43,881 nt of DNA, taken from positions 1 to 43,881 of IMG/VR virus record IMGVR_UViG_3300037587_000425; one strand, written 5' to 3'. Every line of letters begins with the position of its first letter. The first letter of the stretch is position 1. The position numbers and the translations under genes are program-made. The notes under the pieces were generated by a model that saw only the letters and a program-made list of their open reading frames with translations, did no database searches and was not told the DNA's origin. Below, piece after piece: positions 1 through 43,881 of this stretch. Source of the stretch: a virus.

Positions 1-231
1 ATTGTTAAAACCGTTGACGTTCAAGACTTTAAAGATGAGCATGAAATTAACAATCAAGTTTATACGTTCACTAAAGAACCGATTAATTTCGGTATCGAAG
101 AATGGGATTTTACAGATGTAAATGAAAATGAAATTAAGGAAGCTCAAGTTAATCTCAAAAATAATGAAACGGGGATTATCTTTATGAGTGAATCTAATTT
201 TGGAAAATTCATGTCTATATATTATCCATAA
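1..231 (+). CDS. 3' part of an acidic hypothetical protein (5' cut by window edge)
   Basis: Frame 1 is open from the first base to a TAA at 229-231, giving 76 residues rich in Glu, Asp and Asn (contains KEPINFGIEEWDF). No start codon is visible, so the gene begins outside the window. If the map is circular, the codon before base 1 is the TAG that ends the last gene of the window, so some sequence would have to be missing at the junction. Family not recognised. It leads a run of closely spaced rightward small genes. Confidence 0.6.
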   Translation: MVKTVDVQDFKDEHEINNQVYTFTKEPINFGIEEWDFTDVNENEIKEAQVNLKNNETGIIFMSESNFGKFMSIYYP

Positions 232-241
232 AGGGCTTAAA

Positions 242-418
242 ATGAAATCACATATACAACTAACTAACACTATTAGTAAACAAGTCTTTGATTATTACAT
301 CGAGCATGCGACTAATATTCAGCTATATCATCGCGCTTCTGTTCTCATGCAACAATTATCAGTTATTGAGAATGTAGAAAACCAAAATATATCTTTTAAC
401 GTACCGTCAGCAGCTTAA
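242..418 (+). CDS. small hypothetical protein, 58 aa
   Basis: ATG at 242 follows an AAGGG ribosome site by 8 bases; an upstream in-frame start at 188 lies inside the previous gene and is less likely. The product (MKSHIQLTNTISKQ...) is probably helical and cytoplasmic. No motif recognised. It lies 10 bases after the preceding gene, as expected in a tight operon. Confidence 0.6.
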   Translation: MKSHIQLTNTISKQVFDYYIEHATNIQLYHRASVLMQQLSVIENVENQNISFNVPSAA

Positions 419-443
419 TTATGACATAAAACAGGTGGATAAC

Positions 444-545
444 ATGAAAACATACATATACAACGCAACTGACGGAAGCACAGCACGCGGCTTTAATAGA
501 ACTATTGCAGTTTATCGTTCGGCCGGAGTGGCTAGGAAGTACTGA
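444..545 (+). CDS. very small basic protein, 33 aa
   Basis: An ATG preceded by CAGGTGG encodes a 33-residue peptide starting MKTYIYNATDGSTARGF and ending RSAGVARKY. The clear ribosome site and its place in a packed rightward operon support translation; length and lack of a known family keep confidence moderate. Confidence 0.45.
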   Translation: MKTYIYNATDGSTARGFNRTIAVYRSAGVARKY

Positions 546-616
546 CCGAATAACCATTATAAATTTCTAGCCGCAAATATTTTCAGTTTAATTATAACGT
601 AAAAGAGGTAATTATT

Positions 617-727
617 ATGTATTATGAATTTGAAAACACTTTAACAGCGCTCTATTTTAAAAGTTTAGGGGCGGCGCTTGAGTATGCTCACAAGCAAGGC
701 ACCCGGATTGTAAGGTATTACTCATAA
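617..727 (+). CDS. very small hypothetical protein, 36 aa
   Basis: ATG at 617 after AAGAGGTAATTATT gives a 36-residue protein (MYYEFENTLTALYFKS...), with aromatic residues near the start and a basic tail. Its TAA overlaps the next ATG (TAATG), a translational-coupling arrangement. Function unknown. Confidence 0.5.
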   Translation: MYYEFENTLTALYFKSLGAALEYAHKQGTRIVRYYS

Positions 728-891
728 TGTTAACTAAAAAAGAACTAGACGCTATAGACGTTAATTTGAGCTCTATTATCCATTAGAAATCCAAAATTGT
801 GAAATATTACAATAAAGACCTCAAACACTTAACTCGCAAAACTTTCTTAAAGCGGGTTATTGACTTCTTAACAAGCAAGCCGGGATTTTAA
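727..891 (+). pseudogene. small gene interrupted by an in-frame amber codon
   Basis: The ATG overlaps the previous stop. Translation runs MLTKKELDAIDVNLSSIIH, meets TAG at 784-786, then stays open in the same frame for 34 more codons (KSKIVKYYNKDLKHL... to LTSKPGF) ending in TAA at 889-891. The downstream half is lysine-rich and protein-like, which suggests an ancestral 54-residue gene with an amber mutation, or suppression of the amber codon. Elsewhere in the phage TAG is used as a true stop, so general recoding is unlikely. Confidence 0.4.
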
Positions 892-937
892 TTATGGGAT
901 AAATGCGTAGAGAACGACTGGTTTTAAGGGGGAATTT

Positions 938-1210
938 ATGAAGCATTTAATAATTGATAGATATATGACAAAAGTTGATCGTACTGATTGCGTGGATGGT
1001 GAGTACGGCAAAATATTACATGGCGAAGATAGATTGTATAGCTCGACTGATATGGGCGCAGATTCGCGCACAGTGGCAGAACTACGCAAAAGCACAAAAC
1101 GGTTTACTAGAACTTATCGAGGCGAAGTTGAAAAAGGCGTATTTAAGCATGATCTAGGTTCTTATGCTGGCATTAAAGATTATCACCTTATTTATTTAAA
1201 AGAGGTGTAA
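938..1210 (+). CDS. hypothetical protein, 90 aa
   Basis: ATG at 938 sits 7 bases after AAGGGGG. The 90-residue product (MKHLIIDRYMTKVDRTDCVDG...) is charged, soluble and has no membrane segment; no family recognised. Two shorter open frames overlap it (60 aa on the same strand, 67 aa on the opposite) and lack ribosome sites. It is followed after two bases by the next gene. Confidence 0.7.
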   Translation: MKHLIIDRYMTKVDRTDCVDGEYGKILHGEDRLYSSTDMGADSRTVAELRKSTKRFTRTYRGEVEKGVFKHDLGSYAGIKDYHLIYLKEV

Positions 1211-1212
1211 TT

Positions 1213-1314
1213 ATGGGATTTTTAATATTATTAGGTCTAACTATATGGGCTTTTACTGTATCGCCCATTGTCGGCTTACTTTTTCTTATCTTTTTAATGC
1301 TAGCGTCGAGGTAA
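1213..1314 (+). CDS. single-pass membrane peptide, 33 aa
   Basis: An ATG preceded by AAGAGGTGTAATT encodes 33 residues that are almost wholly hydrophobic (MGFLILLGLTIWAFTVSP...), long enough for one inner-membrane helix. AGGTAATTATG links its stop to the next start. Function unknown; tiny membrane peptides are common among phage early genes. Confidence 0.55.
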   Translation: MGFLILLGLTIWAFTVSPIVGLLFLIFLMLASR

Positions 1315-1316
1315 TT

Positions 1317-1514
1317 ATGACTAAAACTGAAAAACTGCAAAAGATTAAATTTGAGTTAATGGATGCCAATGCCTGGACAACGCAACAAGCAGTCGAACAT
1401 ATAGCTAAAACGCTGCACCGGTCACCAAAAACAATCTATGATTGCTTGTCAATCGGACGCGCTGATATTCCAGATCACTCGCTTGACTTGCTAAAGTTTA
1501 AACTAAGCTTGTAA
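1317..1514 (+). CDS. small helix-turn-helix-like protein, 65 aa
   Basis: ATG at 1317 is preceded by GAGGTAATT; a 5' extension to 1245 would overlap the membrane-peptide gene and lacks a ribosome site. The product contains a segment like a helix-turn-helix (WTTQQAVEHIAKTLHRSPKT, residues about 19-38) followed by a short helix, so it may bind DNA. It is the last rightward gene here; its 3' end overlaps by 12 bases the convergent leftward gene ending at 1503. Confidence 0.6.
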   Translation: MTKTEKLQKIKFELMDANAWTTQQAVEHIAKTLHRSPKTIYDCLSIGRADIPDHSLDLLKFKLSL

Positions 1515-1692
1515 GCCGCCGCTTTTGAATTCTGCTCTATCTGAGTAGGATTTATTTAGCCTTAGTCTTATTTCTAAATCTAATGTCTTGGTTCTGGCTA
1601 ACACAAGCTCCTCTTTAATCTTACCCATTTTAGCAATAAATTCCTGATATTCTGGTGCTATTCTTGCCTTTCTTTCTGCGAGGGTTATTCAT
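1503..1692 (-). pseudogene. small leftward gene with an apparent 1-base frameshift after codon 3
   Basis: From ATG at 1692 the frame reads MNNPRRKKG and soon stops. The neighbouring frame is open to a TAG at 1503-1505 and reads LAERKARIAPEYQEFIAKMG followed by IKEELVLARTKTLDLEIRLR and a 19-residue tail, a convincing helical protein. Removing one C from the CCC run after MNN joins the two. Either the gene is broken, the base is a sequence error, or translation starts at an internal ATG (MGKIKEEL, 41 aa). Confidence 0.45.
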
Positions 1693-1831
1693 TTTTTTTA
1701 AACGAATCTATTTGTTTTAAAATCTTGAAATCAGGAGACCATAACCCGACACAATGCTTAATCTTATTAAAATGATGGGGGTACATAAATCGATAAATTG
1801 TCCATATTGCCGCATTATTCACTCTATACAT
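1685..1831 (-). CDS. small hypothetical protein, 48 aa
   Basis: ATG at 1831 follows a GTGGAGC ribosome site; the protein begins MYRVNNAAIWTIYRFMYPHH and ends DSFKKNE. It overlaps the next gene start by 8 bases and follows the upstream gene stop by 8 bases. Family not recognised. Part of the distal end of the leftward early operon. Confidence 0.5.
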   Translation of the reverse strand: MYRVNNAAIWTIYRFMYPHHFNKIKHCVGLWSPDFKILKQIDSFKKNE

Positions 1832-1839
1832 GCTCCACT

Positions 1840-2016
1840 CTATTTTACAAACCTAATAAAAACATCTCGGTATTTATCGCCCCTCATTAAAGGCCACATT
1901 AAATTTCTGTCTTTTTGTTTGATTTCAACTACTTCGGGTTTATGTTTTTTCGCTTCTACATAGTAATCGATAAAATTATCAAGTTTTTTTATAAATTTGT
2001 CAGATTTTACGCTCAT
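1840..2016 (-). CDS. small basic hypothetical protein, 58 aa
   Basis: ATG at 2016 (MSVKSDKFIKKLDNFIDYYV) runs to a TAG at 1840-1842. The product is lysine-rich and probably helical; no motif recognised. It lies 12 bases downstream of the RusA-like gene, so it is likely co-transcribed with it. Confidence 0.5.
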   Translation of the reverse strand: MSVKSDKFIKKLDNFIDYYVEAKKHKPEVVEIKQKDRNLMWPLMRGDKYRDVFIRFVK

Positions 2017-2028
2017 TTCATTGCCTCT

Positions 2029-2349
2029 CTATTTTCTCAATTCGCCCTCATTAAACTCTATTTGTATTTCCGTCCTTTCTTCTTCGTAGGTTTTGCATTT
2101 AATGCTTTCATAACTAACTTTTTTGACTTCGTCGGTCGAATCATTTCGTAATATTCCAGCTTTGACAATTCCGTCGATAACGGCTTTGGCGCTAACACCG
2201 TCAGGGTCGTGCCTCGCTTTCCTATAACTGATAACGTGGATGTTGACGCGTGTATCCATTTTGCCAGCTTGTTTCTTTGCCACACATTCATATCCAATAT
2301 TCTGTTCCACATCGGCAAGGGGTAAGGTAGTTTTATTATAATCATTCAT
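2029..2349 (-). CDS. RusA-like Holliday junction resolvase
   Basis: The 106-residue length fits the RusA family of phage endonucleases, which cut Holliday junctions as dimers and help resolve recombining or replicating phage DNA before packaging. Visible support is the segment RHDPDGVSAKAVIDGIVKAG followed by ILRNDSTDEVKKV, which matches the family layout of metal-binding aspartates (here in HDPDG, VIDGI and NDSTDE), and the closing ERTEIQIE strand. A 95-residue open frame overlapping it on the same strand is a shadow. The gene fits with the ERF, YqaJ and SSB recombination genes on the other arm. Confidence 0.75.
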   Translation of the reverse strand: MNDYNKTTLPLADVEQNIGYECVAKKQAGKMDTRVNIHVISYRKARHDPDGVSAKAVIDGIVKAGILRNDSTDEVKKVSYESIKCKTYEEERTEIQIEFNEGELRK

Positions 2350-2366
2350 ATTTATCCTAAAAGTCG

Positions 2367-2399
2367 CATAACTCAGACCTCGTTCCTCGGCTGGTTATG
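2367..2399 (+). repeat. minimal attC-like hairpin
   Basis: A 33-bp imperfect palindrome, CATAAC...GTTATG at the ends with CAG/CTG inside, fills the gap between the RusA-like gene and the next leftward gene. Outer boxes are identical to those of the longer attC-like sites that follow, so I take it as a shortened member of that family. Confidence 0.45.
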
Positions 2400-2407
2400 A
2401 CTTTGTG

Positions 2408-2596
2408 TTATATTCCCTTTTGCCTAACTATTGGCACGTCTTTCCACTCACCCCAGCCTTTAGTCGCAGGTGTTGTTGTGCTGCTTTCCCTATGCTGATC
2501 CCTGACTCGCTCCTGTAAAACATCTTTTGTCCTCGTTCTTCCGTTGTGGCATATTCTTTCTTCAATTCTTATTTCTTTTTCAAATAACTCATTCAT
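2408..2596 (-). CDS. hypothetical protein, 62 aa
   Basis: ATG at 2596 is preceded by GAGGGATTAAAA. The product (MNELFEKEIRIEERICHNGR...) has a charged N-terminal helix and a Thr/Gly/Trp-rich C-terminal half; no known family. It is one of the genes flanked on both sides by attC-like sites (2367-2399 and 2621-2696). Confidence 0.55.
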   Translation of the reverse strand: MNELFEKEIRIEERICHNGRTRTKDVLQERVRDQHRESSTTTPATKGWGEWKDVPIVRQKGI

Positions 2597-2620
2597 TTTT
2601 AATCCCTCTCAGTTAAAACA

Positions 2621-2696
2621 CATAACAAATAAATTAAGTCGTTCACTCTGTTCACTTGGACGCTCGTACCTCGCGCCACTTATTAAAGCCGTTATG
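2621..2696 (+). repeat. attC-like site 1
   Basis: CATAACAAATAAATTAAGTC at the left pairs imperfectly with ACTTATTAAAGCCGTTATG at the right: outer 6-base boxes are exact complements, then an unpaired stretch, then an inner box. The arm order (TAACAA first, CGTTAT last) is the canonical attC orientation on the + strand, antiparallel to the genes. The downstream gene takes its TAA stop from the right outer box. Confidence 0.7.
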
Positions 2697-2910
2697 TTGT
2701 TAGCAAAACACCGTATCCTGTACGGCTAAAGTTATAACCCGCTTTACTCATAACATTAAAATCTTCAATGTCTTTTTGATTGTCTTTAAAATCAGACGCT
2801 AATAATATTTTTACTTTTTCAGGTTTGTTTGGGTTGTTTTGCCCAACCTTTCTTTTAAGTAAAAGAACGGGTAACGGAGACCTTAAGTGTCTACAATCTA
2901 ATTCCAACAT
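2692..2910 (-). CDS. TusA-fold sulfurtransferase-like protein lacking the catalytic Cys
   Basis: The 72-residue protein matches the TusA/SirA layout: LELDCRHLRSPLPVLLLKRK aligns with the family N-terminus (LDxxGLxCPxPxxxxK), and a later DIEDF matches DIPxF. TusA proteins relay sulfur through the Cys of CPxP; here that position is Ser (SPLP) and a Cys lies three residues after Glu-Leu-Asp instead, so normal persulfide chemistry is doubtful. The ATG lies inside the outer box of the attC-like site at 2908-2966, with GGAG as ribosome site inside the site, and the stop lies in the box of the site at 2621-2696. It is therefore exactly one cassette long. Confidence 0.6.
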   Translation of the reverse strand: MLELDCRHLRSPLPVLLLKRKVGQNNPNKPEKVKILLASDFKDNQKDIEDFNVMSKAGYNFSRTGYGVLLTT

Positions 2911-2966
2911 AACAAATCACTCCAGTTGATTGCGACTGAGCAAAGCGACTGAGCTCTGCCGTTATG
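2908..2966 (+). repeat. attC-like site 2
   Basis: 59 bp beginning CATAACAAATCACTCCAG and ending CTCTGCCGTTATG, with a GCGACTGAG repeat in the loop. Its left outer box contains the start codon of the TusA-like gene and its right outer box the stop codon of the gene ending at 2962. Orientation canonical on the + strand. Confidence 0.65.
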
Positions 2967-3180
2967 TATCGCCCAAATAAACTATTGAATCAGGATTAAC
3001 AACCAAATCTATGGTTGTTCCTCCGTGCCCCAGCGGGTGAACTATTACGTGAATACCGTCTTCTGTCTTGGTTTGAACCTTCATAAGAAATTCAGGCGAA
3101 ACCATTACTGAATTACCGTCTTTATCTTGGCTTTCAATTTCCATATTTAACAAATCAAATAAATCTTCTTTCATTTTCAT
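2962..3180 (-). CDS. hypothetical protein, 72 aa
   Basis: Starts MKMKEDLFDLLNMEIESQDK; the C-terminal half is beta-strand-like (GIHVIVHPLGHGGTTIDLVV). Cytoplasmic, no recognised family. It occupies a unit bounded by attC-like sites 2908-2966 and 3193-3253; its stop is inside the former. Confidence 0.6.
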   Translation of the reverse strand: MKMKEDLFDLLNMEIESQDKDGNSVMVSPEFLMKVQTKTEDGIHVIVHPLGHGGTTIDLVVNPDSIVYLGDT

Positions 3181-3192
3181 TTCTCCAAATTA

Positions 3193-3253
3193 CATAACAA
3201 ATAAATTAAATCGGAGCGCATAAAGACGCGCCCGTTTATTAATGGTCGTTATG
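3193..3253 (+). repeat. attC-like site 3
   Basis: 61 bp, CATAACAAATAAATTAAATC ... GTTTATTAATGGTCGTTATG, with a GCGC-rich hairpin top. The right outer box provides the stop of the gene at 3249. Nearly the same left arm as site 1. Confidence 0.7.
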
Positions 3254-3623
3254 TGCCTACTTTTTCACGCCAGCCTTTATAATCATAAATAGCATTCTTC
3301 AATTCTTCTTTTGCTGTATCTTCATTAATGTATTTCCAATAATCTTGCGCAATAATTTCAGCAGCAGTAGCTATGCGAACTAGCTTTCCAAGCCCAACAC
3401 ATAACAACTCATTCGAGCCGGACGCACTAACATTGTGCGGCTCTGGTTGCCTATAGTCACACATAAGGACACCCATAAAACAACCGCCATTGTGTCCTTT
3501 CTTAACTTTCCATCCAGAAGAGCATTTATCTTTATCGCTACCATTTCCGCCGCGATCACACTCAGAACAATCAACAAATAATCTCCCTTTAGTATCTTTC
3601 TCGCTGTATTTTGCTTTTTTCAT
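3249..3623 (-). CDS. cysteine-rich (zinc-ribbon-like) protein carrying a translated attC half-site
   Basis: Start placed at ATG 3623 (MKKAKYSEKDTKGRLFVDCS) because GGAG lies 8 bases upstream; a TTG 12 bases earlier is possible. The N-terminal half has CSEC, C and C spacings typical of a small zinc-binding domain. Residues NVSASGSNELL in the middle are the translation of an attC-like half-site (3398-3437), after which an unrelated helical half follows (LVRIATAAEIIAQDYWKYIN). The protein looks like two short cassette products fused through the site. Confidence 0.6.
   Translation of the reverse strand: MKKAKYSEKDTKGRLFVDCSECDRGGNGSDKDKCSSGWKVKKGHNGGCFMGVLMCDYRQPEPHNVSASGSNELLCVGLGKLVRIATAAEIIAQDYWKYINEDTAKEELKNAIYDYKGWREKVGT
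3398..3437 (+). repeat. translated attC-like half-site, copy 1 (NVSASGS)
   Basis: On the + strand CACATAACAACTCATTCGAG then CCGGACGCACTAACATTGTG. The first half equals the left arm of a standard attC (TAACAA..TC..TC.AGCCGGACG) but no right arm follows. On the gene strand it encodes NVSASGSNELL. Same block at 4017-4050 and, inverted, at 15489-15532. Confidence 0.65.
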
Positions 3624-3641
3624 CTTATTCTCCAATAAAAA

Positions 3642-3697
3642 TATAACAATAAAATCAAACCGACTCGCTACGCTCGCGGCTTATTAAAGCTGTTATA
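3642..3697 (+). repeat. attC-like site 4 (best match to a classical attC)
   Basis: 56 bp: TATAACAATAAAATCAAACC at the left, hairpin top GACTCGCTACGCTCGCGG, and GGCTTATTAAAGCTGTTATA at the right. Outer boxes are exact complements, the inner CCG/CGG boxes pair, and the distance from outer box to CCG is 15 bases on both arms, the same as in the classical aadA-type attC. The stop of the gene at 3693 lies in the right outer box. Confidence 0.8.
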
Positions 3698-3869
3698 ACG
3701 CTTGCAGGTAATCGCTCTCGAAGTCCAATAATTCCTTTTTAGCGTATTCCAAATCTTTACGTTTATCCTCAACCTCTTCTTTTAAATGAAGGTGTTGAAA
3801 TGCAAGCTCTTCAACTCTTTCCGCTGCATCATCTAGTTCCTGTCCTGTTTCAAATTCTTGTATAGCCAT
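3693..3869 (-). CDS. coiled-coil protein, 58 aa
   Basis: ATG at 3869 (MAIQEFETGQELDDAAERVE) has GGAG 9 bases upstream; an in-frame start at 3932 would overlap the previous gene. Heptad-like charged residues through most of the length predict one long helix. Function unknown. The site between it and the upstream gene is reduced to a short GATTAA/TTAATC palindrome next to TTATAACG. Confidence 0.6.
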   Translation of the reverse strand: MAIQEFETGQELDDAAERVEELAFQHLHLKEEVEDKRKDLEYAKKELLDFESDYLQAL

Positions 3870-3894
3870 TTTAATTAACTCCGCGTTATAACGA

Positions 3895-4116
3895 TTAAGC
3901 GTTAATCGCGTATTTATCTCTGTCAAACCCATCCTTACCTTCTCGTTTCGCTAAATCTATCTGTGCCGCGTAAAGTCCGTTTTCCGTATTTTGTTTTTCT
4001 ATTGTTGCCTCAAGCCTTAGCAGCTCATCCGAGCCGGACGCGCTTACATTTGGAGATTTCGTTTTGCATATCGCCGGCTCATAGCTATCAGCTTTTTCAT
4101 AATATTCTTTATTCAT
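3895..4116 (-). CDS. hypothetical protein with translated attC half-site, 73 aa
   Basis: ATG at 4116 follows GAGAGGCGCACG. The first 22 residues (MNKEYYEKADSYEPAICKTK) lead into NVSASGSDELL, the translated half-site, and then a helical tail. The leader before this ATG (CATAACGAAAACTATTGAGA then GGCGCACGATG) closely matches the leader of the rightward gene at 15429, which also carries NVSASGS. Confidence 0.55.
   Translation of the reverse strand: MNKEYYEKADSYEPAICKTKSPNVSASGSDELLRLEATIEKQNTENGLYAAQIDLAKREGKDGFDRDKYAINA
4017..4050 (+). repeat. translated attC-like half-site, copy 2
   Basis: GCTCATCCGAGCCGGACGCG followed by CTTACATT is a diverged copy of the block at 3398-3437; the CATAAC box has changed to CTTAGCAG. 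It still encodes NVSASGSDELL on the gene strand. Confidence 0.55.
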
Positions 4117-4139
4117 CGTGCGCCTCTCAATAGTTTTCG

Positions 4140-4448
4140 TTATGCAGTATGATCTATCTTTAATTCACACCAATAAGCAGGACAAGCTTCCTTCATCAGC
4201 CCGCGCAGCGCGGTTGGCTCGTCTGCCATTTTCCATCCTGTTGCTGTTTTATAAGCTATCGCTGAAGCGCCCGTAGTCTTATTTGTAAGTACATTTACTC
4301 CAATAGGCAAATATACAATACAAAGAGTTCCCGTTGGTGGCGGGGTTTCTTTAACAGAATGAAAATCCCGCATAACAAGGCAATTTAACGCCGACCCACT
4401 ACTGGGTCGGTTGGCTTCGCTTTCTGTGGCTTCGTTCTCATTTTTCAT
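4140..4448 (-). CDS. DUF551-like small phage protein
   Basis: The domain begins around MRDFHSVKETPPPTGTLCIV and ends YWCELKIDH, which resembles DUF551-type proteins (a short SVKDxLPPxG start, a Trp and Cys near the end). Two starts are possible: ATG 4373, inside the outer box of the attC-like site, and ATG 4448 with AAGGAG 8-9 bases upstream, which adds 25 residues encoded by the loop of that site. I give the latter because of its ribosome site. Role unknown; such genes are common in phage accessory regions. Confidence 0.55.
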   Translation of the reverse strand: MKNENEATESEANRPSSGSALNCLVMRDFHSVKETPPPTGTLCIVYLPIGVNVLTNKTTGASAIAYKTATGWKMADEPTALRGLMKEACPAYWCELKIDHTA

Positions 4449-4503
4449 GGTATTCATCTCCTTATTTGTCTGCCTGTGGTCGGGTTAATTGCAACGTTAT
4501 AAA
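4371..4503 (+). repeat. long attC-like site 5
   Basis: Left arm CATAACAAGGCAATTTAACG followed by CCGACC, right arm GGTCGGGTTAATTGCAACGT then TATA. The arms pair over TAAC, GCAATT, AAC and CCGACC. The 80-base loop holds a second hairpin (CCGACCCA/TGGGTCGG) and a ribosome site plus ATG. Length about 133 bp, similar to the long attC variants known from Vibrio. Confidence 0.65.
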
Positions 4504-4862
4504 CCTAGTTCTCTATGTTCGTACCAGAAAATAACAGGCTCATTTGTTAATTCAATCATTCCAAATCTTTCGGCGACTCTAAAATTAACCGATGTTTTTC
4601 TGGCTCTAGCAGTTTGCAATTCAATTTCTCTTCTAAACTCTTCAACACTAAATACGCTTTTAAATAAATTACATGGAGCGCATGCTGGCACTATGTTATC
4701 AATCACATCATTTTCAAGCTTCCATAGTTCTCCACCCCGTCTGTAAACCGGCTCAAAATGATCTGCATGCCAGCCTTTATTAGGTAAATTATCGCCGCAA
4801 TACCAGCAATGACCCTCTGATTTTTGCCAAATTATTTCACGTTGTTTTTTATTTAGCGCCAT
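4497..4862 (-). CDS. HNH endonuclease
   Basis: The start MALNKKQREIIWQKSEGHCW at 4862 is chosen because AGGAATATT precedes it. Residues about 18-65 form a classical HNH domain: CWYCG, then GWHADHFEPVYRRGGE, then NIVPACAPCNLFK, i.e. two CxxC zinc pairs and the catalytic His of ADH. At 121 residues it is a free-standing nuclease. The frame is open 35 codons further upstream, where it would encode a hydrophobic N-terminus (MGILEWAFIWVILMIWKIGQ) with no ribosome site; that piece may be a separate membrane peptide. Stop lies in the attC-like site at 4371-4503. Confidence 0.75.
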   Translation of the reverse strand: MALNKKQREIIWQKSEGHCWYCGDNLPNKGWHADHFEPVYRRGGELWKLENDVIDNIVPACAPCNLFKSVFSVEEFRREIELQTARARKTSVNFRVAERFGMIELTNEPVIFWYEHRELGL

Positions 4863-5019
4863 AATATTCCTGTTTATAACAATGCGTTCTATCGTCAACA
4901 GCCACGCCTGACCGATTTTCCATATCATTAAGATTACCCAAATAAATGCCCATTCTAATATCCCCATGTGTTAAGTGATGGCTATCCATCTAACCCAATG
5001 CGGTACCGTCTTAAATTTC
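4863..5019. other. gap between HNH gene and membrane-protein gene
   Basis: Contains the open 5' extension of the HNH frame (hydrophobic, from 4967) and, on the + strand, TATAACAATGCG and GTGTTAAGTG, which match attC outer boxes individually; their flanks do not pair, so I do not call a site. Confidence 0.35.
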
Positions 5020-5202
5020 TTATTCATTTTTATCCTCCGGCACAGCAATCAACACACACTTCTGATTACGTGGTAATTCTTTTTGACATTGATTTATTAA
5101 CTTATTCGTATCTCTAACTATAGATCCAAAATTTACATGCGTTATCACACCTATCGACCAAACCACTGTACCGAATACGAATATAATTGTTATTTTACCC
5201 AT
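5020..5202 (-). CDS. small membrane-anchored protein, 60 aa
   Basis: ATG at 5202 is preceded by GGAGATT. Residues 2-22 (GKITIIFVFGTVVWSIGVIT) are a signal-anchor-like membrane helix; the rest, ending CQKELPRNQKCVLIAVPEDK, is soluble with two Cys. The C-terminal pattern LPRNQxCVLxAVPE recurs in small membrane proteins of many phages, but I know no function for it. The C-terminal domain would most likely be periplasmic. Confidence 0.6.
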   Translation of the reverse strand: MGKITIIFVFGTVVWSIGVITHVNFGSIVRDTNKLINQCQKELPRNQKCVLIAVPEDKNE

Positions 5203-5227
5203 AATCTCCAATCTCCTCTAAATATAC

Positions 5228-5255
5228 TTGATATTCGCCAAACTTCTTATATAAT
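5228..5255 (+). promoter_or_regulatory. consensus-like sigma-70 promoter facing against the leftward operon
   Basis: TTGATA at 5228-5233, 16-base spacer, TATAAT at 5250-5255. A perfect -10 and near-perfect -35 in front of the only rightward gene embedded in the leftward operon. Confidence 0.6.
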
Positions 5256-5288
5256 CATATTAGAATGTTATTACTTATTAGAAATATT

Positions 5289-5465
5289 ATGCTTAAATCT
5301 GTACAAACAGTTCGTGAATTAAATGCCTTCGTAGACATGGTAGGCATAAGCTCGCATGAATCTCTTGTAGCTAAATTAGCAGAGTCTAATGTTGTGGTGT
5401 CTGCAAACATAGCCAGATTGATTTTAAGCCCTAAAACAACCGTACACCATAAGCAAGTTTATTAG
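5289..5465 (+). CDS. rightward hypothetical protein inside the leftward operon, 58 aa
   Basis: ATG 5289 (MLKSVQTVRELNAFVDMVGI) or ATG 5265, only a few bases after the predicted transcript start. The product is probably helical (SSHESLVAKLAESNVVVSAN). Its own promoter, opposite orientation and position, and antisense potential resemble regulatory genes placed against early operons. The reverse frame (51 aa, starting MFADTTTLD) lacks a ribosome site. No family recognised. Confidence 0.45.
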   Translation: MLKSVQTVRELNAFVDMVGISSHESLVAKLAESNVVVSANIARLILSPKTTVHHKQVY

Positions 5466-5528
5466 CTTCATAATCCTTTCTTGGCTTCACTTCTTACTCC
5501 TGGAATAGGAGGTCTCTTTCTGCCGTTG

Positions 5529-5705
5529 TCATTGTTTTTTCCTACGCTTCCACGCCTCATTTAAAAATCTATTAAAGAACTCCGGATTATTTGCATCCCA
5601 TCTTCTTAAAACTCCAGTCGTTCTGCTTTCTTGCTCTGACAGCTCTTTAAGACTTTTAAACCCTATCGCTCTCGCTTTGTCACTTGTTCCCATTGAATCA
5701 GTCAT
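5529..5705 (-). CDS. tiny helix-turn-helix-like protein, 58 aa (family A)
   Basis: Start ATG 5705 overlaps the upstream stop (ATGA), so it is translationally coupled. The protein reads MTDSMGTSDKARAIGFKSLK then ELSEQESRTTGVLRRWDANN and ends PEFFNRFLNEAWKRRKKQ. The order GFKSLKELS...LRRWDxNNPEFF matches the 7450-7716 product (GLKNLTVLA...LRAWDKHNPELF), so both belong to one small Cro-like or adaptor-like DNA-binding family. Likely regulator, target unknown. Confidence 0.6.
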   Translation of the reverse strand: MTDSMGTSDKARAIGFKSLKELSEQESRTTGVLRRWDANNPEFFNRFLNEAWKRRKKQ

Positions 5706-5920
5706 TTCAATTCCTCGTATTCTTTTAGGGCTTCATCAAACGAAACTCTATTGCCTGCATTATAAGTTTTAATACATGCTTTGCCTGCATCAACAACCTT
5801 ATCTGCCGCTTTGAGTTGTTTTAATAAATCCCTGATAATTTCTTTACCCTTTAATAAATTATACCGCGCATCTCCACACTCAACTCTTAAATGTTTCTTA
5901 GCTTTTTCTATTGTTTCCAT
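5702..5920 (-). CDS. helical hypothetical protein, 72 aa
   Basis: ATG at 5920 after AAAAGG (METIEKAKKHLRVECGDARY). Strongly charged and helix-prone, no membrane segment, no known family. Overlaps the next gene by four bases. Confidence 0.6.
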   Translation of the reverse strand: METIEKAKKHLRVECGDARYNLLKGKEIIRDLLKQLKAADKVVDAGKACIKTYNAGNRVSFDEALKEYEELK

Positions 5921-5959
5921 ATTAATTAACCTTTTAAAATATCCTGTACTTTGCTCGCT

Positions 5960-6002
5960 TTCTAAACACTACCTTGCACGCTCCGTATATTCTGCTGTTA
6001 TG
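5960..6002 (+). repeat. spacer repeat B, copy 1
   Basis: TTCTAAACACTACCTTGCAC followed by GCTCCGTATATTCTGCTGTT and ATG. A near-identical block is at 6558-6599. It ends in the GTTATG box of the attC family but has no matching left arm, so it may be the right half of a different attC type. Confidence 0.5.
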
Positions 6003-6007
6003 TGTCG

Positions 6008-6250
6008 CTACCATTCCAGCTCTTTTACGTTGAAACTTTCATTGCAGTTTGAACACTCCACATCATTAATCTCGAATGATTTATGTCCTTCATTCCAGCA
6101 TCCGTCTGGACAAGCTTGCGACAACACATGACCTTCCTCGTTGTGATCATACCCGCCTGTGTCAGTCTCATTTAGTAAGTCGAGCATGTGATCGCAATGA
6201 GGGCAATCAACCCAAACGCTAATATCTAATCTAGCTGTTACTTCTGTCAT
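6008..6250 (-). CDS. zinc-ribbon protein, 80 aa
   Basis: The start MTEVTARLDISVWVDCPHCD at 6250 follows AAAAGGTGATTT. CPHC near residue 16 and CSNC near residue 67, plus two more Cys in ACPDGC, give a two-knuckle zinc ribbon; the closing VECSNCNESFNVKELEW pattern recurs in small phage proteins. Probably a nucleic-acid or protein adaptor; no enzymatic motif. Confidence 0.65.
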   Translation of the reverse strand: MTEVTARLDISVWVDCPHCDHMLDLLNETDTGGYDHNEEGHVLSQACPDGCWNEGHKSFEINDVECSNCNESFNVKELEW

Positions 6251-6269
6251 AAATCACCTTTTAAAAACA

Positions 6270-6318
6270 CATAACAATAAAATCAAACGGAGCGCCGAAA
6301 GCCGCGCCCGCTTATTCT
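6270..6318 (+). repeat. attC-like site with decayed right arm
   Basis: CATAACAATAAAATCAAACG then a GCGCCG/GCGC-rich top and CCCGCTTATT, matching sites 3 and 4, but the expected CGTTATG end is replaced by CTGTCCGGTATAA. The gene ending at 6312 reads through this altered part. Confidence 0.5.
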
Positions 6319-6518
6319 GTCCGGTATAAACCCAGCGCCCAATTTTTATTTGCTCGCCATTGTTTAATGTCGCCAATCAATTGGTCAAACTGTTTAACGC
6401 TAATCAATCCACCATCTTCGTGACCAGTATCAATATTGTTACTTAATATCATTCCCAGCTCGTCATTATCGCTGACGTTTTTATAGGTTAATTTATTAAA
6501 TAATTTATCTCTGTCCAT
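6312..6518 (-). CDS. hypothetical protein, 68 aa
   Basis: ATG at 6518 (MDRDKLFNKLTYKNVSDNDE) with AGGATATAAAA upstream. Soluble, ends QWRANKNWALGLYRTE; the last residues are encoded by the remnant attC right arm. Its leader and start codon are a 52/53 match to those of the ssb gene on the other arm (16021-16073). Confidence 0.55.
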   Translation of the reverse strand: MDRDKLFNKLTYKNVSDNDELGMILSNNIDTGHEDGGLISVKQFDQLIGDIKQWRANKNWALGLYRTE

Positions 6519-6599
6519 TTTTATATCCTCAATTAACAATTATTGTGAAGCCGCGAATTCTAAATACTACCTGCGCGCTCCGTGTATTCTGTTGTTATA
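6516..6599. repeat. inverted copy of the ssb leader plus spacer repeat B copy 2
   Basis: 6516-6568 is the reverse complement of 16021-16073 with one mismatch, covering start codon, ribosome site (TTGAGGA-type) and GTTAATT-containing leader. 6558-6599 is repeat B (see 5960-6002), ending GTTATA. The shared leader shows that leftward and rightward arms exchange or copy cassette ends. Confidence 0.6.
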
Positions 6600-6600
6600 T

Positions 6601-6798
6601 CTATCCTCGCTCTGTCTGTAATTCTTTAACTGACTCGGCATCCGAATACTGCTCTTTAAATAAAGCTCTACCTATATTGTCCCAGCTAACATTCCATTGT
6701 TTCGCTTTAAAAGTTCCGCCAAGGCTGGCTTTCTCTGTTAATACAAAAGTTACGCCCTCACTATCTACGTGAGCTATTGTTTTAATAAGTGTTTTCAT
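6601..6798 (-). CDS. hypothetical protein, 65 aa
   Basis: ATG at 6798 (MKTLIKTIAHVDSEGVTFVL) has AGAGG 8 bases upstream; an in-frame start at 6855 lies within the attC-like site. Beta-rich N-terminus, then FKAKQWNVSWDNIGRALFKE. No family recognised. Ends TAG at 6601. Confidence 0.6.
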   Translation of the reverse strand: MKTLIKTIAHVDSEGVTFVLTEKASLGGTFKAKQWNVSWDNIGRALFKEQYSDAESVKELQTERG

Positions 6799-6819
6799 AA
6801 TTAAACCTCTAATAAAAAA

Positions 6820-6875
6820 TATAACAAATAAATCAAACCGACTCGCTACGCTCACGGCTTATTACATCCGTTATG
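6820..6875 (+). repeat. attC-like site 6
   Basis: 56 bp, TATAACAAATAAATCAAACC, top GACTCGCTACGCTCACGG, right arm GGCTTATTACATCCGTTATG. Near twin of site 4 (3642-3697): same length, same hairpin top with one change. Confidence 0.75.
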
Positions 6876-6880
6876 TGTCA

Positions 6881-7147
6881 TTATTCGTCATAAGCATTAT
6901 GCTTGATGCAAATATCATTTAAATCTATGCGTGCTCTAAACGTGGAAAATTCACCCTCCCATTTTCCAGTAACTTTTATGTATTTAGTGCCTTTTAATAT
7001 CTTGTTGTTTTCGTGCCTAGCTCTAGCGATAATAGTCAATTCTAATTCATCAAACTCATCGTCTGAGTAATTACTAAGCCAGTCGGACGCGCCGCAAAGA
7101 TAATCCTTGCGTGCGGTTGGTTGTGTTTCTTCGCTAAAATCCCACAT
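6881..7147 (-). CDS. hypothetical protein, 88 aa
   Basis: The ATG (7145-7147) is part of the outer box of the attC-like site 7145-7213; GAGG in that site is 14 bases away, a long spacing. The product starts MWDFSEETQPTARKDYLCGA and has a beta-rich C-terminus (YIKVTGKWEGEFSTFRARID). Family unknown. Bounded on both sides by attC-like sites. Confidence 0.6.
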   Translation of the reverse strand: MWDFSEETQPTARKDYLCGASDWLSNYSDDEFDELELTIIARARHENNKILKGTKYIKVTGKWEGEFSTFRARIDLNDICIKHNAYDE

Positions 7148-7213
7148 AACAAATCATTTAACCTCATTCACTTCGTTTATTGGGACAGCTGCGCTGCCAG
7201 TTAATATTTAACG
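7145..7213 (+). repeat. attC-like site 7
   Basis: CATAACAAATCATTTAACCT ... CAGCTGCGCTGCCAGTTAAT then ATTTAACG. The right half, read on the minus strand (TTAACTGGCAGCGCAGCTGT), is identical to the site at 11825-11897 on the other arm, so the two operons share this site allele. The upstream gene (7164-7409) is translated through most of it. Confidence 0.65.
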
Positions 7214-7409
7214 TCGGTAGACTTATAATTCTATCGTGTAGCACGTCCTGGTATTGCTGCATTAGCTTTAGCTGTTTTCTTAGTCGATCTTTTTCGTCCT
7301 CACAAAGAGTTATGAAAGACTCGTTAAAAATTATAAATTTGTATAACTTTCCTGTCTTTACGCTTAATTCTTCAAGCTCTTTTTTTAGTCTATCTTTAAA
7401 GTCTTCCAT
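7164..7409 (-). CDS. Acb2/Tad1-hairpin-like small helical protein (candidate anti-defence)
   Basis: MEDFKDRLKKELEELSVKTG, KLYKFIIFNESFITLCEDEK and DRLRKQLKLMQQYQDVLHDR follow the pattern of the short two-helix hairpin proteins (F..RL..E..EL..K...L..FI....F..L.....LL..QL..M..Y...L..R) that include the Acb2 and Tad1 cyclic-nucleotide sponges used against CBASS and Thoeris defence. That is family resemblance, not proof. The last about 17 residues (LPTLNINWQRSCPNKRSE) are encoded by the attC-like site and are probably an add-on. ATG at 7409 after GGAGATAACT. Confidence 0.55.
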   Translation of the reverse strand: MEDFKDRLKKELEELSVKTGKLYKFIIFNESFITLCEDEKDRLRKQLKLMQQYQDVLHDRIISLPTLNINWQRSCPNKRSE

Positions 7410-7449
7410 AGTTATCTCCGTAGTTGCCCTGCAAGGCGTTCAAAATGCT

Positions 7450-7716
7450 TTATACATCTCCCGAATTAGAAACATTAAAATCATCCATGGCCACCCTGAC
7501 TTGTGCTGCGGCTTCTTGTCGTTGCTGTAATTCAATAGCTTCTAGTGATAACTTTGTAACCGCGCCCAAAATAACTATCTCAAATAATTCAGGGTTATGT
7601 TTATCCCATGCGCGTAACGTGTCGCAGGTTCTGCTTACCATTTTAGCTAAGACTGTTAAGTTTTTTAATCCACCCAGTTTTGCTTTTTCACTTGCTTTTA
7701 ATTCACCTTTTTTCAA
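7450..7716 (-). CDS. helix-turn-helix-like regulator, 88 aa (family A)
   Basis: Begins with TTG at 7716, six bases after GAGG; no upstream ATG exists. The N-terminal 50 residues, EKAKLGGLKNLTVLAKMVSR then TCDTLRAWDKHNPELFEIVI, resemble small phage DNA-binding proteins in which a helix-turn-helix is followed by a W..x.P.LF signature. The C-terminus is a charged helix. It is the first intact gene after the leftward promoter, a usual place for an early regulator. Confidence 0.6.
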   Translation of the reverse strand: MKKGELKASEKAKLGGLKNLTVLAKMVSRTCDTLRAWDKHNPELFEIVILGAVTKLSLEAIELQQRQEAAAQVRVAMDDFNVSNSGDV

Positions 7717-7728
7717 TTCAAGCCTCTT

Positions 7729-7881
7729 TTATGAGCGATTAACAACAGCCCTTCTTTTCATTATCTTATAAGCAAAGGGTTTTGGATAATCATTCATAAC
7801 CCCAATGGGAACGCCTAATACCTCAGACGTCTCTTTTATATTTTTAAATCCCTTTGATTTTAATTTGTCTCTTGTGTTTAT
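7729..7881 (-). pseudogene. promoter-proximal family A helix-turn-helix gene without a normal start
   Basis: The frame ending TAA at 7729-7731 reads NTRDKLKSKGFKNIKETSEV, LGVPIGVMNDYPKPFAYKIM, KRRAVVNRS and is clearly related to the 5529 and 7450 products. It opens right after a TGA, with ATA as first codon. An ATG in another frame (MYELNKHKRQIK) lies at the predicted transcript start, so one base too many or too few separates start and body. Either a broken gene, a sequence error, or a frameshifted or leaderless gene. Confidence 0.4.
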
Positions 7882-7952
7882 TCAACTCATACATTCAATA
7901 TACACGGTTATTTTGTAAAAGCAAGTGTTTTTTAGATTTCAGTCAAAAAAAA
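7881..7952. repeat. 72-bp perfect inverted repeat, left copy
   Basis: Exact reverse complement of 10393-10464. It contains the T-tract of the adjacent terminator, the -35 and -10 elements and the predicted transcript start. No gene is encoded on it. Confidence 0.9.
7897..7924 (-). promoter_or_regulatory. leftward early promoter
   Basis: On the minus strand TTGCTT (7919-7924), 16-base spacer, TATATT (7897-7902). It lies immediately after the terminator at 7945-7974 and before the whole leftward small-gene operon. Identical to the rightward promoter at 10421-10448. Confidence 0.65.
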
Positions 7953-7974
7953 GACCCCTGTTTTACGAGGGATC
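7945..7974 (-). terminator. rho-independent terminator, leftward
   Basis: Minus strand GATCCCTCGTAAAACAGGGG then TC and eight T. Stem of about 7 bp with a GTAAAAC loop, followed by the T-tract that belongs to the inverted repeat. Confidence 0.75.
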
Positions 7975-8137
7975 TTCTACTGCCAGGGCAAGAGGTGAAT
8001 CAAAACCTAGCACGTCTTGGTTGAAACTTCGCGACGGTGGACGAAGGTTGCAATTTCCATACAAGTATGTACTATTGCGTTATCAGCTGTTCAAAGGCTG
8101 ATAATACTGGGCTACTTATCATGGCGACCCAATATAG
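7945..8137 (-). ncRNA. candidate structured small RNA, leftward
   Basis: A strong promoter (8143-8170) and a terminator (7945-7974) bound about 190 bases with no convincing open frame on the minus strand. The segment contains an 8-bp hairpin (TTATCAGC/GCTGATAA), a CATAC/GTATG hairpin and a GGGC/GCCC pairing near the 5' end. A plus-strand frame across it (8017-8211) has no ribosome site. Mirror image of the unit at 10240-10400. Confidence 0.5.
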
Positions 8138-8142
8138 GTAAA

Positions 8143-8170
8143 ATTATACACTACCTTTATATATTTGCAA
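8143..8170 (-). promoter_or_regulatory. strong leftward promoter for the small RNA
   Basis: Minus strand TTGCAA (8165-8170), 16-base spacer, TATAAT (8143-8148) preceded by TG. Predicted start near 8137. Confidence 0.6.
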
Positions 8171-8207
8171 CGCCGGTGAAGCCCATCTTAATTTATGGCG
8201 GTTTGGC

Positions 8208-8630
8208 ATGAAAAAAAATGACGATTATTTTTATAACGATAACGAGCTTGATAGGCGTGAAGCAAATATTGAGCTAGCAAAAAGATCAATTAAGTCAGCC
8301 GATCCAAAGATATCAATCAGAACATCTAAAGAAATAGCAACCGATCTAGAAATAAAAGCATCGAGCATCCTTCAAGAAAGCAAACGAAGGAAAGTTTTGT
8401 TTCAAAAAGCAAGAGCCGAAAGAAAGAATGAAACCATAGAAGATCGAATAAACCGAGAAAAGAAAATAAAAAGACGCTGTTTTAATAAAGAAATAAGAAT
8501 AAAAGCAACAAAACAAAGACGCACAGAATTTAATTTAAAAAGACCTCAATTAATACTTAGAATGCTGGCTAACGACATACTTTACGAATGTGCTGTGGGC
8601 GGCTGTAAAAATAAAGACATAACTCAATGA
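8208..8630 (+). CDS. highly basic hypothetical protein, 140 aa
   Basis: ATG at 8208 (MKKNDDYFYNDNELDRREAN). Very rich in Lys and Arg, helical, ending in a short Cys-containing tail (ECAVGGCKNKDITQ). Charge suggests nucleic-acid binding. The ribosome site is weak (GGCGGTTTGGC). First gene of the central region; family not recognised. Confidence 0.6.
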   Translation: MKKNDDYFYNDNELDRREANIELAKRSIKSADPKISIRTSKEIATDLEIKASSILQESKRRKVLFQKARAERKNETIEDRINREKKIKRRCFNKEIRIKATKQRRTEFNLKRPQLILRMLANDILYECAVGGCKNKDITQ

Positions 8631-8633
8631 AGG

Positions 8634-8837
8634 GGGCGAAATAGTCGTATAGATACTATTTACCGCCTCATATTAAATAAGAGGTCGTACTTCCAACGAT
8701 ATCAGCGAACCTGCATGGGTTGCCGGAAAGAAAACACTAGTTAATGCCGTTACACCCTTAAGGCATTAGTTGACTACACTAGAGTGTTACTAAGTGTAAA
8801 AAGGTAGAGGTTAAATGGGTGGAATGCGAGGCTAATT
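8634..8837 (+). other. long structured intergenic region 1
   Basis: No gene found in about 200 bases. Nested palindromes are visible: AACACT...AGTGTT outside, TTAATGCC...GGCATTAG inside, and a shorter AACC/GGTT hairpin upstream. This suggests a folded leader or RNA element rather than coding DNA. Confidence 0.4.
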
Positions 8838-9020
8838 ATGAACGAATGCGAAAAAATATTGAAATCATTAGCAAGAAGCGCGGGGATTGTATCTCGCTCT
8901 GTAAATAGTGGTGATTATATTCCTGAATTCAGATATAAGAATTTTGAGAAAGATATTAAAGCCGCTAAGGAATATTTAGCCAGGCAGACACAGGCCTTAA
9001 GTTTAGATAAAAGAGATTGA
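8838..9020 (+). CDS. small helical protein, 60 aa
   Basis: ATG at 8838 (MNECEKILKSLARSAGIVSR) after GCGAGGCTAATT. Charged, helical, no membrane part. Ends six bases before the next start, whose ribosome site (GAGG) overlaps its stop, so the two are likely coupled. Function unknown. Confidence 0.55.
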   Translation: MNECEKILKSLARSAGIVSRSVNSGDYIPEFRYKNFEKDIKAAKEYLARQTQALSLDKRD

Positions 9021-9025
9021 GGAAT

Positions 9026-9607
9026 ATGAGTCTTATTTATGGATTTGGTGTTAATGATGCTGATTATCGCGTTACATCAACAATTGATGGAAAGCGAGTA
9101 GTTTGTCCGTATTACAGAGCGTGGACGGGTATGCTTGGGAGGTGTTTTTCAGTAAGCTCCCTTAAAAAATATCCGTCATACGCTGGTTGTACGGTAGCCG
9201 ATGAATGGCGCTCTTTCCTCGCTTTTAAAGCGTGGATGGAAGCGCAGGATTGGCAAGGCAAACATTTAGATAAAGACATTATAATTCCAGAAAATAAGGT
9301 TTACAGCCTAGATACATGCGTTTTTGTTAGTGGAGCGATCAATACATTATTAGTGGATTGCAAAGCCTCAACAGGAAAATTCCCTAAAGGTGTTTGTTTT
9401 GATAAATCCGAAGGGAAATTTATTGCCAGAATGAGAGTTTTCGGGAAAAGCAAACGGCTTGGTCTGTTTGATTGTCCAGAAGAAGCTGGAAATGCGTATC
9501 GTGAAGCAAAAAGGTTGCATATTTTACGGGTAGCCAGCACTGAACCTGACGTCAGGGTTAAGCAAGGGCTGTACCGTCATTCTCAATTATATAAACGTAC
9601 CGGATAA
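9026..9607 (+). CDS. HNH/AP2-type homing endonuclease-like protein, 193 aa
   Basis: ATG at 9026 has GAGG five bases upstream. The sequence follows the layout of the T7-group free-standing or intron-borne endonucleases: YYRAWTGMLGRCFS, then YPSYAGCTVADEWRSF, then GKHLDKDIIIPENKVYS and CVFVSGAINTLLVDC, with an AP2-like DNA-binding C-terminus (GKFIARMRVFGKSKRLGLFD). Such enzymes nick or cut related phage genomes and move themselves. It sits between two long structured non-coding regions, but I cannot identify intron splice sites or split exons. Confidence 0.65.
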   Translation: MSLIYGFGVNDADYRVTSTIDGKRVVCPYYRAWTGMLGRCFSVSSLKKYPSYAGCTVADEWRSFLAFKAWMEAQDWQGKHLDKDIIIPENKVYSLDTCVFVSGAINTLLVDCKASTGKFPKGVCFDKSEGKFIARMRVFGKSKRLGLFDCPEEAGNAYREAKRLHILRVASTEPDVRVKQGLYRHSQLYKRTG

Positions 9608-9938
9608 GTTAACACCCTTTTGGGGTATTAGTATTACAAGTAAGAGTATTTAGATGAAAGGTTGTAGTAACGCGAAAGCGTAAGGGCATCACCAACATTG
9701 CCGAGTGGTGCGGAGTTTGCAAAGCAAATAAGGACTTTGAACGTTGGTTAGCTGCCAATAGCCTTATGGAGCGATGTTAGCCGGGTTATTAAGTTGATCA
9801 TAATAACTGTCAATACCTTAGGTCAGCTACAGCCTTTCTTCTAGATACTTTTATTAATAAGTAATATGGATACGGGTAACAGGATACTAATGCTATCCAC
9901 CCTTGGGGAGACTGCGTCTTAATTATACAGGATTAATT
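9608..9938 (+). other. long structured intergenic region 2
   Basis: About 330 bases without a clear gene. A frame at about 9659-9780 reads VVVTRKRKGITNIAEWCGVC then KANKDFERWLAANSLMERC and looks protein-like (CxxC, WxxA) but has no start codon; an ATG one frame away (9654) would need a 1-base shift. The rest holds short palindromes (ACACCC/GGGGT). Confidence 0.35.
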
Positions 9939-10175
9939 TTGAGCTCAAAGATTAAACATATAATAAACAAATACCCTCAACTAACTGGCAAAGAGGACTT
10001 TATTCAAGTTGTACTGGATATCAGGGAAGCGTTTAAGCTGGGAAAAGTTCCTTTTAGCATCTCTGTAGGTGATTGGTGCTCCGGAAGCTTGGAGAAGTAC
10101 TACAAAGGCCTAAGGCTTGATAAAGAAAAATTCAGGAAGAAAAAGAAAAGACGCAGGGGTTGGGTTAAATATTGA
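9939..10175 (+). CDS. basic hypothetical protein, 78 aa
   Basis: TTG at 9939 with AGGA seven bases upstream is preferred; an in-frame TTG at 9903 is possible. The protein (SSKIKHIINKYPQLTGKEDF...) ends in a very basic tail (KEKFRKKKKRRRGWVKY), suggesting nucleic-acid binding. The 18-base leader CTTAATTATACAGGATTA recurs at 10185-10202 just after the gene. Confidence 0.5.
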   Translation: MSSKIKHIINKYPQLTGKEDFIQVVLDIREAFKLGKVPFSISVGDWCSGSLEKYYKGLRLDKEKFRKKKKRRRGWVKY

Positions 10176-10205
10176 GATAAAACACTTAATTATACAGGAT
10201 TATTA

Positions 10206-10233
10206 TTTCGATATGCAGAAAAAGTGCTATAAT
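10206..10233 (+). promoter_or_regulatory. extended -10 promoter, rightward
   Basis: TTTCGA at 10206-10211, 16-base spacer, TGC-TATAAT (10225-10233), a perfect extended -10. Predicted start near 10240. Drives the structured RNA unit. Confidence 0.6.
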
Positions 10234-10239
10234 AAAAAC

Positions 10240-10400
10240 GTAGTAGGTCTAAGCCACTTTAATTAGTGGCTTTATAATAAAACACACCTCACGCCTCTAT
10301 AACGTAGTCTGCGCCGTAAGGCATAAGAAGCGTAAGCGCACCAGAGGGGTTGTTTTATTAACGCCCGCCTCCTTCGCCCGCTTTATTGCGGGTTTTTTTT
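10240..10400 (+). ncRNA. candidate structured small RNA, rightward
   Basis: Between the promoter at 10206-10233 and the terminator at 10377-10400 there is no convincing coding frame but strong folding: AAGCCACT/AGTGGCTT near the 5' end, then nested CCTCT/AGAGG and TGCGC/GCGCA arms. Size about 160 bases. Together with the mirror unit at 7945-8137 it suggests two phage regulatory RNAs expressed outward from the control region. Confidence 0.5.
10377..10400 (+). terminator. rho-independent terminator, rightward
   Basis: CCCGC-TTTATT-GCGGG followed by eight T; the T-tract is the first part of the right inverted-repeat copy. Confidence 0.85.
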
Positions 10401-10464
10401 GACTGAAATCTAAAAAACACTTGCTTTTACAAAATAACCGTGTATATTGAATGTATGAGTTGAA
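10393..10464. repeat. 72-bp perfect inverted repeat, right copy
   Basis: Exact reverse complement of 7881-7952; the copies are about 2.4 kb apart and point their promoters outward. Confidence 0.9.
10421..10448 (+). promoter_or_regulatory. rightward early promoter
   Basis: TTGCTT (10421-10426), 16-base spacer, TATATT (10443-10448), then the first small gene and the recombination operon. Same sequence as the leftward promoter, so the two arms are probably expressed together. Confidence 0.65.
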
Positions 10465-10479
10465 AAAAAGGTGAATGTT

Positions 10480-10569
10480 ATGATGTGCGAAGAAATTAAG
10501 TGCCCAGGCTGTGACGAAATAGCGATGCAAGATTTTGATAAAAGCTGGAACACAAAAATTCACACTTAA
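10480..10569 (+). CDS. tiny cysteine-containing protein, 29 aa
   Basis: ATG at 10480 is seven bases after AAAAAGGTGAA, the same strong ribosome site as at 43351 and 43701. Product begins MMCEEIKCPGCDEIAMQDFD; three Cys (C, CPGC) could hold a zinc ion. First gene after the rightward promoter. Confidence 0.5.
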   Translation: MMCEEIKCPGCDEIAMQDFDKSWNTKIHT

Positions 10570-10594
10570 TTTTTAAACCGATAGGTAAAATAAA

Positions 10595-11161
10595 ATGAAT
10601 TCAATAATCGTATTTGATACAGAAACAACCGGCATTCCTAATTGGAAAATTCAATCTGGTGATGAATCGCAACCTCATATTGTCCAGCTTGCCGCTTTAC
10701 AGGTTGATCTTGAGTCACGAAAAGTAATTCAAAGCATAGATTTAATTGTTAAGCCTGATGGATGGGAAATACCCCAAGAAACAATTGATATTCATGGCAT
10801 CACTAATGAACACGCTATGGAAGTTGGTATTCCAGAAGAAGCGGTATTAAATATCTTTCTGAACTTATGGAATGGTCGTAAACGAGTTGCTTACAACACC
10901 ACGTTTGATAATCGCATTATACGGATTGCAACCAAACGCTACAAAAATGAACAGGTAATTACCAACTGGAAAGAAGGTGATTATGAATGCGCAATGATTG
11001 CATCCAAAAAAGCAATGGGTGTTAAATCGGTAAAGCTTGTAGATGCGTACAAATACTTCACCGGTAAAGAATTAAAAGATGCTCATTCTGCTATGAGTGA
11101 CAGCAAGGCATGCATGGAACTTTACTTTGAAATAAACAATAAAGAATCTGTTGTTGCGTAA
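10595..11161 (+). CDS. DnaQ-like 3'-5' exonuclease (DEDD family)
   Basis: 188 residues. Motif I FDTETTG (residues 7-13), the central Asp of YNTTFDNRII (about 100-109), and motif III HSAMSDSKAC (about 164-173, the His of DEDDh) are all visible. The enzyme removes nucleotides from 3' ends of DNA; with no phage polymerase present it more likely acts in recombination, end processing or nucleotide salvage than as a proofreading subunit. Followed directly (TAAATG) by the next gene. Confidence 0.85.
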   Translation: MNSIIVFDTETTGIPNWKIQSGDESQPHIVQLAALQVDLESRKVIQSIDLIVKPDGWEIPQETIDIHGITNEHAMEVGIPEEAVLNIFLNLWNGRKRVAYNTTFDNRIIRIATKRYKNEQVITNWKEGDYECAMIASKKAMGVKSVKLVDAYKYFTGKELKDAHSAMSDSKACMELYFEINNKESVVA

Positions 11162-11281
11162 ATGAAAACAGACTTTGAACAAAGAACTGCTGACTTTCAC
11201 GCTGGATTAATCCGTGATGATCGCGTGACTTGTTCAGAGAATCAGATCGTAAATGATGTGACGAATGTTTTTGCAAATTGA
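11162..11281 (+). CDS. very small acidic protein, 39 aa
   Basis: ATG immediately after the exonuclease stop; encodes MKTDFEQRTADFHAGLIRDD and a Val/Asn-rich tail ending VFAN. No ribosome site of its own is obvious, so it would depend on coupling. Function unknown. Confidence 0.4.
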   Translation: MKTDFEQRTADFHAGLIRDDRVTCSENQIVNDVTNVFAN

Positions 11282-11343
11282 ATTCGGAATAAAAGAACCG
11301 TTATTTTATTTGCGGTAAACCTGCCGAAATGGAGAAATTTATT

Positions 11344-11559
11344 ATGAAAAAACTTTACTACAGAATACTAAGAGATTTTACTGCCGCAAAATTACTGGCT
11401 GCTTTAATAGCGAACCCTGAACGTTATAAATATATTGCAGAAAAAGTGCGGTCAGGCGAACTCTCTAACAATGCGGCAACTGAAAAAAATGTAACGAAAG
11501 CCATTATTATGGCGGATCAATTTGTTGATGGAATTACTAGAAATACTTTTGATTCATAA
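11344..11559 (+). CDS. helical hypothetical protein, 71 aa
   Basis: ATG at 11344 with GGAG 9 bases upstream (MKKLYYRILRDFTAAKLLAA). Soluble helical protein. Its stop TAA is in the left outer box of the attC-like site 11555-11625. No family recognised. Confidence 0.6.
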   Translation: MKKLYYRILRDFTAAKLLAALIANPERYKYIAEKVRSGELSNNAATEKNVTKAIIMADQFVDGITRNTFDS

Positions 11560-11625
11560 CGACACTTAATAAACGGGCGCGTCTTTTGCGCTGTCCAGGT
11601 GAATGAGGTTGAATGATTTGTTATG
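11555..11625 (-). repeat. attC-like site 8 (rightward arm)
   Basis: CATAACGACACTTAATAAAC, GGGCGCG/GCGC hairpin top, and GAATGATTTGTTATG. Read on the minus strand it has the canonical arm order (TAACAAATCATTCAACCTC first), so again antiparallel to the genes. The right outer box supplies the start codon of the next gene. Confidence 0.65.
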
Positions 11626-11829
11626 ACTAGATTAGTGAAATGTGATAATTGCGGAGCAACTGACGATTGGGATATGGGCAAACCTTTTTTTCCAGATGGC
11701 GCTGTACTTCAAATACGTGACGATAACGGCAGTGAAAACTTTATTATTGAGGTTGAGGTTTGCGTAAAATGTAAAGATGAATTGCTAAATGCATTTCCAT
11801 TTCTTAAAAAGTGCATTGCTGAGTTATAA
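11623..11829 (+). CDS. zinc-ribbon protein, 68 aa
   Basis: The ATG lies in the attC outer box (GTTATGACT). CDNC at residues 7-10 and CVKC near residue 47 form two zinc knuckles. GAGG sits 14 bases upstream. Stop TAA lies in the next attC-like site, so the gene is exactly one site-to-site unit. Role unknown. Confidence 0.6.
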   Translation: MTRLVKCDNCGATDDWDMGKPFFPDGAVLQIRDDNGSENFIIEVEVCVKCKDELLNAFPFLKKCIAEL

Positions 11830-11897
11830 CGTTGCAATTAACTGGCAGCGCAGCTGTCCAAATGAACGAAGTGAGTGAGGTTTAATTTTTTGTTATA
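11825..11897 (-). repeat. attC-like site 9 (rightward arm)
   Basis: TATAACGTTGCAATTAACTG, GCAGCGCAGCTGTCC top, ...TTTTTTGTTATA. Shares the TTAACTGGCAGCGCAGCTGT block and the GAACGAAGTGA stretch with the leftward site at 7145-7213. Confidence 0.65.
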
Positions 11898-11904
11898 TTT
11901 TGGT

Positions 11905-12134
11905 GAGGGTATGGCGGAATTGGCCTACGCACCTTATTAATAAGGCGGTATACGCACCTTGTTAATAAGGCGGTAAAGGACATAACATGAAAAGCGTGAA
12001 GTTTGGATTCGACGGAATCCTTTCAAGACTGAAAAGCGAGATCGCCGGAAGTGGGAAGTACCTTAATGTGGAAGCGGCGAGTGTACAGTAAACGTGAAAA
12101 CTCCTTGCAGGTTCAAGTCCTGCTGCCCTCACCA
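11905..12134 (+). tRNA. tRNA-Leu-like element with a large insertion (probably a pseudo-tRNA)
   Basis: The 5' end GAGGGTA pairs with TGCCCTC before A-CCA at the 3' end (7 bp, one G-T), the D arm GCG-GAATTGGCCTA-CGC matches tRNA-Leu, and the T arm is perfect (GCAGG-TTCAAGT-CCTGC). But the anticodon arm cannot form 5 bp with a 7-base loop, and about 145 extra bases lie between D and T arms. These include a 25-bp tandem repeat, a ribosome site and a 34-codon frame (ATG 11987), and a stretch TTTGGATTCGACGG identical to the tmRNA 5' signature. I cannot see group I intron core elements. Confidence 0.4.
11926..11975 (+). repeat. 25-bp tandem duplication in the tRNA-like element
   Basis: Two abutting copies of TACGCACCTTRTTAATAAGG-CGGTA differing at one base (A/G). 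Each contains the palindrome CCTTATTAATAAGG or its variant, at the place of the anticodon arm. Confidence 0.85.
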
Positions 12135-12185
12135 AAATATAACGACGATTGTTAATTTGCGCCAACTCATAAAAGAGGTGATGAT

Positions 12186-12911
12186 ATGTTTAATAAAGAC
12201 AAAAAAGAAATATCCGTTTTAGAAGGCGAAAGTAAAAAAATAACTCCTATGGTGATGATGCAAATGGCTGAGGCTCAAGGCGCACCAGTTGAGCAGATGG
12301 AGCGGTTGTGGGAGTTAAATGTAAAGGTTGAGGCGGCGAACGCGAGAAAAGCTTTTTTTGGAGCTTTAGCGGAATTTAAGAAAAACCCGCCTCGCGTCGT
12401 TAAGGATAAGCTTAATTCTCAATATGGCTCGGATTATGTTGGTATCGGCAATATGGTTACAACAGCAAGCGAATCAATGGGACAGTTTGGGTTGACGCAC
12501 TCATGGGTGTTCGGAGAAGGCCAGAACGGAGAAATTATTTGTACTTGCTTTATGTCTCATGAACTAGGCCACCAAGAATCAGTAACATTAACCAGCCCAA
12601 TAGATACGTCTGGATCTAAAAATCCGCTGCAAGGAAGAAAATCAACAAGAACCTATCTCAAACTTGAAACTTTTGAGGCGGTCACTGGAATGGTATCAGT
12701 TAGCGGGAATATTGATGATGATGGTAATTCATCAAGCGGCTGTGTCTCATTTGATCAGTCTGAGGAGATGGAAAAGCTTGCGAAGGATGCCGGAGTGGAT
12801 AAAGGCCGATTCTTAACTTATTTCAAATGTAAATCGTTTAGTGAAATGCCAGCAAACCAATATAAAAATGCACTAGCGGCAATCAAAAAGAAGAAGGAGT
12901 CTAAAAAATGA
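12186..12911 (+). CDS. ERF-family single-strand annealing protein
   Basis: 241 residues. The ERF core is visible: VEAANARKAFFGALAEFKKN, then SQYGSDYVGIGNMVTTASES and GQFGLTHSWVFGE, then LETFEAVTGMVSVSGNIDDD. ERF proteins (P22 Erf group) form rings on ssDNA and anneal complementary strands, promoting genome circularisation and recombination. The gene is coupled to the next (ATGA at 12908-12911) and lies in a recombination block with YqaJ exonuclease and SSB. The start follows AAAGAGGTGATGAT. Confidence 0.85.
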   Translation: MFNKDKKEISVLEGESKKITPMVMMQMAEAQGAPVEQMERLWELNVKVEAANARKAFFGALAEFKKNPPRVVKDKLNSQYGSDYVGIGNMVTTASESMGQFGLTHSWVFGEGQNGEIICTCFMSHELGHQESVTLTSPIDTSGSKNPLQGRKSTRTYLKLETFEAVTGMVSVSGNIDDDGNSSSGCVSFDQSEEMEKLAKDAGVDKGRFLTYFKCKSFSEMPANQYKNALAAIKKKKESKK

Positions 12912-13963
12912 ATAATTTAGTCGTATTAGAAAATGTTAATGCTGTTGAGGTATTTGGTGGCAAAGGATTAGACGATCTTTTGGGCAAGATTACAGAAGAA
13001 GCTAAAAGTATCACTCCTGATTTGACTACAAAAAAAGGCCGTGATGAGATTGCAGGCATAGCGTATAAGGTGGCGAAGTCTAAAACGTATCTTGATGGAT
13101 TACGCAAAGACTTGGTTTCTGAGTGGAAAACAAAAGCAAAAGCCGTTGATGCAGAAGGCAGGAAAATGCGCGATACGCTTGATTCTTTAAAGGAAGAAGT
13201 TAGACGACCTTTGACTGAATGGGAGGATGCAAAAAAAGAACGTATTGATGCCCATGAGTCAGGGATAAGGGAAATAAGTGGAGCGGCAGAACACACGGCT
13301 AATAATTGGATGACATTACCACTGGAAGCTATGGTTGATCGGTTAAAAGAAATTGAAAATGAAGTGATAGAAAGCTACGAAGAATTTGCACCTGTTGCGG
13401 CAGCCGCAAAAGATAGAACAATGGTATCAATGAAAGAATCTATTGTAAAGCGTGAAACATACGACAAAGAGCAGGCAGAACTTGAAAAACTACGTGCCGA
13501 GGCTGCGGAGCGCGAACAAAAAGAAGCCGAGGAAAAGCTACGTTTAGAAGGTGAAGAACGCGCAAAACTTGAGGCCGAAGCGAAAGCAGAGGAAGAGAAA
13601 GAGCGTGTAAAATTGCAAGCAGAGATAACAGAAAAAGAAAAAAATGCCGCTATAGCTGGAAAGATTGAAGCCGAAAGAAAAGCCAAGCAAGCCGAAGAAA
13701 ATGTTAAAATAGAAGTAGAAAAAGCGGCTCAAGCAGAGCGAGATCGCATCGAGCAAGAACGAATAAATGAAGAATTAGCAGCTAAGAAACGTGAAGCAAA
13801 CAAGGCGCATAAATCAAAAATCAAAAATGCGGCGGCAAAAGCGATGGTTGATTTTTTGATGGCGTATGACTCAGGAGAAAGGCCTTTGACATTAGCGCAA
13901 GCAAACCTAGTCGTTACCGCTATTGCAAAAGGCCAGATTCCATATACAACTATTTCTTATTGA
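12908..13963 (+). CDS. long coiled-coil protein of the recombination operon
   Basis: 351 residues. N-terminal about 150 residues are globular-helical (KGRDEIAGIAYKVAKSKTYL...), then a long Glu/Lys/Ala-rich coiled coil (about 175-300), then a short C-terminal domain (KAMVDFLMAYDSGERPLTLA). Proteins of this shape commonly sit between phage annealing proteins and YqaJ nucleases (DUF1351-like), probably as a scaffold for the recombination complex; that role is inference. GGAG lies 9 bases upstream of the ATG. Confidence 0.7.
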   Translation: MNNLVVLENVNAVEVFGGKGLDDLLGKITEEAKSITPDLTTKKGRDEIAGIAYKVAKSKTYLDGLRKDLVSEWKTKAKAVDAEGRKMRDTLDSLKEEVRRPLTEWEDAKKERIDAHESGIREISGAAEHTANNWMTLPLEAMVDRLKEIENEVIESYEEFAPVAAAAKDRTMVSMKESIVKRETYDKEQAELEKLRAEAAEREQKEAEEKLRLEGEERAKLEAEAKAEEEKERVKLQAEITEKEKNAAIAGKIEAERKAKQAEENVKIEVEKAAQAERDRIEQERINEELAAKKREANKAHKSKIKNAAAKAMVDFLMAYDSGERPLTLAQANLVVTAIAKGQIPYTTISY

Positions 13964-13972
13964 GGAATTAAC

Positions 13973-14602
13973 ATGATTTATTCAGAAGAAGAATACCCGC
14001 AAGGGTCAGACGAATGGCAATCAATCCGCGCTGGAAAAGTAACAGCCTCAAAGATTACCGATATTATGGCCAAACTGAAATCAGGAAAGCCAGGCGCAGG
14101 ACGCACGACTTACATGGGACAATTAATAGCCGAGAGGCTTACAGGCGTTAAATCAGACAGTTTTAGCAATGCAGCAATGCAATGGGGTGTCGAGACTGAA
14201 CCTCAAGCTAGAGCGGCTTACGAGTTCTTAAATGATGTTGAGGTTAAGCAATTTGCATTTGTTGATCATCCATCTATTGAGTTTGCTGGAATGAGTCCAG
14301 ATGGAGAGGTTTGTACTGATGGAGGATTAGAGATTAAATGTCCAAATACTGCGACGCACATTGATTTTTTGATAACAAGCGTAATCCCTAAAAAATATCA
14401 AGACCAAATGCAATGGCAGATGGCTTGCAAGCTGTGGAAATGGGACGATTATATGAGCTTTGACCCACGTATGCCAGAACACCTAAACAAGAAAATTGTC
14501 CGCGTCTACCGTGACGACAAATATATTCAAGAAATGGAAATGGAAGTAATTAAGTTTAATTCTGAAATTGATGAAAAGTTGAAAATATTGGAATCGTTAT
14601 GA
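13973..14602 (+). CDS. YqaJ-like (lambda Exo type) DNA exonuclease
   Basis: 209 residues with the family order: QGSDEWQSIRAGKVTASKIT near the N-terminus, QWGVETEPQARAAYEF, the catalytic MSPDGEV and LEIKCPNTATH (Asp and E-x-K motif), and YQDQMQWQMAC. It is expected to resect one strand of dsDNA ends to expose ssDNA for the ERF annealing protein. Start ATG has GAGG upstream. Confidence 0.85.
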   Translation: MIYSEEEYPQGSDEWQSIRAGKVTASKITDIMAKLKSGKPGAGRTTYMGQLIAERLTGVKSDSFSNAAMQWGVETEPQARAAYEFLNDVEVKQFAFVDHPSIEFAGMSPDGEVCTDGGLEIKCPNTATHIDFLITSVIPKKYQDQMQWQMACKLWKWDDYMSFDPRMPEHLNKKIVRVYRDDKYIQEMEMEVIKFNSEIDEKLKILESL

Positions 14603-14612
14603 TAAATCACAA

Positions 14613-14918
14613 ATGCTAGACAGAGAAAAGAGATTACAGGTCGACGAGTTTTTAACTAGAAAGGCCGAGGTTATCGATTATATTAAGCATAATAAAGCTG
14701 AGATATTGAGGCTCAAAGAAGTATTTATGATTGAGAATAATGATAGGGATTGCAAGTTAATCCAGATATCAATTCAATTCGTGGAGGGTAAAAACTTAAT
14801 TCTGAAAACAGAGCTATCAGGATTGTCTGCACCCAAAATAGCGAAGCTGACAGGAATAAACGTTAATCAGATTAGATATCAAGAATCTCTGTTTAATCGG
14901 AGTAGAATTATATTGTGA
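14613..14918 (+). CDS. hypothetical protein with C-terminal helix-turn-helix-like segment, 101 aa
   Basis: MLDREKRLQVDEFLTRKAEV begins a charged helical N-terminus; LSGLSAPKIAKLTGINVNQI near residues 70-90 looks like a helix-turn-helix as in small terminase or regulatory proteins. No good ribosome site at the ATG. Ends 8 bases before the next start, whose GAGGAG overlaps its stop. Possibly DNA binding; function unknown. Confidence 0.55.
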   Translation: MLDREKRLQVDEFLTRKAEVIDYIKHNKAEILRLKEVFMIENNDRDCKLIQISIQFVEGKNLILKTELSGLSAPKIAKLTGINVNQIRYQESLFNRSRIIL

Positions 14919-14926
14919 GGAGCTGT

Positions 14927-15130
14927 ATGAGTACAATAATCGAGAGAGAAGACAACGCGTTCACCGTAAAAGAGTTAAAAGAATATCTCAATAGTGTAAA
15001 TGAAGACTTGCCTGTAAATATTTGTGTGATGCAAAGGCTTGACGATGTAGGAGGTTCTGCATCTATATTTTCGCTGGAGTCAATGAGCGAGAACGGCGAA
15101 AAAATAAACTTAACGGGTTACAACACATGA
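14927..15130 (+). CDS. hypothetical protein, 67 aa
   Basis: ATG 14927 (MSTIIEREDNAFTVKELKEY) with GAGGAG 6-7 bases upstream. A short segment KELKEYLNSVNEDLPVNICV is typical of small phage proteins of unknown function. Its TGA overlaps an ATG in frame with the following gene (ATGA). Confidence 0.6.
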   Translation: MSTIIEREDNAFTVKELKEYLNSVNEDLPVNICVMQRLDDVGGSASIFSLESMSENGEKINLTGYNT

Positions 15131-15141
15131 AGAGGAACGAA

Positions 15142-15402
15142 ATGAGCAAAGCGAGTGTAGAGACGAATCCAGTTAAGCGTATTGTTATAAGCGACGCTAT
15201 TGACGAGTTAACAAAAACCGAAGCAAGCACCATATCTTTTCTTTCGGTTGATCCAGAAGCGTTTGATTCAGTAAGAACTATTGATTGTATTGGTGACTGG
15301 ACAAACTGGATAGACCGGCGATTCTTCGGTGCAACATGGGAGGATTGTTTGCGTTTCGCGCTAAGTGAAAAACAGGCTTGGGTGGAGCGTGAGAGATTAT
15401 AA
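15142..15402 (+). CDS. hypothetical protein, 86 aa
   Basis: ATG 15142 (MSKASVETNPVKRIVISDAI) has GAGG 6 bases upstream; an upstream ATG at 15127 overlaps the previous stop. C-terminal half is Trp- and Phe-rich (IGDWTNWIDRRFFGATWEDC). Stop TAA lies in TATAACG, the remains of a spacer site that continues to the next gene. Confidence 0.6.
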   Translation: MSKASVETNPVKRIVISDAIDELTKTEASTISFLSVDPEAFDSVRTIDCIGDWTNWIDRRFFGATWEDCLRFALSEKQAWVERERL

Positions 15403-15428
15403 CGTCAACAATTGAAAGGCGCACGATT

Positions 15429-15686
15429 ATGAATACAATACTTTGTGACCACGGGAAATCTATTGAAAACAAGTGCGCTAAATGCGACCACAATGTTAGT
15501 GCGTCCGGCTCAAATGAGCGACTTGTTATGTGTAAGTGCGGAGGAAAGCCGCACATAAAGAAATATTACCCTCATCATAATAGTAGGATTATATATTGCT
15601 TAGATTGCGAGCATGAATCATGGATTTATACTGATGAAGGAACGCTTAATGATGTTATTAAAAAGTGGAATTCTGAAAACACATAA
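15429..15686 (+). CDS. Lar-like zinc-ribbon protein with an N-terminal extension through an attC half-site
   Basis: The C-terminal 50 residues, MCKCGGKPHIKKYYPHHNSR, IIYCLDCEHESWIYT and VIKKWNSEN, resemble the Lar restriction-alleviation family (CxCGG ... CxxC ... E....WN). That part starts at an ATG (15528) sitting in the GTTATG box. The frame extends 33 codons upstream, through NVSASGSNERL (translated half-site) to MNTILCDHGKSIENKCAKCD with its own CxxC. Lar proteins protect phage DNA from type I restriction; here that is a family-based guess. Confidence 0.55.
   Translation: MNTILCDHGKSIENKCAKCDHNVSASGSNERLVMCKCGGKPHIKKYYPHHNSRIIYCLDCEHESWIYTDEGTLNDVIKKWNSENT
15489..15532 (-). repeat. translated attC-like half-site, copy 3
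   Basis: CACAATGTTAGTGCGTCCGG then CTCAAATGAGCGACTTGTTA and TGTG; minus strand gives the TAACAA...AGCCGGACGCACTAACATTG block of copies 1 and 2. Antiparallel to its gene, as there. Confidence 0.65.
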
Positions 15687-15772
15687 CGAATTAAGTTAAA
15701 GGGTTGCGCGCCTTTTGCGCTGTTTAAATGAACGGAGCGAAGCGGAATGAATGAGTTAAATGATTTGTTATG
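15682..15772 (-). repeat. attC-like site 10 (rightward arm)
   Basis: CATAACGAATTAAGTTAAAG, GCGCG/GCGC-rich top, GAACGGAGCGAAGCGGAATG, ending AAATGATTTGTTATG. The last 25 bases are translated as MNELNDLLC, the start of the next gene, and its GGAG serves as ribosome site. Confidence 0.65.
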
Positions 15773-16022
15773 TTGCTGTGAACATTGCAACGATGGTGAT
15801 GGTGAATGTGTTTACCCGTGGTACGGCATAGCCCCACATAAACACGAAGGGAAAGAAATGATTGGCTCTACTGTTGTTGATGACAAGAGCGAATGGCCTA
15901 AAAACTTTGACGAAGATTGCGAAGTTGAAGGGCTTGGGACTTACTCATATTGCTTGCATTGCGGCAGACCAAACAACAAACAGTTGTTTTATAAAGACCA
16001 AGAAACGCGAGAGAGCAATTAG
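15747..16022 (+). CDS. cysteine-rich zinc-binding-like protein, 91 aa
   Basis: Starts inside the attC-like site (MNELNDLLCCCEHCNDGDGE). CCCEHC...C near the N-terminus and YCLHCG near the C-terminus suggest zinc knuckles; the middle is acidic. GGAG 8 bases before the ATG. Stop TAG overlaps the ssb leader repeat. Function unknown. Confidence 0.6.
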   Translation: MNELNDLLCCCEHCNDGDGECVYPWYGIAPHKHEGKEMIGSTVVDDKSEWPKNFDEDCEVEGLGTYSYCLHCGRPNNKQLFYKDQETRESN

Positions 16023-16073
16023 TATTTAGAATTCGCGGCTTCACAATAATTGTTAATTGAGGAAATAAAAATG
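16021..16073 (+). repeat. ssb leader repeat (inverted copy at 6516-6568)
   Basis: 53 bases from AGTATTTAGAATTCGCGGCT through TTGAGGAAATAAAAATG, one mismatch to the reverse complement of 6516-6568. It contains the ribosome site and start codon. Confidence 0.75.
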
Positions 16074-16523
16074 TCTCGCGGGATAAATAAAGTAATTTTG
16101 ATTGGTAATTTGGGGCAGGATCCAGAAGTAAAATATATGCCAAATGGCAATGCTGTTGCCAATATTACTGTGGCAACCAGTGAAAGCTGGAAAGATAAAA
16201 ATACCGGCAAGCGGGTTGAGAGAACAGAATGGCATCGTGTGATTTTCTTCCGTCGTTTGGCTGAAATTGTGGGTGAGTATTTGAAAAAAGGCTCTAAAGT
16301 TTATATTGAAGGAAAATTGCAAACGCGTAAGTGGCAGGATAAAAACGGTAAAGACAATTGGACCACGGAAATCATCGCTAATGAAATGCAAATGTTAGAT
16401 TCGCGCGGTGATTCGCAATCATCAGATGCACCAGCACAGCAATCTTCAAAGCCTGCACCGTCAGGCAATAATTTCGATGATGATATTCCATTCGATCTTT
16501 ATCAGAGAAATTCAATTGTATAA
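16071..16523 (+). CDS. ssb: single-stranded DNA-binding protein (SSB)
   Basis: 150 residues. N-terminal OB fold is typical ([74 protein letters not shown]), followed by a disordered Ser/Gln/Pro linker. The acidic tip DDDIPF, which normally ends SSB and docks partner proteins, is here followed by nine extra residues (DLYQRNSIV) encoded by spacer DNA, so partner binding may be blocked or weakened. A second free-standing copy of such a tip lies downstream at 16924-16977. The start with GAGG is preferred over an upstream ATG at 16050. Confidence 0.9.
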
Positions 16524-16587
16524 CGCAAAGTTAAACGTCCGATTTTAAACGCCTTGTTTTAAGGCTCTATTATCATGGAGAAGTATT

Positions 16588-16911
16588 ATGAATTTATCAT
16601 TTCCAAAAACTGAAAACAAAATAAACCATACTGACAACGGCTATCATGTTGAATGCACTCACTCAGGCCAAAAGAGACGGTACGGGGACACTTTTAGAGA
16701 GTTCACTATAAAAACAGATAAGACAGAAGATGAAGTTAAAAAATATTGTACAGATTATGTATATGAATGCAGCTTAACTTATGAAGATTATATCGCAGAC
16801 GAAAGGGCTGGGGTTAAAGATTTTGGTGATCATTTTAGATCTAATTATAAGTTTAGAAAGATTAGAGACGGCGAGTATTTTTATCAAGTTACTCAGCCTT
16901 CGACAAATTAA
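16588..16911 (+). CDS. hypothetical protein inserted between ssb and a stray ssb tail, 107 aa
   Basis: ATG 16588 with GGAG 8 bases upstream (MNLSFPKTENKINHTDNGYH). Soluble, with several Cys and Tyr; DEVKKYCTDYVYECSLTYED looks helical. No family recognised. Its TAA is followed in the same frame by codons leading into the SSB-like tail (16924-16977). Confidence 0.6.
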   Translation: MNLSFPKTENKINHTDNGYHVECTHSGQKRRYGDTFREFTIKTDKTEDEVKKYCTDYVYECSLTYEDYIADERAGVKDFGDHFRSNYKFRKIRDGEYFYQVTQPSTN

Positions 16912-16923
16912 AGACTTATAACG

Positions 16924-16977
16924 CTATCTCAAGCTGCACCGGCAAATAATGATTTTGATGACGATGTGCCGTTCTAG
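16924..16977 (+). pseudogene. stranded SSB C-terminal tail
   Basis: Reads LSQAAPANNDFDDDVPF then TAG: the linker end and acidic tip of an SSB, without the OB fold. It follows TATAACG, the spacer box. Not the same sequence as the tip of the intact ssb, so it comes from a related second copy or from the original 3' end displaced by an insertion. Confidence 0.7.
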
Positions 16978-17011
16978 CGTGGAACTAAGGATTACCAAAG
17001 AGGATTGAGAA

Positions 17012-17281
17012 ATGAACTTAAAACAAACACTAAACCCACGAAGAATACTCAATATTGAACCAGTATGGATTGAATCTATCGCTGTCTTTATTGGATTTAT
17101 ATTTCTAGTTCTCTCAGTAGCCGGCAGCAAGGTCTATTATGGATTAATGGTTGTATCTATATTTATGCTTTATGTTGCAAAGACGCTGGATATTTTAGAG
17201 AGAATAATTATTGAAAGACGAGCAAAACAGATTTTAAATAGCGAAGGCTTGCCGCCTATGCTGCGGCGCCAATGCGATTAA
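17012..17281 (+). CDS. two-helix membrane protein, 89 aa
   Basis: ATG 17012 after AAAGAGGATTGAGAA. Hydrophobic segments at about 20-40 (SIAVFIGFIFLVLSVAGS) and 43-60 (YYGLMVVSIFMLYVAKTLDI), then a basic tail ending MLRRQCD. Probably inner membrane. The end of the gene runs into a shortened spacer (GATTAACGATTTAATTTATT then TGTTATA). Function unknown. Confidence 0.65.
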   Translation: MNLKQTLNPRRILNIEPVWIESIAVFIGFIFLVLSVAGSKVYYGLMVVSIFMLYVAKTLDILERIIIERRAKQILNSEGLPPMLRRQCD

Positions 17282-17315
17282 CGATTTAATTTATTTGTTA
17301 TAGCTGGAGATTAGC

Positions 17316-17468
17316 ATGATTTATGAAATATTGATGTGGTGTTTTTTGCTTTACTTGGCATGGTTTTTAATTGGAGCAAAACATTTAAGGTTAGCTACTA
17401 TGAAACTTTGCTTGAGAGATACGAAAGTGAAGCGGGGATTAAATTGCCCAATAATTACCAAAAAGTAA
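17316..17468 (+). CDS. small membrane protein, 50 aa
   Basis: ATG 17316 has GGAG 7 bases upstream. Residues 5-20 are a membrane helix (ILMWCFLLYLAWFLIG), then a basic tail. It overlaps a second open frame (17360-17497) whose sequence looks more protein-like at its end; one may be a frameshifted continuation of the other. Confidence 0.45.
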   Translation: MIYEILMWCFLLYLAWFLIGAKHLRLATMKLCLRDTKVKRGLNCPIITKK

Positions 17469-17497
17469 AAGAAGACTTTTGGCTTTGGGTGAAATAG
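17360..17497 (+). CDS. alternative overlapping small protein, 45 aa
   Basis: ATG 17360, +2 frame relative to the 17316 gene: MVFNWSKTFKVSYYETLLER then YESEAGIKLPNNYQKVKEDF and WLWVK. Good helical sequence but no clear ribosome site, so it would need coupling or a shift from the upstream frame. Confidence 0.35.
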   Translation: MVFNWSKTFKVSYYETLLERYESEAGIKLPNNYQKVKEDFWLWVK

Positions 17498-17528
17498 TTA
17501 TAACAGAGTAATAGACCGCGGAGGATAT

Positions 17529-17723
17529 ATGAGTTATCACGACGATAAGCAGGTTTTACAGGTAGCCAGAGTATTGGCCGATAAAGTCATTGCCCTTGAC
17601 AAAATGTGTGATCGATCAAAATTACTAGAAATTGAACTCGAACACCTGAAAGATATTGTTGCTATGGCACGCATGATTACAGCAGATATATTAGATGATG
17701 ATAGGCAAGGGGCTTTCGATTGA
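17529..17723 (+). CDS. helical hypothetical protein, 64 aa
   Basis: ATG 17529 after GCGGAGGATAT, a strong ribosome site. MSYHDDKQVLQVARVLADKV followed by an amphipathic helix pair; no family recognised. Overlaps the next gene start by four bases. Confidence 0.65.
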   Translation: MSYHDDKQVLQVARVLADKVIALDKMCDRSKLLEIELEHLKDIVAMARMITADILDDDRQGAFD

Positions 17724-18043
17724 GTTTTTTCAAAGACAAGCCATATAGAAGTAAGAAATACTTAAAATGGGTTAGGACGCTGGATTGCTCTGTGTGCGGA
17801 TTATCTGATCATTCAGAAGCTCATCACATTATAGGTATTGGTGATGGCGGAACTGGAACAAAGGCGTGTGACCTGCTTTCGATGCCTGTCTGCAATAACT
17901 GTCATGTGCCGAAATTTCACAGGCTAGATATTTATCCAGAGCTACGGGATGAGCAATGGAAGTGGGTTGCAAAAACATTACAAAAGGCAATAAAAGAAGG
18001 TTTATGTTTAAATAATATTTGTGAGTGTATAGATTTTACTTAG
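17720..18043 (+). CDS. HNH nuclease of the Ref/DUF968-like group
   Basis: TTG start at 17720 overlapping the previous stop. Residues 22-75 hold CSVCG, then SEAHHIIGIGDGGTGTKACD, then MPVCNNCHVPKFH: two CxxC pairs, the HH of the HNH core and a closing C..CH...H. This layout is that of P1 Ref and DUF968 proteins, RecA-assisted nucleases or recombination factors. At 107 residues it is one compact domain. Ends in TAG, a real amber stop. Confidence 0.7.
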   Translation: MSFFKDKPYRSKKYLKWVRTLDCSVCGLSDHSEAHHIIGIGDGGTGTKACDLLSMPVCNNCHVPKFHRLDIYPELRDEQWKWVAKTLQKAIKEGLCLNNICECIDFT

Positions 18044-18061
18044 CAATGAGGAGAAATAACA

Positions 18062-18235
18062 GTGAAGACGCCAGCCGATATAATTATCGATTTAATGTAC
18101 GAAACGTTAGAACAAACAGCAGTTCGTCGAGCATTAGCAAAAGCTAATCGTGAAAGCTATGAAGTAATCGAGCAACTATCTGACGAACAACAAGGGTATA
18201 AAGACTCAGGGATGAAAGAATCGGATTTTGATTAG
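18062..18235 (+). CDS. helical hypothetical protein, 57 aa
   Basis: GTG at 18062 with GAGGAG about 9 bases upstream. Product (VKTPADIIIDLMYETLEQTA...) is helical and acidic at the end. No family recognised. Two shortened spacer boxes (ATTGTTAGTTTGCGC) follow it. Confidence 0.5.
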   Translation: MKTPADIIIDLMYETLEQTAVRRALAKANRESYEVIEQLSDEQQGYKDSGMKESDFD

Positions 18236-18278
18236 CGCGCCGATTTTATTGTTAGTTTGCGCTTTAAGGAGTGATGTT

Positions 18279-18362
18279 TTGAAAGTATTAATTGCGTGCG
18301 AGTGCGGCATATTACCTAATAAGGTTGCTTGGTATAAATTTAAGGATACGCTACGAAAGTAG
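18279..18362 (+). pseudogene. truncated start of a DNA methylase-like gene, 27 codons
   Basis: TTG after AAGGAG encodes MKVLIACECGILPNKVAWYK then FKDTLRK. MKVLIACE is the usual beginning of phage C5-cytosine methyltransferases (MRVLxACEFSG), but the frame stops within a terminator. Probably a remnant; it could also be a genuine small peptide. Confidence 0.35.
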
Positions 18363-18411
18363 ATTCTTCGCTGTGGTCTCCGGTGTAGCGAACGGACGTA
18401 TCCGCTTTTTT
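18344..18411 (+). terminator. terminator-like hairpin, rightward
   Basis: GGATACG at 18344-18350 pairs with CGTATCC at 18397-18403 around an internally paired loop, followed by GCTTTTTT. It sits before the last rightward gene, so it may attenuate rather than end transcription. Confidence 0.5.
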
Positions 18412-18425
18412 AATTGGAGAAAAAA

Positions 18426-18623
18426 ATGAATAAATCAAAGGAAAACAAGTTTAACACCTGGCTATGTTTAAATCGGCTTCCGCCTGATGATGCAAGTTTA
18501 TTGCGCCATCAGTTAATGATAGGTGATATACGTATTCTACCAGAAGATATAGGACGAGTTAATATAGAATTACAGTTGGGGGCTTCTTTATCCAGCTTAA
18601 AGGGCAAGGGGTTAATGAGTTGA
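18426..18623 (+). CDS. hypothetical protein, 65 aa; last gene of the rightward arm
   Basis: ATG 18426 with GGAG 9 bases upstream (MNKSKENKFNTWLCLNRLPP). Soluble; no family. It converges with, and overlaps by 12 bases, the Rz1-like gene on the other strand. Confidence 0.6.
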   Translation: MNKSKENKFNTWLCLNRLPPDDASLLRHQLMIGDIRILPEDIGRVNIELQLGASLSSLKGKGLMS

Positions 18624-18836
18624 ACGGATAGCATCTCTTAGGGTTTTATCGTTCTCAACACAAGTAATGTATAGATTAGCGGCTTTTTTATATGTTTCAA
18701 TACTCACATTCTCAAGCTCTTTATCATTGAATTTAGGGCACACAACCTCATCAGGCAAAGGAAGTTTTGCTTTTTGTGGAATGCCACAGCAACTAGCCAA
18801 AAAAAGTACGGTTAGTAATAGCAGACTTAGCTTCAT
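18612..18836 (-). CDS. Rz1-like outer-membrane spanin lipoprotein
   Basis: N-terminus MKLSLLLLTVLFLASCCGIP is a lipoprotein signal with lipobox LASC. The 74-residue protein has a Pro-containing region after the Cys and a short helical end. Its start lies inside the upstream Rz-like gene in another frame (44-base overlap), the usual nested Rz/Rz1 arrangement. With its partner it fuses inner and outer membranes in the last step of lysis. Confidence 0.75.
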   Translation of the reverse strand: MKLSLLLLTVLFLASCCGIPQKAKLPLPDEVVCPKFNDKELENVSIETYKKAANLYITCVENDKTLRDAIRSTH

Positions 18837-19029
18837 CTCTGGCCTCCTTTTCTCGCTTCCTACCCCTGTCTATGGCGCTCTGAGCCTTCTTTTCAGTCTC
18901 GCGCACCTGCTCAACCCCTTTACGCATTGCTTTCTGGTGTACCGCCTGACCCCTGTAAAAAAGGGCTGTCATTATTGCCAAGCCAATTCCAAGTATGGCG
19001 ATAATATATTTATATATTGAAGAAAGCAT
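18793..19029 (-). CDS. Rz-like inner-membrane spanin
   Basis: 78 residues: membrane helix at about 7-26 (KYIIAILGIGLAIMTALFYR) then a charged coiled coil (EQVRETEKKAQSAIDRGRKR). Short for an Rz but of the right design, and its 3' end contains the start of the Rz1-like gene. Confidence 0.75.
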   Translation of the reverse strand: MLSSIYKYIIAILGIGLAIMTALFYRGQAVHQKAMRKGVEQVRETEKKAQSAIDRGRKREKEARDEAKSAITNRTFFG

Positions 19030-19030
19030 A

Positions 19031-19222
19031 TTAGATTCCGTGGTTTGGGTGGTAATTATATCTTAACTCGGCTGACTTTCTAACGCAGATAGCTTCAAAC
19101 ATATCATCAAAATAACCTATAAGTAAGCCTCGAGGCTTTGATGACCTACCTTTAATTTTTAGTATAGCCGCCACCGCGCCAGCTACGCTTCCAACGATAA
19201 CCATAATAGCTGTTTTAACCAA
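19031..19222 (-). CDS. small membrane protein of the lysis block, 63 aa
   Basis: TTG at 19222, 10 bases after GGGGG; a later ATG (19204) is possible. Gly/Ala-rich N-terminal helix (AIMVIVGSVAGAVAAILKIK), then a soluble tail ending NYHPNHGI. Position suggests a holin or lysis helper. Upstream, 19223-19314 holds a CCTAATTAGG palindrome and no gene. Confidence 0.5.
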   Translation of the reverse strand: MVKTAIMVIVGSVAGAVAAILKIKGRSSKPRGLLIGYFDDMFEAICVRKSAELRYNYHPNHGI

Positions 19223-19314
19223 GTAAGTGAAACCCCCTGTCTTTGGATTATAATTAAAAAGTATTTATAGAATATACTGCTTAGCCTAATTAGGTAATAG
19301 CATAATCTTTGAAT

Positions 19315-19482
19315 TTACTTAGCATCACGTATACCAAGAATACCCAAACCAAGCCCAGAAACTGACATACCGCCAGTAATGTCACCAACACCAACCGCAA
19401 TATAAACACCAAGACCAAAGAGAAACCAGCCTGCAATCATTGCTTTTGAGGTTACTTGTTCTTTTGTTGTCATTTTAATCAT
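19315..19482 (-). CDS. holin-like small membrane protein, 55 aa
   Basis: ATG 19482 (MIKMTTKEQVTSKAMIAGWF) after AGAAGAGACG. Two adjacent hydrophobic, glycine-rich segments (GWFLFGLGVYIAVGVGD and GMSVSGLGLGILGI) with a short charged C-terminus. Holins time lysis by making holes in the inner membrane; size and position fit but there is no family proof. Confidence 0.5.
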   Translation of the reverse strand: MIKMTTKEQVTSKAMIAGWFLFGLGVYIAVGVGDITGGMSVSGLGLGILGIRDAK

Positions 19483-19501
19483 ATCGTCTCTTCTCCGTTC
19501 A

Positions 19502-19756
19502 TTAGTGCTGGCTGCCGTTTTTATGCTTATCAAGTTCCTGTTTTATCAGTTTTTTCACAAAGCCAGTGTCGAACTTATGGATAATGACTGTTTTCTGTAA
19601 GTTCGTCGGCTTAATTATAGCGGTTTTTTCGATGGGTTTCTCGGGCTCAGAATAGTAAATCTGCTGACCTGCATTAGTGCCGATTAACGCGGCAAAGAAT
19701 AACCACATCTTCCAAGCGTCAATAAAAGTCTTTATTTGCCCGAGCAGCTTTTTCAT
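19502..19756 (-). CDS. membrane-anchored hypothetical protein, 84 aa
   Basis: Basic N-terminus, one membrane helix at about 16-30 (MWLFFAALIGTNAGQQIYY), then a soluble part with lysines (KTVIIHKFDTGFVKKLIKQE). Overlaps the upstream gene by four bases (ATGA). Probably part of lysis or superinfection control. Confidence 0.55.
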   Translation of the reverse strand: MKKLLGQIKTFIDAWKMWLFFAALIGTNAGQQIYYSEPEKPIEKTAIIKPTNLQKTVIIHKFDTGFVKKLIKQELDKHKNGSQH

Positions 19757-20109
19757 TTAATTTTCCAATTCAAACCTACGCCATATCGAGCTTTATTATC
19801 CTCGACTGATACAGTGCCGTTTATTAGAAAATCCTTATATTTCTTTCCTATGCCAAAAGTAAAGGCTTCCTGATTATCTGAATATCCCACTGCCCCACAT
19901 AACTGTAAGTCAAACGAGCCCCCATCAAAGTGGCATTGAGCCGCTGAAATAGCTGAGGCAATACCTTTTGTGGAATAATTATTTATAGTGGTCACTTCGG
20001 TAACATTAGTAATTTTTGTAGTTGATTTGTGTTTTTTCTCATCTGCCCATGCCATATTGAAGGCAAAGAATAGGATTGCTGATAAAACATAAAAGTGGAT
20101 AAATTTCAT
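19753..20109 (-). CDS. exported protein with YadA-like C-terminal strands, 118 aa
   Basis: MKFIHFYVLSAILFFAFNMA then WADE is a clear Sec signal peptide cut after AWA. The mature part has a Thr/Asn-rich stretch, then NYSTKGIASAISAAQCHFDG and repeated short beta-strands (YSDNQEAFTFGIGKKYKDF, ARYGVGLNWKIK) resembling the last barrel strands of YadA-type anchors. It probably goes to the periplasm or outer membrane, which is unusual in a lysis block; a role in superinfection exclusion is possible. Confidence 0.55.
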   Translation of the reverse strand: MKFIHFYVLSAILFFAFNMAWADEKKHKSTTKITNVTEVTTINNYSTKGIASAISAAQCHFDGGSFDLQLCGAVGYSDNQEAFTFGIGKKYKDFLINGTVSVEDNKARYGVGLNWKIK

Positions 20110-20114
20110 TTTGA

Positions 20115-20456
20115 TTACCTTCTTGACATTTGTTTTTCAACCCAATCCGACATTGGGCTACGGCGTTTTAGCTCTCCAAAAATATAGTTTTGCTTTTTAA
20201 TGCTTTCTTTTTGTTGCTTATTCCGCTCTTCTGCTAAAGCAATTAAAACTTCAACCCCTTTATCAATGGAGGACATTGACTTGCTTATTTCAGCTTGAAT
20301 GGCTTCAAGTTTTTCAATCCTATCGTAAGCGTGGACTAAATCAGACTGCATAAAACCTAATGAATATATCCAGCCACCTACTGACGCTAAAAGTGAGATA
20401 AGCAGTGCAGCCATTACTCTTCTTGTAAAAGCATCATCTTCTCGTGGTGTTTTCAT
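20115..20456 (-). CDS. membrane protein with coiled coil, holin or phage lysis-module protein, 113 aa
   Basis: Cytoplasmic 13-residue N-terminus, membrane helix at about 14-35 (RVMAALLISLLASVGGWIYS), then a long coiled coil (YDRIEKLEAIQAEISKSMSS) and a basic end. The ATG overlaps the endolysin stop. This one-helix-plus-coil design next to an endolysin occurs in many podovirus lysis cassettes. Confidence 0.6.
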   Translation of the reverse strand: MKTPREDDAFTRRVMAALLISLLASVGGWIYSLGFMQSDLVHAYDRIEKLEAIQAEISKSMSSIDKGVEVLIALAEERNKQQKESIKKQNYIFGELKRRSPMSDWVEKQMSRR

Positions 20457-20920
20457 TAAATTAAACCTTTTTTATAAACAGTTTTGCCGTTTTCTTTTAC
20501 GGCGGTTAATTCTTCATATCTTGGTAAAGCCTTTGATAATCCGATATGCACCCAGCGATTAAATTCATGTATTACCTGATCGAACGGTTCGTCATCCATA
20601 TTATCTCTAATAAATTTAGCTAATTCTAGTGGGGTTAAATCAGGACACATTATATCAGCCGCTAATCCCTGCATGTGTGCAGAGGTTTTAGAGCCACCTA
20701 TCATAATATTTAACATCTCACACCTAAAGCCTGAGCTGACGATAATTACCGACCTTTTCCCTGTTTTCATACGGACTCGCATACGCAAAGACTCAAGAAA
20801 CCATGCTACCCGCAATATATTGGATTTTTCCTGCTCGTTAGGCTCATTATCAATCTCATTCCTTGTCGCAGTCTGAGAGCTCGTTAATTCTTCTAATGTA
20901 AAATGAGGGGGAAATTTCAT
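20456..20920 (-). CDS. endolysin, M15-type (VanX/D-Ala-D-Ala-like) peptidase
   Basis: 154 residues from ATG 20920 (MKFPPHFTLEELTSSQTATR); a longer frame to 21040 has no ribosome site. Motifs of Peptidase M15_3: IIVSSGFRCEMLN, SAHMQGLAADIMCP (zinc His and Asp) and FDQVIHEFNRWVHIGLS (catalytic and zinc His). It cuts peptidoglycan peptide bridges. No signal peptide, so it needs a holin. Confidence 0.85.
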   Translation of the reverse strand: MKFPPHFTLEELTSSQTATRNEIDNEPNEQEKSNILRVAWFLESLRMRVRMKTGKRSVIIVSSGFRCEMLNIMIGGSKTSAHMQGLAADIMCPDLTPLELAKFIRDNMDDEPFDQVIHEFNRWVHIGLSKALPRYEELTAVKENGKTVYKKGLI

Positions 20921-20985
20921 AATCCTGCCGCGTCTAAGTCTGTAATAATTTGAGCTAATGAATCGCCGTTCGTTTCTGTTCTCAT
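20917..20985 (-). pseudogene. duplicated C-terminal scrap of the 27428-27928 protein
   Basis: 22 codons from ATG 20985: MRTETNGDSLAQIITDLDAA then GL, coupled (ATGA) to the endolysin start. The 27428 gene ends LAETNGDSLTQFIVDLDAAGY, and the DNA is also alike (CCTGCCGCGTCTAA), so this is a displaced copy of that gene end, perhaps kept because it supplies the endolysin ribosome site. Confidence 0.65.
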
Positions 20986-20990
20986 AATTT

Positions 20991-22265
20991 TTACTCGTAC
21001 AATATGTTAGCTGAACCCAGATCAAAAGCCTCCGTACCACCCGCGGTCGTTAGTCGGACTTGAGTTAAAGTCGCTGTTAGATCTTTCCTTCCAGCCGATA
21101 CTAAAACGCGGCTGCTAAAGGCTAAATTTCCGGTTCCTGTCCAGATAAAATTAGCTGAATCTTCTAAGGTTAATACAACAGAGCCACTAAAAGACTCTGT
21201 TGCCGAAACATCGGAATTAAGTATAAACCCGGAAGTAGAAGTAGCTAGAGAATTTGCACCACCATCCAACCTAATTGCGGTAGAAACGTATCCTGAATCT
21301 TCAATGCCTCCAGAATCACCGAGCTGCACCAGGAGTTCGGATGTGCCGCTTACCGATACAGTATTAAACATTAATGTGATTCTTTTAACCCAGCTAGGGA
21401 TGCCGGTAAAATTTTTAGAAGATCCAGTAGTCGTTGCTATTACGGTTCCTGACACCAAAGCCTTTACAGGAGAAAAACCATCATAAGGGAAAATAGTGAC
21501 TTTATAAGACGAAGTAGACCTTGCGTAAACAAACAAAAGGTCTTTAGCTTCGCAAGTATAATCAGCTGCACCTGTTAGATCGTTGGTTGCTGAATTATAA
21601 GTTAAAGGGACTGCACCATCAACTATGACCCACATATAAGACCCGGCTTGTGGGGCTGTGCCCCAATCAGCGACCGTTGCTGTGCCCGTTAAATGAACGG
21701 TATTACCATCACCATTTGCCCAAATATTACAATCTGAGGCTGATGCAATATTAGCGCCTTCTGCTGTGTTAAGAATACCATCAGCCAAGGTCAAGTCGCC
21801 CGTTGTTATCGTAGTACCTCCGGTTCCTTTTGGCGTTAAGGTTAAGCCAATATTGGTATCCCCACCTGTTGTTGAAACAACAGGCGCATTTCCAGTAGCA
21901 GCGTTAGTGACTGTTATCTCATTAACCGCACTGCTTACACCCGCCGTGACAATAACTTCATTCCCGGCGTTGTCAAAAAGAATTAAACCCTTGGATGCAG
22001 CGACATTATCAAGCGTGAGAACGTCCGAATCATCTGAATTTTGGATTTTAAGCGTTAATAAGCCTTTATATTTAACATCGCCTACAATGCGCCCAAAAGC
22101 ATCCAGCGTATAAGGATTACTCTGAGCAACCGTTAAGGCTTCGTCTGAAAAGATTGATGCCAGTGTTGTTGTCGTGTTCAGGTAAAACGTGATCTTACCT
22201 GCTGCTCTAACCTTGCCTGTTGAGTCATAGAAGACCTGGTATGGATTTATGACATTATACGACAT
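20991..22265 (-). CDS. tail fibre or tailspike protein, 424 aa
   Basis: ATG 22265 after GGAAGAATAAG. N-terminal 80 residues (NPYQVFYDSTGKVRAAGKIT then FYLNTTTTLASIFSDEALTV) are the head/tail-binding domain found on many podovirus fibres. The rest is Thr/Ser/Gly-rich beta structure (LTLTPKGTGGTTITTGDLTL). Distal receptor binding would lie in the C-terminal 200 residues, which I do not recognise. Last structural gene before lysis. Confidence 0.75.
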   Translation of the reverse strand: MSYNVINPYQVFYDSTGKVRAAGKITFYLNTTTTLASIFSDEALTVAQSNPYTLDAFGRIVGDVKYKGLLTLKIQNSDDSDVLTLDNVAASKGLILFDNAGNEVIVTAGVSSAVNEITVTNAATGNAPVVSTTGGDTNIGLTLTPKGTGGTTITTGDLTLADGILNTAEGANIASASDCNIWANGDGNTVHLTGTATVADWGTAPQAGSYMWVIVDGAVPLTYNSATNDLTGAADYTCEAKDLLFVYARSTSSYKVTIFPYDGFSPVKALVSGTVIATTTGSSKNFTGIPSWVKRITLMFNTVSVSGTSELLVQLGDSGGIEDSGYVSTAIRLDGGANSLATSTSGFILNSDVSATESFSGSVVLTLEDSANFIWTGTGNLAFSSRVLVSAGRKDLTATLTQVRLTTAGGTEAFDLGSANILYE

Positions 22266-22266
22266 C

Positions 22267-24939
22267 TTATTCTTCCTCTCCAATAAACCCTAACGATACG
22301 GCTAATTCTGCCATTTCTCGAGTTAATTTTTTATGTTCTGCTAATTTTGCTATTTTATGTATAATGCTTGGCTCTAATAATGAATCAGCTATAATGCGAT
22401 GCCCTTCTTTGCTCAAAAATATATTACCCGCCGTAAGTGCTCGACCTCTCCGCGTTAATGGTGGGGCAACTAACGCCCTAATTACTTGGATTGTGCCTTG
22501 CTTTGCCTCATCCTTAACTAATCTTGTTTCTATTTTTCCTAAAATCTGTACAGCTTTATTAATTTTAACTAAATCATTGAAATACTCTTTACCCATTATC
22601 TCAATAATTCCATCTGATTGCTCATTAATAACCTTATTTAAGCTTGCTGGCTTAATTCCTTTAGTTTTAATATCAATAGCCGACTTTCTTAGCTGAGTAG
22701 AGAATTCATCTTGAAACGACTTCCATGCGGCAGGATAATTCTTAGTCATGCTTTTTACGTGGTTAATTTTAGCAATGGCCGACTGAACACCTCGCTCCGC
22801 TGGAGTGGAAAAACTGCCTGTGTTATTTGTAACAAACTTTACCAAATTATTAGGGTCTAATGATTTTAATTTACCTCTCCCAAATTTATTAGCGGATGCC
22901 ACAATTTTCTTTAACTGATCGTTTTGTTTTGCTACTTTTTTAGCTAAGCTCCCTACTTTTTCTAAAGAAGATAATTCTCCCTTAGTGAAAAATTGCTCTA
23001 AAACATCAGCGTTTTTGCGTAAAAACTTTGTGCTATTCTCACGACTAAACTTATTTCCTTTAAATGCCGCTCTTTTGTAGGAGTCAGCAATTCCTTCTTT
23101 CCATAAAGCAACCAATGTCGGCTGATCGCCAATAACATTAAGTAGTTGCTTCGCTTCTTCATCAGTGCTTTTTAACATCTTATCAACGAAATCTTTACTT
23201 TTAATATTAAAAACATCATCCGTTTTCTTTGTAAGATCGCCAATAACACTACGATTAAAGGTTTTATGAAACTCAGCCGTTGCTATTTCAGCTTTTTCTA
23301 TATCTTTTAACAGACCTTCCTTTCCTGCTTTAACTAAAGCTAATCTCCTGTCAGCTACCATCGAATCTAAGGCTTCTTTCATATCTCTTGTTTGAGGCGT
23401 TCCGAATTGTTTACCCCTATAAGCTGCACGAATCTCTGAGCGTAAATCAGAAATCTCTCTGTTGAAGTCAGATAAATCAGCAGGTTTTGTTTTGCCTTTA
23501 GCGAATATTTTTGATGACCCATGTTTAGTAATTAAAGTAGAAGCGGTATCTGCTCTACGACTTAATTTAGCCGACATCTTTTTAATATTCTTGCCAGCTG
23601 GTATTTTAACATTAAATATTTCTGCCGCTTCATTGAACCCATGTTTTTTCTTTAAATTTGACCAAACGGCACTTTGCGCGGCTTCTGCGGCTTCTGATTT
23701 AGCCAGAATAATTTTACGTGTTGGCTGCCCAATAAGCTCATGGCTGACTTTTCCAATATTGCTTAATTTTCTTTCAAGCTGAGTGACATTCTCTGCAACG
23801 ATACCTTTAGCCTGGGTGACGCGTTTACCGACCTGTCTGGAAGCAATATCAATAATCGCTTGCCCGCCTTTAGCTTGAGAAGGCTGAGTAATAACATCTA
23901 AGGCTTCTGTCAATGCTTTTTGATCAGATAAATCTCTTTCTACAAACTTCTGAGCGTGCTCACCTAATCGCCTAACTTCTGCTTCTTTTGAAGCTACCAT
24001 TACATCATCTGTAAGCCTACCTAACGTGCCTTTAACAGCCCCTTTGCGGCCTAATATCTTGTTGACTTCCTCAAGCACAAGCTCTGCTTCTTTTGAGTTC
24101 ATACCATGCTTTAAGGCTTCATCTTTAGTGAATATTCCACCTTTAAAGAAGTTAGACAATCCTTTTGCTGAAACGACAAGCATGCCCATTGTGCCGGTTG
24201 CGGCGCTAGCCTTAACGCCCAGTATTCCTGCTTTTTTTAAAATATCAGAATTGGATAAATCATGCGCCCCCATAAACTTACCGGTCAATAATCGTAGGTA
24301 TTCGCCTGTTCCTGTACCAACCCCTGATCCAAAAGCTTCCCCCGCTACTATTCCTGCTGGACTTTTTGTTGCTGTCGCGCCTAAAACGCCGCCTCCTATT
24401 GTTCCAGCAATATCGCCAGCAATAGGTAACGCAAACCCTATGCTTTGCAGAAAATCAGGCTCGGCTCGAACCACCTCTTTTGTTTGCGGATCTAAATATA
24501 GAAGATCTTCCCCCCGAGAAAATACAGGAACATCTGCGCCGAAATGTTCAGATAGAGCCCTTTTAATCGCTTTTGCAGGGCTATCAGAAAAACCTATCTC
24601 AATGCTTCCGGCAGGTAAATCTCGTCTTGTTACAATACCTACCTTTTGTGTTCCGGCTTCTTTTTGAAGTTTTGATTCAATAAATGCCATTTCACCACCT
24701 TCCGGCGATTGAATACGTTGTCTAACTTCTTGAATTTCACTTATTTTCTGTTTTAATTCAGGGGCTACGTCACTCCCTCTTGATGAGATAAACGAGATCA
24801 ACTCATCATCAGACTTTTGAGAAACCTGATTAAGGATCTGATTAACGGTATCAGACCTCTCTTTTGGAGAAAGACCCATTAACTCATCGCGGCCTTCTCT
24901 AACGATAGATTCTGCTACTGCTTCATGTAATGCTGTCAT
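22267..24939 (-). CDS. large ejection (internal virion) protein, 890 aa
   Basis: Third and largest of three consecutive genes placed like P22 gp7-gp20-gp16. Mostly helical and basic. Near residues 175-215 a Gly/Ala-rich hydrophobic stretch (PIAGDIAGTIGGGVLGATAT) could insert in the host membrane during DNA injection. No muramidase motif seen. ATG overlaps the upstream stop (ATGA). Confidence 0.7.
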   Translation of the reverse strand: MTALHEAVAESIVREGRDELMGLSPKERSDTVNQILNQVSQKSDDELISFISSRGSDVAPELKQKISEIQEVRQRIQSPEGGEMAFIESKLQKEAGTQKVGIVTRRDLPAGSIEIGFSDSPAKAIKRALSEHFGADVPVFSRGEDLLYLDPQTKEVVRAEPDFLQSIGFALPIAGDIAGTIGGGVLGATATKSPAGIVAGEAFGSGVGTGTGEYLRLLTGKFMGAHDLSNSDILKKAGILGVKASAATGTMGMLVVSAKGLSNFFKGGIFTKDEALKHGMNSKEAELVLEEVNKILGRKGAVKGTLGRLTDDVMVASKEAEVRRLGEHAQKFVERDLSDQKALTEALDVITQPSQAKGGQAIIDIASRQVGKRVTQAKGIVAENVTQLERKLSNIGKVSHELIGQPTRKIILAKSEAAEAAQSAVWSNLKKKHGFNEAAEIFNVKIPAGKNIKKMSAKLSRRADTASTLITKHGSSKIFAKGKTKPADLSDFNREISDLRSEIRAAYRGKQFGTPQTRDMKEALDSMVADRRLALVKAGKEGLLKDIEKAEIATAEFHKTFNRSVIGDLTKKTDDVFNIKSKDFVDKMLKSTDEEAKQLLNVIGDQPTLVALWKEGIADSYKRAAFKGNKFSRENSTKFLRKNADVLEQFFTKGELSSLEKVGSLAKKVAKQNDQLKKIVASANKFGRGKLKSLDPNNLVKFVTNNTGSFSTPAERGVQSAIAKINHVKSMTKNYPAAWKSFQDEFSTQLRKSAIDIKTKGIKPASLNKVINEQSDGIIEIMGKEYFNDLVKINKAVQILGKIETRLVKDEAKQGTIQVIRALVAPPLTRRGRALTAGNIFLSKEGHRIIADSLLEPSIIHKIAKLAEHKKLTREMAELAVSLGFIGEEE

Positions 24940-26147
24940 TCTGGGAAGCCTACATTTTTCATAATTCTTGACGTTGGAGTATCTTTGTCAAGGCTAACTA
25001 CGCCTGATAATTTTCTTAACCCCTCTAATGTTAATCGCTTAAAAGGTTTCTTTTGGCTTTTAGCAATTGTGCTTTGCTGAATATTATAATTGCTTATTAG
25101 CCTACGTTGAACGTCTCTTAAAATCTTTGCTCTTGCTTTTGGATCGGCAGTATCACCTAAAATCTCTTCTGCTACTTTTACGTCCCGATCTGATAGCCTT
25201 CCGGTTGGATCGTTAGCTCTAGCTAGAATGTAGGCAATTTGCAATGCTTGTGATGAAGCTAAACCACCTTGCCCCGCTGCTTTCTGTAAGCGACTTATTG
25301 TATCGCCGCTTAAATCCATTGCTTTTTCATTAATCGAGCCATCTTCATTAAGAAGATTTTCACCGCCAAATAATTGTTGTATCTGACTTACGGCACTATT
25401 TAATCCTTGAACAGCTATGCCCGTTACGCCGCCAATATAATCTGGACTTGAAACAGTTTTAATTAGATTGTCTATTTCAGCAATATTTTGAGCAACAGAA
25501 GTTTCACCTTCAATACCGCCTAATGTGAGCTTTCCGGCTTGAGATCTAGTTAATGCACTTGGGTCATCTGGCATTGTTCCAGTAATAGTTCCTTTTTTGG
25601 TAATGATGTCTTCTAATTGTTTGATCCTGTTTTTAGTTTCAGGCGTTTGTTCTAGCGCTTGCAATCGAGCAACTTCATCTTGCAGTTTGATGTCGCTGGT
25701 TTTTTCCCCATCTTTTGCCTCAAACTGCTTGATTCTATTAAATATTTCCTCAGTGTAATTATTAACTTGAGTATCTGGCTGAGATAGTATTGGGTACTTT
25801 GCTTTCAGGCCTTCCATTTGCTCCTCAGCATATTCTTTAGATGATTCGTAATCAGAATAAGTAGCAATTTCCTTTGATAATTCAGAAAAATCCTCCTTAA
25901 ACCCTGCTTGCTGCGCTAACCTGTTTTGTTGCTCCCTTTCAGTTTTTTTCTGGACTTGCTGTTCAAGCTGAATTCCCATGGCAGGGTTGACTTGCATAAG
26001 CTCTTCCATCGCTTGTGGATCGCCCATGTAAGCACTACCCGCTAATTTATTTTGACGTTCCTTTTGCCATCTAACGTCTCTTCGTTCTAAGCCTTGAGTG
26101 ATAGTGCCAGCCGCTTTAGTTAAAAAGGGTGTGTAACGTGCAGCCAT
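24936..26147 (-). CDS. ejection protein, 403 aa (gp20-like position)
   Basis: Gln/Glu/Lys-rich helical protein (MAARYTPFLTKAAGTITQGL; VQKKTEREQQNRLAQQAGFK) with a smaller globular C-terminal part (RLSDRDVKVAEEILGDTADP). Overlaps both neighbours by one to four bases, showing a tight translational chain. Function inferred from position and composition. Confidence 0.65.
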   Translation of the reverse strand: MAARYTPFLTKAAGTITQGLERRDVRWQKERQNKLAGSAYMGDPQAMEELMQVNPAMGIQLEQQVQKKTEREQQNRLAQQAGFKEDFSELSKEIATYSDYESSKEYAEEQMEGLKAKYPILSQPDTQVNNYTEEIFNRIKQFEAKDGEKTSDIKLQDEVARLQALEQTPETKNRIKQLEDIITKKGTITGTMPDDPSALTRSQAGKLTLGGIEGETSVAQNIAEIDNLIKTVSSPDYIGGVTGIAVQGLNSAVSQIQQLFGGENLLNEDGSINEKAMDLSGDTISRLQKAAGQGGLASSQALQIAYILARANDPTGRLSDRDVKVAEEILGDTADPKARAKILRDVQRRLISNYNIQQSTIAKSQKKPFKRLTLEGLRKLSGVVSLDKDTPTSRIMKNVGFPE

Positions 26148-26851
26148 TAGACATACCCCGCCATCTGTGCTGGTTGGTAAGCATCACCATAAGCTGCTGT
26201 TGAAGGTGGTGGTGGTAGTGGTGGTGGCTGTCTAGACAAATAGCTACCGTACATCGTCGCACCAGCGCCCATAATGTCAGATGCCGCAGCCTGTTGTGTT
26301 TGTGCAGCGGAAATTTGGCCTTCTGAGGCTACTTGTTGAGCCCCTAGATTTTGTTGCCCGATAGTCGCAGCCTGACCTACCCCTAAAGAAGCAAGATTAG
26401 TCGCAACACCCGGAGACCCTAAATTATGTAACATGTTCATGTAATTTTGGTAAAACTGGTTTTGTGTTGCGCCGCCAATATCAGCGGCTGCTTCTATTCT
26501 TCGCCCTGAATACAATGAGCCTGTTTCTGCGGCCGCTCCCTGAGCACCCCTTTGTCTTTCATCTAAAAGTGATTGATAGCCGCCTGTTTCCATATAAGCC
26601 GTATTTGCTTCGCCTGGAGCCAGTCCCATTTCAATCATGTACTGGTCGCGCGCTGTTCGTGCTTCACCGATATAGGGATCTAAAAGTTCTTTAGCCTCGC
26701 CAAACCGCTCAATATTTAAAGCTTCGGCTTCACGCGAAGCCCGTAATGTTGCAGCTGCGCCACTTTTAATCGCTTTGCTCGTCTTATTTGCACTGTATAT
26801 CGTCGCACCAGCGCTCAACGCCATAGATCCTGCTATCCATCCACCAGTCAT
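26147..26851 (-). CDS. DNA transfer/ejection protein, 234 aa (gp7-like position)
   Basis: N-terminus MTGGWIAGSMALSAGATIYS is hydrophobic and is followed by NKTSKAIKSGAAATLRASRE; the middle is Ala/Gly/Gln-rich, the C-terminus has a Pro run. This composition and the order of three genes match the P22-type ejection set. Confidence 0.65.
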   Translation of the reverse strand: MTGGWIAGSMALSAGATIYSANKTSKAIKSGAAATLRASREAEALNIERFGEAKELLDPYIGEARTARDQYMIEMGLAPGEANTAYMETGGYQSLLDERQRGAQGAAAETGSLYSGRRIEAAADIGGATQNQFYQNYMNMLHNLGSPGVATNLASLGVGQAATIGQQNLGAQQVASEGQISAAQTQQAAASDIMGAGATMYGSYLSRQPPPLPPPPSTAAYGDAYQPAQMAGYV

Positions 26852-26852
26852 A

Positions 26853-27428
26853 TTAATCTACTCCTAACTGATCCCAAGGATATTTTATACCCGAGTGATC
26901 TTTTGTGAAAATTTCATCTTCTATGGTGTCTTTATCCGTGCCGCCTGTTATTGCGTACCACATTGTCTCCTCATGTGCGTATAGCGCAACACGAGTTCCA
27001 TAAGGCGCTATAGCCGTATAAGGCGCTTTAATCCTCTTAGTCCATAATTCTGTTGTAACAGACACTTCGCCTTCTGTGATTATCCAGAATCTCTCTTTAG
27101 TCCATAGCTTACTAATAATTATCTCACCTTTTGGTATCCTCAATCCTCTTATATAAGCTCCGCCAACAAAATGCTCTTCAAGCCCCTTTTCATTAATCTC
27201 ATCCATCTCGCCAGTCTCTGATCCGAGGAGTGTTTGCATAGCTATTGCAAAGCTCTCTATCTTATCCCTAATATAAAGTCTGCCTTTCTTGTCAAGCAAA
27301 CTTATATTATTTATAGAATCCTCATTTGATGTGAAAGGAATAACAAGACCTAATTTAGATAGAGGATCGTCTACAATTTTAGGAGCGTTGTTTTTAGAAG
27401 AATCAAGAATGTTTGCTATTTTATTCAT
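26853..27428 (-). CDS. cupin-like phage protein, 191 aa
   Basis: The C-terminal 110 residues have a cupin pattern: YIRGLRIPKGEIIISKLWTK, RFWIITEGEVSVTT, KAPYTAIAPYGTRVALYAHE, ETMWYAITG. Cupin-like proteins often accompany podovirus tail genes; role unknown, possibly virion-associated. N-terminal part (MNKIANILDSSKNNAPKIVD) is unlike anything I know. One-base overlap with the upstream gene. Confidence 0.6.
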   Translation of the reverse strand: MNKIANILDSSKNNAPKIVDDPLSKLGLVIPFTSNEDSINNISLLDKKGRLYIRDKIESFAIAMQTLLGSETGEMDEINEKGLEEHFVGGAYIRGLRIPKGEIIISKLWTKERFWIITEGEVSVTTELWTKRIKAPYTAIAPYGTRVALYAHEETMWYAITGGTDKDTIEDEIFTKDHSGIKYPWDQLGVD

Positions 27429-27928
27429 TAGTATCCTGCCGCGTCTAAATCGACAATAAATTGAGTAAGTGAATCACCGTTCGTTTCAGCCAAGTTTGAC
27501 ATATCTCTTATTGCTTTAATTTTAATGGCTACTGCGATTGCCGCATCAGCCTTTGCTATTTCTGAATCTGTGGCTGTTATAGCCGCATCAATATCAGCTT
27601 GAACACCTGAATTTAATGCCTTGTTTGTGGTGTTGAGTGCTTTAAAAATTCTTAAAGCTACTCTAAATCCACCCATTAAAGCATTACGCTGCTTTTGTTC
27701 GTGATTATAAGTAGTCCATGCAGGCGCTAGCCCTATGATTCTTTTCTGTGCTTCATTTTTAATGGATTGAACTCTGTTGCTCTCAATGGTTTCAGCTTGC
27801 AGTCTAATTACTTCATCGTTAATTAAATCATCGTCTATAGGCGCTGTTATCCAAGTGATAACGCCATCTCTGATGGAAAACTCGGCAGTATTATCTAATG
27901 ACTTAATCGCTTGCGATTTAGTTATCAT
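27428..27928 (-). CDS. helical tail-region protein, 166 aa
   Basis: MITKSQAIKSLDNTAEFSIR begins a helical protein with Ala-rich repeats (ADAAIAVAIKIKAIRDMSNL) ending in DLDAAGY. Lies between fibre-like and cupin-like genes; resembles tail accessory or fibre-assembly proteins in composition only. Its last 20 codons are copied before the endolysin gene (20917-20985). Confidence 0.55.
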   Translation of the reverse strand: MITKSQAIKSLDNTAEFSIRDGVITWITAPIDDDLINDEVIRLQAETIESNRVQSIKNEAQKRIIGLAPAWTTYNHEQKQRNALMGGFRVALRIFKALNTTNKALNSGVQADIDAAITATDSEIAKADAAIAVAIKIKAIRDMSNLAETNGDSLTQFIVDLDAAGY

Positions 27929-28704
27929 CCTCCTACCTCCATTAGTATTAACTGCGACTGGTTGCCGCCCTCGTTTAAAGTTATGCTTGCGCTAGAGTTT
28001 GACGCTACTTGAACCTTATAGGTTAGTGCGCTTGTAGACGCAGGACTATCAACGTGATTCCATTGCCCTCTAGACCTTTGCTCGCCTGCTGATGCCCGTG
28101 CATATAGATCTAAAAGGCTGCCAGACTCATATATATTAATAGCATCTCTTAATAATTTAACGCCGATTCCTTCGGCATCACCAAGAGCTGCCTGCATATT
28201 CCACATACATAGAATCGTGCTTGACGTAGAAATAGGTGTTATTGATACACTTAATCCTGTGTCAGTGTATGTTGACGTTGCTAATGTTTGCGCTGTTGCA
28301 TCCTCGACTATTTTAACTTGCAAGATATGGCCTGCTAAACTATCGGATTCAGACTTGCTATATACATCAATATTAGTTCTGGCTTCTCCTGCTGTGCTTG
28401 CTCCTGTGCCACCATCAGCAATAGTTAAATCTGTTATACCAACCACACTACCGCCAGAAATTGCTACACTATCGGCATCCTGTGTGGCAATCGATCCCAC
28501 CCCTAAAGTAATTCTAGCAGCGGTGGCAGTTAAATCGTCTAATACAGTTTTCATGTAAGGAGATATATTAAGATCTACGCCTTCACCGCCTATCGAGATA
28601 ACTACATTATATAAGTAATCTTCTAAATAAGCGGTAGCTTTGATCTCTTTCGTGATCGGATCTATTTCAGCAATCGCTAAATCTTTGTCTAAAAAATCAG
28701 CCAT
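27925..28704 (-). CDS. tail fibre-like protein, 259 aa
   Basis: N-terminal half contains the connecting motif ITDLTIADGGTGASTAGEAR common in phage fibres, followed by beta-rich sequence and a C-terminal part (QWNHVDSPASTSALTYKVQV) like receptor-binding jelly-roll domains. Overlaps its neighbours by one and four bases. Confidence 0.65.
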   Translation of the reverse strand: MADFLDKDLAIAEIDPITKEIKATAYLEDYLYNVVISIGGEGVDLNISPYMKTVLDDLTATAARITLGVGSIATQDADSVAISGGSVVGITDLTIADGGTGASTAGEARTNIDVYSKSESDSLAGHILQVKIVEDATAQTLATSTYTDTGLSVSITPISTSSTILCMWNMQAALGDAEGIGVKLLRDAINIYESGSLLDLYARASAGEQRSRGQWNHVDSPASTSALTYKVQVASNSSASITLNEGGNQSQLILMEVGG

Positions 28705-30119
28705 TACATGCCCATCCTTGGATAAATCTTCGCACCGTAAAACCGAACACCAACTGGATCGGTTACTTCCAGCTTTAAGCCGAAATCTTTGTTTCTAACC
28801 AATCTGCCAAATCGTCTTAAAGGGACTCTTTTTCTGTGTTCGCCAAATTTCCCGAGGGATATGTGGCCTTTATGTGTGTATGTGTTCCCCCCGTCTTTTG
28901 TGTAATAGACAATCATTTTAGGGTCGGCTGTGGCATCGGTTGTTTGTGCAACCTCCATATCAATTTCAATTAGTGGAATGGTAACATCTCTTTCATAGGA
29001 CACCGTTGGGGTGATTAATTTAGTTCTTAGAATAATGCCGTTTTCTGTTTTGTTGTCTTGGTCTAAAATCCATAACTTCCCCTCTGCAGAATCACCACAA
29101 ATCACTTCACCTGCGAATTTCACCGCGCCGTTAACGCGCCATAATCCAAAACCATCTGATTCTCTTATATGAGACAGGCCTGTATTTAAGTCGTAACCCC
29201 ACGTATAGCCCTCAGTGGGGAATGTAATGTAATAAGTTGAATGGATAGGAGTATCTACAAAAAAACCTATCGCATCATTAATAACAGTAAATCCGGGGCT
29301 GGTTGTTGTGCCGTTACCGTTTATTTTTAAATCAAAATTCAAATCAGAAATCTTAATTAATTGTGTGCCCCGCATCATTCTCACGGTACGGTCATTGGCT
29401 AAAAAAGCAAAGGAGTCGTTAATCTCAGCAAGTGAGTCTTTAGCTAAAATACCCCATTCTTTAGTTGCGCTTTTTACCCTTCTTAAAGGCAACGTTATAT
29501 CAGTGAATGTCTGGTAGTATCCAGACGTCCGACTCCCTACCACATGTAAAGCTGATTTTTTAGCCATAACACCCACAACCTCATCGGGTGACTCTTCTGC
29601 ACTGGCGAAAGTTAATGCGTTGTAACTTTTGCCATCTGAAATATCTGAACCGAAAAACTCGTTTGTACCGTCTCGCGCAAGCCAAAAACGCTCATTTAAA
29701 ACGGTAACTGATGAACTTGGAAAAAAATCAGGATCTGTAATCGCGACTAAACCATTGGCGTTATCGTAAATATATCCAGATCCAGATCCATTTAAAATAA
29801 GGATCTGCGAATCCCCCGGCACTGCATTTGCAGCAAGTTTTGCATAACTCGACCCATTAACCGTGCCTAACGAGGTGACTGTCCCGGCTTCGTCTACACG
29901 ATAAAGATTGCTCCCTGACACGACATAAATAAATCCACCGTTAACAAGTAAATCGGATCGGACGGGGCCTAAAGCAAACGTAGCAAAATCAGTCAGTCCT
30001 TCGGTACGCCGCGCACTCTTAAATTCTCCCTGCCCTTCCGGGATTAAGTTAACAACTTGAGCGCGGCCTTTCTTAGAATCGTAGTCCGCATTTGTCCCGC
30101 CCAATGGAAAATCAGCCAT
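28704..30119 (-). CDS. P22 gp10-like tail hub (packaged DNA stabilisation) protein, 471 aa
   Basis: N-terminus MADFPLGGTNADYDSKKGRA and repeated beta-propeller-type strands (GGFIYVVSGSNLYRVDEAGT, SKSAL-type loops) match the gp10 family that plugs the portal-tail channel. Size 471 is right for the family. Next to the gp4-like adaptor, as in P22. Overlaps the upstream gene by eight bases. Confidence 0.75.
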   Translation of the reverse strand: MADFPLGGTNADYDSKKGRAQVVNLIPEGQGEFKSARRTEGLTDFATFALGPVRSDLLVNGGFIYVVSGSNLYRVDEAGTVTSLGTVNGSSYAKLAANAVPGDSQILILNGSGSGYIYDNANGLVAITDPDFFPSSSVTVLNERFWLARDGTNEFFGSDISDGKSYNALTFASAEESPDEVVGVMAKKSALHVVGSRTSGYYQTFTDITLPLRRVKSATKEWGILAKDSLAEINDSFAFLANDRTVRMMRGTQLIKISDLNFDLKINGNGTTTSPGFTVINDAIGFFVDTPIHSTYYITFPTEGYTWGYDLNTGLSHIRESDGFGLWRVNGAVKFAGEVICGDSAEGKLWILDQDNKTENGIILRTKLITPTVSYERDVTIPLIEIDMEVAQTTDATADPKMIVYYTKDGGNTYTHKGHISLGKFGEHRKRVPLRRFGRLVRNKDFGLKLEVTDPVGVRFYGAKIYPRMGM

Positions 30120-31080
30120 ATCGCCTCATCTTCATTTTAATTGGGTAGAGTGTAGAATCAAATGCAAGCATGTCGTTTTTTAAAATCAACGCTTCACTTC
30201 TGATAAGCTCCGCCAGAAGCTGGCTTGTACCAAATTTAGGGATTAATTTAACTGCGACATTATAAATAAAGGCGAGTTGAGCGTAATCAGGCAAATCTAT
30301 CGTGTCTTCGGCATCGACGAGTGTTTGTAATTTTCTCTCATAAGTGAAATTAATCACAGGTTTTGATGAACTTGGCGCATTCCACAAATACATCGTGCCG
30401 GAGGTTTGTCCGGCTAAATCCTGTCTCGAATAATAAGCTTGTATCGGTGTTCCGGACTGGGACTTGTTCGGCAGGTTAAAGTAGTCTTCACGAGAATTAA
30501 AAACAATCGGGATCTCATAATCTGAGGTTTCTTTGCGTCTTACGTTTAAAATACGAGACACAGGGATTAATTCAGGGTTTGTCGCTGTCCCTACACGGTA
30601 ATTTCTAACAATTGCACCCGATAGGGTGGCTAAGGTGATGTTGTCTGTCAGGGTCACGGTAAGCCCGGCAGGCGCGCCGTTAACTGTTGTCCAGAACAAA
30701 TTATTATCATTCTGAATAATTCCGATAACGTCACCGTTTTGAATATTAGCCGCACTTGTCACTAAAATAGTATTAGCAGCGGCAGTCGTTGCAGCGGTGG
30801 TTGTTGTTTCAAACCACGTATTTGCAATATGAGTGGCGGCGGCTTGAAAGTTGTATTTTTCTTGATCGACCGTTAAAAATAACGTGCCCTCAGTAAACGT
30901 CCATAAATGAATGCCTTGCGTTTGCCACTCTTTTAAAAGTAGGTTAGCGGATGCTTTAAATCGACCAATCATATCACCGTCTAAAGTCTCGCCGTCTTGA
31001 CCTATTTGCAAAATATCAAAGGCTTCTTCGGCTAACTCATTAGTTGTTTTGCTTAATGTATAAACACCGCTCGTTGGCAT
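30112..31080 (-). CDS. head-tail adaptor (P22 gp4-like position), 322 aa
   Basis: N-terminal helices (TTNELAEEAFDILQIGQDGE; SANLLLKEWQTQGIHLWTF) match the adaptor core of podoviruses; an inserted beta domain follows (VDQEKYNFQAAATHIANTWF), and it ends with helices (IRSEALILKNDMLAFDSTLY). It probably forms the ring below the portal. Longer than P22 gp4 (166 residues). Confidence 0.65.
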   Translation of the reverse strand: MPTSGVYTLSKTTNELAEEAFDILQIGQDGETLDGDMIGRFKASANLLLKEWQTQGIHLWTFTEGTLFLTVDQEKYNFQAAATHIANTWFETTTTAATTAAANTILVTSAANIQNGDVIGIIQNDNNLFWTTVNGAPAGLTVTLTDNITLATLSGAIVRNYRVGTATNPELIPVSRILNVRRKETSDYEIPIVFNSREDYFNLPNKSQSGTPIQAYYSRQDLAGQTSGTMYLWNAPSSSKPVINFTYERKLQTLVDAEDTIDLPDYAQLAFIYNVAVKLIPKFGTSQLLAELIRSEALILKNDMLAFDSTLYPIKMKMRRYG

Positions 31081-31082
31081 AA

Positions 31083-31334
31083 TTAGACCTTATCGAAAGT
31101 TGGTACAGCATCGGTATCCAGATTTTCTATCCTCACGTCCTTAAACACTTGTTGAGTAAGGGGGGTAACCGGAAAATCTTGAGGTTGCCGTGGATGGTAG
31201 GCTTCCGGTATCACTAAAAAACCTTCCCAGCGTCTTTGTACTTGTGATCGCTTGACTTTAAATCCAGTCACATCGCAAATTGTATTGCTATCATGCGGCG
31301 AAAAATAATTTGTTGAACTATATTTGCGCCCCAT
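31083..31334 (-). CDS. small conserved structural-region protein, 83 aa
   Basis: MGRKYSSTNYFSPHDSNTIC then DVTGFKVKRSQVQRRWEGFL and PRQPQDFP. The pattern CDxxGFxxKxSxxxxxWxGxxV...PRHPQDF is widespread in small phage proteins between capsid and tail genes. Role unknown; two Cys/His could bind a metal. Confidence 0.65.
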   Translation of the reverse strand: MGRKYSSTNYFSPHDSNTICDVTGFKVKRSQVQRRWEGFLVIPEAYHPRQPQDFPVTPLTQQVFKDVRIENLDTDAVPTFDKV

Positions 31335-31343
31335 GACAATCTC

Positions 31344-31997
31344 CTAAATACTTTCGTTTTGCATTACCGTAAATTGAATTTCTGCACCAGTTGAGTAACT
31401 GTTTACTACCAACTGGCATCCGGTCATATTCACTGTTCCAACAGAAGTTAAATCAGCAGTTTTCGCCGCTAAAGCGGTGAGGTTATGCCAAGATGAGTCC
31501 GCCGATGGATTTGCTAGGTCGTGAATAGAATCCAAAGTCTCTTTAACCGTATAATTAATTGTTCCGGTAACATCTACTGAATAAGTGGCTGCATTAATAT
31601 TACGGTAATTTAAAGGAACAGTTTTAGATACAACTTCGTCCACTGTGCCAACATCTACCGTTGAAACAGCGACCGGAGAGGTAATCGTAATTGAGGTTAC
31701 TGTTTTAAAGTATTTTGTCGTCTCAATCGTAGCTCCCGATCCGGGGCCTGCAATGGCCTCGGTCTCTGCAATACCATCGGCATCCGTTCCAGTAATAGTA
31801 TAGGTTGCGCCAGTCTGGTCGAGTGTACTGGTGTCAATAATATCTAACCGATGCGCTAAACCATCAGCCGAAGTGAATGTGCCACCAGAAGTTAAAGCGC
31901 CATCAAGAGTCAGGGTTGCCCCTGCACTTGAATTGCCATCCGCCAGCCCATCTGGGTCAACGGTGGCAACATCAATGTCCTGTGAGTAAGGTCGCAT
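31344..31997 (-). CDS. beta-rich structural protein, 217 aa
   Basis: Thr/Ala/Gly-rich throughout (GATLTLDGALTSGGTFTSAD; TGTDADGIAETEAIAGPGSG), predicted all-beta, in the head-tail gene block. Possibly a head decoration or minor capsid protein; not recognised more precisely. One-base overlap with the upstream gene. Confidence 0.55.
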   Translation of the reverse strand: MRPYSQDIDVATVDPDGLADGNSSAGATLTLDGALTSGGTFTSADGLAHRLDIIDTSTLDQTGATYTITGTDADGIAETEAIAGPGSGATIETTKYFKTVTSITITSPVAVSTVDVGTVDEVVSKTVPLNYRNINAATYSVDVTGTINYTVKETLDSIHDLANPSADSSWHNLTALAAKTADLTSVGTVNMTGCQLVVNSYSTGAEIQFTVMQNESI

Positions 31998-32968
31998 TAC
32001 GCATCAATCACAGGCAATACATAACCCGATAAATCAACCGCTGATGTTGAGAGATTATTGTATAGAGAAATATTAGTCCCTGCTGAAAGCAGCAATTCGC
32101 CCAAAATGTCTAATGAGCGACAACGATTGTCTTCCATAATGCCTGTGTTGGTTGTGGTTGTATCAACAAATGTCATTAATTGAACGGCACTTGCAGCAAC
32201 AAGGCGTGATACATAATTTCGTCTTATATCAACATTTGTGAGATCTTTACCGGCTGCAATCTCAGCAATAGCCGAAAGAACGCCGTTAACACCTAAATCA
32301 ATATAACAATCATGAACCTTTAACCCGGCTAAATCAGCATCTACATTAACTAATGATGTGGTAGCCACATCAGGTTCAATCCATTCACATCGAATAAACG
32401 CGAGGCCATCCGCTTCGTTATCAGTCGTGCTTGTATCAGCAATCTCGACAAAATTCATGTTTGTTGCTTCTTGTGTAAACTTACAATCTTCGCAAGTAAG
32501 ATTAACGGCTGTAGGCGTGAACAGCTCTGCAATATCAGCAAAATTTGCACTAAAAACAATATTTTTAAAGCTAACGTTTGCCGCGCTTACTGCGATAGTC
32601 GCGGTTGTTGCAGTATCAAGAATAAATTTAGGCCGTAAAGTTCCTGAACCCAAGCCAAGGACTGTGACACCTGCAATATCCATTGCTAACGCTATAGCAG
32701 TTGATAATGTTTCAGAATGACCCGGCATAACAATAATAAGGTCACCACGGCTTGCCGTGCATTGTCCATTAGCAAAATCTAATGTTCGAAAAGGTCGCTG
32801 GAATGTCCCGCCACCCGCCTGGTCAACACCGGCAACGCTTTGATTTTTATCAAGCAATACATCAGCATTGCTGACAAAAAACACCTCACCGGGGTTTGTT
32901 AAAGTTATCGGGACATTGTTAATTGTTACCCCGTCTTTGAATCCGTTTGGAAAAGTAGATCTACTCAT
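31997..32968 (-). CDS. beta-helix-like structural protein, 323 aa
   Basis: Residues 28-95 (GEVFFVSNADVLL...FQRPFRTLDFANGQCTASRG then DLIIVMPGHSE) followed by regular short strands (VSFKNIVFSANFADIAELFT; LTCEDCKFTQEATNMNFVEI) look like a right-handed beta-helix. Similar opening sequence appears in the 39653 gene. Probably a head-surface fibre or decoration. GAGGAG before the ATG. Confidence 0.6.
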   Translation of the reverse strand: MSRSTFPNGFKDGVTINNVPITLTNPGEVFFVSNADVLLDKNQSVAGVDQAGGGTFQRPFRTLDFANGQCTASRGDLIIVMPGHSETLSTAIALAMDIAGVTVLGLGSGTLRPKFILDTATTATIAVSAANVSFKNIVFSANFADIAELFTPTAVNLTCEDCKFTQEATNMNFVEIADTSTTDNEADGLAFIRCEWIEPDVATTSLVNVDADLAGLKVHDCYIDLGVNGVLSAIAEIAAGKDLTNVDIRRNYVSRLVAASAVQLMTFVDTTTTNTGIMEDNRCRSLDILGELLLSAGTNISLYNNLSTSAVDLSGYVLPVIDA

Positions 32969-33016
32969 TTTGTTTCTCCTCGCGGACTAAACGTCGGAGT
33001 TACCCGAAGACCCGCA

Positions 33017-33097
33017 TTATCTTCCGTGGTTCTTATGAAAACCATATTTGATTTCCGCGTCTTTTCTAGCTGTCTCGGCATCATATAACTGTTCATC
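33017..33097 (-). pseudogene. C-terminal remnant of an HNH-AP2 homing endonuclease
   Basis: A 26-codon tail, DEQLYDAETARKDAEIKYGF then HKNHGR and TAA, has no start codon. The end AARxAxxKYGFHxNHGR is typical for phage HNH-AP2 endonucleases and matches the end of the remnant at 37204. It lies right after the major capsid gene. The whole gap 32969-33107 holds nothing else. Confidence 0.6.
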
Positions 33098-33107
33098 TAA
33101 CTACAAC

Positions 33108-34016
33108 CTATTGCCCAGAGCCATATCCTGTTCGTGGATCCGTAACTCCATAGGATTTGTAAAACATGCCTTTGTGCCTGTAATTACTGGTCCCGAAATC
33201 GTTATCCTGCTCGAACGTGTAGTCCATGCGGTTAAAGATTTTAAAACCATCATCAACATCAGTTTTGATAAACCACTCAGCCGCAGACGTGAAGCGGTGA
33301 TTAACGTGGTAGCCGTTTGGAAAAATACTGGCCACAGGGTTAACGGTTGCTGTGTTCGCACTGTTTGGCTCAAAGCGTGATGCCAAAATCCGATCAGAGG
33401 TGTAACGAAGCTGACGAGGAATATGGAGACTCATTGCACGAGCATCAATTAAGAGTCCCGCGCCATCTCGATAATCTTCAATAGCAATCGTGGCGTCTTC
33501 CACAGCGGCCTGACTTAGTGGAGTGAAGACTGAGAAACGATTAGAAAATGTTCCGCCTTTACCTAAGACATGCGCTGTAGAGAATAGTGGTTGTGAATCG
33601 CCTAATGTGAAATTAGTGTCATAGCCATTATTAATGACATTTGACGCTAACTGTTCATCGGTGTGAATTAAAGAACGTTTGATTAACTTACCTGATTTTT
33701 GCATCAAATCACGACGCAGGTTATTCATTAGGGCTTCCATCGTGATAATGGTTCCTAAAGAATAAACAGCATGCGTGTAAATGGTTGCAAAATCTTGCTT
33801 TTCAGCATCGTAAGCAGTTGCCTCGCCTTCTGGTTTTAATGACGCAAGTGCCATTCCAGATAAAGAGACATCTAATTCATACGCTTTTTCGGAATTGAAG
33901 GTTTTAAAAATCTTACTGTATTCCATTTCGTAGTCTTTATACTCAATGGTAGCAATAGCATTGATGCCTTCTTGTAATAAGCGGGCTTCTGAGCCCTGTG
34001 TGACTATACCAGACAT
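33108..34016 (-). CDS. major capsid protein
   Basis: 302 residues. EKAYELDVSLSGMALASLKP, GEATAYDAEKQDFATIYTHA then VYSLGTIITMEALMNNLRRD and SLIHTDEQLASNVINNGYDT resemble the Mu gpT/HK97-fold major head proteins. It is preceded by a decoration-like gene and a scaffold, in the right order for a head operon. Overlapping shorter frames on both strands are shadows. Confidence 0.75.
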   Translation of the reverse strand: MSGIVTQGSEARLLQEGINAIATIEYKDYEMEYSKIFKTFNSEKAYELDVSLSGMALASLKPEGEATAYDAEKQDFATIYTHAVYSLGTIITMEALMNNLRRDLMQKSGKLIKRSLIHTDEQLASNVINNGYDTNFTLGDSQPLFSTAHVLGKGGTFSNRFSVFTPLSQAAVEDATIAIEDYRDGAGLLIDARAMSLHIPRQLRYTSDRILASRFEPNSANTATVNPVASIFPNGYHVNHRFTSAAEWFIKTDVDDGFKIFNRMDYTFEQDNDFGTSNYRHKGMFYKSYGVTDPRTGYGSGQ

Positions 34017-34018
34017 GA

Positions 34019-34603
34019 TTAAATCCCCGTTTGTTGACGATCACCCTGATAATCATTAAGCGAAACAGCCCAATTGGCGTTTGTACCTAAAGCGTTATCT
34101 GGTGAGTCAATGACATGATGAAGTCTTACTGCGAGAGTAGATGTGCCAGCAGCAGATGAGCTATCCAGTTCTGAGGCTGAAATACCTGTGATTGCACTGC
34201 CTGTTCCGACAATAACTTCACAATTAAGTCCAGCTTCGGTAATTTCAATATCATTACCAACTGAGTCTTCCTGGATTGAATAGAGGATGTCACCGCCCAT
34301 TGTAATAAAACCTGTTCTTGCGGTTGATGCGACACGGTGTATTTTGGTTAAAGAGCCTTCATCAGTACCGTCAGGTTCAAGCCCAACTAATACGCCGATA
34401 GCGGCATCTGTTAAAGCACATTGAGCAACAACAGGAAGTTTTCCCGTTGAATCTGCTGTGCCAGTGAGTTTTACTCGATCACCAAGAAAACAAGCTACGC
34501 TATCGCCAGCAGCGAATACGACTCGTCTCATTTGACCTTTCCAGTCAGCACCCGAAAGAGTGCCGATGGGCGTTAAGCCCGAGGGTTTATCTGAATTTGC
34601 CAT
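34019..34603 (-). CDS. capsid decoration/head stabilisation-like protein, 194 aa
   Basis: Begins MANSDKPSGLTPIGTLSGAD and is beta-rich and Gly/Thr-rich; two bases upstream of the capsid gene. AGGAGGCC just before its ATG is the strongest ribosome site in the late operon, fitting a protein made in large amounts. Confidence 0.65.
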   Translation of the reverse strand: MANSDKPSGLTPIGTLSGADWKGQMRRVVFAAGDSVACFLGDRVKLTGTADSTGKLPVVAQCALTDAAIGVLVGLEPDGTDEGSLTKIHRVASTARTGFITMGGDILYSIQEDSVGNDIEITEAGLNCEVIVGTGSAITGISASELDSSSAAGTSTLAVRLHHVIDSPDNALGTNANWAVSLNDYQGDRQQTGI

Positions 34604-34739
34604 AATGGCCTCCTATTAAATAAAATCGTTTGTTTGCCCTTTCTTCGGACTAACAGCAGACCTATTCTTCTAGGTGGCTATTACTGATTGGCGTTCTTTG
34701 CCTATTTCAAGATTAGCTTATAATAATAAACAAATCAAG
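34604..34739 (-). promoter_or_regulatory. structured leader before the capsid genes
   Basis: 136 bases without a gene. Minus strand shows a hairpin ACCTA-GAAGAA-TAGGT without a T-tract, a possible promoter (TTGATT, 17 bases, TAATCT) and then AGGAGG. Likely raises or stabilises capsid-gene mRNA. Confidence 0.4.
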
Positions 34740-35048
34740 CTATGTGATAAATTGCGAAAGCAAACCAGTAAACATATTCATCATGGTTTCATGCTGCCTA
34801 TGGTCGTAAACAAATATATAATCTGAATCGCAATCAGGACGGCTTAATCTAACGTGCATTTCAATCGCAACAATCTCCATTAATTCATGACAGAGAAGCA
34901 TTAATATTTCATCTTGTGAATTATCTTTCAGCCCTATACATAGTTTATGCTGGTTGTAACTAAAATATGCGCCTTGTTTTTTTTTGTCCCATACAACAGC
35001 AAAATGGTAACTATTTACTTTTAACTTCTTAATCCTTTTAATCTTCAT
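34740..35048 (-). CDS. metallopeptidase-like hypothetical protein, 102 aa
   Basis: Contains [20 protein letters not shown] and later HRQHETMM. The HELxE plus downstream His pattern resembles minimal zinc-peptidase motifs, but HExxH is not complete. Located between capsid and scaffold genes. Overlaps the upstream gene by four bases. Confidence 0.5.
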
Positions 35049-35641
35049 GCGTTGTATGTTTGCTCGAACCCTTTTCCGCCTCCTATAGGGTTATTGGGCG
35101 CGTATGTCTTGATCCCTTTCACGTTAGACATGACTTCTCCGTCTGCTTGAGACTTACCCATGCCTAAGGTATCAAGTATTTCAGCATTTCTTTGTTCTTT
35201 AGGATCAATCCGTAAAGCTTTGTATTCTTCAACAGGCATAAATAACAAATAACACATCATCGGATTACCGTGCGCATCAGAGCCGACCGGCGTACATTCC
35301 CACTCACTTGTTGCCTTATCTGTGAAACCTTTAAATGTTTTCATGCTCTTATTACGACGAGGCACAAGCTCTGCGCCAATATGCAGCCATCTTTCAACCG
35401 CGCCATTCTCATCGTTTTCGTAAAATAATTGCATGTCCTGATATTCTGGTAACCTTTCATAAAAAGCTGGATCAAGGTTTAATTGCTTACCTTGGGCCAT
35501 GCGCACCTTATCAGGTTGACTCAGTTTATTAATGTCTGGCTCTTCACCAATAGGCGCGCGAATATTCTTATCTGCACCCTTACCTTGTATTTCCTCAATG
35601 TTTCCGGGTTTACCAGCAGTTTGAAGCTTTTTCTTGCTCAT
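35045..35641 (-). CDS. head-region hypothetical protein, 198 aa
   Basis: Polar N-terminus ([20 protein letters not shown]), a globular middle ([40 protein letters not shown]) and a Gly-rich end. Probably virion or assembly related by position; no family known to me. Confidence 0.6.
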
Positions 35642-36522
35642 TGGTCATCTCCTATTAGATTCTTGGCAAATGTTTCTGCTGCTTCTGGATCTTTTGATTT
35701 AATATAATCATAAATGTCATTAGCAGCGTTATCATCTTTCGGGTTGTGTCTGTTTTTGCTGGCCGTTTTCAGTTTAGTTTTTGTGTTATTCAGAGTCTGC
35801 GTGGTGCGCCTGCCTGGACTAGTTGTGGTTGTTCTCTTATTGCGAGGACTAACAAACTTGTCGGGGTATAATTCTTTAGCTTGGTTAAACGCCATGACCT
35901 GTACGCGCTCAATCTGTTGAGCTGTTAACTCGCCAGCTCTTGACCTGTCGCCACCCAATAATTGGTCTAGCTTACCGTTATGGATCATAATCATATCCTG
36001 ATGAAAGTCAGCGTCATACTGGGTGCTATTTGAGTCAATAATGGGGTTTTTCTTCGTGAAATCACTAATAACAGGGTTAATTTGAATAGCCTGAGCAGGT
36101 TTATTGGCTATTCTGTTTAATTTATCCTGAGCAGCAAGTGCAGCAGCTAAGTCTTCGTCTTCTTTGGCTTGGTCGAGTTCAGCTTGTGCGTCTATCTTGG
36201 CTTGCTCAATCTGAGCGGCCATGTTTTCGTTTTGTTGTTGTTTCCATGTTTCAATGCCGTCAACTACATGCGTCATAGTGCCTTTTAGTTCGCGGACTTC
36301 TTTTAGCGTCTCGTATTGGTTCTTATACGCGTTCTCACCACGAAAATCGGCAGGATCTTTACCTTTTTCTATCCATTCATCATAACTCAGGAAGCCGGGA
36401 GGCTTTTCTTTTTTGTCTTCTGTTCCACGTGAAACATCTTCAATAGCCGCTTGATCAGAAGTAAGCTCATCGGCTCCCGCATGCTCTTCTTCGAGCGCTT
36501 CGTTCATTTCTTGTTCAGACAT
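35638..36522 (-). CDS. scaffolding-like protein, 294 aa
   Basis: Very acidic N-terminus (MSEQEMNEALEEEHAGADEL), a central coiled coil (AAQIEQAKIDAQAELDQAKE) and a basic Thr/Lys/Asn-rich C-terminal third (RNKRTTTTSPGRRTTQTLNN). This charge layout and the place between portal and capsid fit a scaffold protein that leaves the procapsid before packaging. Confidence 0.65.
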   Translation of the reverse strand: MSEQEMNEALEEEHAGADELTSDQAAIEDVSRGTEDKKEKPPGFLSYDEWIEKGKDPADFRGENAYKNQYETLKEVRELKGTMTHVVDGIETWKQQQNENMAAQIEQAKIDAQAELDQAKEDEDLAAALAAQDKLNRIANKPAQAIQINPVISDFTKKNPIIDSNSTQYDADFHQDMIMIHNGKLDQLLGGDRSRAGELTAQQIERVQVMAFNQAKELYPDKFVSPRNKRTTTTSPGRRTTQTLNNTKTKLKTASKNRHNPKDDNAANDIYDYIKSKDPEAAETFAKNLIGDDQ

Positions 36523-36929
36523 TATTTACTCTCCAGCTTGGTTAATAAGCTCTCATCGTTCATCATGCGATACATTTGCTTGCTGCCAGGCGGTAATTCA
36601 ATATGAACTCCTGCGTATCGGTCAAAGTAAACAATATCACCTTCTTCAACCCAACTACTCCCGCCCAATGCAGTAGCTTTAAAAGCGCCATCACCAATAC
36701 TTACAACAATACCGTATTGCCGCCCTCGATCTTCTTTTTCAAGCTGGTCTTGTGACTTCGCTGTAAACCCAGCCGCTGCCAATGTTGCAAACTCTGATTT
36801 TTCAGCCGCCTCTAGCTCATCACTACCTTTGATAGTTTTAATTATTAAGCGATAGCCTACGGCTTTGTGGCAACCTTTAGCAACTAAATCGTTAGCGGTA
36901 TTAATCATTTCTTCGGTGACTTCAATCAT
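36522..36929 (-). CDS. GroES-like co-chaperonin fold protein, 135 aa
   Basis: ATG 36929 with AAAGGAG 9 bases upstream; a longer frame to 36995 overlaps the previous gene. The segment YGIVVSIGDGAFKATALGGS then WVEEGDIVYFDRYAGVHIEL follows the GroES/Cpn10 beta-barrel pattern (G.V.....G......G..V..GD.V.F..YAG). Phage GroES-like proteins help fold capsid proteins with host GroEL. Confidence 0.65.
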   Translation of the reverse strand: MIEVTEEMINTANDLVAKGCHKAVGYRLIIKTIKGSDELEAAEKSEFATLAAAGFTAKSQDQLEKEDRGRQYGIVVSIGDGAFKATALGGSSWVEEGDIVYFDRYAGVHIELPPGSKQMYRMMNDESLLTKLESK

Positions 36930-37203
36930 CTTCTTGCTCCTTTGGAAGCTCGAGCATTTCATGGATATTAAATATAGACGTGGGATCACTAGCATTCACT
37001 AAGCCTATTTTTTGGCCAAGTACGCTGTGTATTCTATTCATGGATAGATCGTTATTCGTTGGGTCGATATGGCTACCGTTACCAAGTATTTCTTCTACTT
37101 GTTCGCCTGACCACTTCAAACATTGCAGGTAGGTTTTCGTAGTAGAATTTTCCAGCCAAATTTCCATCTGGGCTTGTGTTATTCTTTTATGCTTGTCAGT
37201 CAC
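36922..37203 (-). CDS. hypothetical protein, 93 aa
   Basis: MTDKHKRITQAQMEIWLENS; soluble and helical with a polar end (MLELPKEQEDD). Overlaps the GroES-like gene by eight bases. No family recognised. Confidence 0.55.
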   Translation of the reverse strand: MTDKHKRITQAQMEIWLENSTTKTYLQCLKWSGEQVEEILGNGSHIDPTNNDLSMNRIHSVLGQKIGLVNASDPTSIFNIHEMLELPKEQEDD

Positions 37204-37500
37204 TTATTCTTCCTTCTTCGGAGTTTGTAAAGTTTTACCATGATTTTGATGGTACCCATATTTGGTATTAGCAGCCTTTCTCGCGGCAATGGCTGGGTTT
37301 ACAGTGAAGACACCAAGATGTTTCTTCTTGCTGTCAACCTTGATTTGAGCCACCCACTTGCTGTCTTGTTTATTCCAGAAAACACCCATAATTCCGGACG
37401 TGTTGTTACTTCGCATGGACTTGTTTTTGTTGCATACGTAGCCTGATTAAGATTCTCCCATCTATTATCAGACCGTATGTGCGTGATCGGCTTGATCGTC
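37204..37500 (-). pseudogene. frameshifted HNH-AP2 homing endonuclease remnant
   Basis: The intact 3' part (37204-37416) encodes an AP2 domain: MRSNNTSGIMGVFWNKQDSK, WVAQIKVDSKKKHLGVFT, AARKAANTKYGYHQNHG. Just upstream, in other frames, are HNH fragments: DDQADHAH and then IRSDNRWENLNQATYATKTS. Two shifts are needed to join them into the usual HNH-AP2 order. The AP2 part may still be translated alone from ATG 37416. Confidence 0.65.
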
Positions 37501-37509
37501 CATACCCGA

Positions 37510-39534
37510 TTATACCATATTCTCGCCTTGTGTTCCCGCTGGTTTATCTCCTTCGATAAAAGTGTCTTCAATGCGTTGTGCGGCTTCCATTGCGTTTTGA
37601 CCACTTGCAATGCCCGCTTTCACTAGTCTTTCGAGTGATTGGGTGTATAGATTGGTTATTTCAGCTTCTTGCTTATCGGCTTGTAACCCTAGTTTCGTCA
37701 TTTCTTTAGCAGCTTCCATTGCTATCTTCTGTTTTTTAAGTTGAGTTTCTTCACGTCTTAAATTTTGATCTTCTTTACGCATTTCCATTTCGGCTGCCTG
37801 CTGCGCCATCATAAGGTCTTGCATTGGGTCACGCGCATTTGGATCGGGTTCAGGGGCTAACTCTTCAATGTTGGGTGCGTTCATTGATTTTAGCCAATCA
37901 AGATAGGCTTGCCGTAAATTAATTATTTGCTGAGGCTGTGTCTTGGCTTCTTCCAGCACCGCCTGTGTTCTCTGGATCCGTTCAATGTCAGAGCCTTGCG
38001 AGGGGTCAGCGACAATACGTATATCACAATCATCAGGGTTAAAGTCATCTTTCATTGAAGCATTAGCATTATCTAATACACGATTATATTTATTATCATC
38101 AAAGTGCTTGAAGTTTAATGCAGCTATTTTTTTAAACTCACTTCTCGCGCAGTTATAGACCCGCATAATGATTGAATTAGGAACTTTTAATCCTTGTTGT
38201 AGCTTGGCCAGATAAAGGCTCGCGGCCTCTCCTGCTTGTGCTTCAATGTTCACAGCAGCATTTGTCATTGAGCGTGAAGAGGTGACAAGATAGTCCATTA
38301 ACTGAAATAAAGTTTGATTCGGACCCGCAAAAGGAAACTGGACAATATTATCTATTAGATTCCCTGTGCCGTGATGGGGGACGGGCGTTAGTTGCCCCAT
38401 CTGGACTTCAATGGGGCCAGACTGTATCGCGTTGCCTCGACCGCTTGCCAAAGACTGACTAATTAATCCAGAGTTAGCCGCTGTGATATGGACTGTGCCA
38501 GCATCAATAAGCTGACGAATGTTGGTATTGATAGCGTCAAACATAGGACCAAGCAATATTCCCCAACCCATCCCCATCGGACCCCCTTCTGGATCTGGCA
38601 AGAATCGGTACTGTGTAAAACGTGGAACATCATCAATCTTTATAATTACATCATCGTCTTCAATAATGGAGTCTTCGTCATAACAAGGATAGAGTGAAAC
38701 AATCCTTTCTTTTCCTTCCCATATCAGTGCAATGTAAGGCTCTTTTAGTCCGTCTTCATCCAAATCTAACCATGTGTAAGCTTCGATAAACTCAAAGTCG
38801 TCTCTGTCTTCTTCCAGATCGTCTTCTTCAATATCCCACTGCTGTTCACCACGAATAAAGCTGATAACCTCATTTCTTGTGTATTTGCACTTGTAAAACT
38901 TATCAGGAGCCTCGTTAAATGAATTGTAACTTTGATCGAAAATAACCTCATCAGCTAAACATAGCTCACTACAAACTTCCTGAATCTCTGTATCGTAATA
39001 AGTTTTTTTATAAAACGTGCCGGGGGCTGCGAGTATTAGCAACCCCTTATCTTGATTGTCCCGCCAGTTGGGTATCATTTCAGATAATTGATAGTTCTCA
39101 TAATCTGATACACGCTTTGATCGCGCTTCTTTCTCTTCTGTATTTTCACCGTATATCTTTGCGTGAACAAGTTTGTTAGCCCAAACTAGCTCAGGCGCTG
39201 CTCTTGAGCTAAAGTCCAGCATGGCCTCTAAAATGTAGGGCATCATTGCAAGACTCGCACCCTCGAAAGGAAAATTCTTTTCAGTGATTTCTACATCACC
39301 AGACATGGCTTGTAGTTTAGCAAGGTTTAAAGCACGTTTATATTTCTTGAGCCACGGCTCCATTGATTTTTTAGCTATATTATAAAGCTCTAATGTATCA
39401 GAACAGGCTTTTGCCGCGTCAGGTAACTCGTCTACGATGTTGCCCTGATCCAGGTATTTAATAAGTTTACCGGTGTATTCTTCCTCGGCTATCGGCTGCA
39501 TTTCTTCTGGCATTTGTTCATACGGCACGCTCAT
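37510..39534 (-). CDS. portal protein
   Basis: 674 residues, the size of podovirus portals. N-terminal wing/clip region (AMSGDVEITEKNFPFEGASL then AMMPYILEAMLDFSSRAAPE), central stem (MGMGWGILLGPMFDAINTNI), and a Gln/Glu/Lys-rich C-terminal barrel helix (MEMRKEDQNLRREETQLKKQ). It forms the dodecameric ring through which terminase packs and the tail releases DNA. Lies downstream of the large terminase gene in the same operon. Ends EGDKPAGTQGENMV. Confidence 0.85.
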   Translation of the reverse strand: MSVPYEQMPEEMQPIAEEEYTGKLIKYLDQGNIVDELPDAAKACSDTLELYNIAKKSMEPWLKKYKRALNLAKLQAMSGDVEITEKNFPFEGASLAMMPYILEAMLDFSSRAAPELVWANKLVHAKIYGENTEEKEARSKRVSDYENYQLSEMIPNWRDNQDKGLLILAAPGTFYKKTYYDTEIQEVCSELCLADEVIFDQSYNSFNEAPDKFYKCKYTRNEVISFIRGEQQWDIEEDDLEEDRDDFEFIEAYTWLDLDEDGLKEPYIALIWEGKERIVSLYPCYDEDSIIEDDDVIIKIDDVPRFTQYRFLPDPEGGPMGMGWGILLGPMFDAINTNIRQLIDAGTVHITAANSGLISQSLASGRGNAIQSGPIEVQMGQLTPVPHHGTGNLIDNIVQFPFAGPNQTLFQLMDYLVTSSRSMTNAAVNIEAQAGEAASLYLAKLQQGLKVPNSIIMRVYNCARSEFKKIAALNFKHFDDNKYNRVLDNANASMKDDFNPDDCDIRIVADPSQGSDIERIQRTQAVLEEAKTQPQQIINLRQAYLDWLKSMNAPNIEELAPEPDPNARDPMQDLMMAQQAAEMEMRKEDQNLRREETQLKKQKIAMEAAKEMTKLGLQADKQEAEITNLYTQSLERLVKAGIASGQNAMEAAQRIEDTFIEGDKPAGTQGENMV

Positions 39535-39653
39535 TGCTTACGCCTCGATACTTTCTGTTTTTCTTGGGGGGTAAGTAAGCGCCAATGTCCACACACATTA
39601 CAGTGGGTATAGGTTAGGGGCTTGTCTTTGGTTTCTATGCAGTCAGGGCACAT
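39531..39653 (-). CDS. tiny zinc-finger protein, 40 aa
   Basis: MCPDCIETKDKPLTYTHCNV then CGHWRLLTPQEKQK: two CxxC pairs make one zinc knuckle. Its stop overlaps the portal start (ATGA), so it is translationally coupled. The first 11 residues match those of the 39966 gene, with the same DNA, so one is a partial copy of the other. Confidence 0.6.
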   Translation of the reverse strand: MCPDCIETKDKPLTYTHCNVCGHWRLLTPQEKQKVSRRKQ

Positions 39654-39979
39654 TATATCTCACTCGGCATTATATAAAGTGTGCTGCCTTGTTGACACTG
39701 ATCTAATGCAGTGCCTATGGTTTCAAATGGCTTTTCAAGACACCCATTCCCTTTTACTTTAGATGATCTGTTTACAAAAAACACTTTACCATGGGTATGG
39801 GTGTCGTTAGCAAATACTAATTCACCGGAAATATCGTTAACCAATACTAAGGCGTCATCAATCGATAGTAAGTCACCAGAAAATAACGCCTCTTCTATAA
39901 TATTAGAAACTGCTAATGATGGTACAGCAACGACAGCGCCAGCGGCTATTGCACCTTTTAAAAAATCACGTCTTTTCAT
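39653..39979 (-). CDS. protein with a twin-arginine (Tat)-type signal, 108 aa
   Basis: N-terminus MKRRDFLKGAIAAGAVVAVP followed by SLAVSN has the Tat motif (RRDFLKG), a hydrophobic core and an Ala-x-Ser-like cleavage region. The rest ends VFFVNRSSKVKGNGCLEKPF ETIGTALDQCQQ, similar to the opening of the beta-helix protein at 31997. A Tat signal is unusual for a phage late gene; it suggests export of a folded domain to the periplasm, or chance similarity. ATG 39979 has GAGT upstream. Confidence 0.5.
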   Translation of the reverse strand: MKRRDFLKGAIAAGAVVAVPSLAVSNIIEEALFSGDLLSIDDALVLVNDISGELVFANDTHTHGKVFFVNRSSKVKGNGCLEKPFETIGTALDQCQQGSTLYIMPSEI

Positions 39980-40151
39980 TTGTCCACTCCTTTTCTAATT
40001 TATCTCCGATTCGCATCATCTCAACATCAACACTGTTTAATTCTGTAATTAAAGAGCCGTCATCTGTATTATACATCAGCCCTTTAAAATAAAAGGAACC
40101 CATAGTGTAAACTTTATGCTTGTCTTTAGTTTCGATGCAGTTAGGGCACAT
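39966..40151 (-). CDS. hypothetical protein with half zinc knuckle, 61 aa
   Basis: ATG 40151 (MCPNCIETKDKHKVYTMGSF) or ATG 40157. Only the first CxxC remains; the rest is acidic (GSLITELNSVDVEMMRIGDK). N-terminus duplicates that of the 39531 gene, so its zinc site is probably lost. Overlaps the next gene. Confidence 0.5.
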   Translation of the reverse strand: MCPNCIETKDKHKVYTMGSFYFKGLMYNTDDGSLITELNSVDVEMMRIGDKLEKEWTNEKT

Positions 40152-40344
40152 AAGCATTCTTACTTAGAGTTATGTTTTTTTGTGAGACTGATAACAGTTT
40201 TTTAGGATTACTGTTTAACGATACTTGTATTAGTCCGCTTTTTGTTTTTTTAATAATACTGCATTGTTTATCAATGAACTCTCGTGCTTCGTATAAAGCA
40301 TATAGATCGTCTTTGCTGTTAACTATGCATTGTTTATTAAGCAT
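40141..40344 (-). CDS. hypothetical protein, 67 aa
   Basis: MLNKQCIVNSKDDLYALYEA starts a soluble, probably helical protein with a basic C-terminal half. GGAG 8-9 bases upstream of ATG 40344. No family recognised. Confidence 0.55.
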   Translation of the reverse strand: MLNKQCIVNSKDDLYALYEAREFIDKQCSIIKKTKSGLIQVSLNSNPKKLLSVSQKNITLSKNAYVP

Positions 40345-40400
40345 TTAATTTATCTCCGATTATGAGTAACATCTTAACTGTCCAAATTAATGATGCGTAT

Positions 40401-41861
40401 TCAATACCCCATCCCCTTGTCTTTGCCCAATTTTTTAGGTATCTGATAAACCGATTCATCCGGATGTAAATCACATATCCGGGTTGCATGTCGTCTCATC
40501 ATGTAAGCGTAGCGTATAGCGTCAAGCAAATCATCTTTAATCTTAACTATCTCAGTCTTACCGCTTATTGTAGTCTTTGTATGATATTGCCGCAACTCCT
40601 CGAAAACTTCAAACAAACATGAGACAACTTTAAATCGTCCCGTCTTCATTAAATTATTTAATTCCATGATCCCCGCCCATACACCATTACCGCCGTCTTC
40701 CCATGTTGCGTGATCAGCGAGCATATTAAATCCTTCCTCGATGTAATAATCTCTTTGTTGTTTCGCGCTGCCTTTTTCAGTCTGTAATCCATCATGCGGC
40801 CAGGCGGTAGGTACGTTCTCACACCATGGCTTAATAACATGCCAGGCTTCGAACGGTTGCTTCTTTGATGCTTTCCATGCATTAACAACATAGAACATAT
40901 CAGCATCTCTATCCCACACTAATTGTATGTGAGCTTGGGGGTGATCCCAACCAAAGTCCATGCCGTTGATCACAAACCAATAATCAGGAATGTCGAACGG
41001 CTCAATCTTCAAATCATCCTCGTCCACTTCATAGATTAAACCGGAACCCATTAATGGCGTGCCCTTGCTCCTCATATCTCTTTGATAAGCCGGATACTTC
41101 GCTAGTATCATTCGCTTTGCGTCTTCACTTAAATGCGGGGCTTGATCCCAGGTTGCTGATTGCAGATAGTCACCATCACCTGGCCTATCCATAAACTGTG
41201 TGACTAACTCAGTTTTTCCGTTTTCCGGGGTGAATGTGAGAATACCGCGCCCACCTTTCCCGCTGTCACCGTTCAATGTTCTAGTCAGGACTTGCGGATA
41301 TATTTCAGGGTCTTTAGGTTCTTCATCGATGTGATACCAGTCGACCACGTCACCCATTAACGCGTGCTGGCCTTGCGAATAACTCCAAAATTGACAAACC
41401 GATATGCCTTTAACATGTTTGACACGAATCTCGCGCATCGCACCCTTCGTTCCAGTCATTCCGATCCAATCCACGATCTTGTCTTTATGTATCAGTCCAC
41501 CTTCAAATTTACCTTCGTTGTACCGCCCGAACAATTTGTATTGAAGTAAGTCCCTTGTCTTTTCGCCTGAGTAACCCAACAACCAGCACATCGGAGGACG
41601 CTCAAACTTATACCCATCCCAATTGTCTGGGTATTCACCTGCTAAGTGATACGCATCGATACAACATCCAGTTCTCGACTTACCGACTTGATTAGCAGCC
41701 ATTAGCATACTTGCTATGTGTGTTTTGGTTGCAGCGTTGAACGTGTGTTGCCAACCATACAATGATTTGTAGACTCGTTCTAAAGCAGTGCGCTCACGCA
41801 AAGCAATCTTTGCTTCGAGCAATTGTATCTTCTCGATCTTCTGAGCTTTAGTCAGACTCAA
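40401..41861 (-). CDS. terminase large subunit
   Basis: 486 residues. ATPase motifs: deviant Walker A AANQVGKS (55-62) and Walker B DVVDWYHIDEE (171-181). RNase H-like nuclease: GMDFGWDHP with Asp302, and C-terminal DDLLDAIRYAYMM with Asp443/444/447. It drives DNA into the procapsid and cuts at the end of each headful. The small subunit is encoded upstream at 42619 but separated by a terminator and a new promoter. A piece around Walker B is duplicated in the preceding small gene (41858-42025). Confidence 0.9.
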   Translation of the reverse strand: MSLTKAQKIEKIQLLEAKIALRERTALERVYKSLYGWQHTFNAATKTHIASMLMAANQVGKSRTGCCIDAYHLAGEYPDNWDGYKFERPPMCWLLGYSGEKTRDLLQYKLFGRYNEGKFEGGLIHKDKIVDWIGMTGTKGAMREIRVKHVKGISVCQFWSYSQGQHALMGDVVDWYHIDEEPKDPEIYPQVLTRTLNGDSGKGGRGILTFTPENGKTELVTQFMDRPGDGDYLQSATWDQAPHLSEDAKRMILAKYPAYQRDMRSKGTPLMGSGLIYEVDEDDLKIEPFDIPDYWFVINGMDFGWDHPQAHIQLVWDRDADMFYVVNAWKASKKQPFEAWHVIKPWCENVPTAWPHDGLQTEKGSAKQQRDYYIEEGFNMLADHATWEDGGNGVWAGIMELNNLMKTGRFKVVSCLFEVFEELRQYHTKTTISGKTEIVKIKDDLLDAIRYAYMMRRHATRICDLHPDESVYQIPKKLGKDKGMGY

Positions 41862-42025
41862 TCAATTATCACGCGATCAATTACGTCACCTGTCAAAGCT
41901 TTGGCTTGCGAATAACTTAAAAATTGACAGACTGATACGTCTTTTCCTCGCTTGAATAGTATCTCGTTGATGTCAGATTGCTTGCTTGCATGCTTTAATT
42001 GTTTGCTAAAGTTAGATGTTTTCAT
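41858..42025 (-). CDS. small protein ending in a copy of the TerL Walker B region, 55 aa
   Basis: ATG 42025 with AAAAGGGAAAC upstream; the longer frame to 42208 lacks a ribosome site. N-terminus MKTSNFSKQLKHASKQSDIN is new; the C-terminal half DVSVCQFLSYSQAKALTGDV then IDRVIID parallels TerL residues 152-178 (GISVCQFWSYSQGQHALMGD then VVDWYHID), and DNA is alike too. The Walker B acid is changed. It overlaps TerL by four bases. Likely a duplication fused to a small gene. Confidence 0.6.
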   Translation of the reverse strand: MKTSNFSKQLKHASKQSDINEILFKRGKDVSVCQFLSYSQAKALTGDVIDRVIID

Positions 42026-42056
42026 TATGTTTCCCTTTTTGATTTGGTGAGACTTA

Positions 42057-42251
42057 TTAATACGCGCAGTAATTAGAACCAAAAAAAACAGTGTAATATT
42101 TGCCATTAACATTATAAGTACCGATATTTCCATATTGATATCCATATTGCCCCCACACGCAGCTAACAAGTACAGCGTAAGCGCCGCCGATCGTGTATGC
42201 ATTAGCATTGAGTGAAATAGTAAGCAGTAGCGTGATGATTAATATTTTCAT
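42057..42251 (-). CDS. small secreted protein, 64 aa
   Basis: MKILIITLLLTISLNANAYT is a Sec signal peptide (cut after ANA). The mature part of about 45 residues is Gly/Tyr-rich with two Cys (SCVWGQYGYQYGNIGTYNVN). Small periplasmic or outer-membrane targeted protein; role unknown. GGGAG before the ATG. Confidence 0.55.
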   Translation of the reverse strand: MKILIITLLLTISLNANAYTIGGAYAVLVSCVWGQYGYQYGNIGTYNVNGKYYTVFFGSNYCAY

Positions 42252-42252
42252 T

Positions 42253-42465
42253 TTACTCCCCTTTGTTAGTAAGCACTAACTCTCTTTGAAGTTTGAAGTA
42301 TTGATTTGCTTTTATGTTTGCGATGTATAACGTAAGAATAGTGAGAGCATAAGCGGGGGGAGCGAGCCAGTACGTCGTCTTGACGTGACAACCACACATT
42401 TTTGCAAGCTCAGCACGAGATAGTTTAGCTTTAGTTAATAACTGCTTAATTGATTCTTGATTCAC
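42253..42465 (-). CDS. helix-turn-helix protein, 70 aa, first gene of the late operon
   Basis: GTG 42465 (MNQESIKQLLTKAKLSRAEL) is preferred; an in-frame GTG at 42492 lies at the predicted transcript start. LSRAELAKMCGCHVKTTYWL is a helix-turn-helix, followed by a hydrophobic PPAYALTILTLYIANIKA. It may be a DNA-binding regulator of the late block; a family match is lacking. Confidence 0.55.
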   Translation of the reverse strand: MNQESIKQLLTKAKLSRAELAKMCGCHVKTTYWLAPPAYALTILTLYIANIKANQYFKLQRELVLTNKGE

Positions 42466-42500
42466 GACTACTAACCCCGAGGCCACGTACACTTTTAGTG

Positions 42501-42529
42501 ATTATATGCGTTAAATCGGAACAATTCAA
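42501..42529 (-). promoter_or_regulatory. promoter of the late operon
   Basis: Minus strand TTGAAT (42524-42529), 17-base spacer, TATAAT (42501-42506). It precedes the helix-turn-helix gene, TerL and all structural genes. A host-type sigma-70 promoter. Confidence 0.65.
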
Positions 42530-42530
42530 T

Positions 42531-42556
42531 GAAAAACGAACGCGTCAGATGCGTTC
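42531..42556 (-). terminator. terminator after the small terminase gene
   Basis: Minus strand GAACGC-ATCTGAC-GCGTTC followed by GTTTTTC. It separates the small terminase gene from the late promoter just downstream. Confidence 0.65.
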
Positions 42557-42618
42557 TAAGCAGTTTAATTTAAGAATTTGAACAAACGTAAAGGGAGATT
42601 TAGAAAGATAAGCACGCG

Positions 42619-43032
42619 TTATTTGTTTTCAATCAGTTGAATTGAGTCTAAATGTAAGAGTTTGCGATCTATTTCGTCTTCTGATAAATCTTCAAGTCTG
42701 ACGCTAACGTGTTGTTTAATATCTTGTTTATCGTGATAGCCATGTTTTGTGAGAACTAATTTTGTGATAGCTGCGTTAAATGTGCTGTCTAAGCCCCCGT
42801 TAATCAAAGCCTGGTGCTGCATTTCTTTAATTTTCCTTAACATATCCTTAAATTCTTTCTTATTTTCTTCGCCCTCCCACCTATACATGCAAGTTGTTGA
42901 TATCCCTACATATAATGCTAATCCAACATGTGACGGAATAACATCGTCAGTTGCAGTCTTATAGTTGTCTATGTAGTTATAGCATTTATCTAGTAAATCT
43001 TGTGTGTAAAGTGTGGGTCTGCCAGCGGGCAT
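42619..43032 (-). CDS. terminase small subunit (P22 gp3-like)
   Basis: 137 residues. MPAGRPTLYTQDLLDKCYNY is the usual start of phage small terminases (GRPTxYT), followed by a helix-turn-helix region (VGLALYVGISTTCMYRWEGE) and a helical oligomerisation part (MLRKIKEMQHQALINGGLDS). It recognises the packaging site and loads TerL. Followed by a terminator. Confidence 0.75.
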   Translation of the reverse strand: MPAGRPTLYTQDLLDKCYNYIDNYKTATDDVIPSHVGLALYVGISTTCMYRWEGEENKKEFKDMLRKIKEMQHQALINGGLDSTFNAAITKLVLTKHGYHDKQDIKQHVSVRLEDLSEDEIDRKLLHLDSIQLIENK

Positions 43033-43080
43033 ATTAGATTTTCCTTATTAAGCTCTTAGAGAAATTCATTTAACGTCTTA

Positions 43081-43251
43081 TCATTTAGCTTTTTTCTTCT
43101 TCGTTTTTTTCTTTTTAACAACTTTCTTTTTGTTCATGATTTCATCAAGTCGCGCTTGTTGAGCAATTCGAATTAGTCGTAACTTATCAGCTAGTGAATT
43201 TTTTCCAGCTAATTTATCGACTTTTCGCTTTGTTTTCTTATGTTTCATCAT
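43081..43251 (-). CDS. lysine-rich small protein, 56 aa
   Basis: MMKHKKTKRKVDKLAGKNSL, then LADKLRLIRIAQQARLDEIM and a tail of mostly lysines ending KKKKAK. Very basic, so it probably binds nucleic acid; could be histone-like or a chance low-complexity frame. Upstream of the small terminase gene on the same strand. Confidence 0.45.
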   Translation of the reverse strand: MMKHKKTKRKVDKLAGKNSLADKLRLIRIAQQARLDEIMNKKKVVKKKKTKKKKAK

Positions 43252-43297
43252 GTTAGTAAGCTCTCACATTTATTTACCGTTTAATTCATTCGTAGTA

Positions 43298-43326
43298 TTG
43301 CGAATGACTGTAAAGTGTACTATAGT
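43298..43326 (+). promoter_or_regulatory. rightward sigma-70 promoter
   Basis: TTGCGA (43298-43303), 17-base spacer, TATAGT (43321-43326). Divergent from the terminase side; drives the two genes at the right edge and, if the genome is circular, the small genes at the left edge. Confidence 0.6.
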
Positions 43327-43366
43327 TTAGTTGTAAGTTAATTATAGCATAAAAAAGGTGAATGAA

Positions 43367-43630
43367 ATGAACACATTGTCAGAGAGCTTGAACTTTTCAA
43401 AAAATGAAGCAAAAAACAGTCATAAAATTAAAGTAAGTGAAACAGAACACATTGCTGCATACGATACTCTTTGTTTAATTTGTGCAGAACTCGACATTGA
43501 TACTAACAAATATGATGATTCAGATTTTAGCTCAACATCGATGCACTTAGAAGATGCATACGAAGCAGCACAAGACGATATTAAAACTATTAATGAAAGT
43601 CACGTTGATTTGTATTTTTGGATTGATTAA
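43367..43630 (+). CDS. acidic hypothetical protein, 87 aa
   Basis: ATG 43367 follows AAAAAAGGTGAATGAA; an in-frame GTG at 43358 lies within the ribosome site. MNTLSESLNFSKNEAKNSHK then an acidic C-terminal half (NKYDDSDFSSTSMHLEDAYE). Acidic small early proteins are often DNA mimics, but nothing specific supports that here. Confidence 0.6.
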   Translation: MNTLSESLNFSKNEAKNSHKIKVSETEHIAAYDTLCLICAELDIDTNKYDDSDFSSTSMHLEDAYEAAQDDIKTINESHVDLYFWID

Positions 43631-43716
43631 ATTTTTAAAAAGTAAAGTCATAGCTAATCAATTTAAGCCTTATTTAATATAGGGCTTATGTGGATTAATT
43701 AAAAAAGGTGAATGAA

Positions 43717-43881
43717 ATGATAACGCGCACATATGCATATTTTGGAAAGACGCATGAAGACACTAATTTTAGTGGATGTATTAAAGTCAAAAGCTGGTTT
43801 TCTAATTCAAAAGCTATTTATGAATTACTTTTAAGTGAATATCCCGATGATTTTCACATTATTAACATAACACGAATATAG
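43717..43881 (+). CDS. hypothetical protein, 54 aa, ending at the window edge
   Basis: ATG 43717 after the same AAAAAAGGTGAATGAA ribosome block as the previous gene. MITRTYAYFGKTHEDTNFSG; soluble, beta-rich start and helical end. Stop TAG is the last triplet of the window. A weak hairpin (AAGCC/GGCTT) lies between the two genes. Confidence 0.55.
   Translation: MITRTYAYFGKTHEDTNFSGCIKVKSWFSNSKAIYELLLSEYPDDFHIINITRI

Follow-up and report, generated by a model that had tools for sequence, protein, structure and literature searches.

The window analysed here is a single virus record of 43,881 bases, which has no repeats at its ends and is possibly incomplete, and its terminase and portal are P22/SU10-like. 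Two divergent early operons face away from a central segment. The left operon (1840–7716, minus strand) comprises about twenty small genes, among them a RusA-like resolvase (2029–2349), and the right operon (10483–18235, plus strand) carries a DnaQ-like exonuclease (10595–11161), Erf (12186–12911), a YqaJ/RecE exonuclease (13973–14602) and a single-stranded DNA-binding protein, SSB (16050–16523). Each operon is headed by one copy of a 72-nt inverted repeat, as an earlier note on this DNA had claimed when it placed the start of two small-gene operons at the repeats. Directly after the right copy stand a Shine-Dalgarno sequence and an intact small gene (10483–10569, plus strand) with a possible zinc ribbon (CPGC). 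On the left, an apparent relic gene (7729–7890, minus strand) has ATG AGT TGA inside the repeat, followed by an open frame (INTRDKLKSKGFKNIKETSEV...). The relic belongs to a trio of paralogous small left-arm proteins on the minus strand: its frame after the TGA is homologous to the open reading frame at 5529–5705 (blastp E 5e-5), whose protein resembles that of 7450–7716 (1e-9). The trio has a single distant relative, which is found in Pseudoalteromonas phage H6/1.

The left copy (7881–7952) and the right copy (10393–10464) are exact reverse complements over 72/72 nt, in agreement with the earlier note, and are spaced 2.44 kb apart; read in the direction of transcription, both are TTTTTTTTGACTGAAATCTAAAAAACACTTGCTTTTACAAAATAACCGTGTATATTGAATGTATGAGTTGAA. 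Extending the arms to 7877–7952 and 10393–10468 left 75/76 positions identical, and the borders are abrupt, with 11/60 matching bases in each 60-nt flank. By comparison, the longest exact inverted repeat with arms more than 100 nt apart measured 14–16 nt in 20 dinucleotide-shuffled windows and at most 16 nt in 21 related phage loci. The repeat is real and not a product of chance. It occurs twice in the 43,881-base record, with no third copy. No relatives of it were found by megablast in phages and plasmids, by distant blastn in phages, by exact pattern in viral contigs or by blastn in related records. Protein searches with portal and Erf returned at most one viral relative and no genomes, and that relative lacks the repeat; Rfam and tRNA scans gave no matches.

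Terminator-like stems adjoin the T-tracts of both copies (7978–7949, minus strand; 10376–10393, plus strand), so that the T-tract of an adjacent terminator, proposed previously for each copy, is indeed present. The left stem (GATCCCT..AGGGGTC, 7945–7978, minus strand) and the right stem (CCCGC..GCGGG, 10376–10400, plus strand), the latter closing the central plus-strand operon, are both GC-rich and differ from each other, and in each case the T8 tract forms the first 8 nt of the repeat, which is where identity between the copies begins. Because two different GC-rich stems precede the eight T's, both copies start with the T-tail of an intrinsic terminator, and each stops just short of the first gene of its divergent operon.

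The earlier note had also read a promoter and transcript start into each copy. The motif TTGCTT-16-TATATT is present in both, with a putative −35 at 7924–7919 and −10 at 7902–7897 pointing leftward, and at 10421–10426 and 10443–10448 pointing rightward, but it is weak by sequence: it matches the promoter consensus at 8/12 positions, is missing from the consensus-scan list, ranks 144–145 of 87,682 positions under a hand-made sigma70 matrix, and is equalled or exceeded in score by 26.5% of shuffles of the repeat. Given this weak score, a transcript start within the repeat is something we infer, and the putative promoter is suggested by position, with a terminator behind it and an operon's first gene ahead of it on both sides. 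A better-scoring sigma70-like site (TTGAAT-17-TAAAAT, 7885–7857) overlaps the end of the left copy only.

Between the copies lie four genes in the same direction, ending at the right terminator (8208–8630, 8838–9020, 9017–9607 and 9903/9939–10175, plus strand). The HNH/AP2 endonuclease gene at 9017–9607 is the only one of these with relatives, and was the sole match when the central segment was searched against phages, plasmids, viral contigs and related records; no relatives were found for the proteins of 8208–8630 and 9939–10175, two orphans that are small and basic. Further elements lie in the segment. A candidate leftward small RNA (7949–8170, minus strand) would start from a good sigma70-like promoter, TTGCAA-16-TATAAT (8170–8143), and end at the left terminator; it is structured over about 190 nt, with a predicted fold z of −3.5, and has no Rfam match. 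The intergenic stretch 3′ of the HNH gene (9605–9940, plus strand) forms an imperfect hairpin that is very long (MFE −103 kcal/mol, z −4.4), also without an Rfam match, and 10238–10400 (plus strand) is structured (z −2.8), with a TATAAT box just upstream (10228–10233) and its end at the right terminator. A 15-nt direct repeat, AATTATACAGGATTA, occurs at 9927–9941 and 10187–10201, either side of the open reading frame at 9939–10175.

Within the operons, spacers of both arms share one form, in which a gene's stop is followed by ACATAAC, an imperfect hairpin of about 50 nt, GTTATGT and the next gene. These spacers resemble integron attC sites, having complementary R″/R′ boxes with the TAACAA...CGTTA asymmetry at gene borders, and stop codons sit in the R″ boxes and some start codons in the R′ boxes. 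A two-half attC weight matrix proved too loose, and we used instead a strict rule that asked for TAACAA and CGTTA on opposite sides, together with fully complementary boxes. Six strict sites were found in the window, where shuffles predict 0.22 (at most 2 in 300); 548 kb of other loci contained 3. Three are in the left arm (2620–2697, 2907–2967 and 3192–3254, plus strand), where weaker sites follow at 3641, 4371, 6819 and 7144 (plus strand), and three in the right arm (11554–11626, 11826–11897 and 15681–15773, minus strand), and all of these are antisense to the genes. Altogether, attC-like sites span 2620–7206 on the plus strand and 11554–17302 on the minus strand. Under a looser rule, none of the nine sites in the phage arms (0/9) was in sense with the genes, all nine being antisense in both arms, and one further isolated site was detected at 32302, in the structural region. 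An attC-like half site of about 30 nt, CACAATGTTAGTGCGTCCGGCTC, is also found within three reading frames (3397–3437, 4023–4070 and 15489–15533), where it is translated as NVSASGS(N/D)E. The dispersed spacer repeats had been considered as promoters of the PeSL (promoter early stem-loop) kind, a reading that was dropped when they proved attC-like.

Scanning bacterial genomes with the same attC pattern recovered arrays in marine Gammaproteobacteria, including nine sites in Thalassomonas sp. RHCl1 on the same contig as an integron integrase (456 bits) and four sites in Halioglobus, whose genome holds an integron integrase at 435 bits. One phage site matched a Thalassomonas integron site at 78% over 64 nt (E 4.8e-7); no terminase relatives were found in 148 genomes of that genome's family. 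Across four bacterial arrays, 30/30 sites were in sense with the genes, and Shewanella and Vibrio phage integrons follow the usual sense order. Clusters of attC sites are known in lytic phages and can be recombined by IntI1, and those described comprise typical same-direction arrays as well as one phage whose sites are divergent (Qi et al. 2023, PMC9892861). The operons headed by the repeat, though not the repeat itself, resemble such phage CALINs (attC clusters lacking integrase) in that cassette-like genes are split by attC-like sites and no integron integrase (TIGR02249) is encoded in the record. They differ from the CALINs of that study in that both divergent arms carry sites, all of them antisense to the genes, and we found no report of a consistently reversed, two-armed attC arrangement in the literature searched.

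On balance, we favour an account in which a T-tract and promoter module was recently copied between the early arms and now drives both. The module would consist of the terminator T-tract, an upstream A/T-rich element, the early promoter and roughly the first 10 bases of the transcript. Recent copying or gene conversion, which the earlier note had offered as one explanation of the identity, is well supported by the 72/72 match and sharp edges, since the other same-sense spacer repeats common to both arms are 66–92% identical. One copy would have given rise to the other, whether it was copied across or converted from arm to arm, and the location of the junctions in A/T-rich ends (T8 at one end, TTGAA[T/A]AAA at the other) points to short-homology annealing, for which the phage's own Erf annealing protein and YqaJ/RecE exonuclease could have supplied the machinery. 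The host RNA polymerase would in that case initiate on the two arms at the same time, so that whatever acts on the promoter would affect both, and the duplicate module may have been kept because the two arms start together. Co-regulation of the two operons by one factor is only plausible, as the putative promoter scores poorly by sequence and lacks relatives. The direction of copying appears to have been right to left, because the leftward frame stops two codons after the ATG in the repeat and the right copy leads into an intact gene; the left operon's first gene apparently lost its start at the edge of the repeat, though it could instead have decayed independently. Counting against the module account, the repeats that the operons share across the arms are attC-like and not modules of the same kind, the promoter motif is not significant by its score, no relative was found to carry the repeat, and the better-scoring sigma70-like site touches the left copy alone.

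A copied module of this sort resembles the lambda pL/pR layout and the PeSL cassettes of T4-type phages, which join an intrinsic terminator to an early promoter at the borders of operons, recur within one genome and are thought to aid module shuffling (PMC4503421, PMC3950731). The present repeat likewise lies at operon borders and recurs in its genome, with stems and T-tracts in place and a putative early promoter that is weak by sequence. It departs from PeSL cassettes, which occur in many copies at shuffling hot spots, in having two copies in this record, in taking in the T-tract but not the stem, and in being carried by a virus of 44 kb whose terminase is P22-like.

A broader, more tentative reading takes the attC-like sites into account: both early operons may possibly be integron-type cassette arrays with reversed attC sites and identical promoter modules, a two-armed platform that trades genes with integrons on the host chromosome, whose integrase would carry out the recombination. 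It is unlikely, by comparison, that homologous or annealing recombination inverts the segment 7881–10464 in the population and thereby keeps the arms identical. Perfect 72-nt inverted arms at this distance, in a phage encoding Erf and proteins of the RecE type, would suit such an exchange, but all four central genes run one way to the right terminator, and both outward promoters would stay where they are after inversion, so that nothing would be switched. Nor is a dedicated enzyme in evidence, as the record encodes no serine invertase (PF00239) and gave no match to tyrosine recombinases (PF00589) in what is possibly an incomplete sequence, with positive controls. The invertible segments of phages Mu (G) and P1 (C) are likewise a few kb bounded by inverted repeats, but here no serine invertase is encoded and no gene spans the boundary, so that inversion would swap nothing. 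The segment could invert only by general recombination, flipping the central genes alone.

A lambda-like immunity region, with pL and pR carrying identical operators and a regulator encoded between them, appears less probable again. In lambda, pL and pR are two outward early promoters around a segment of ~2.4 kb, and the outward putative early promoters here enclose a segment of about that length, with two orphan small basic proteins inside and early recombination genes to the right. Against this, the promoters are letter-identical, unlike those of lambda, no repressor-like or integrase match was recognised, an HNH enzyme stands where a cI/cro pair would be, and the repeat shows no clear dyad (the best, at the T-tract, is 9/13). 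With invertase, integrase and repressor not found, programmed inversion and a lambda-type switch are both unsupported.

It is very improbable that the arms bound a small mobile element bearing the HNH gene, as its terminal inverted repeats: they do enclose that endonuclease gene, but no transposase was recognised among the central open reading frames, the flanks (ending in CTTGTGTTTA on one side and beginning with AAAAAGGTG on the other) show no convincing target-site duplication, and no further copy of such an element was found in this genome, in phages or in plasmids. An assembly artefact or fold-back is the least probable reading of all, for although this is a single metagenomic record without independent coverage, the flanks diverge at once, the terminator stems differ, the operons are coherent on both sides, and 72 nt is shorter than the usual sequencing read.

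Under the favoured account of recent module copying, the two repeats look like a shared “on” switch, copied recently, for two opposed early gene blocks. Should both copies be active, a single 72-nt sequence would time the whole early programme, its two copies being unable to drift apart, and the locus would offer a clean case in which to study how phage promoters are copied and evolve in concert. With the reversed, host-type attC-like sites in the operons that these repeats head, it becomes testable whether accessory genes pass between lytic phages and integrons of the host chromosome, and why the sites are inverted.
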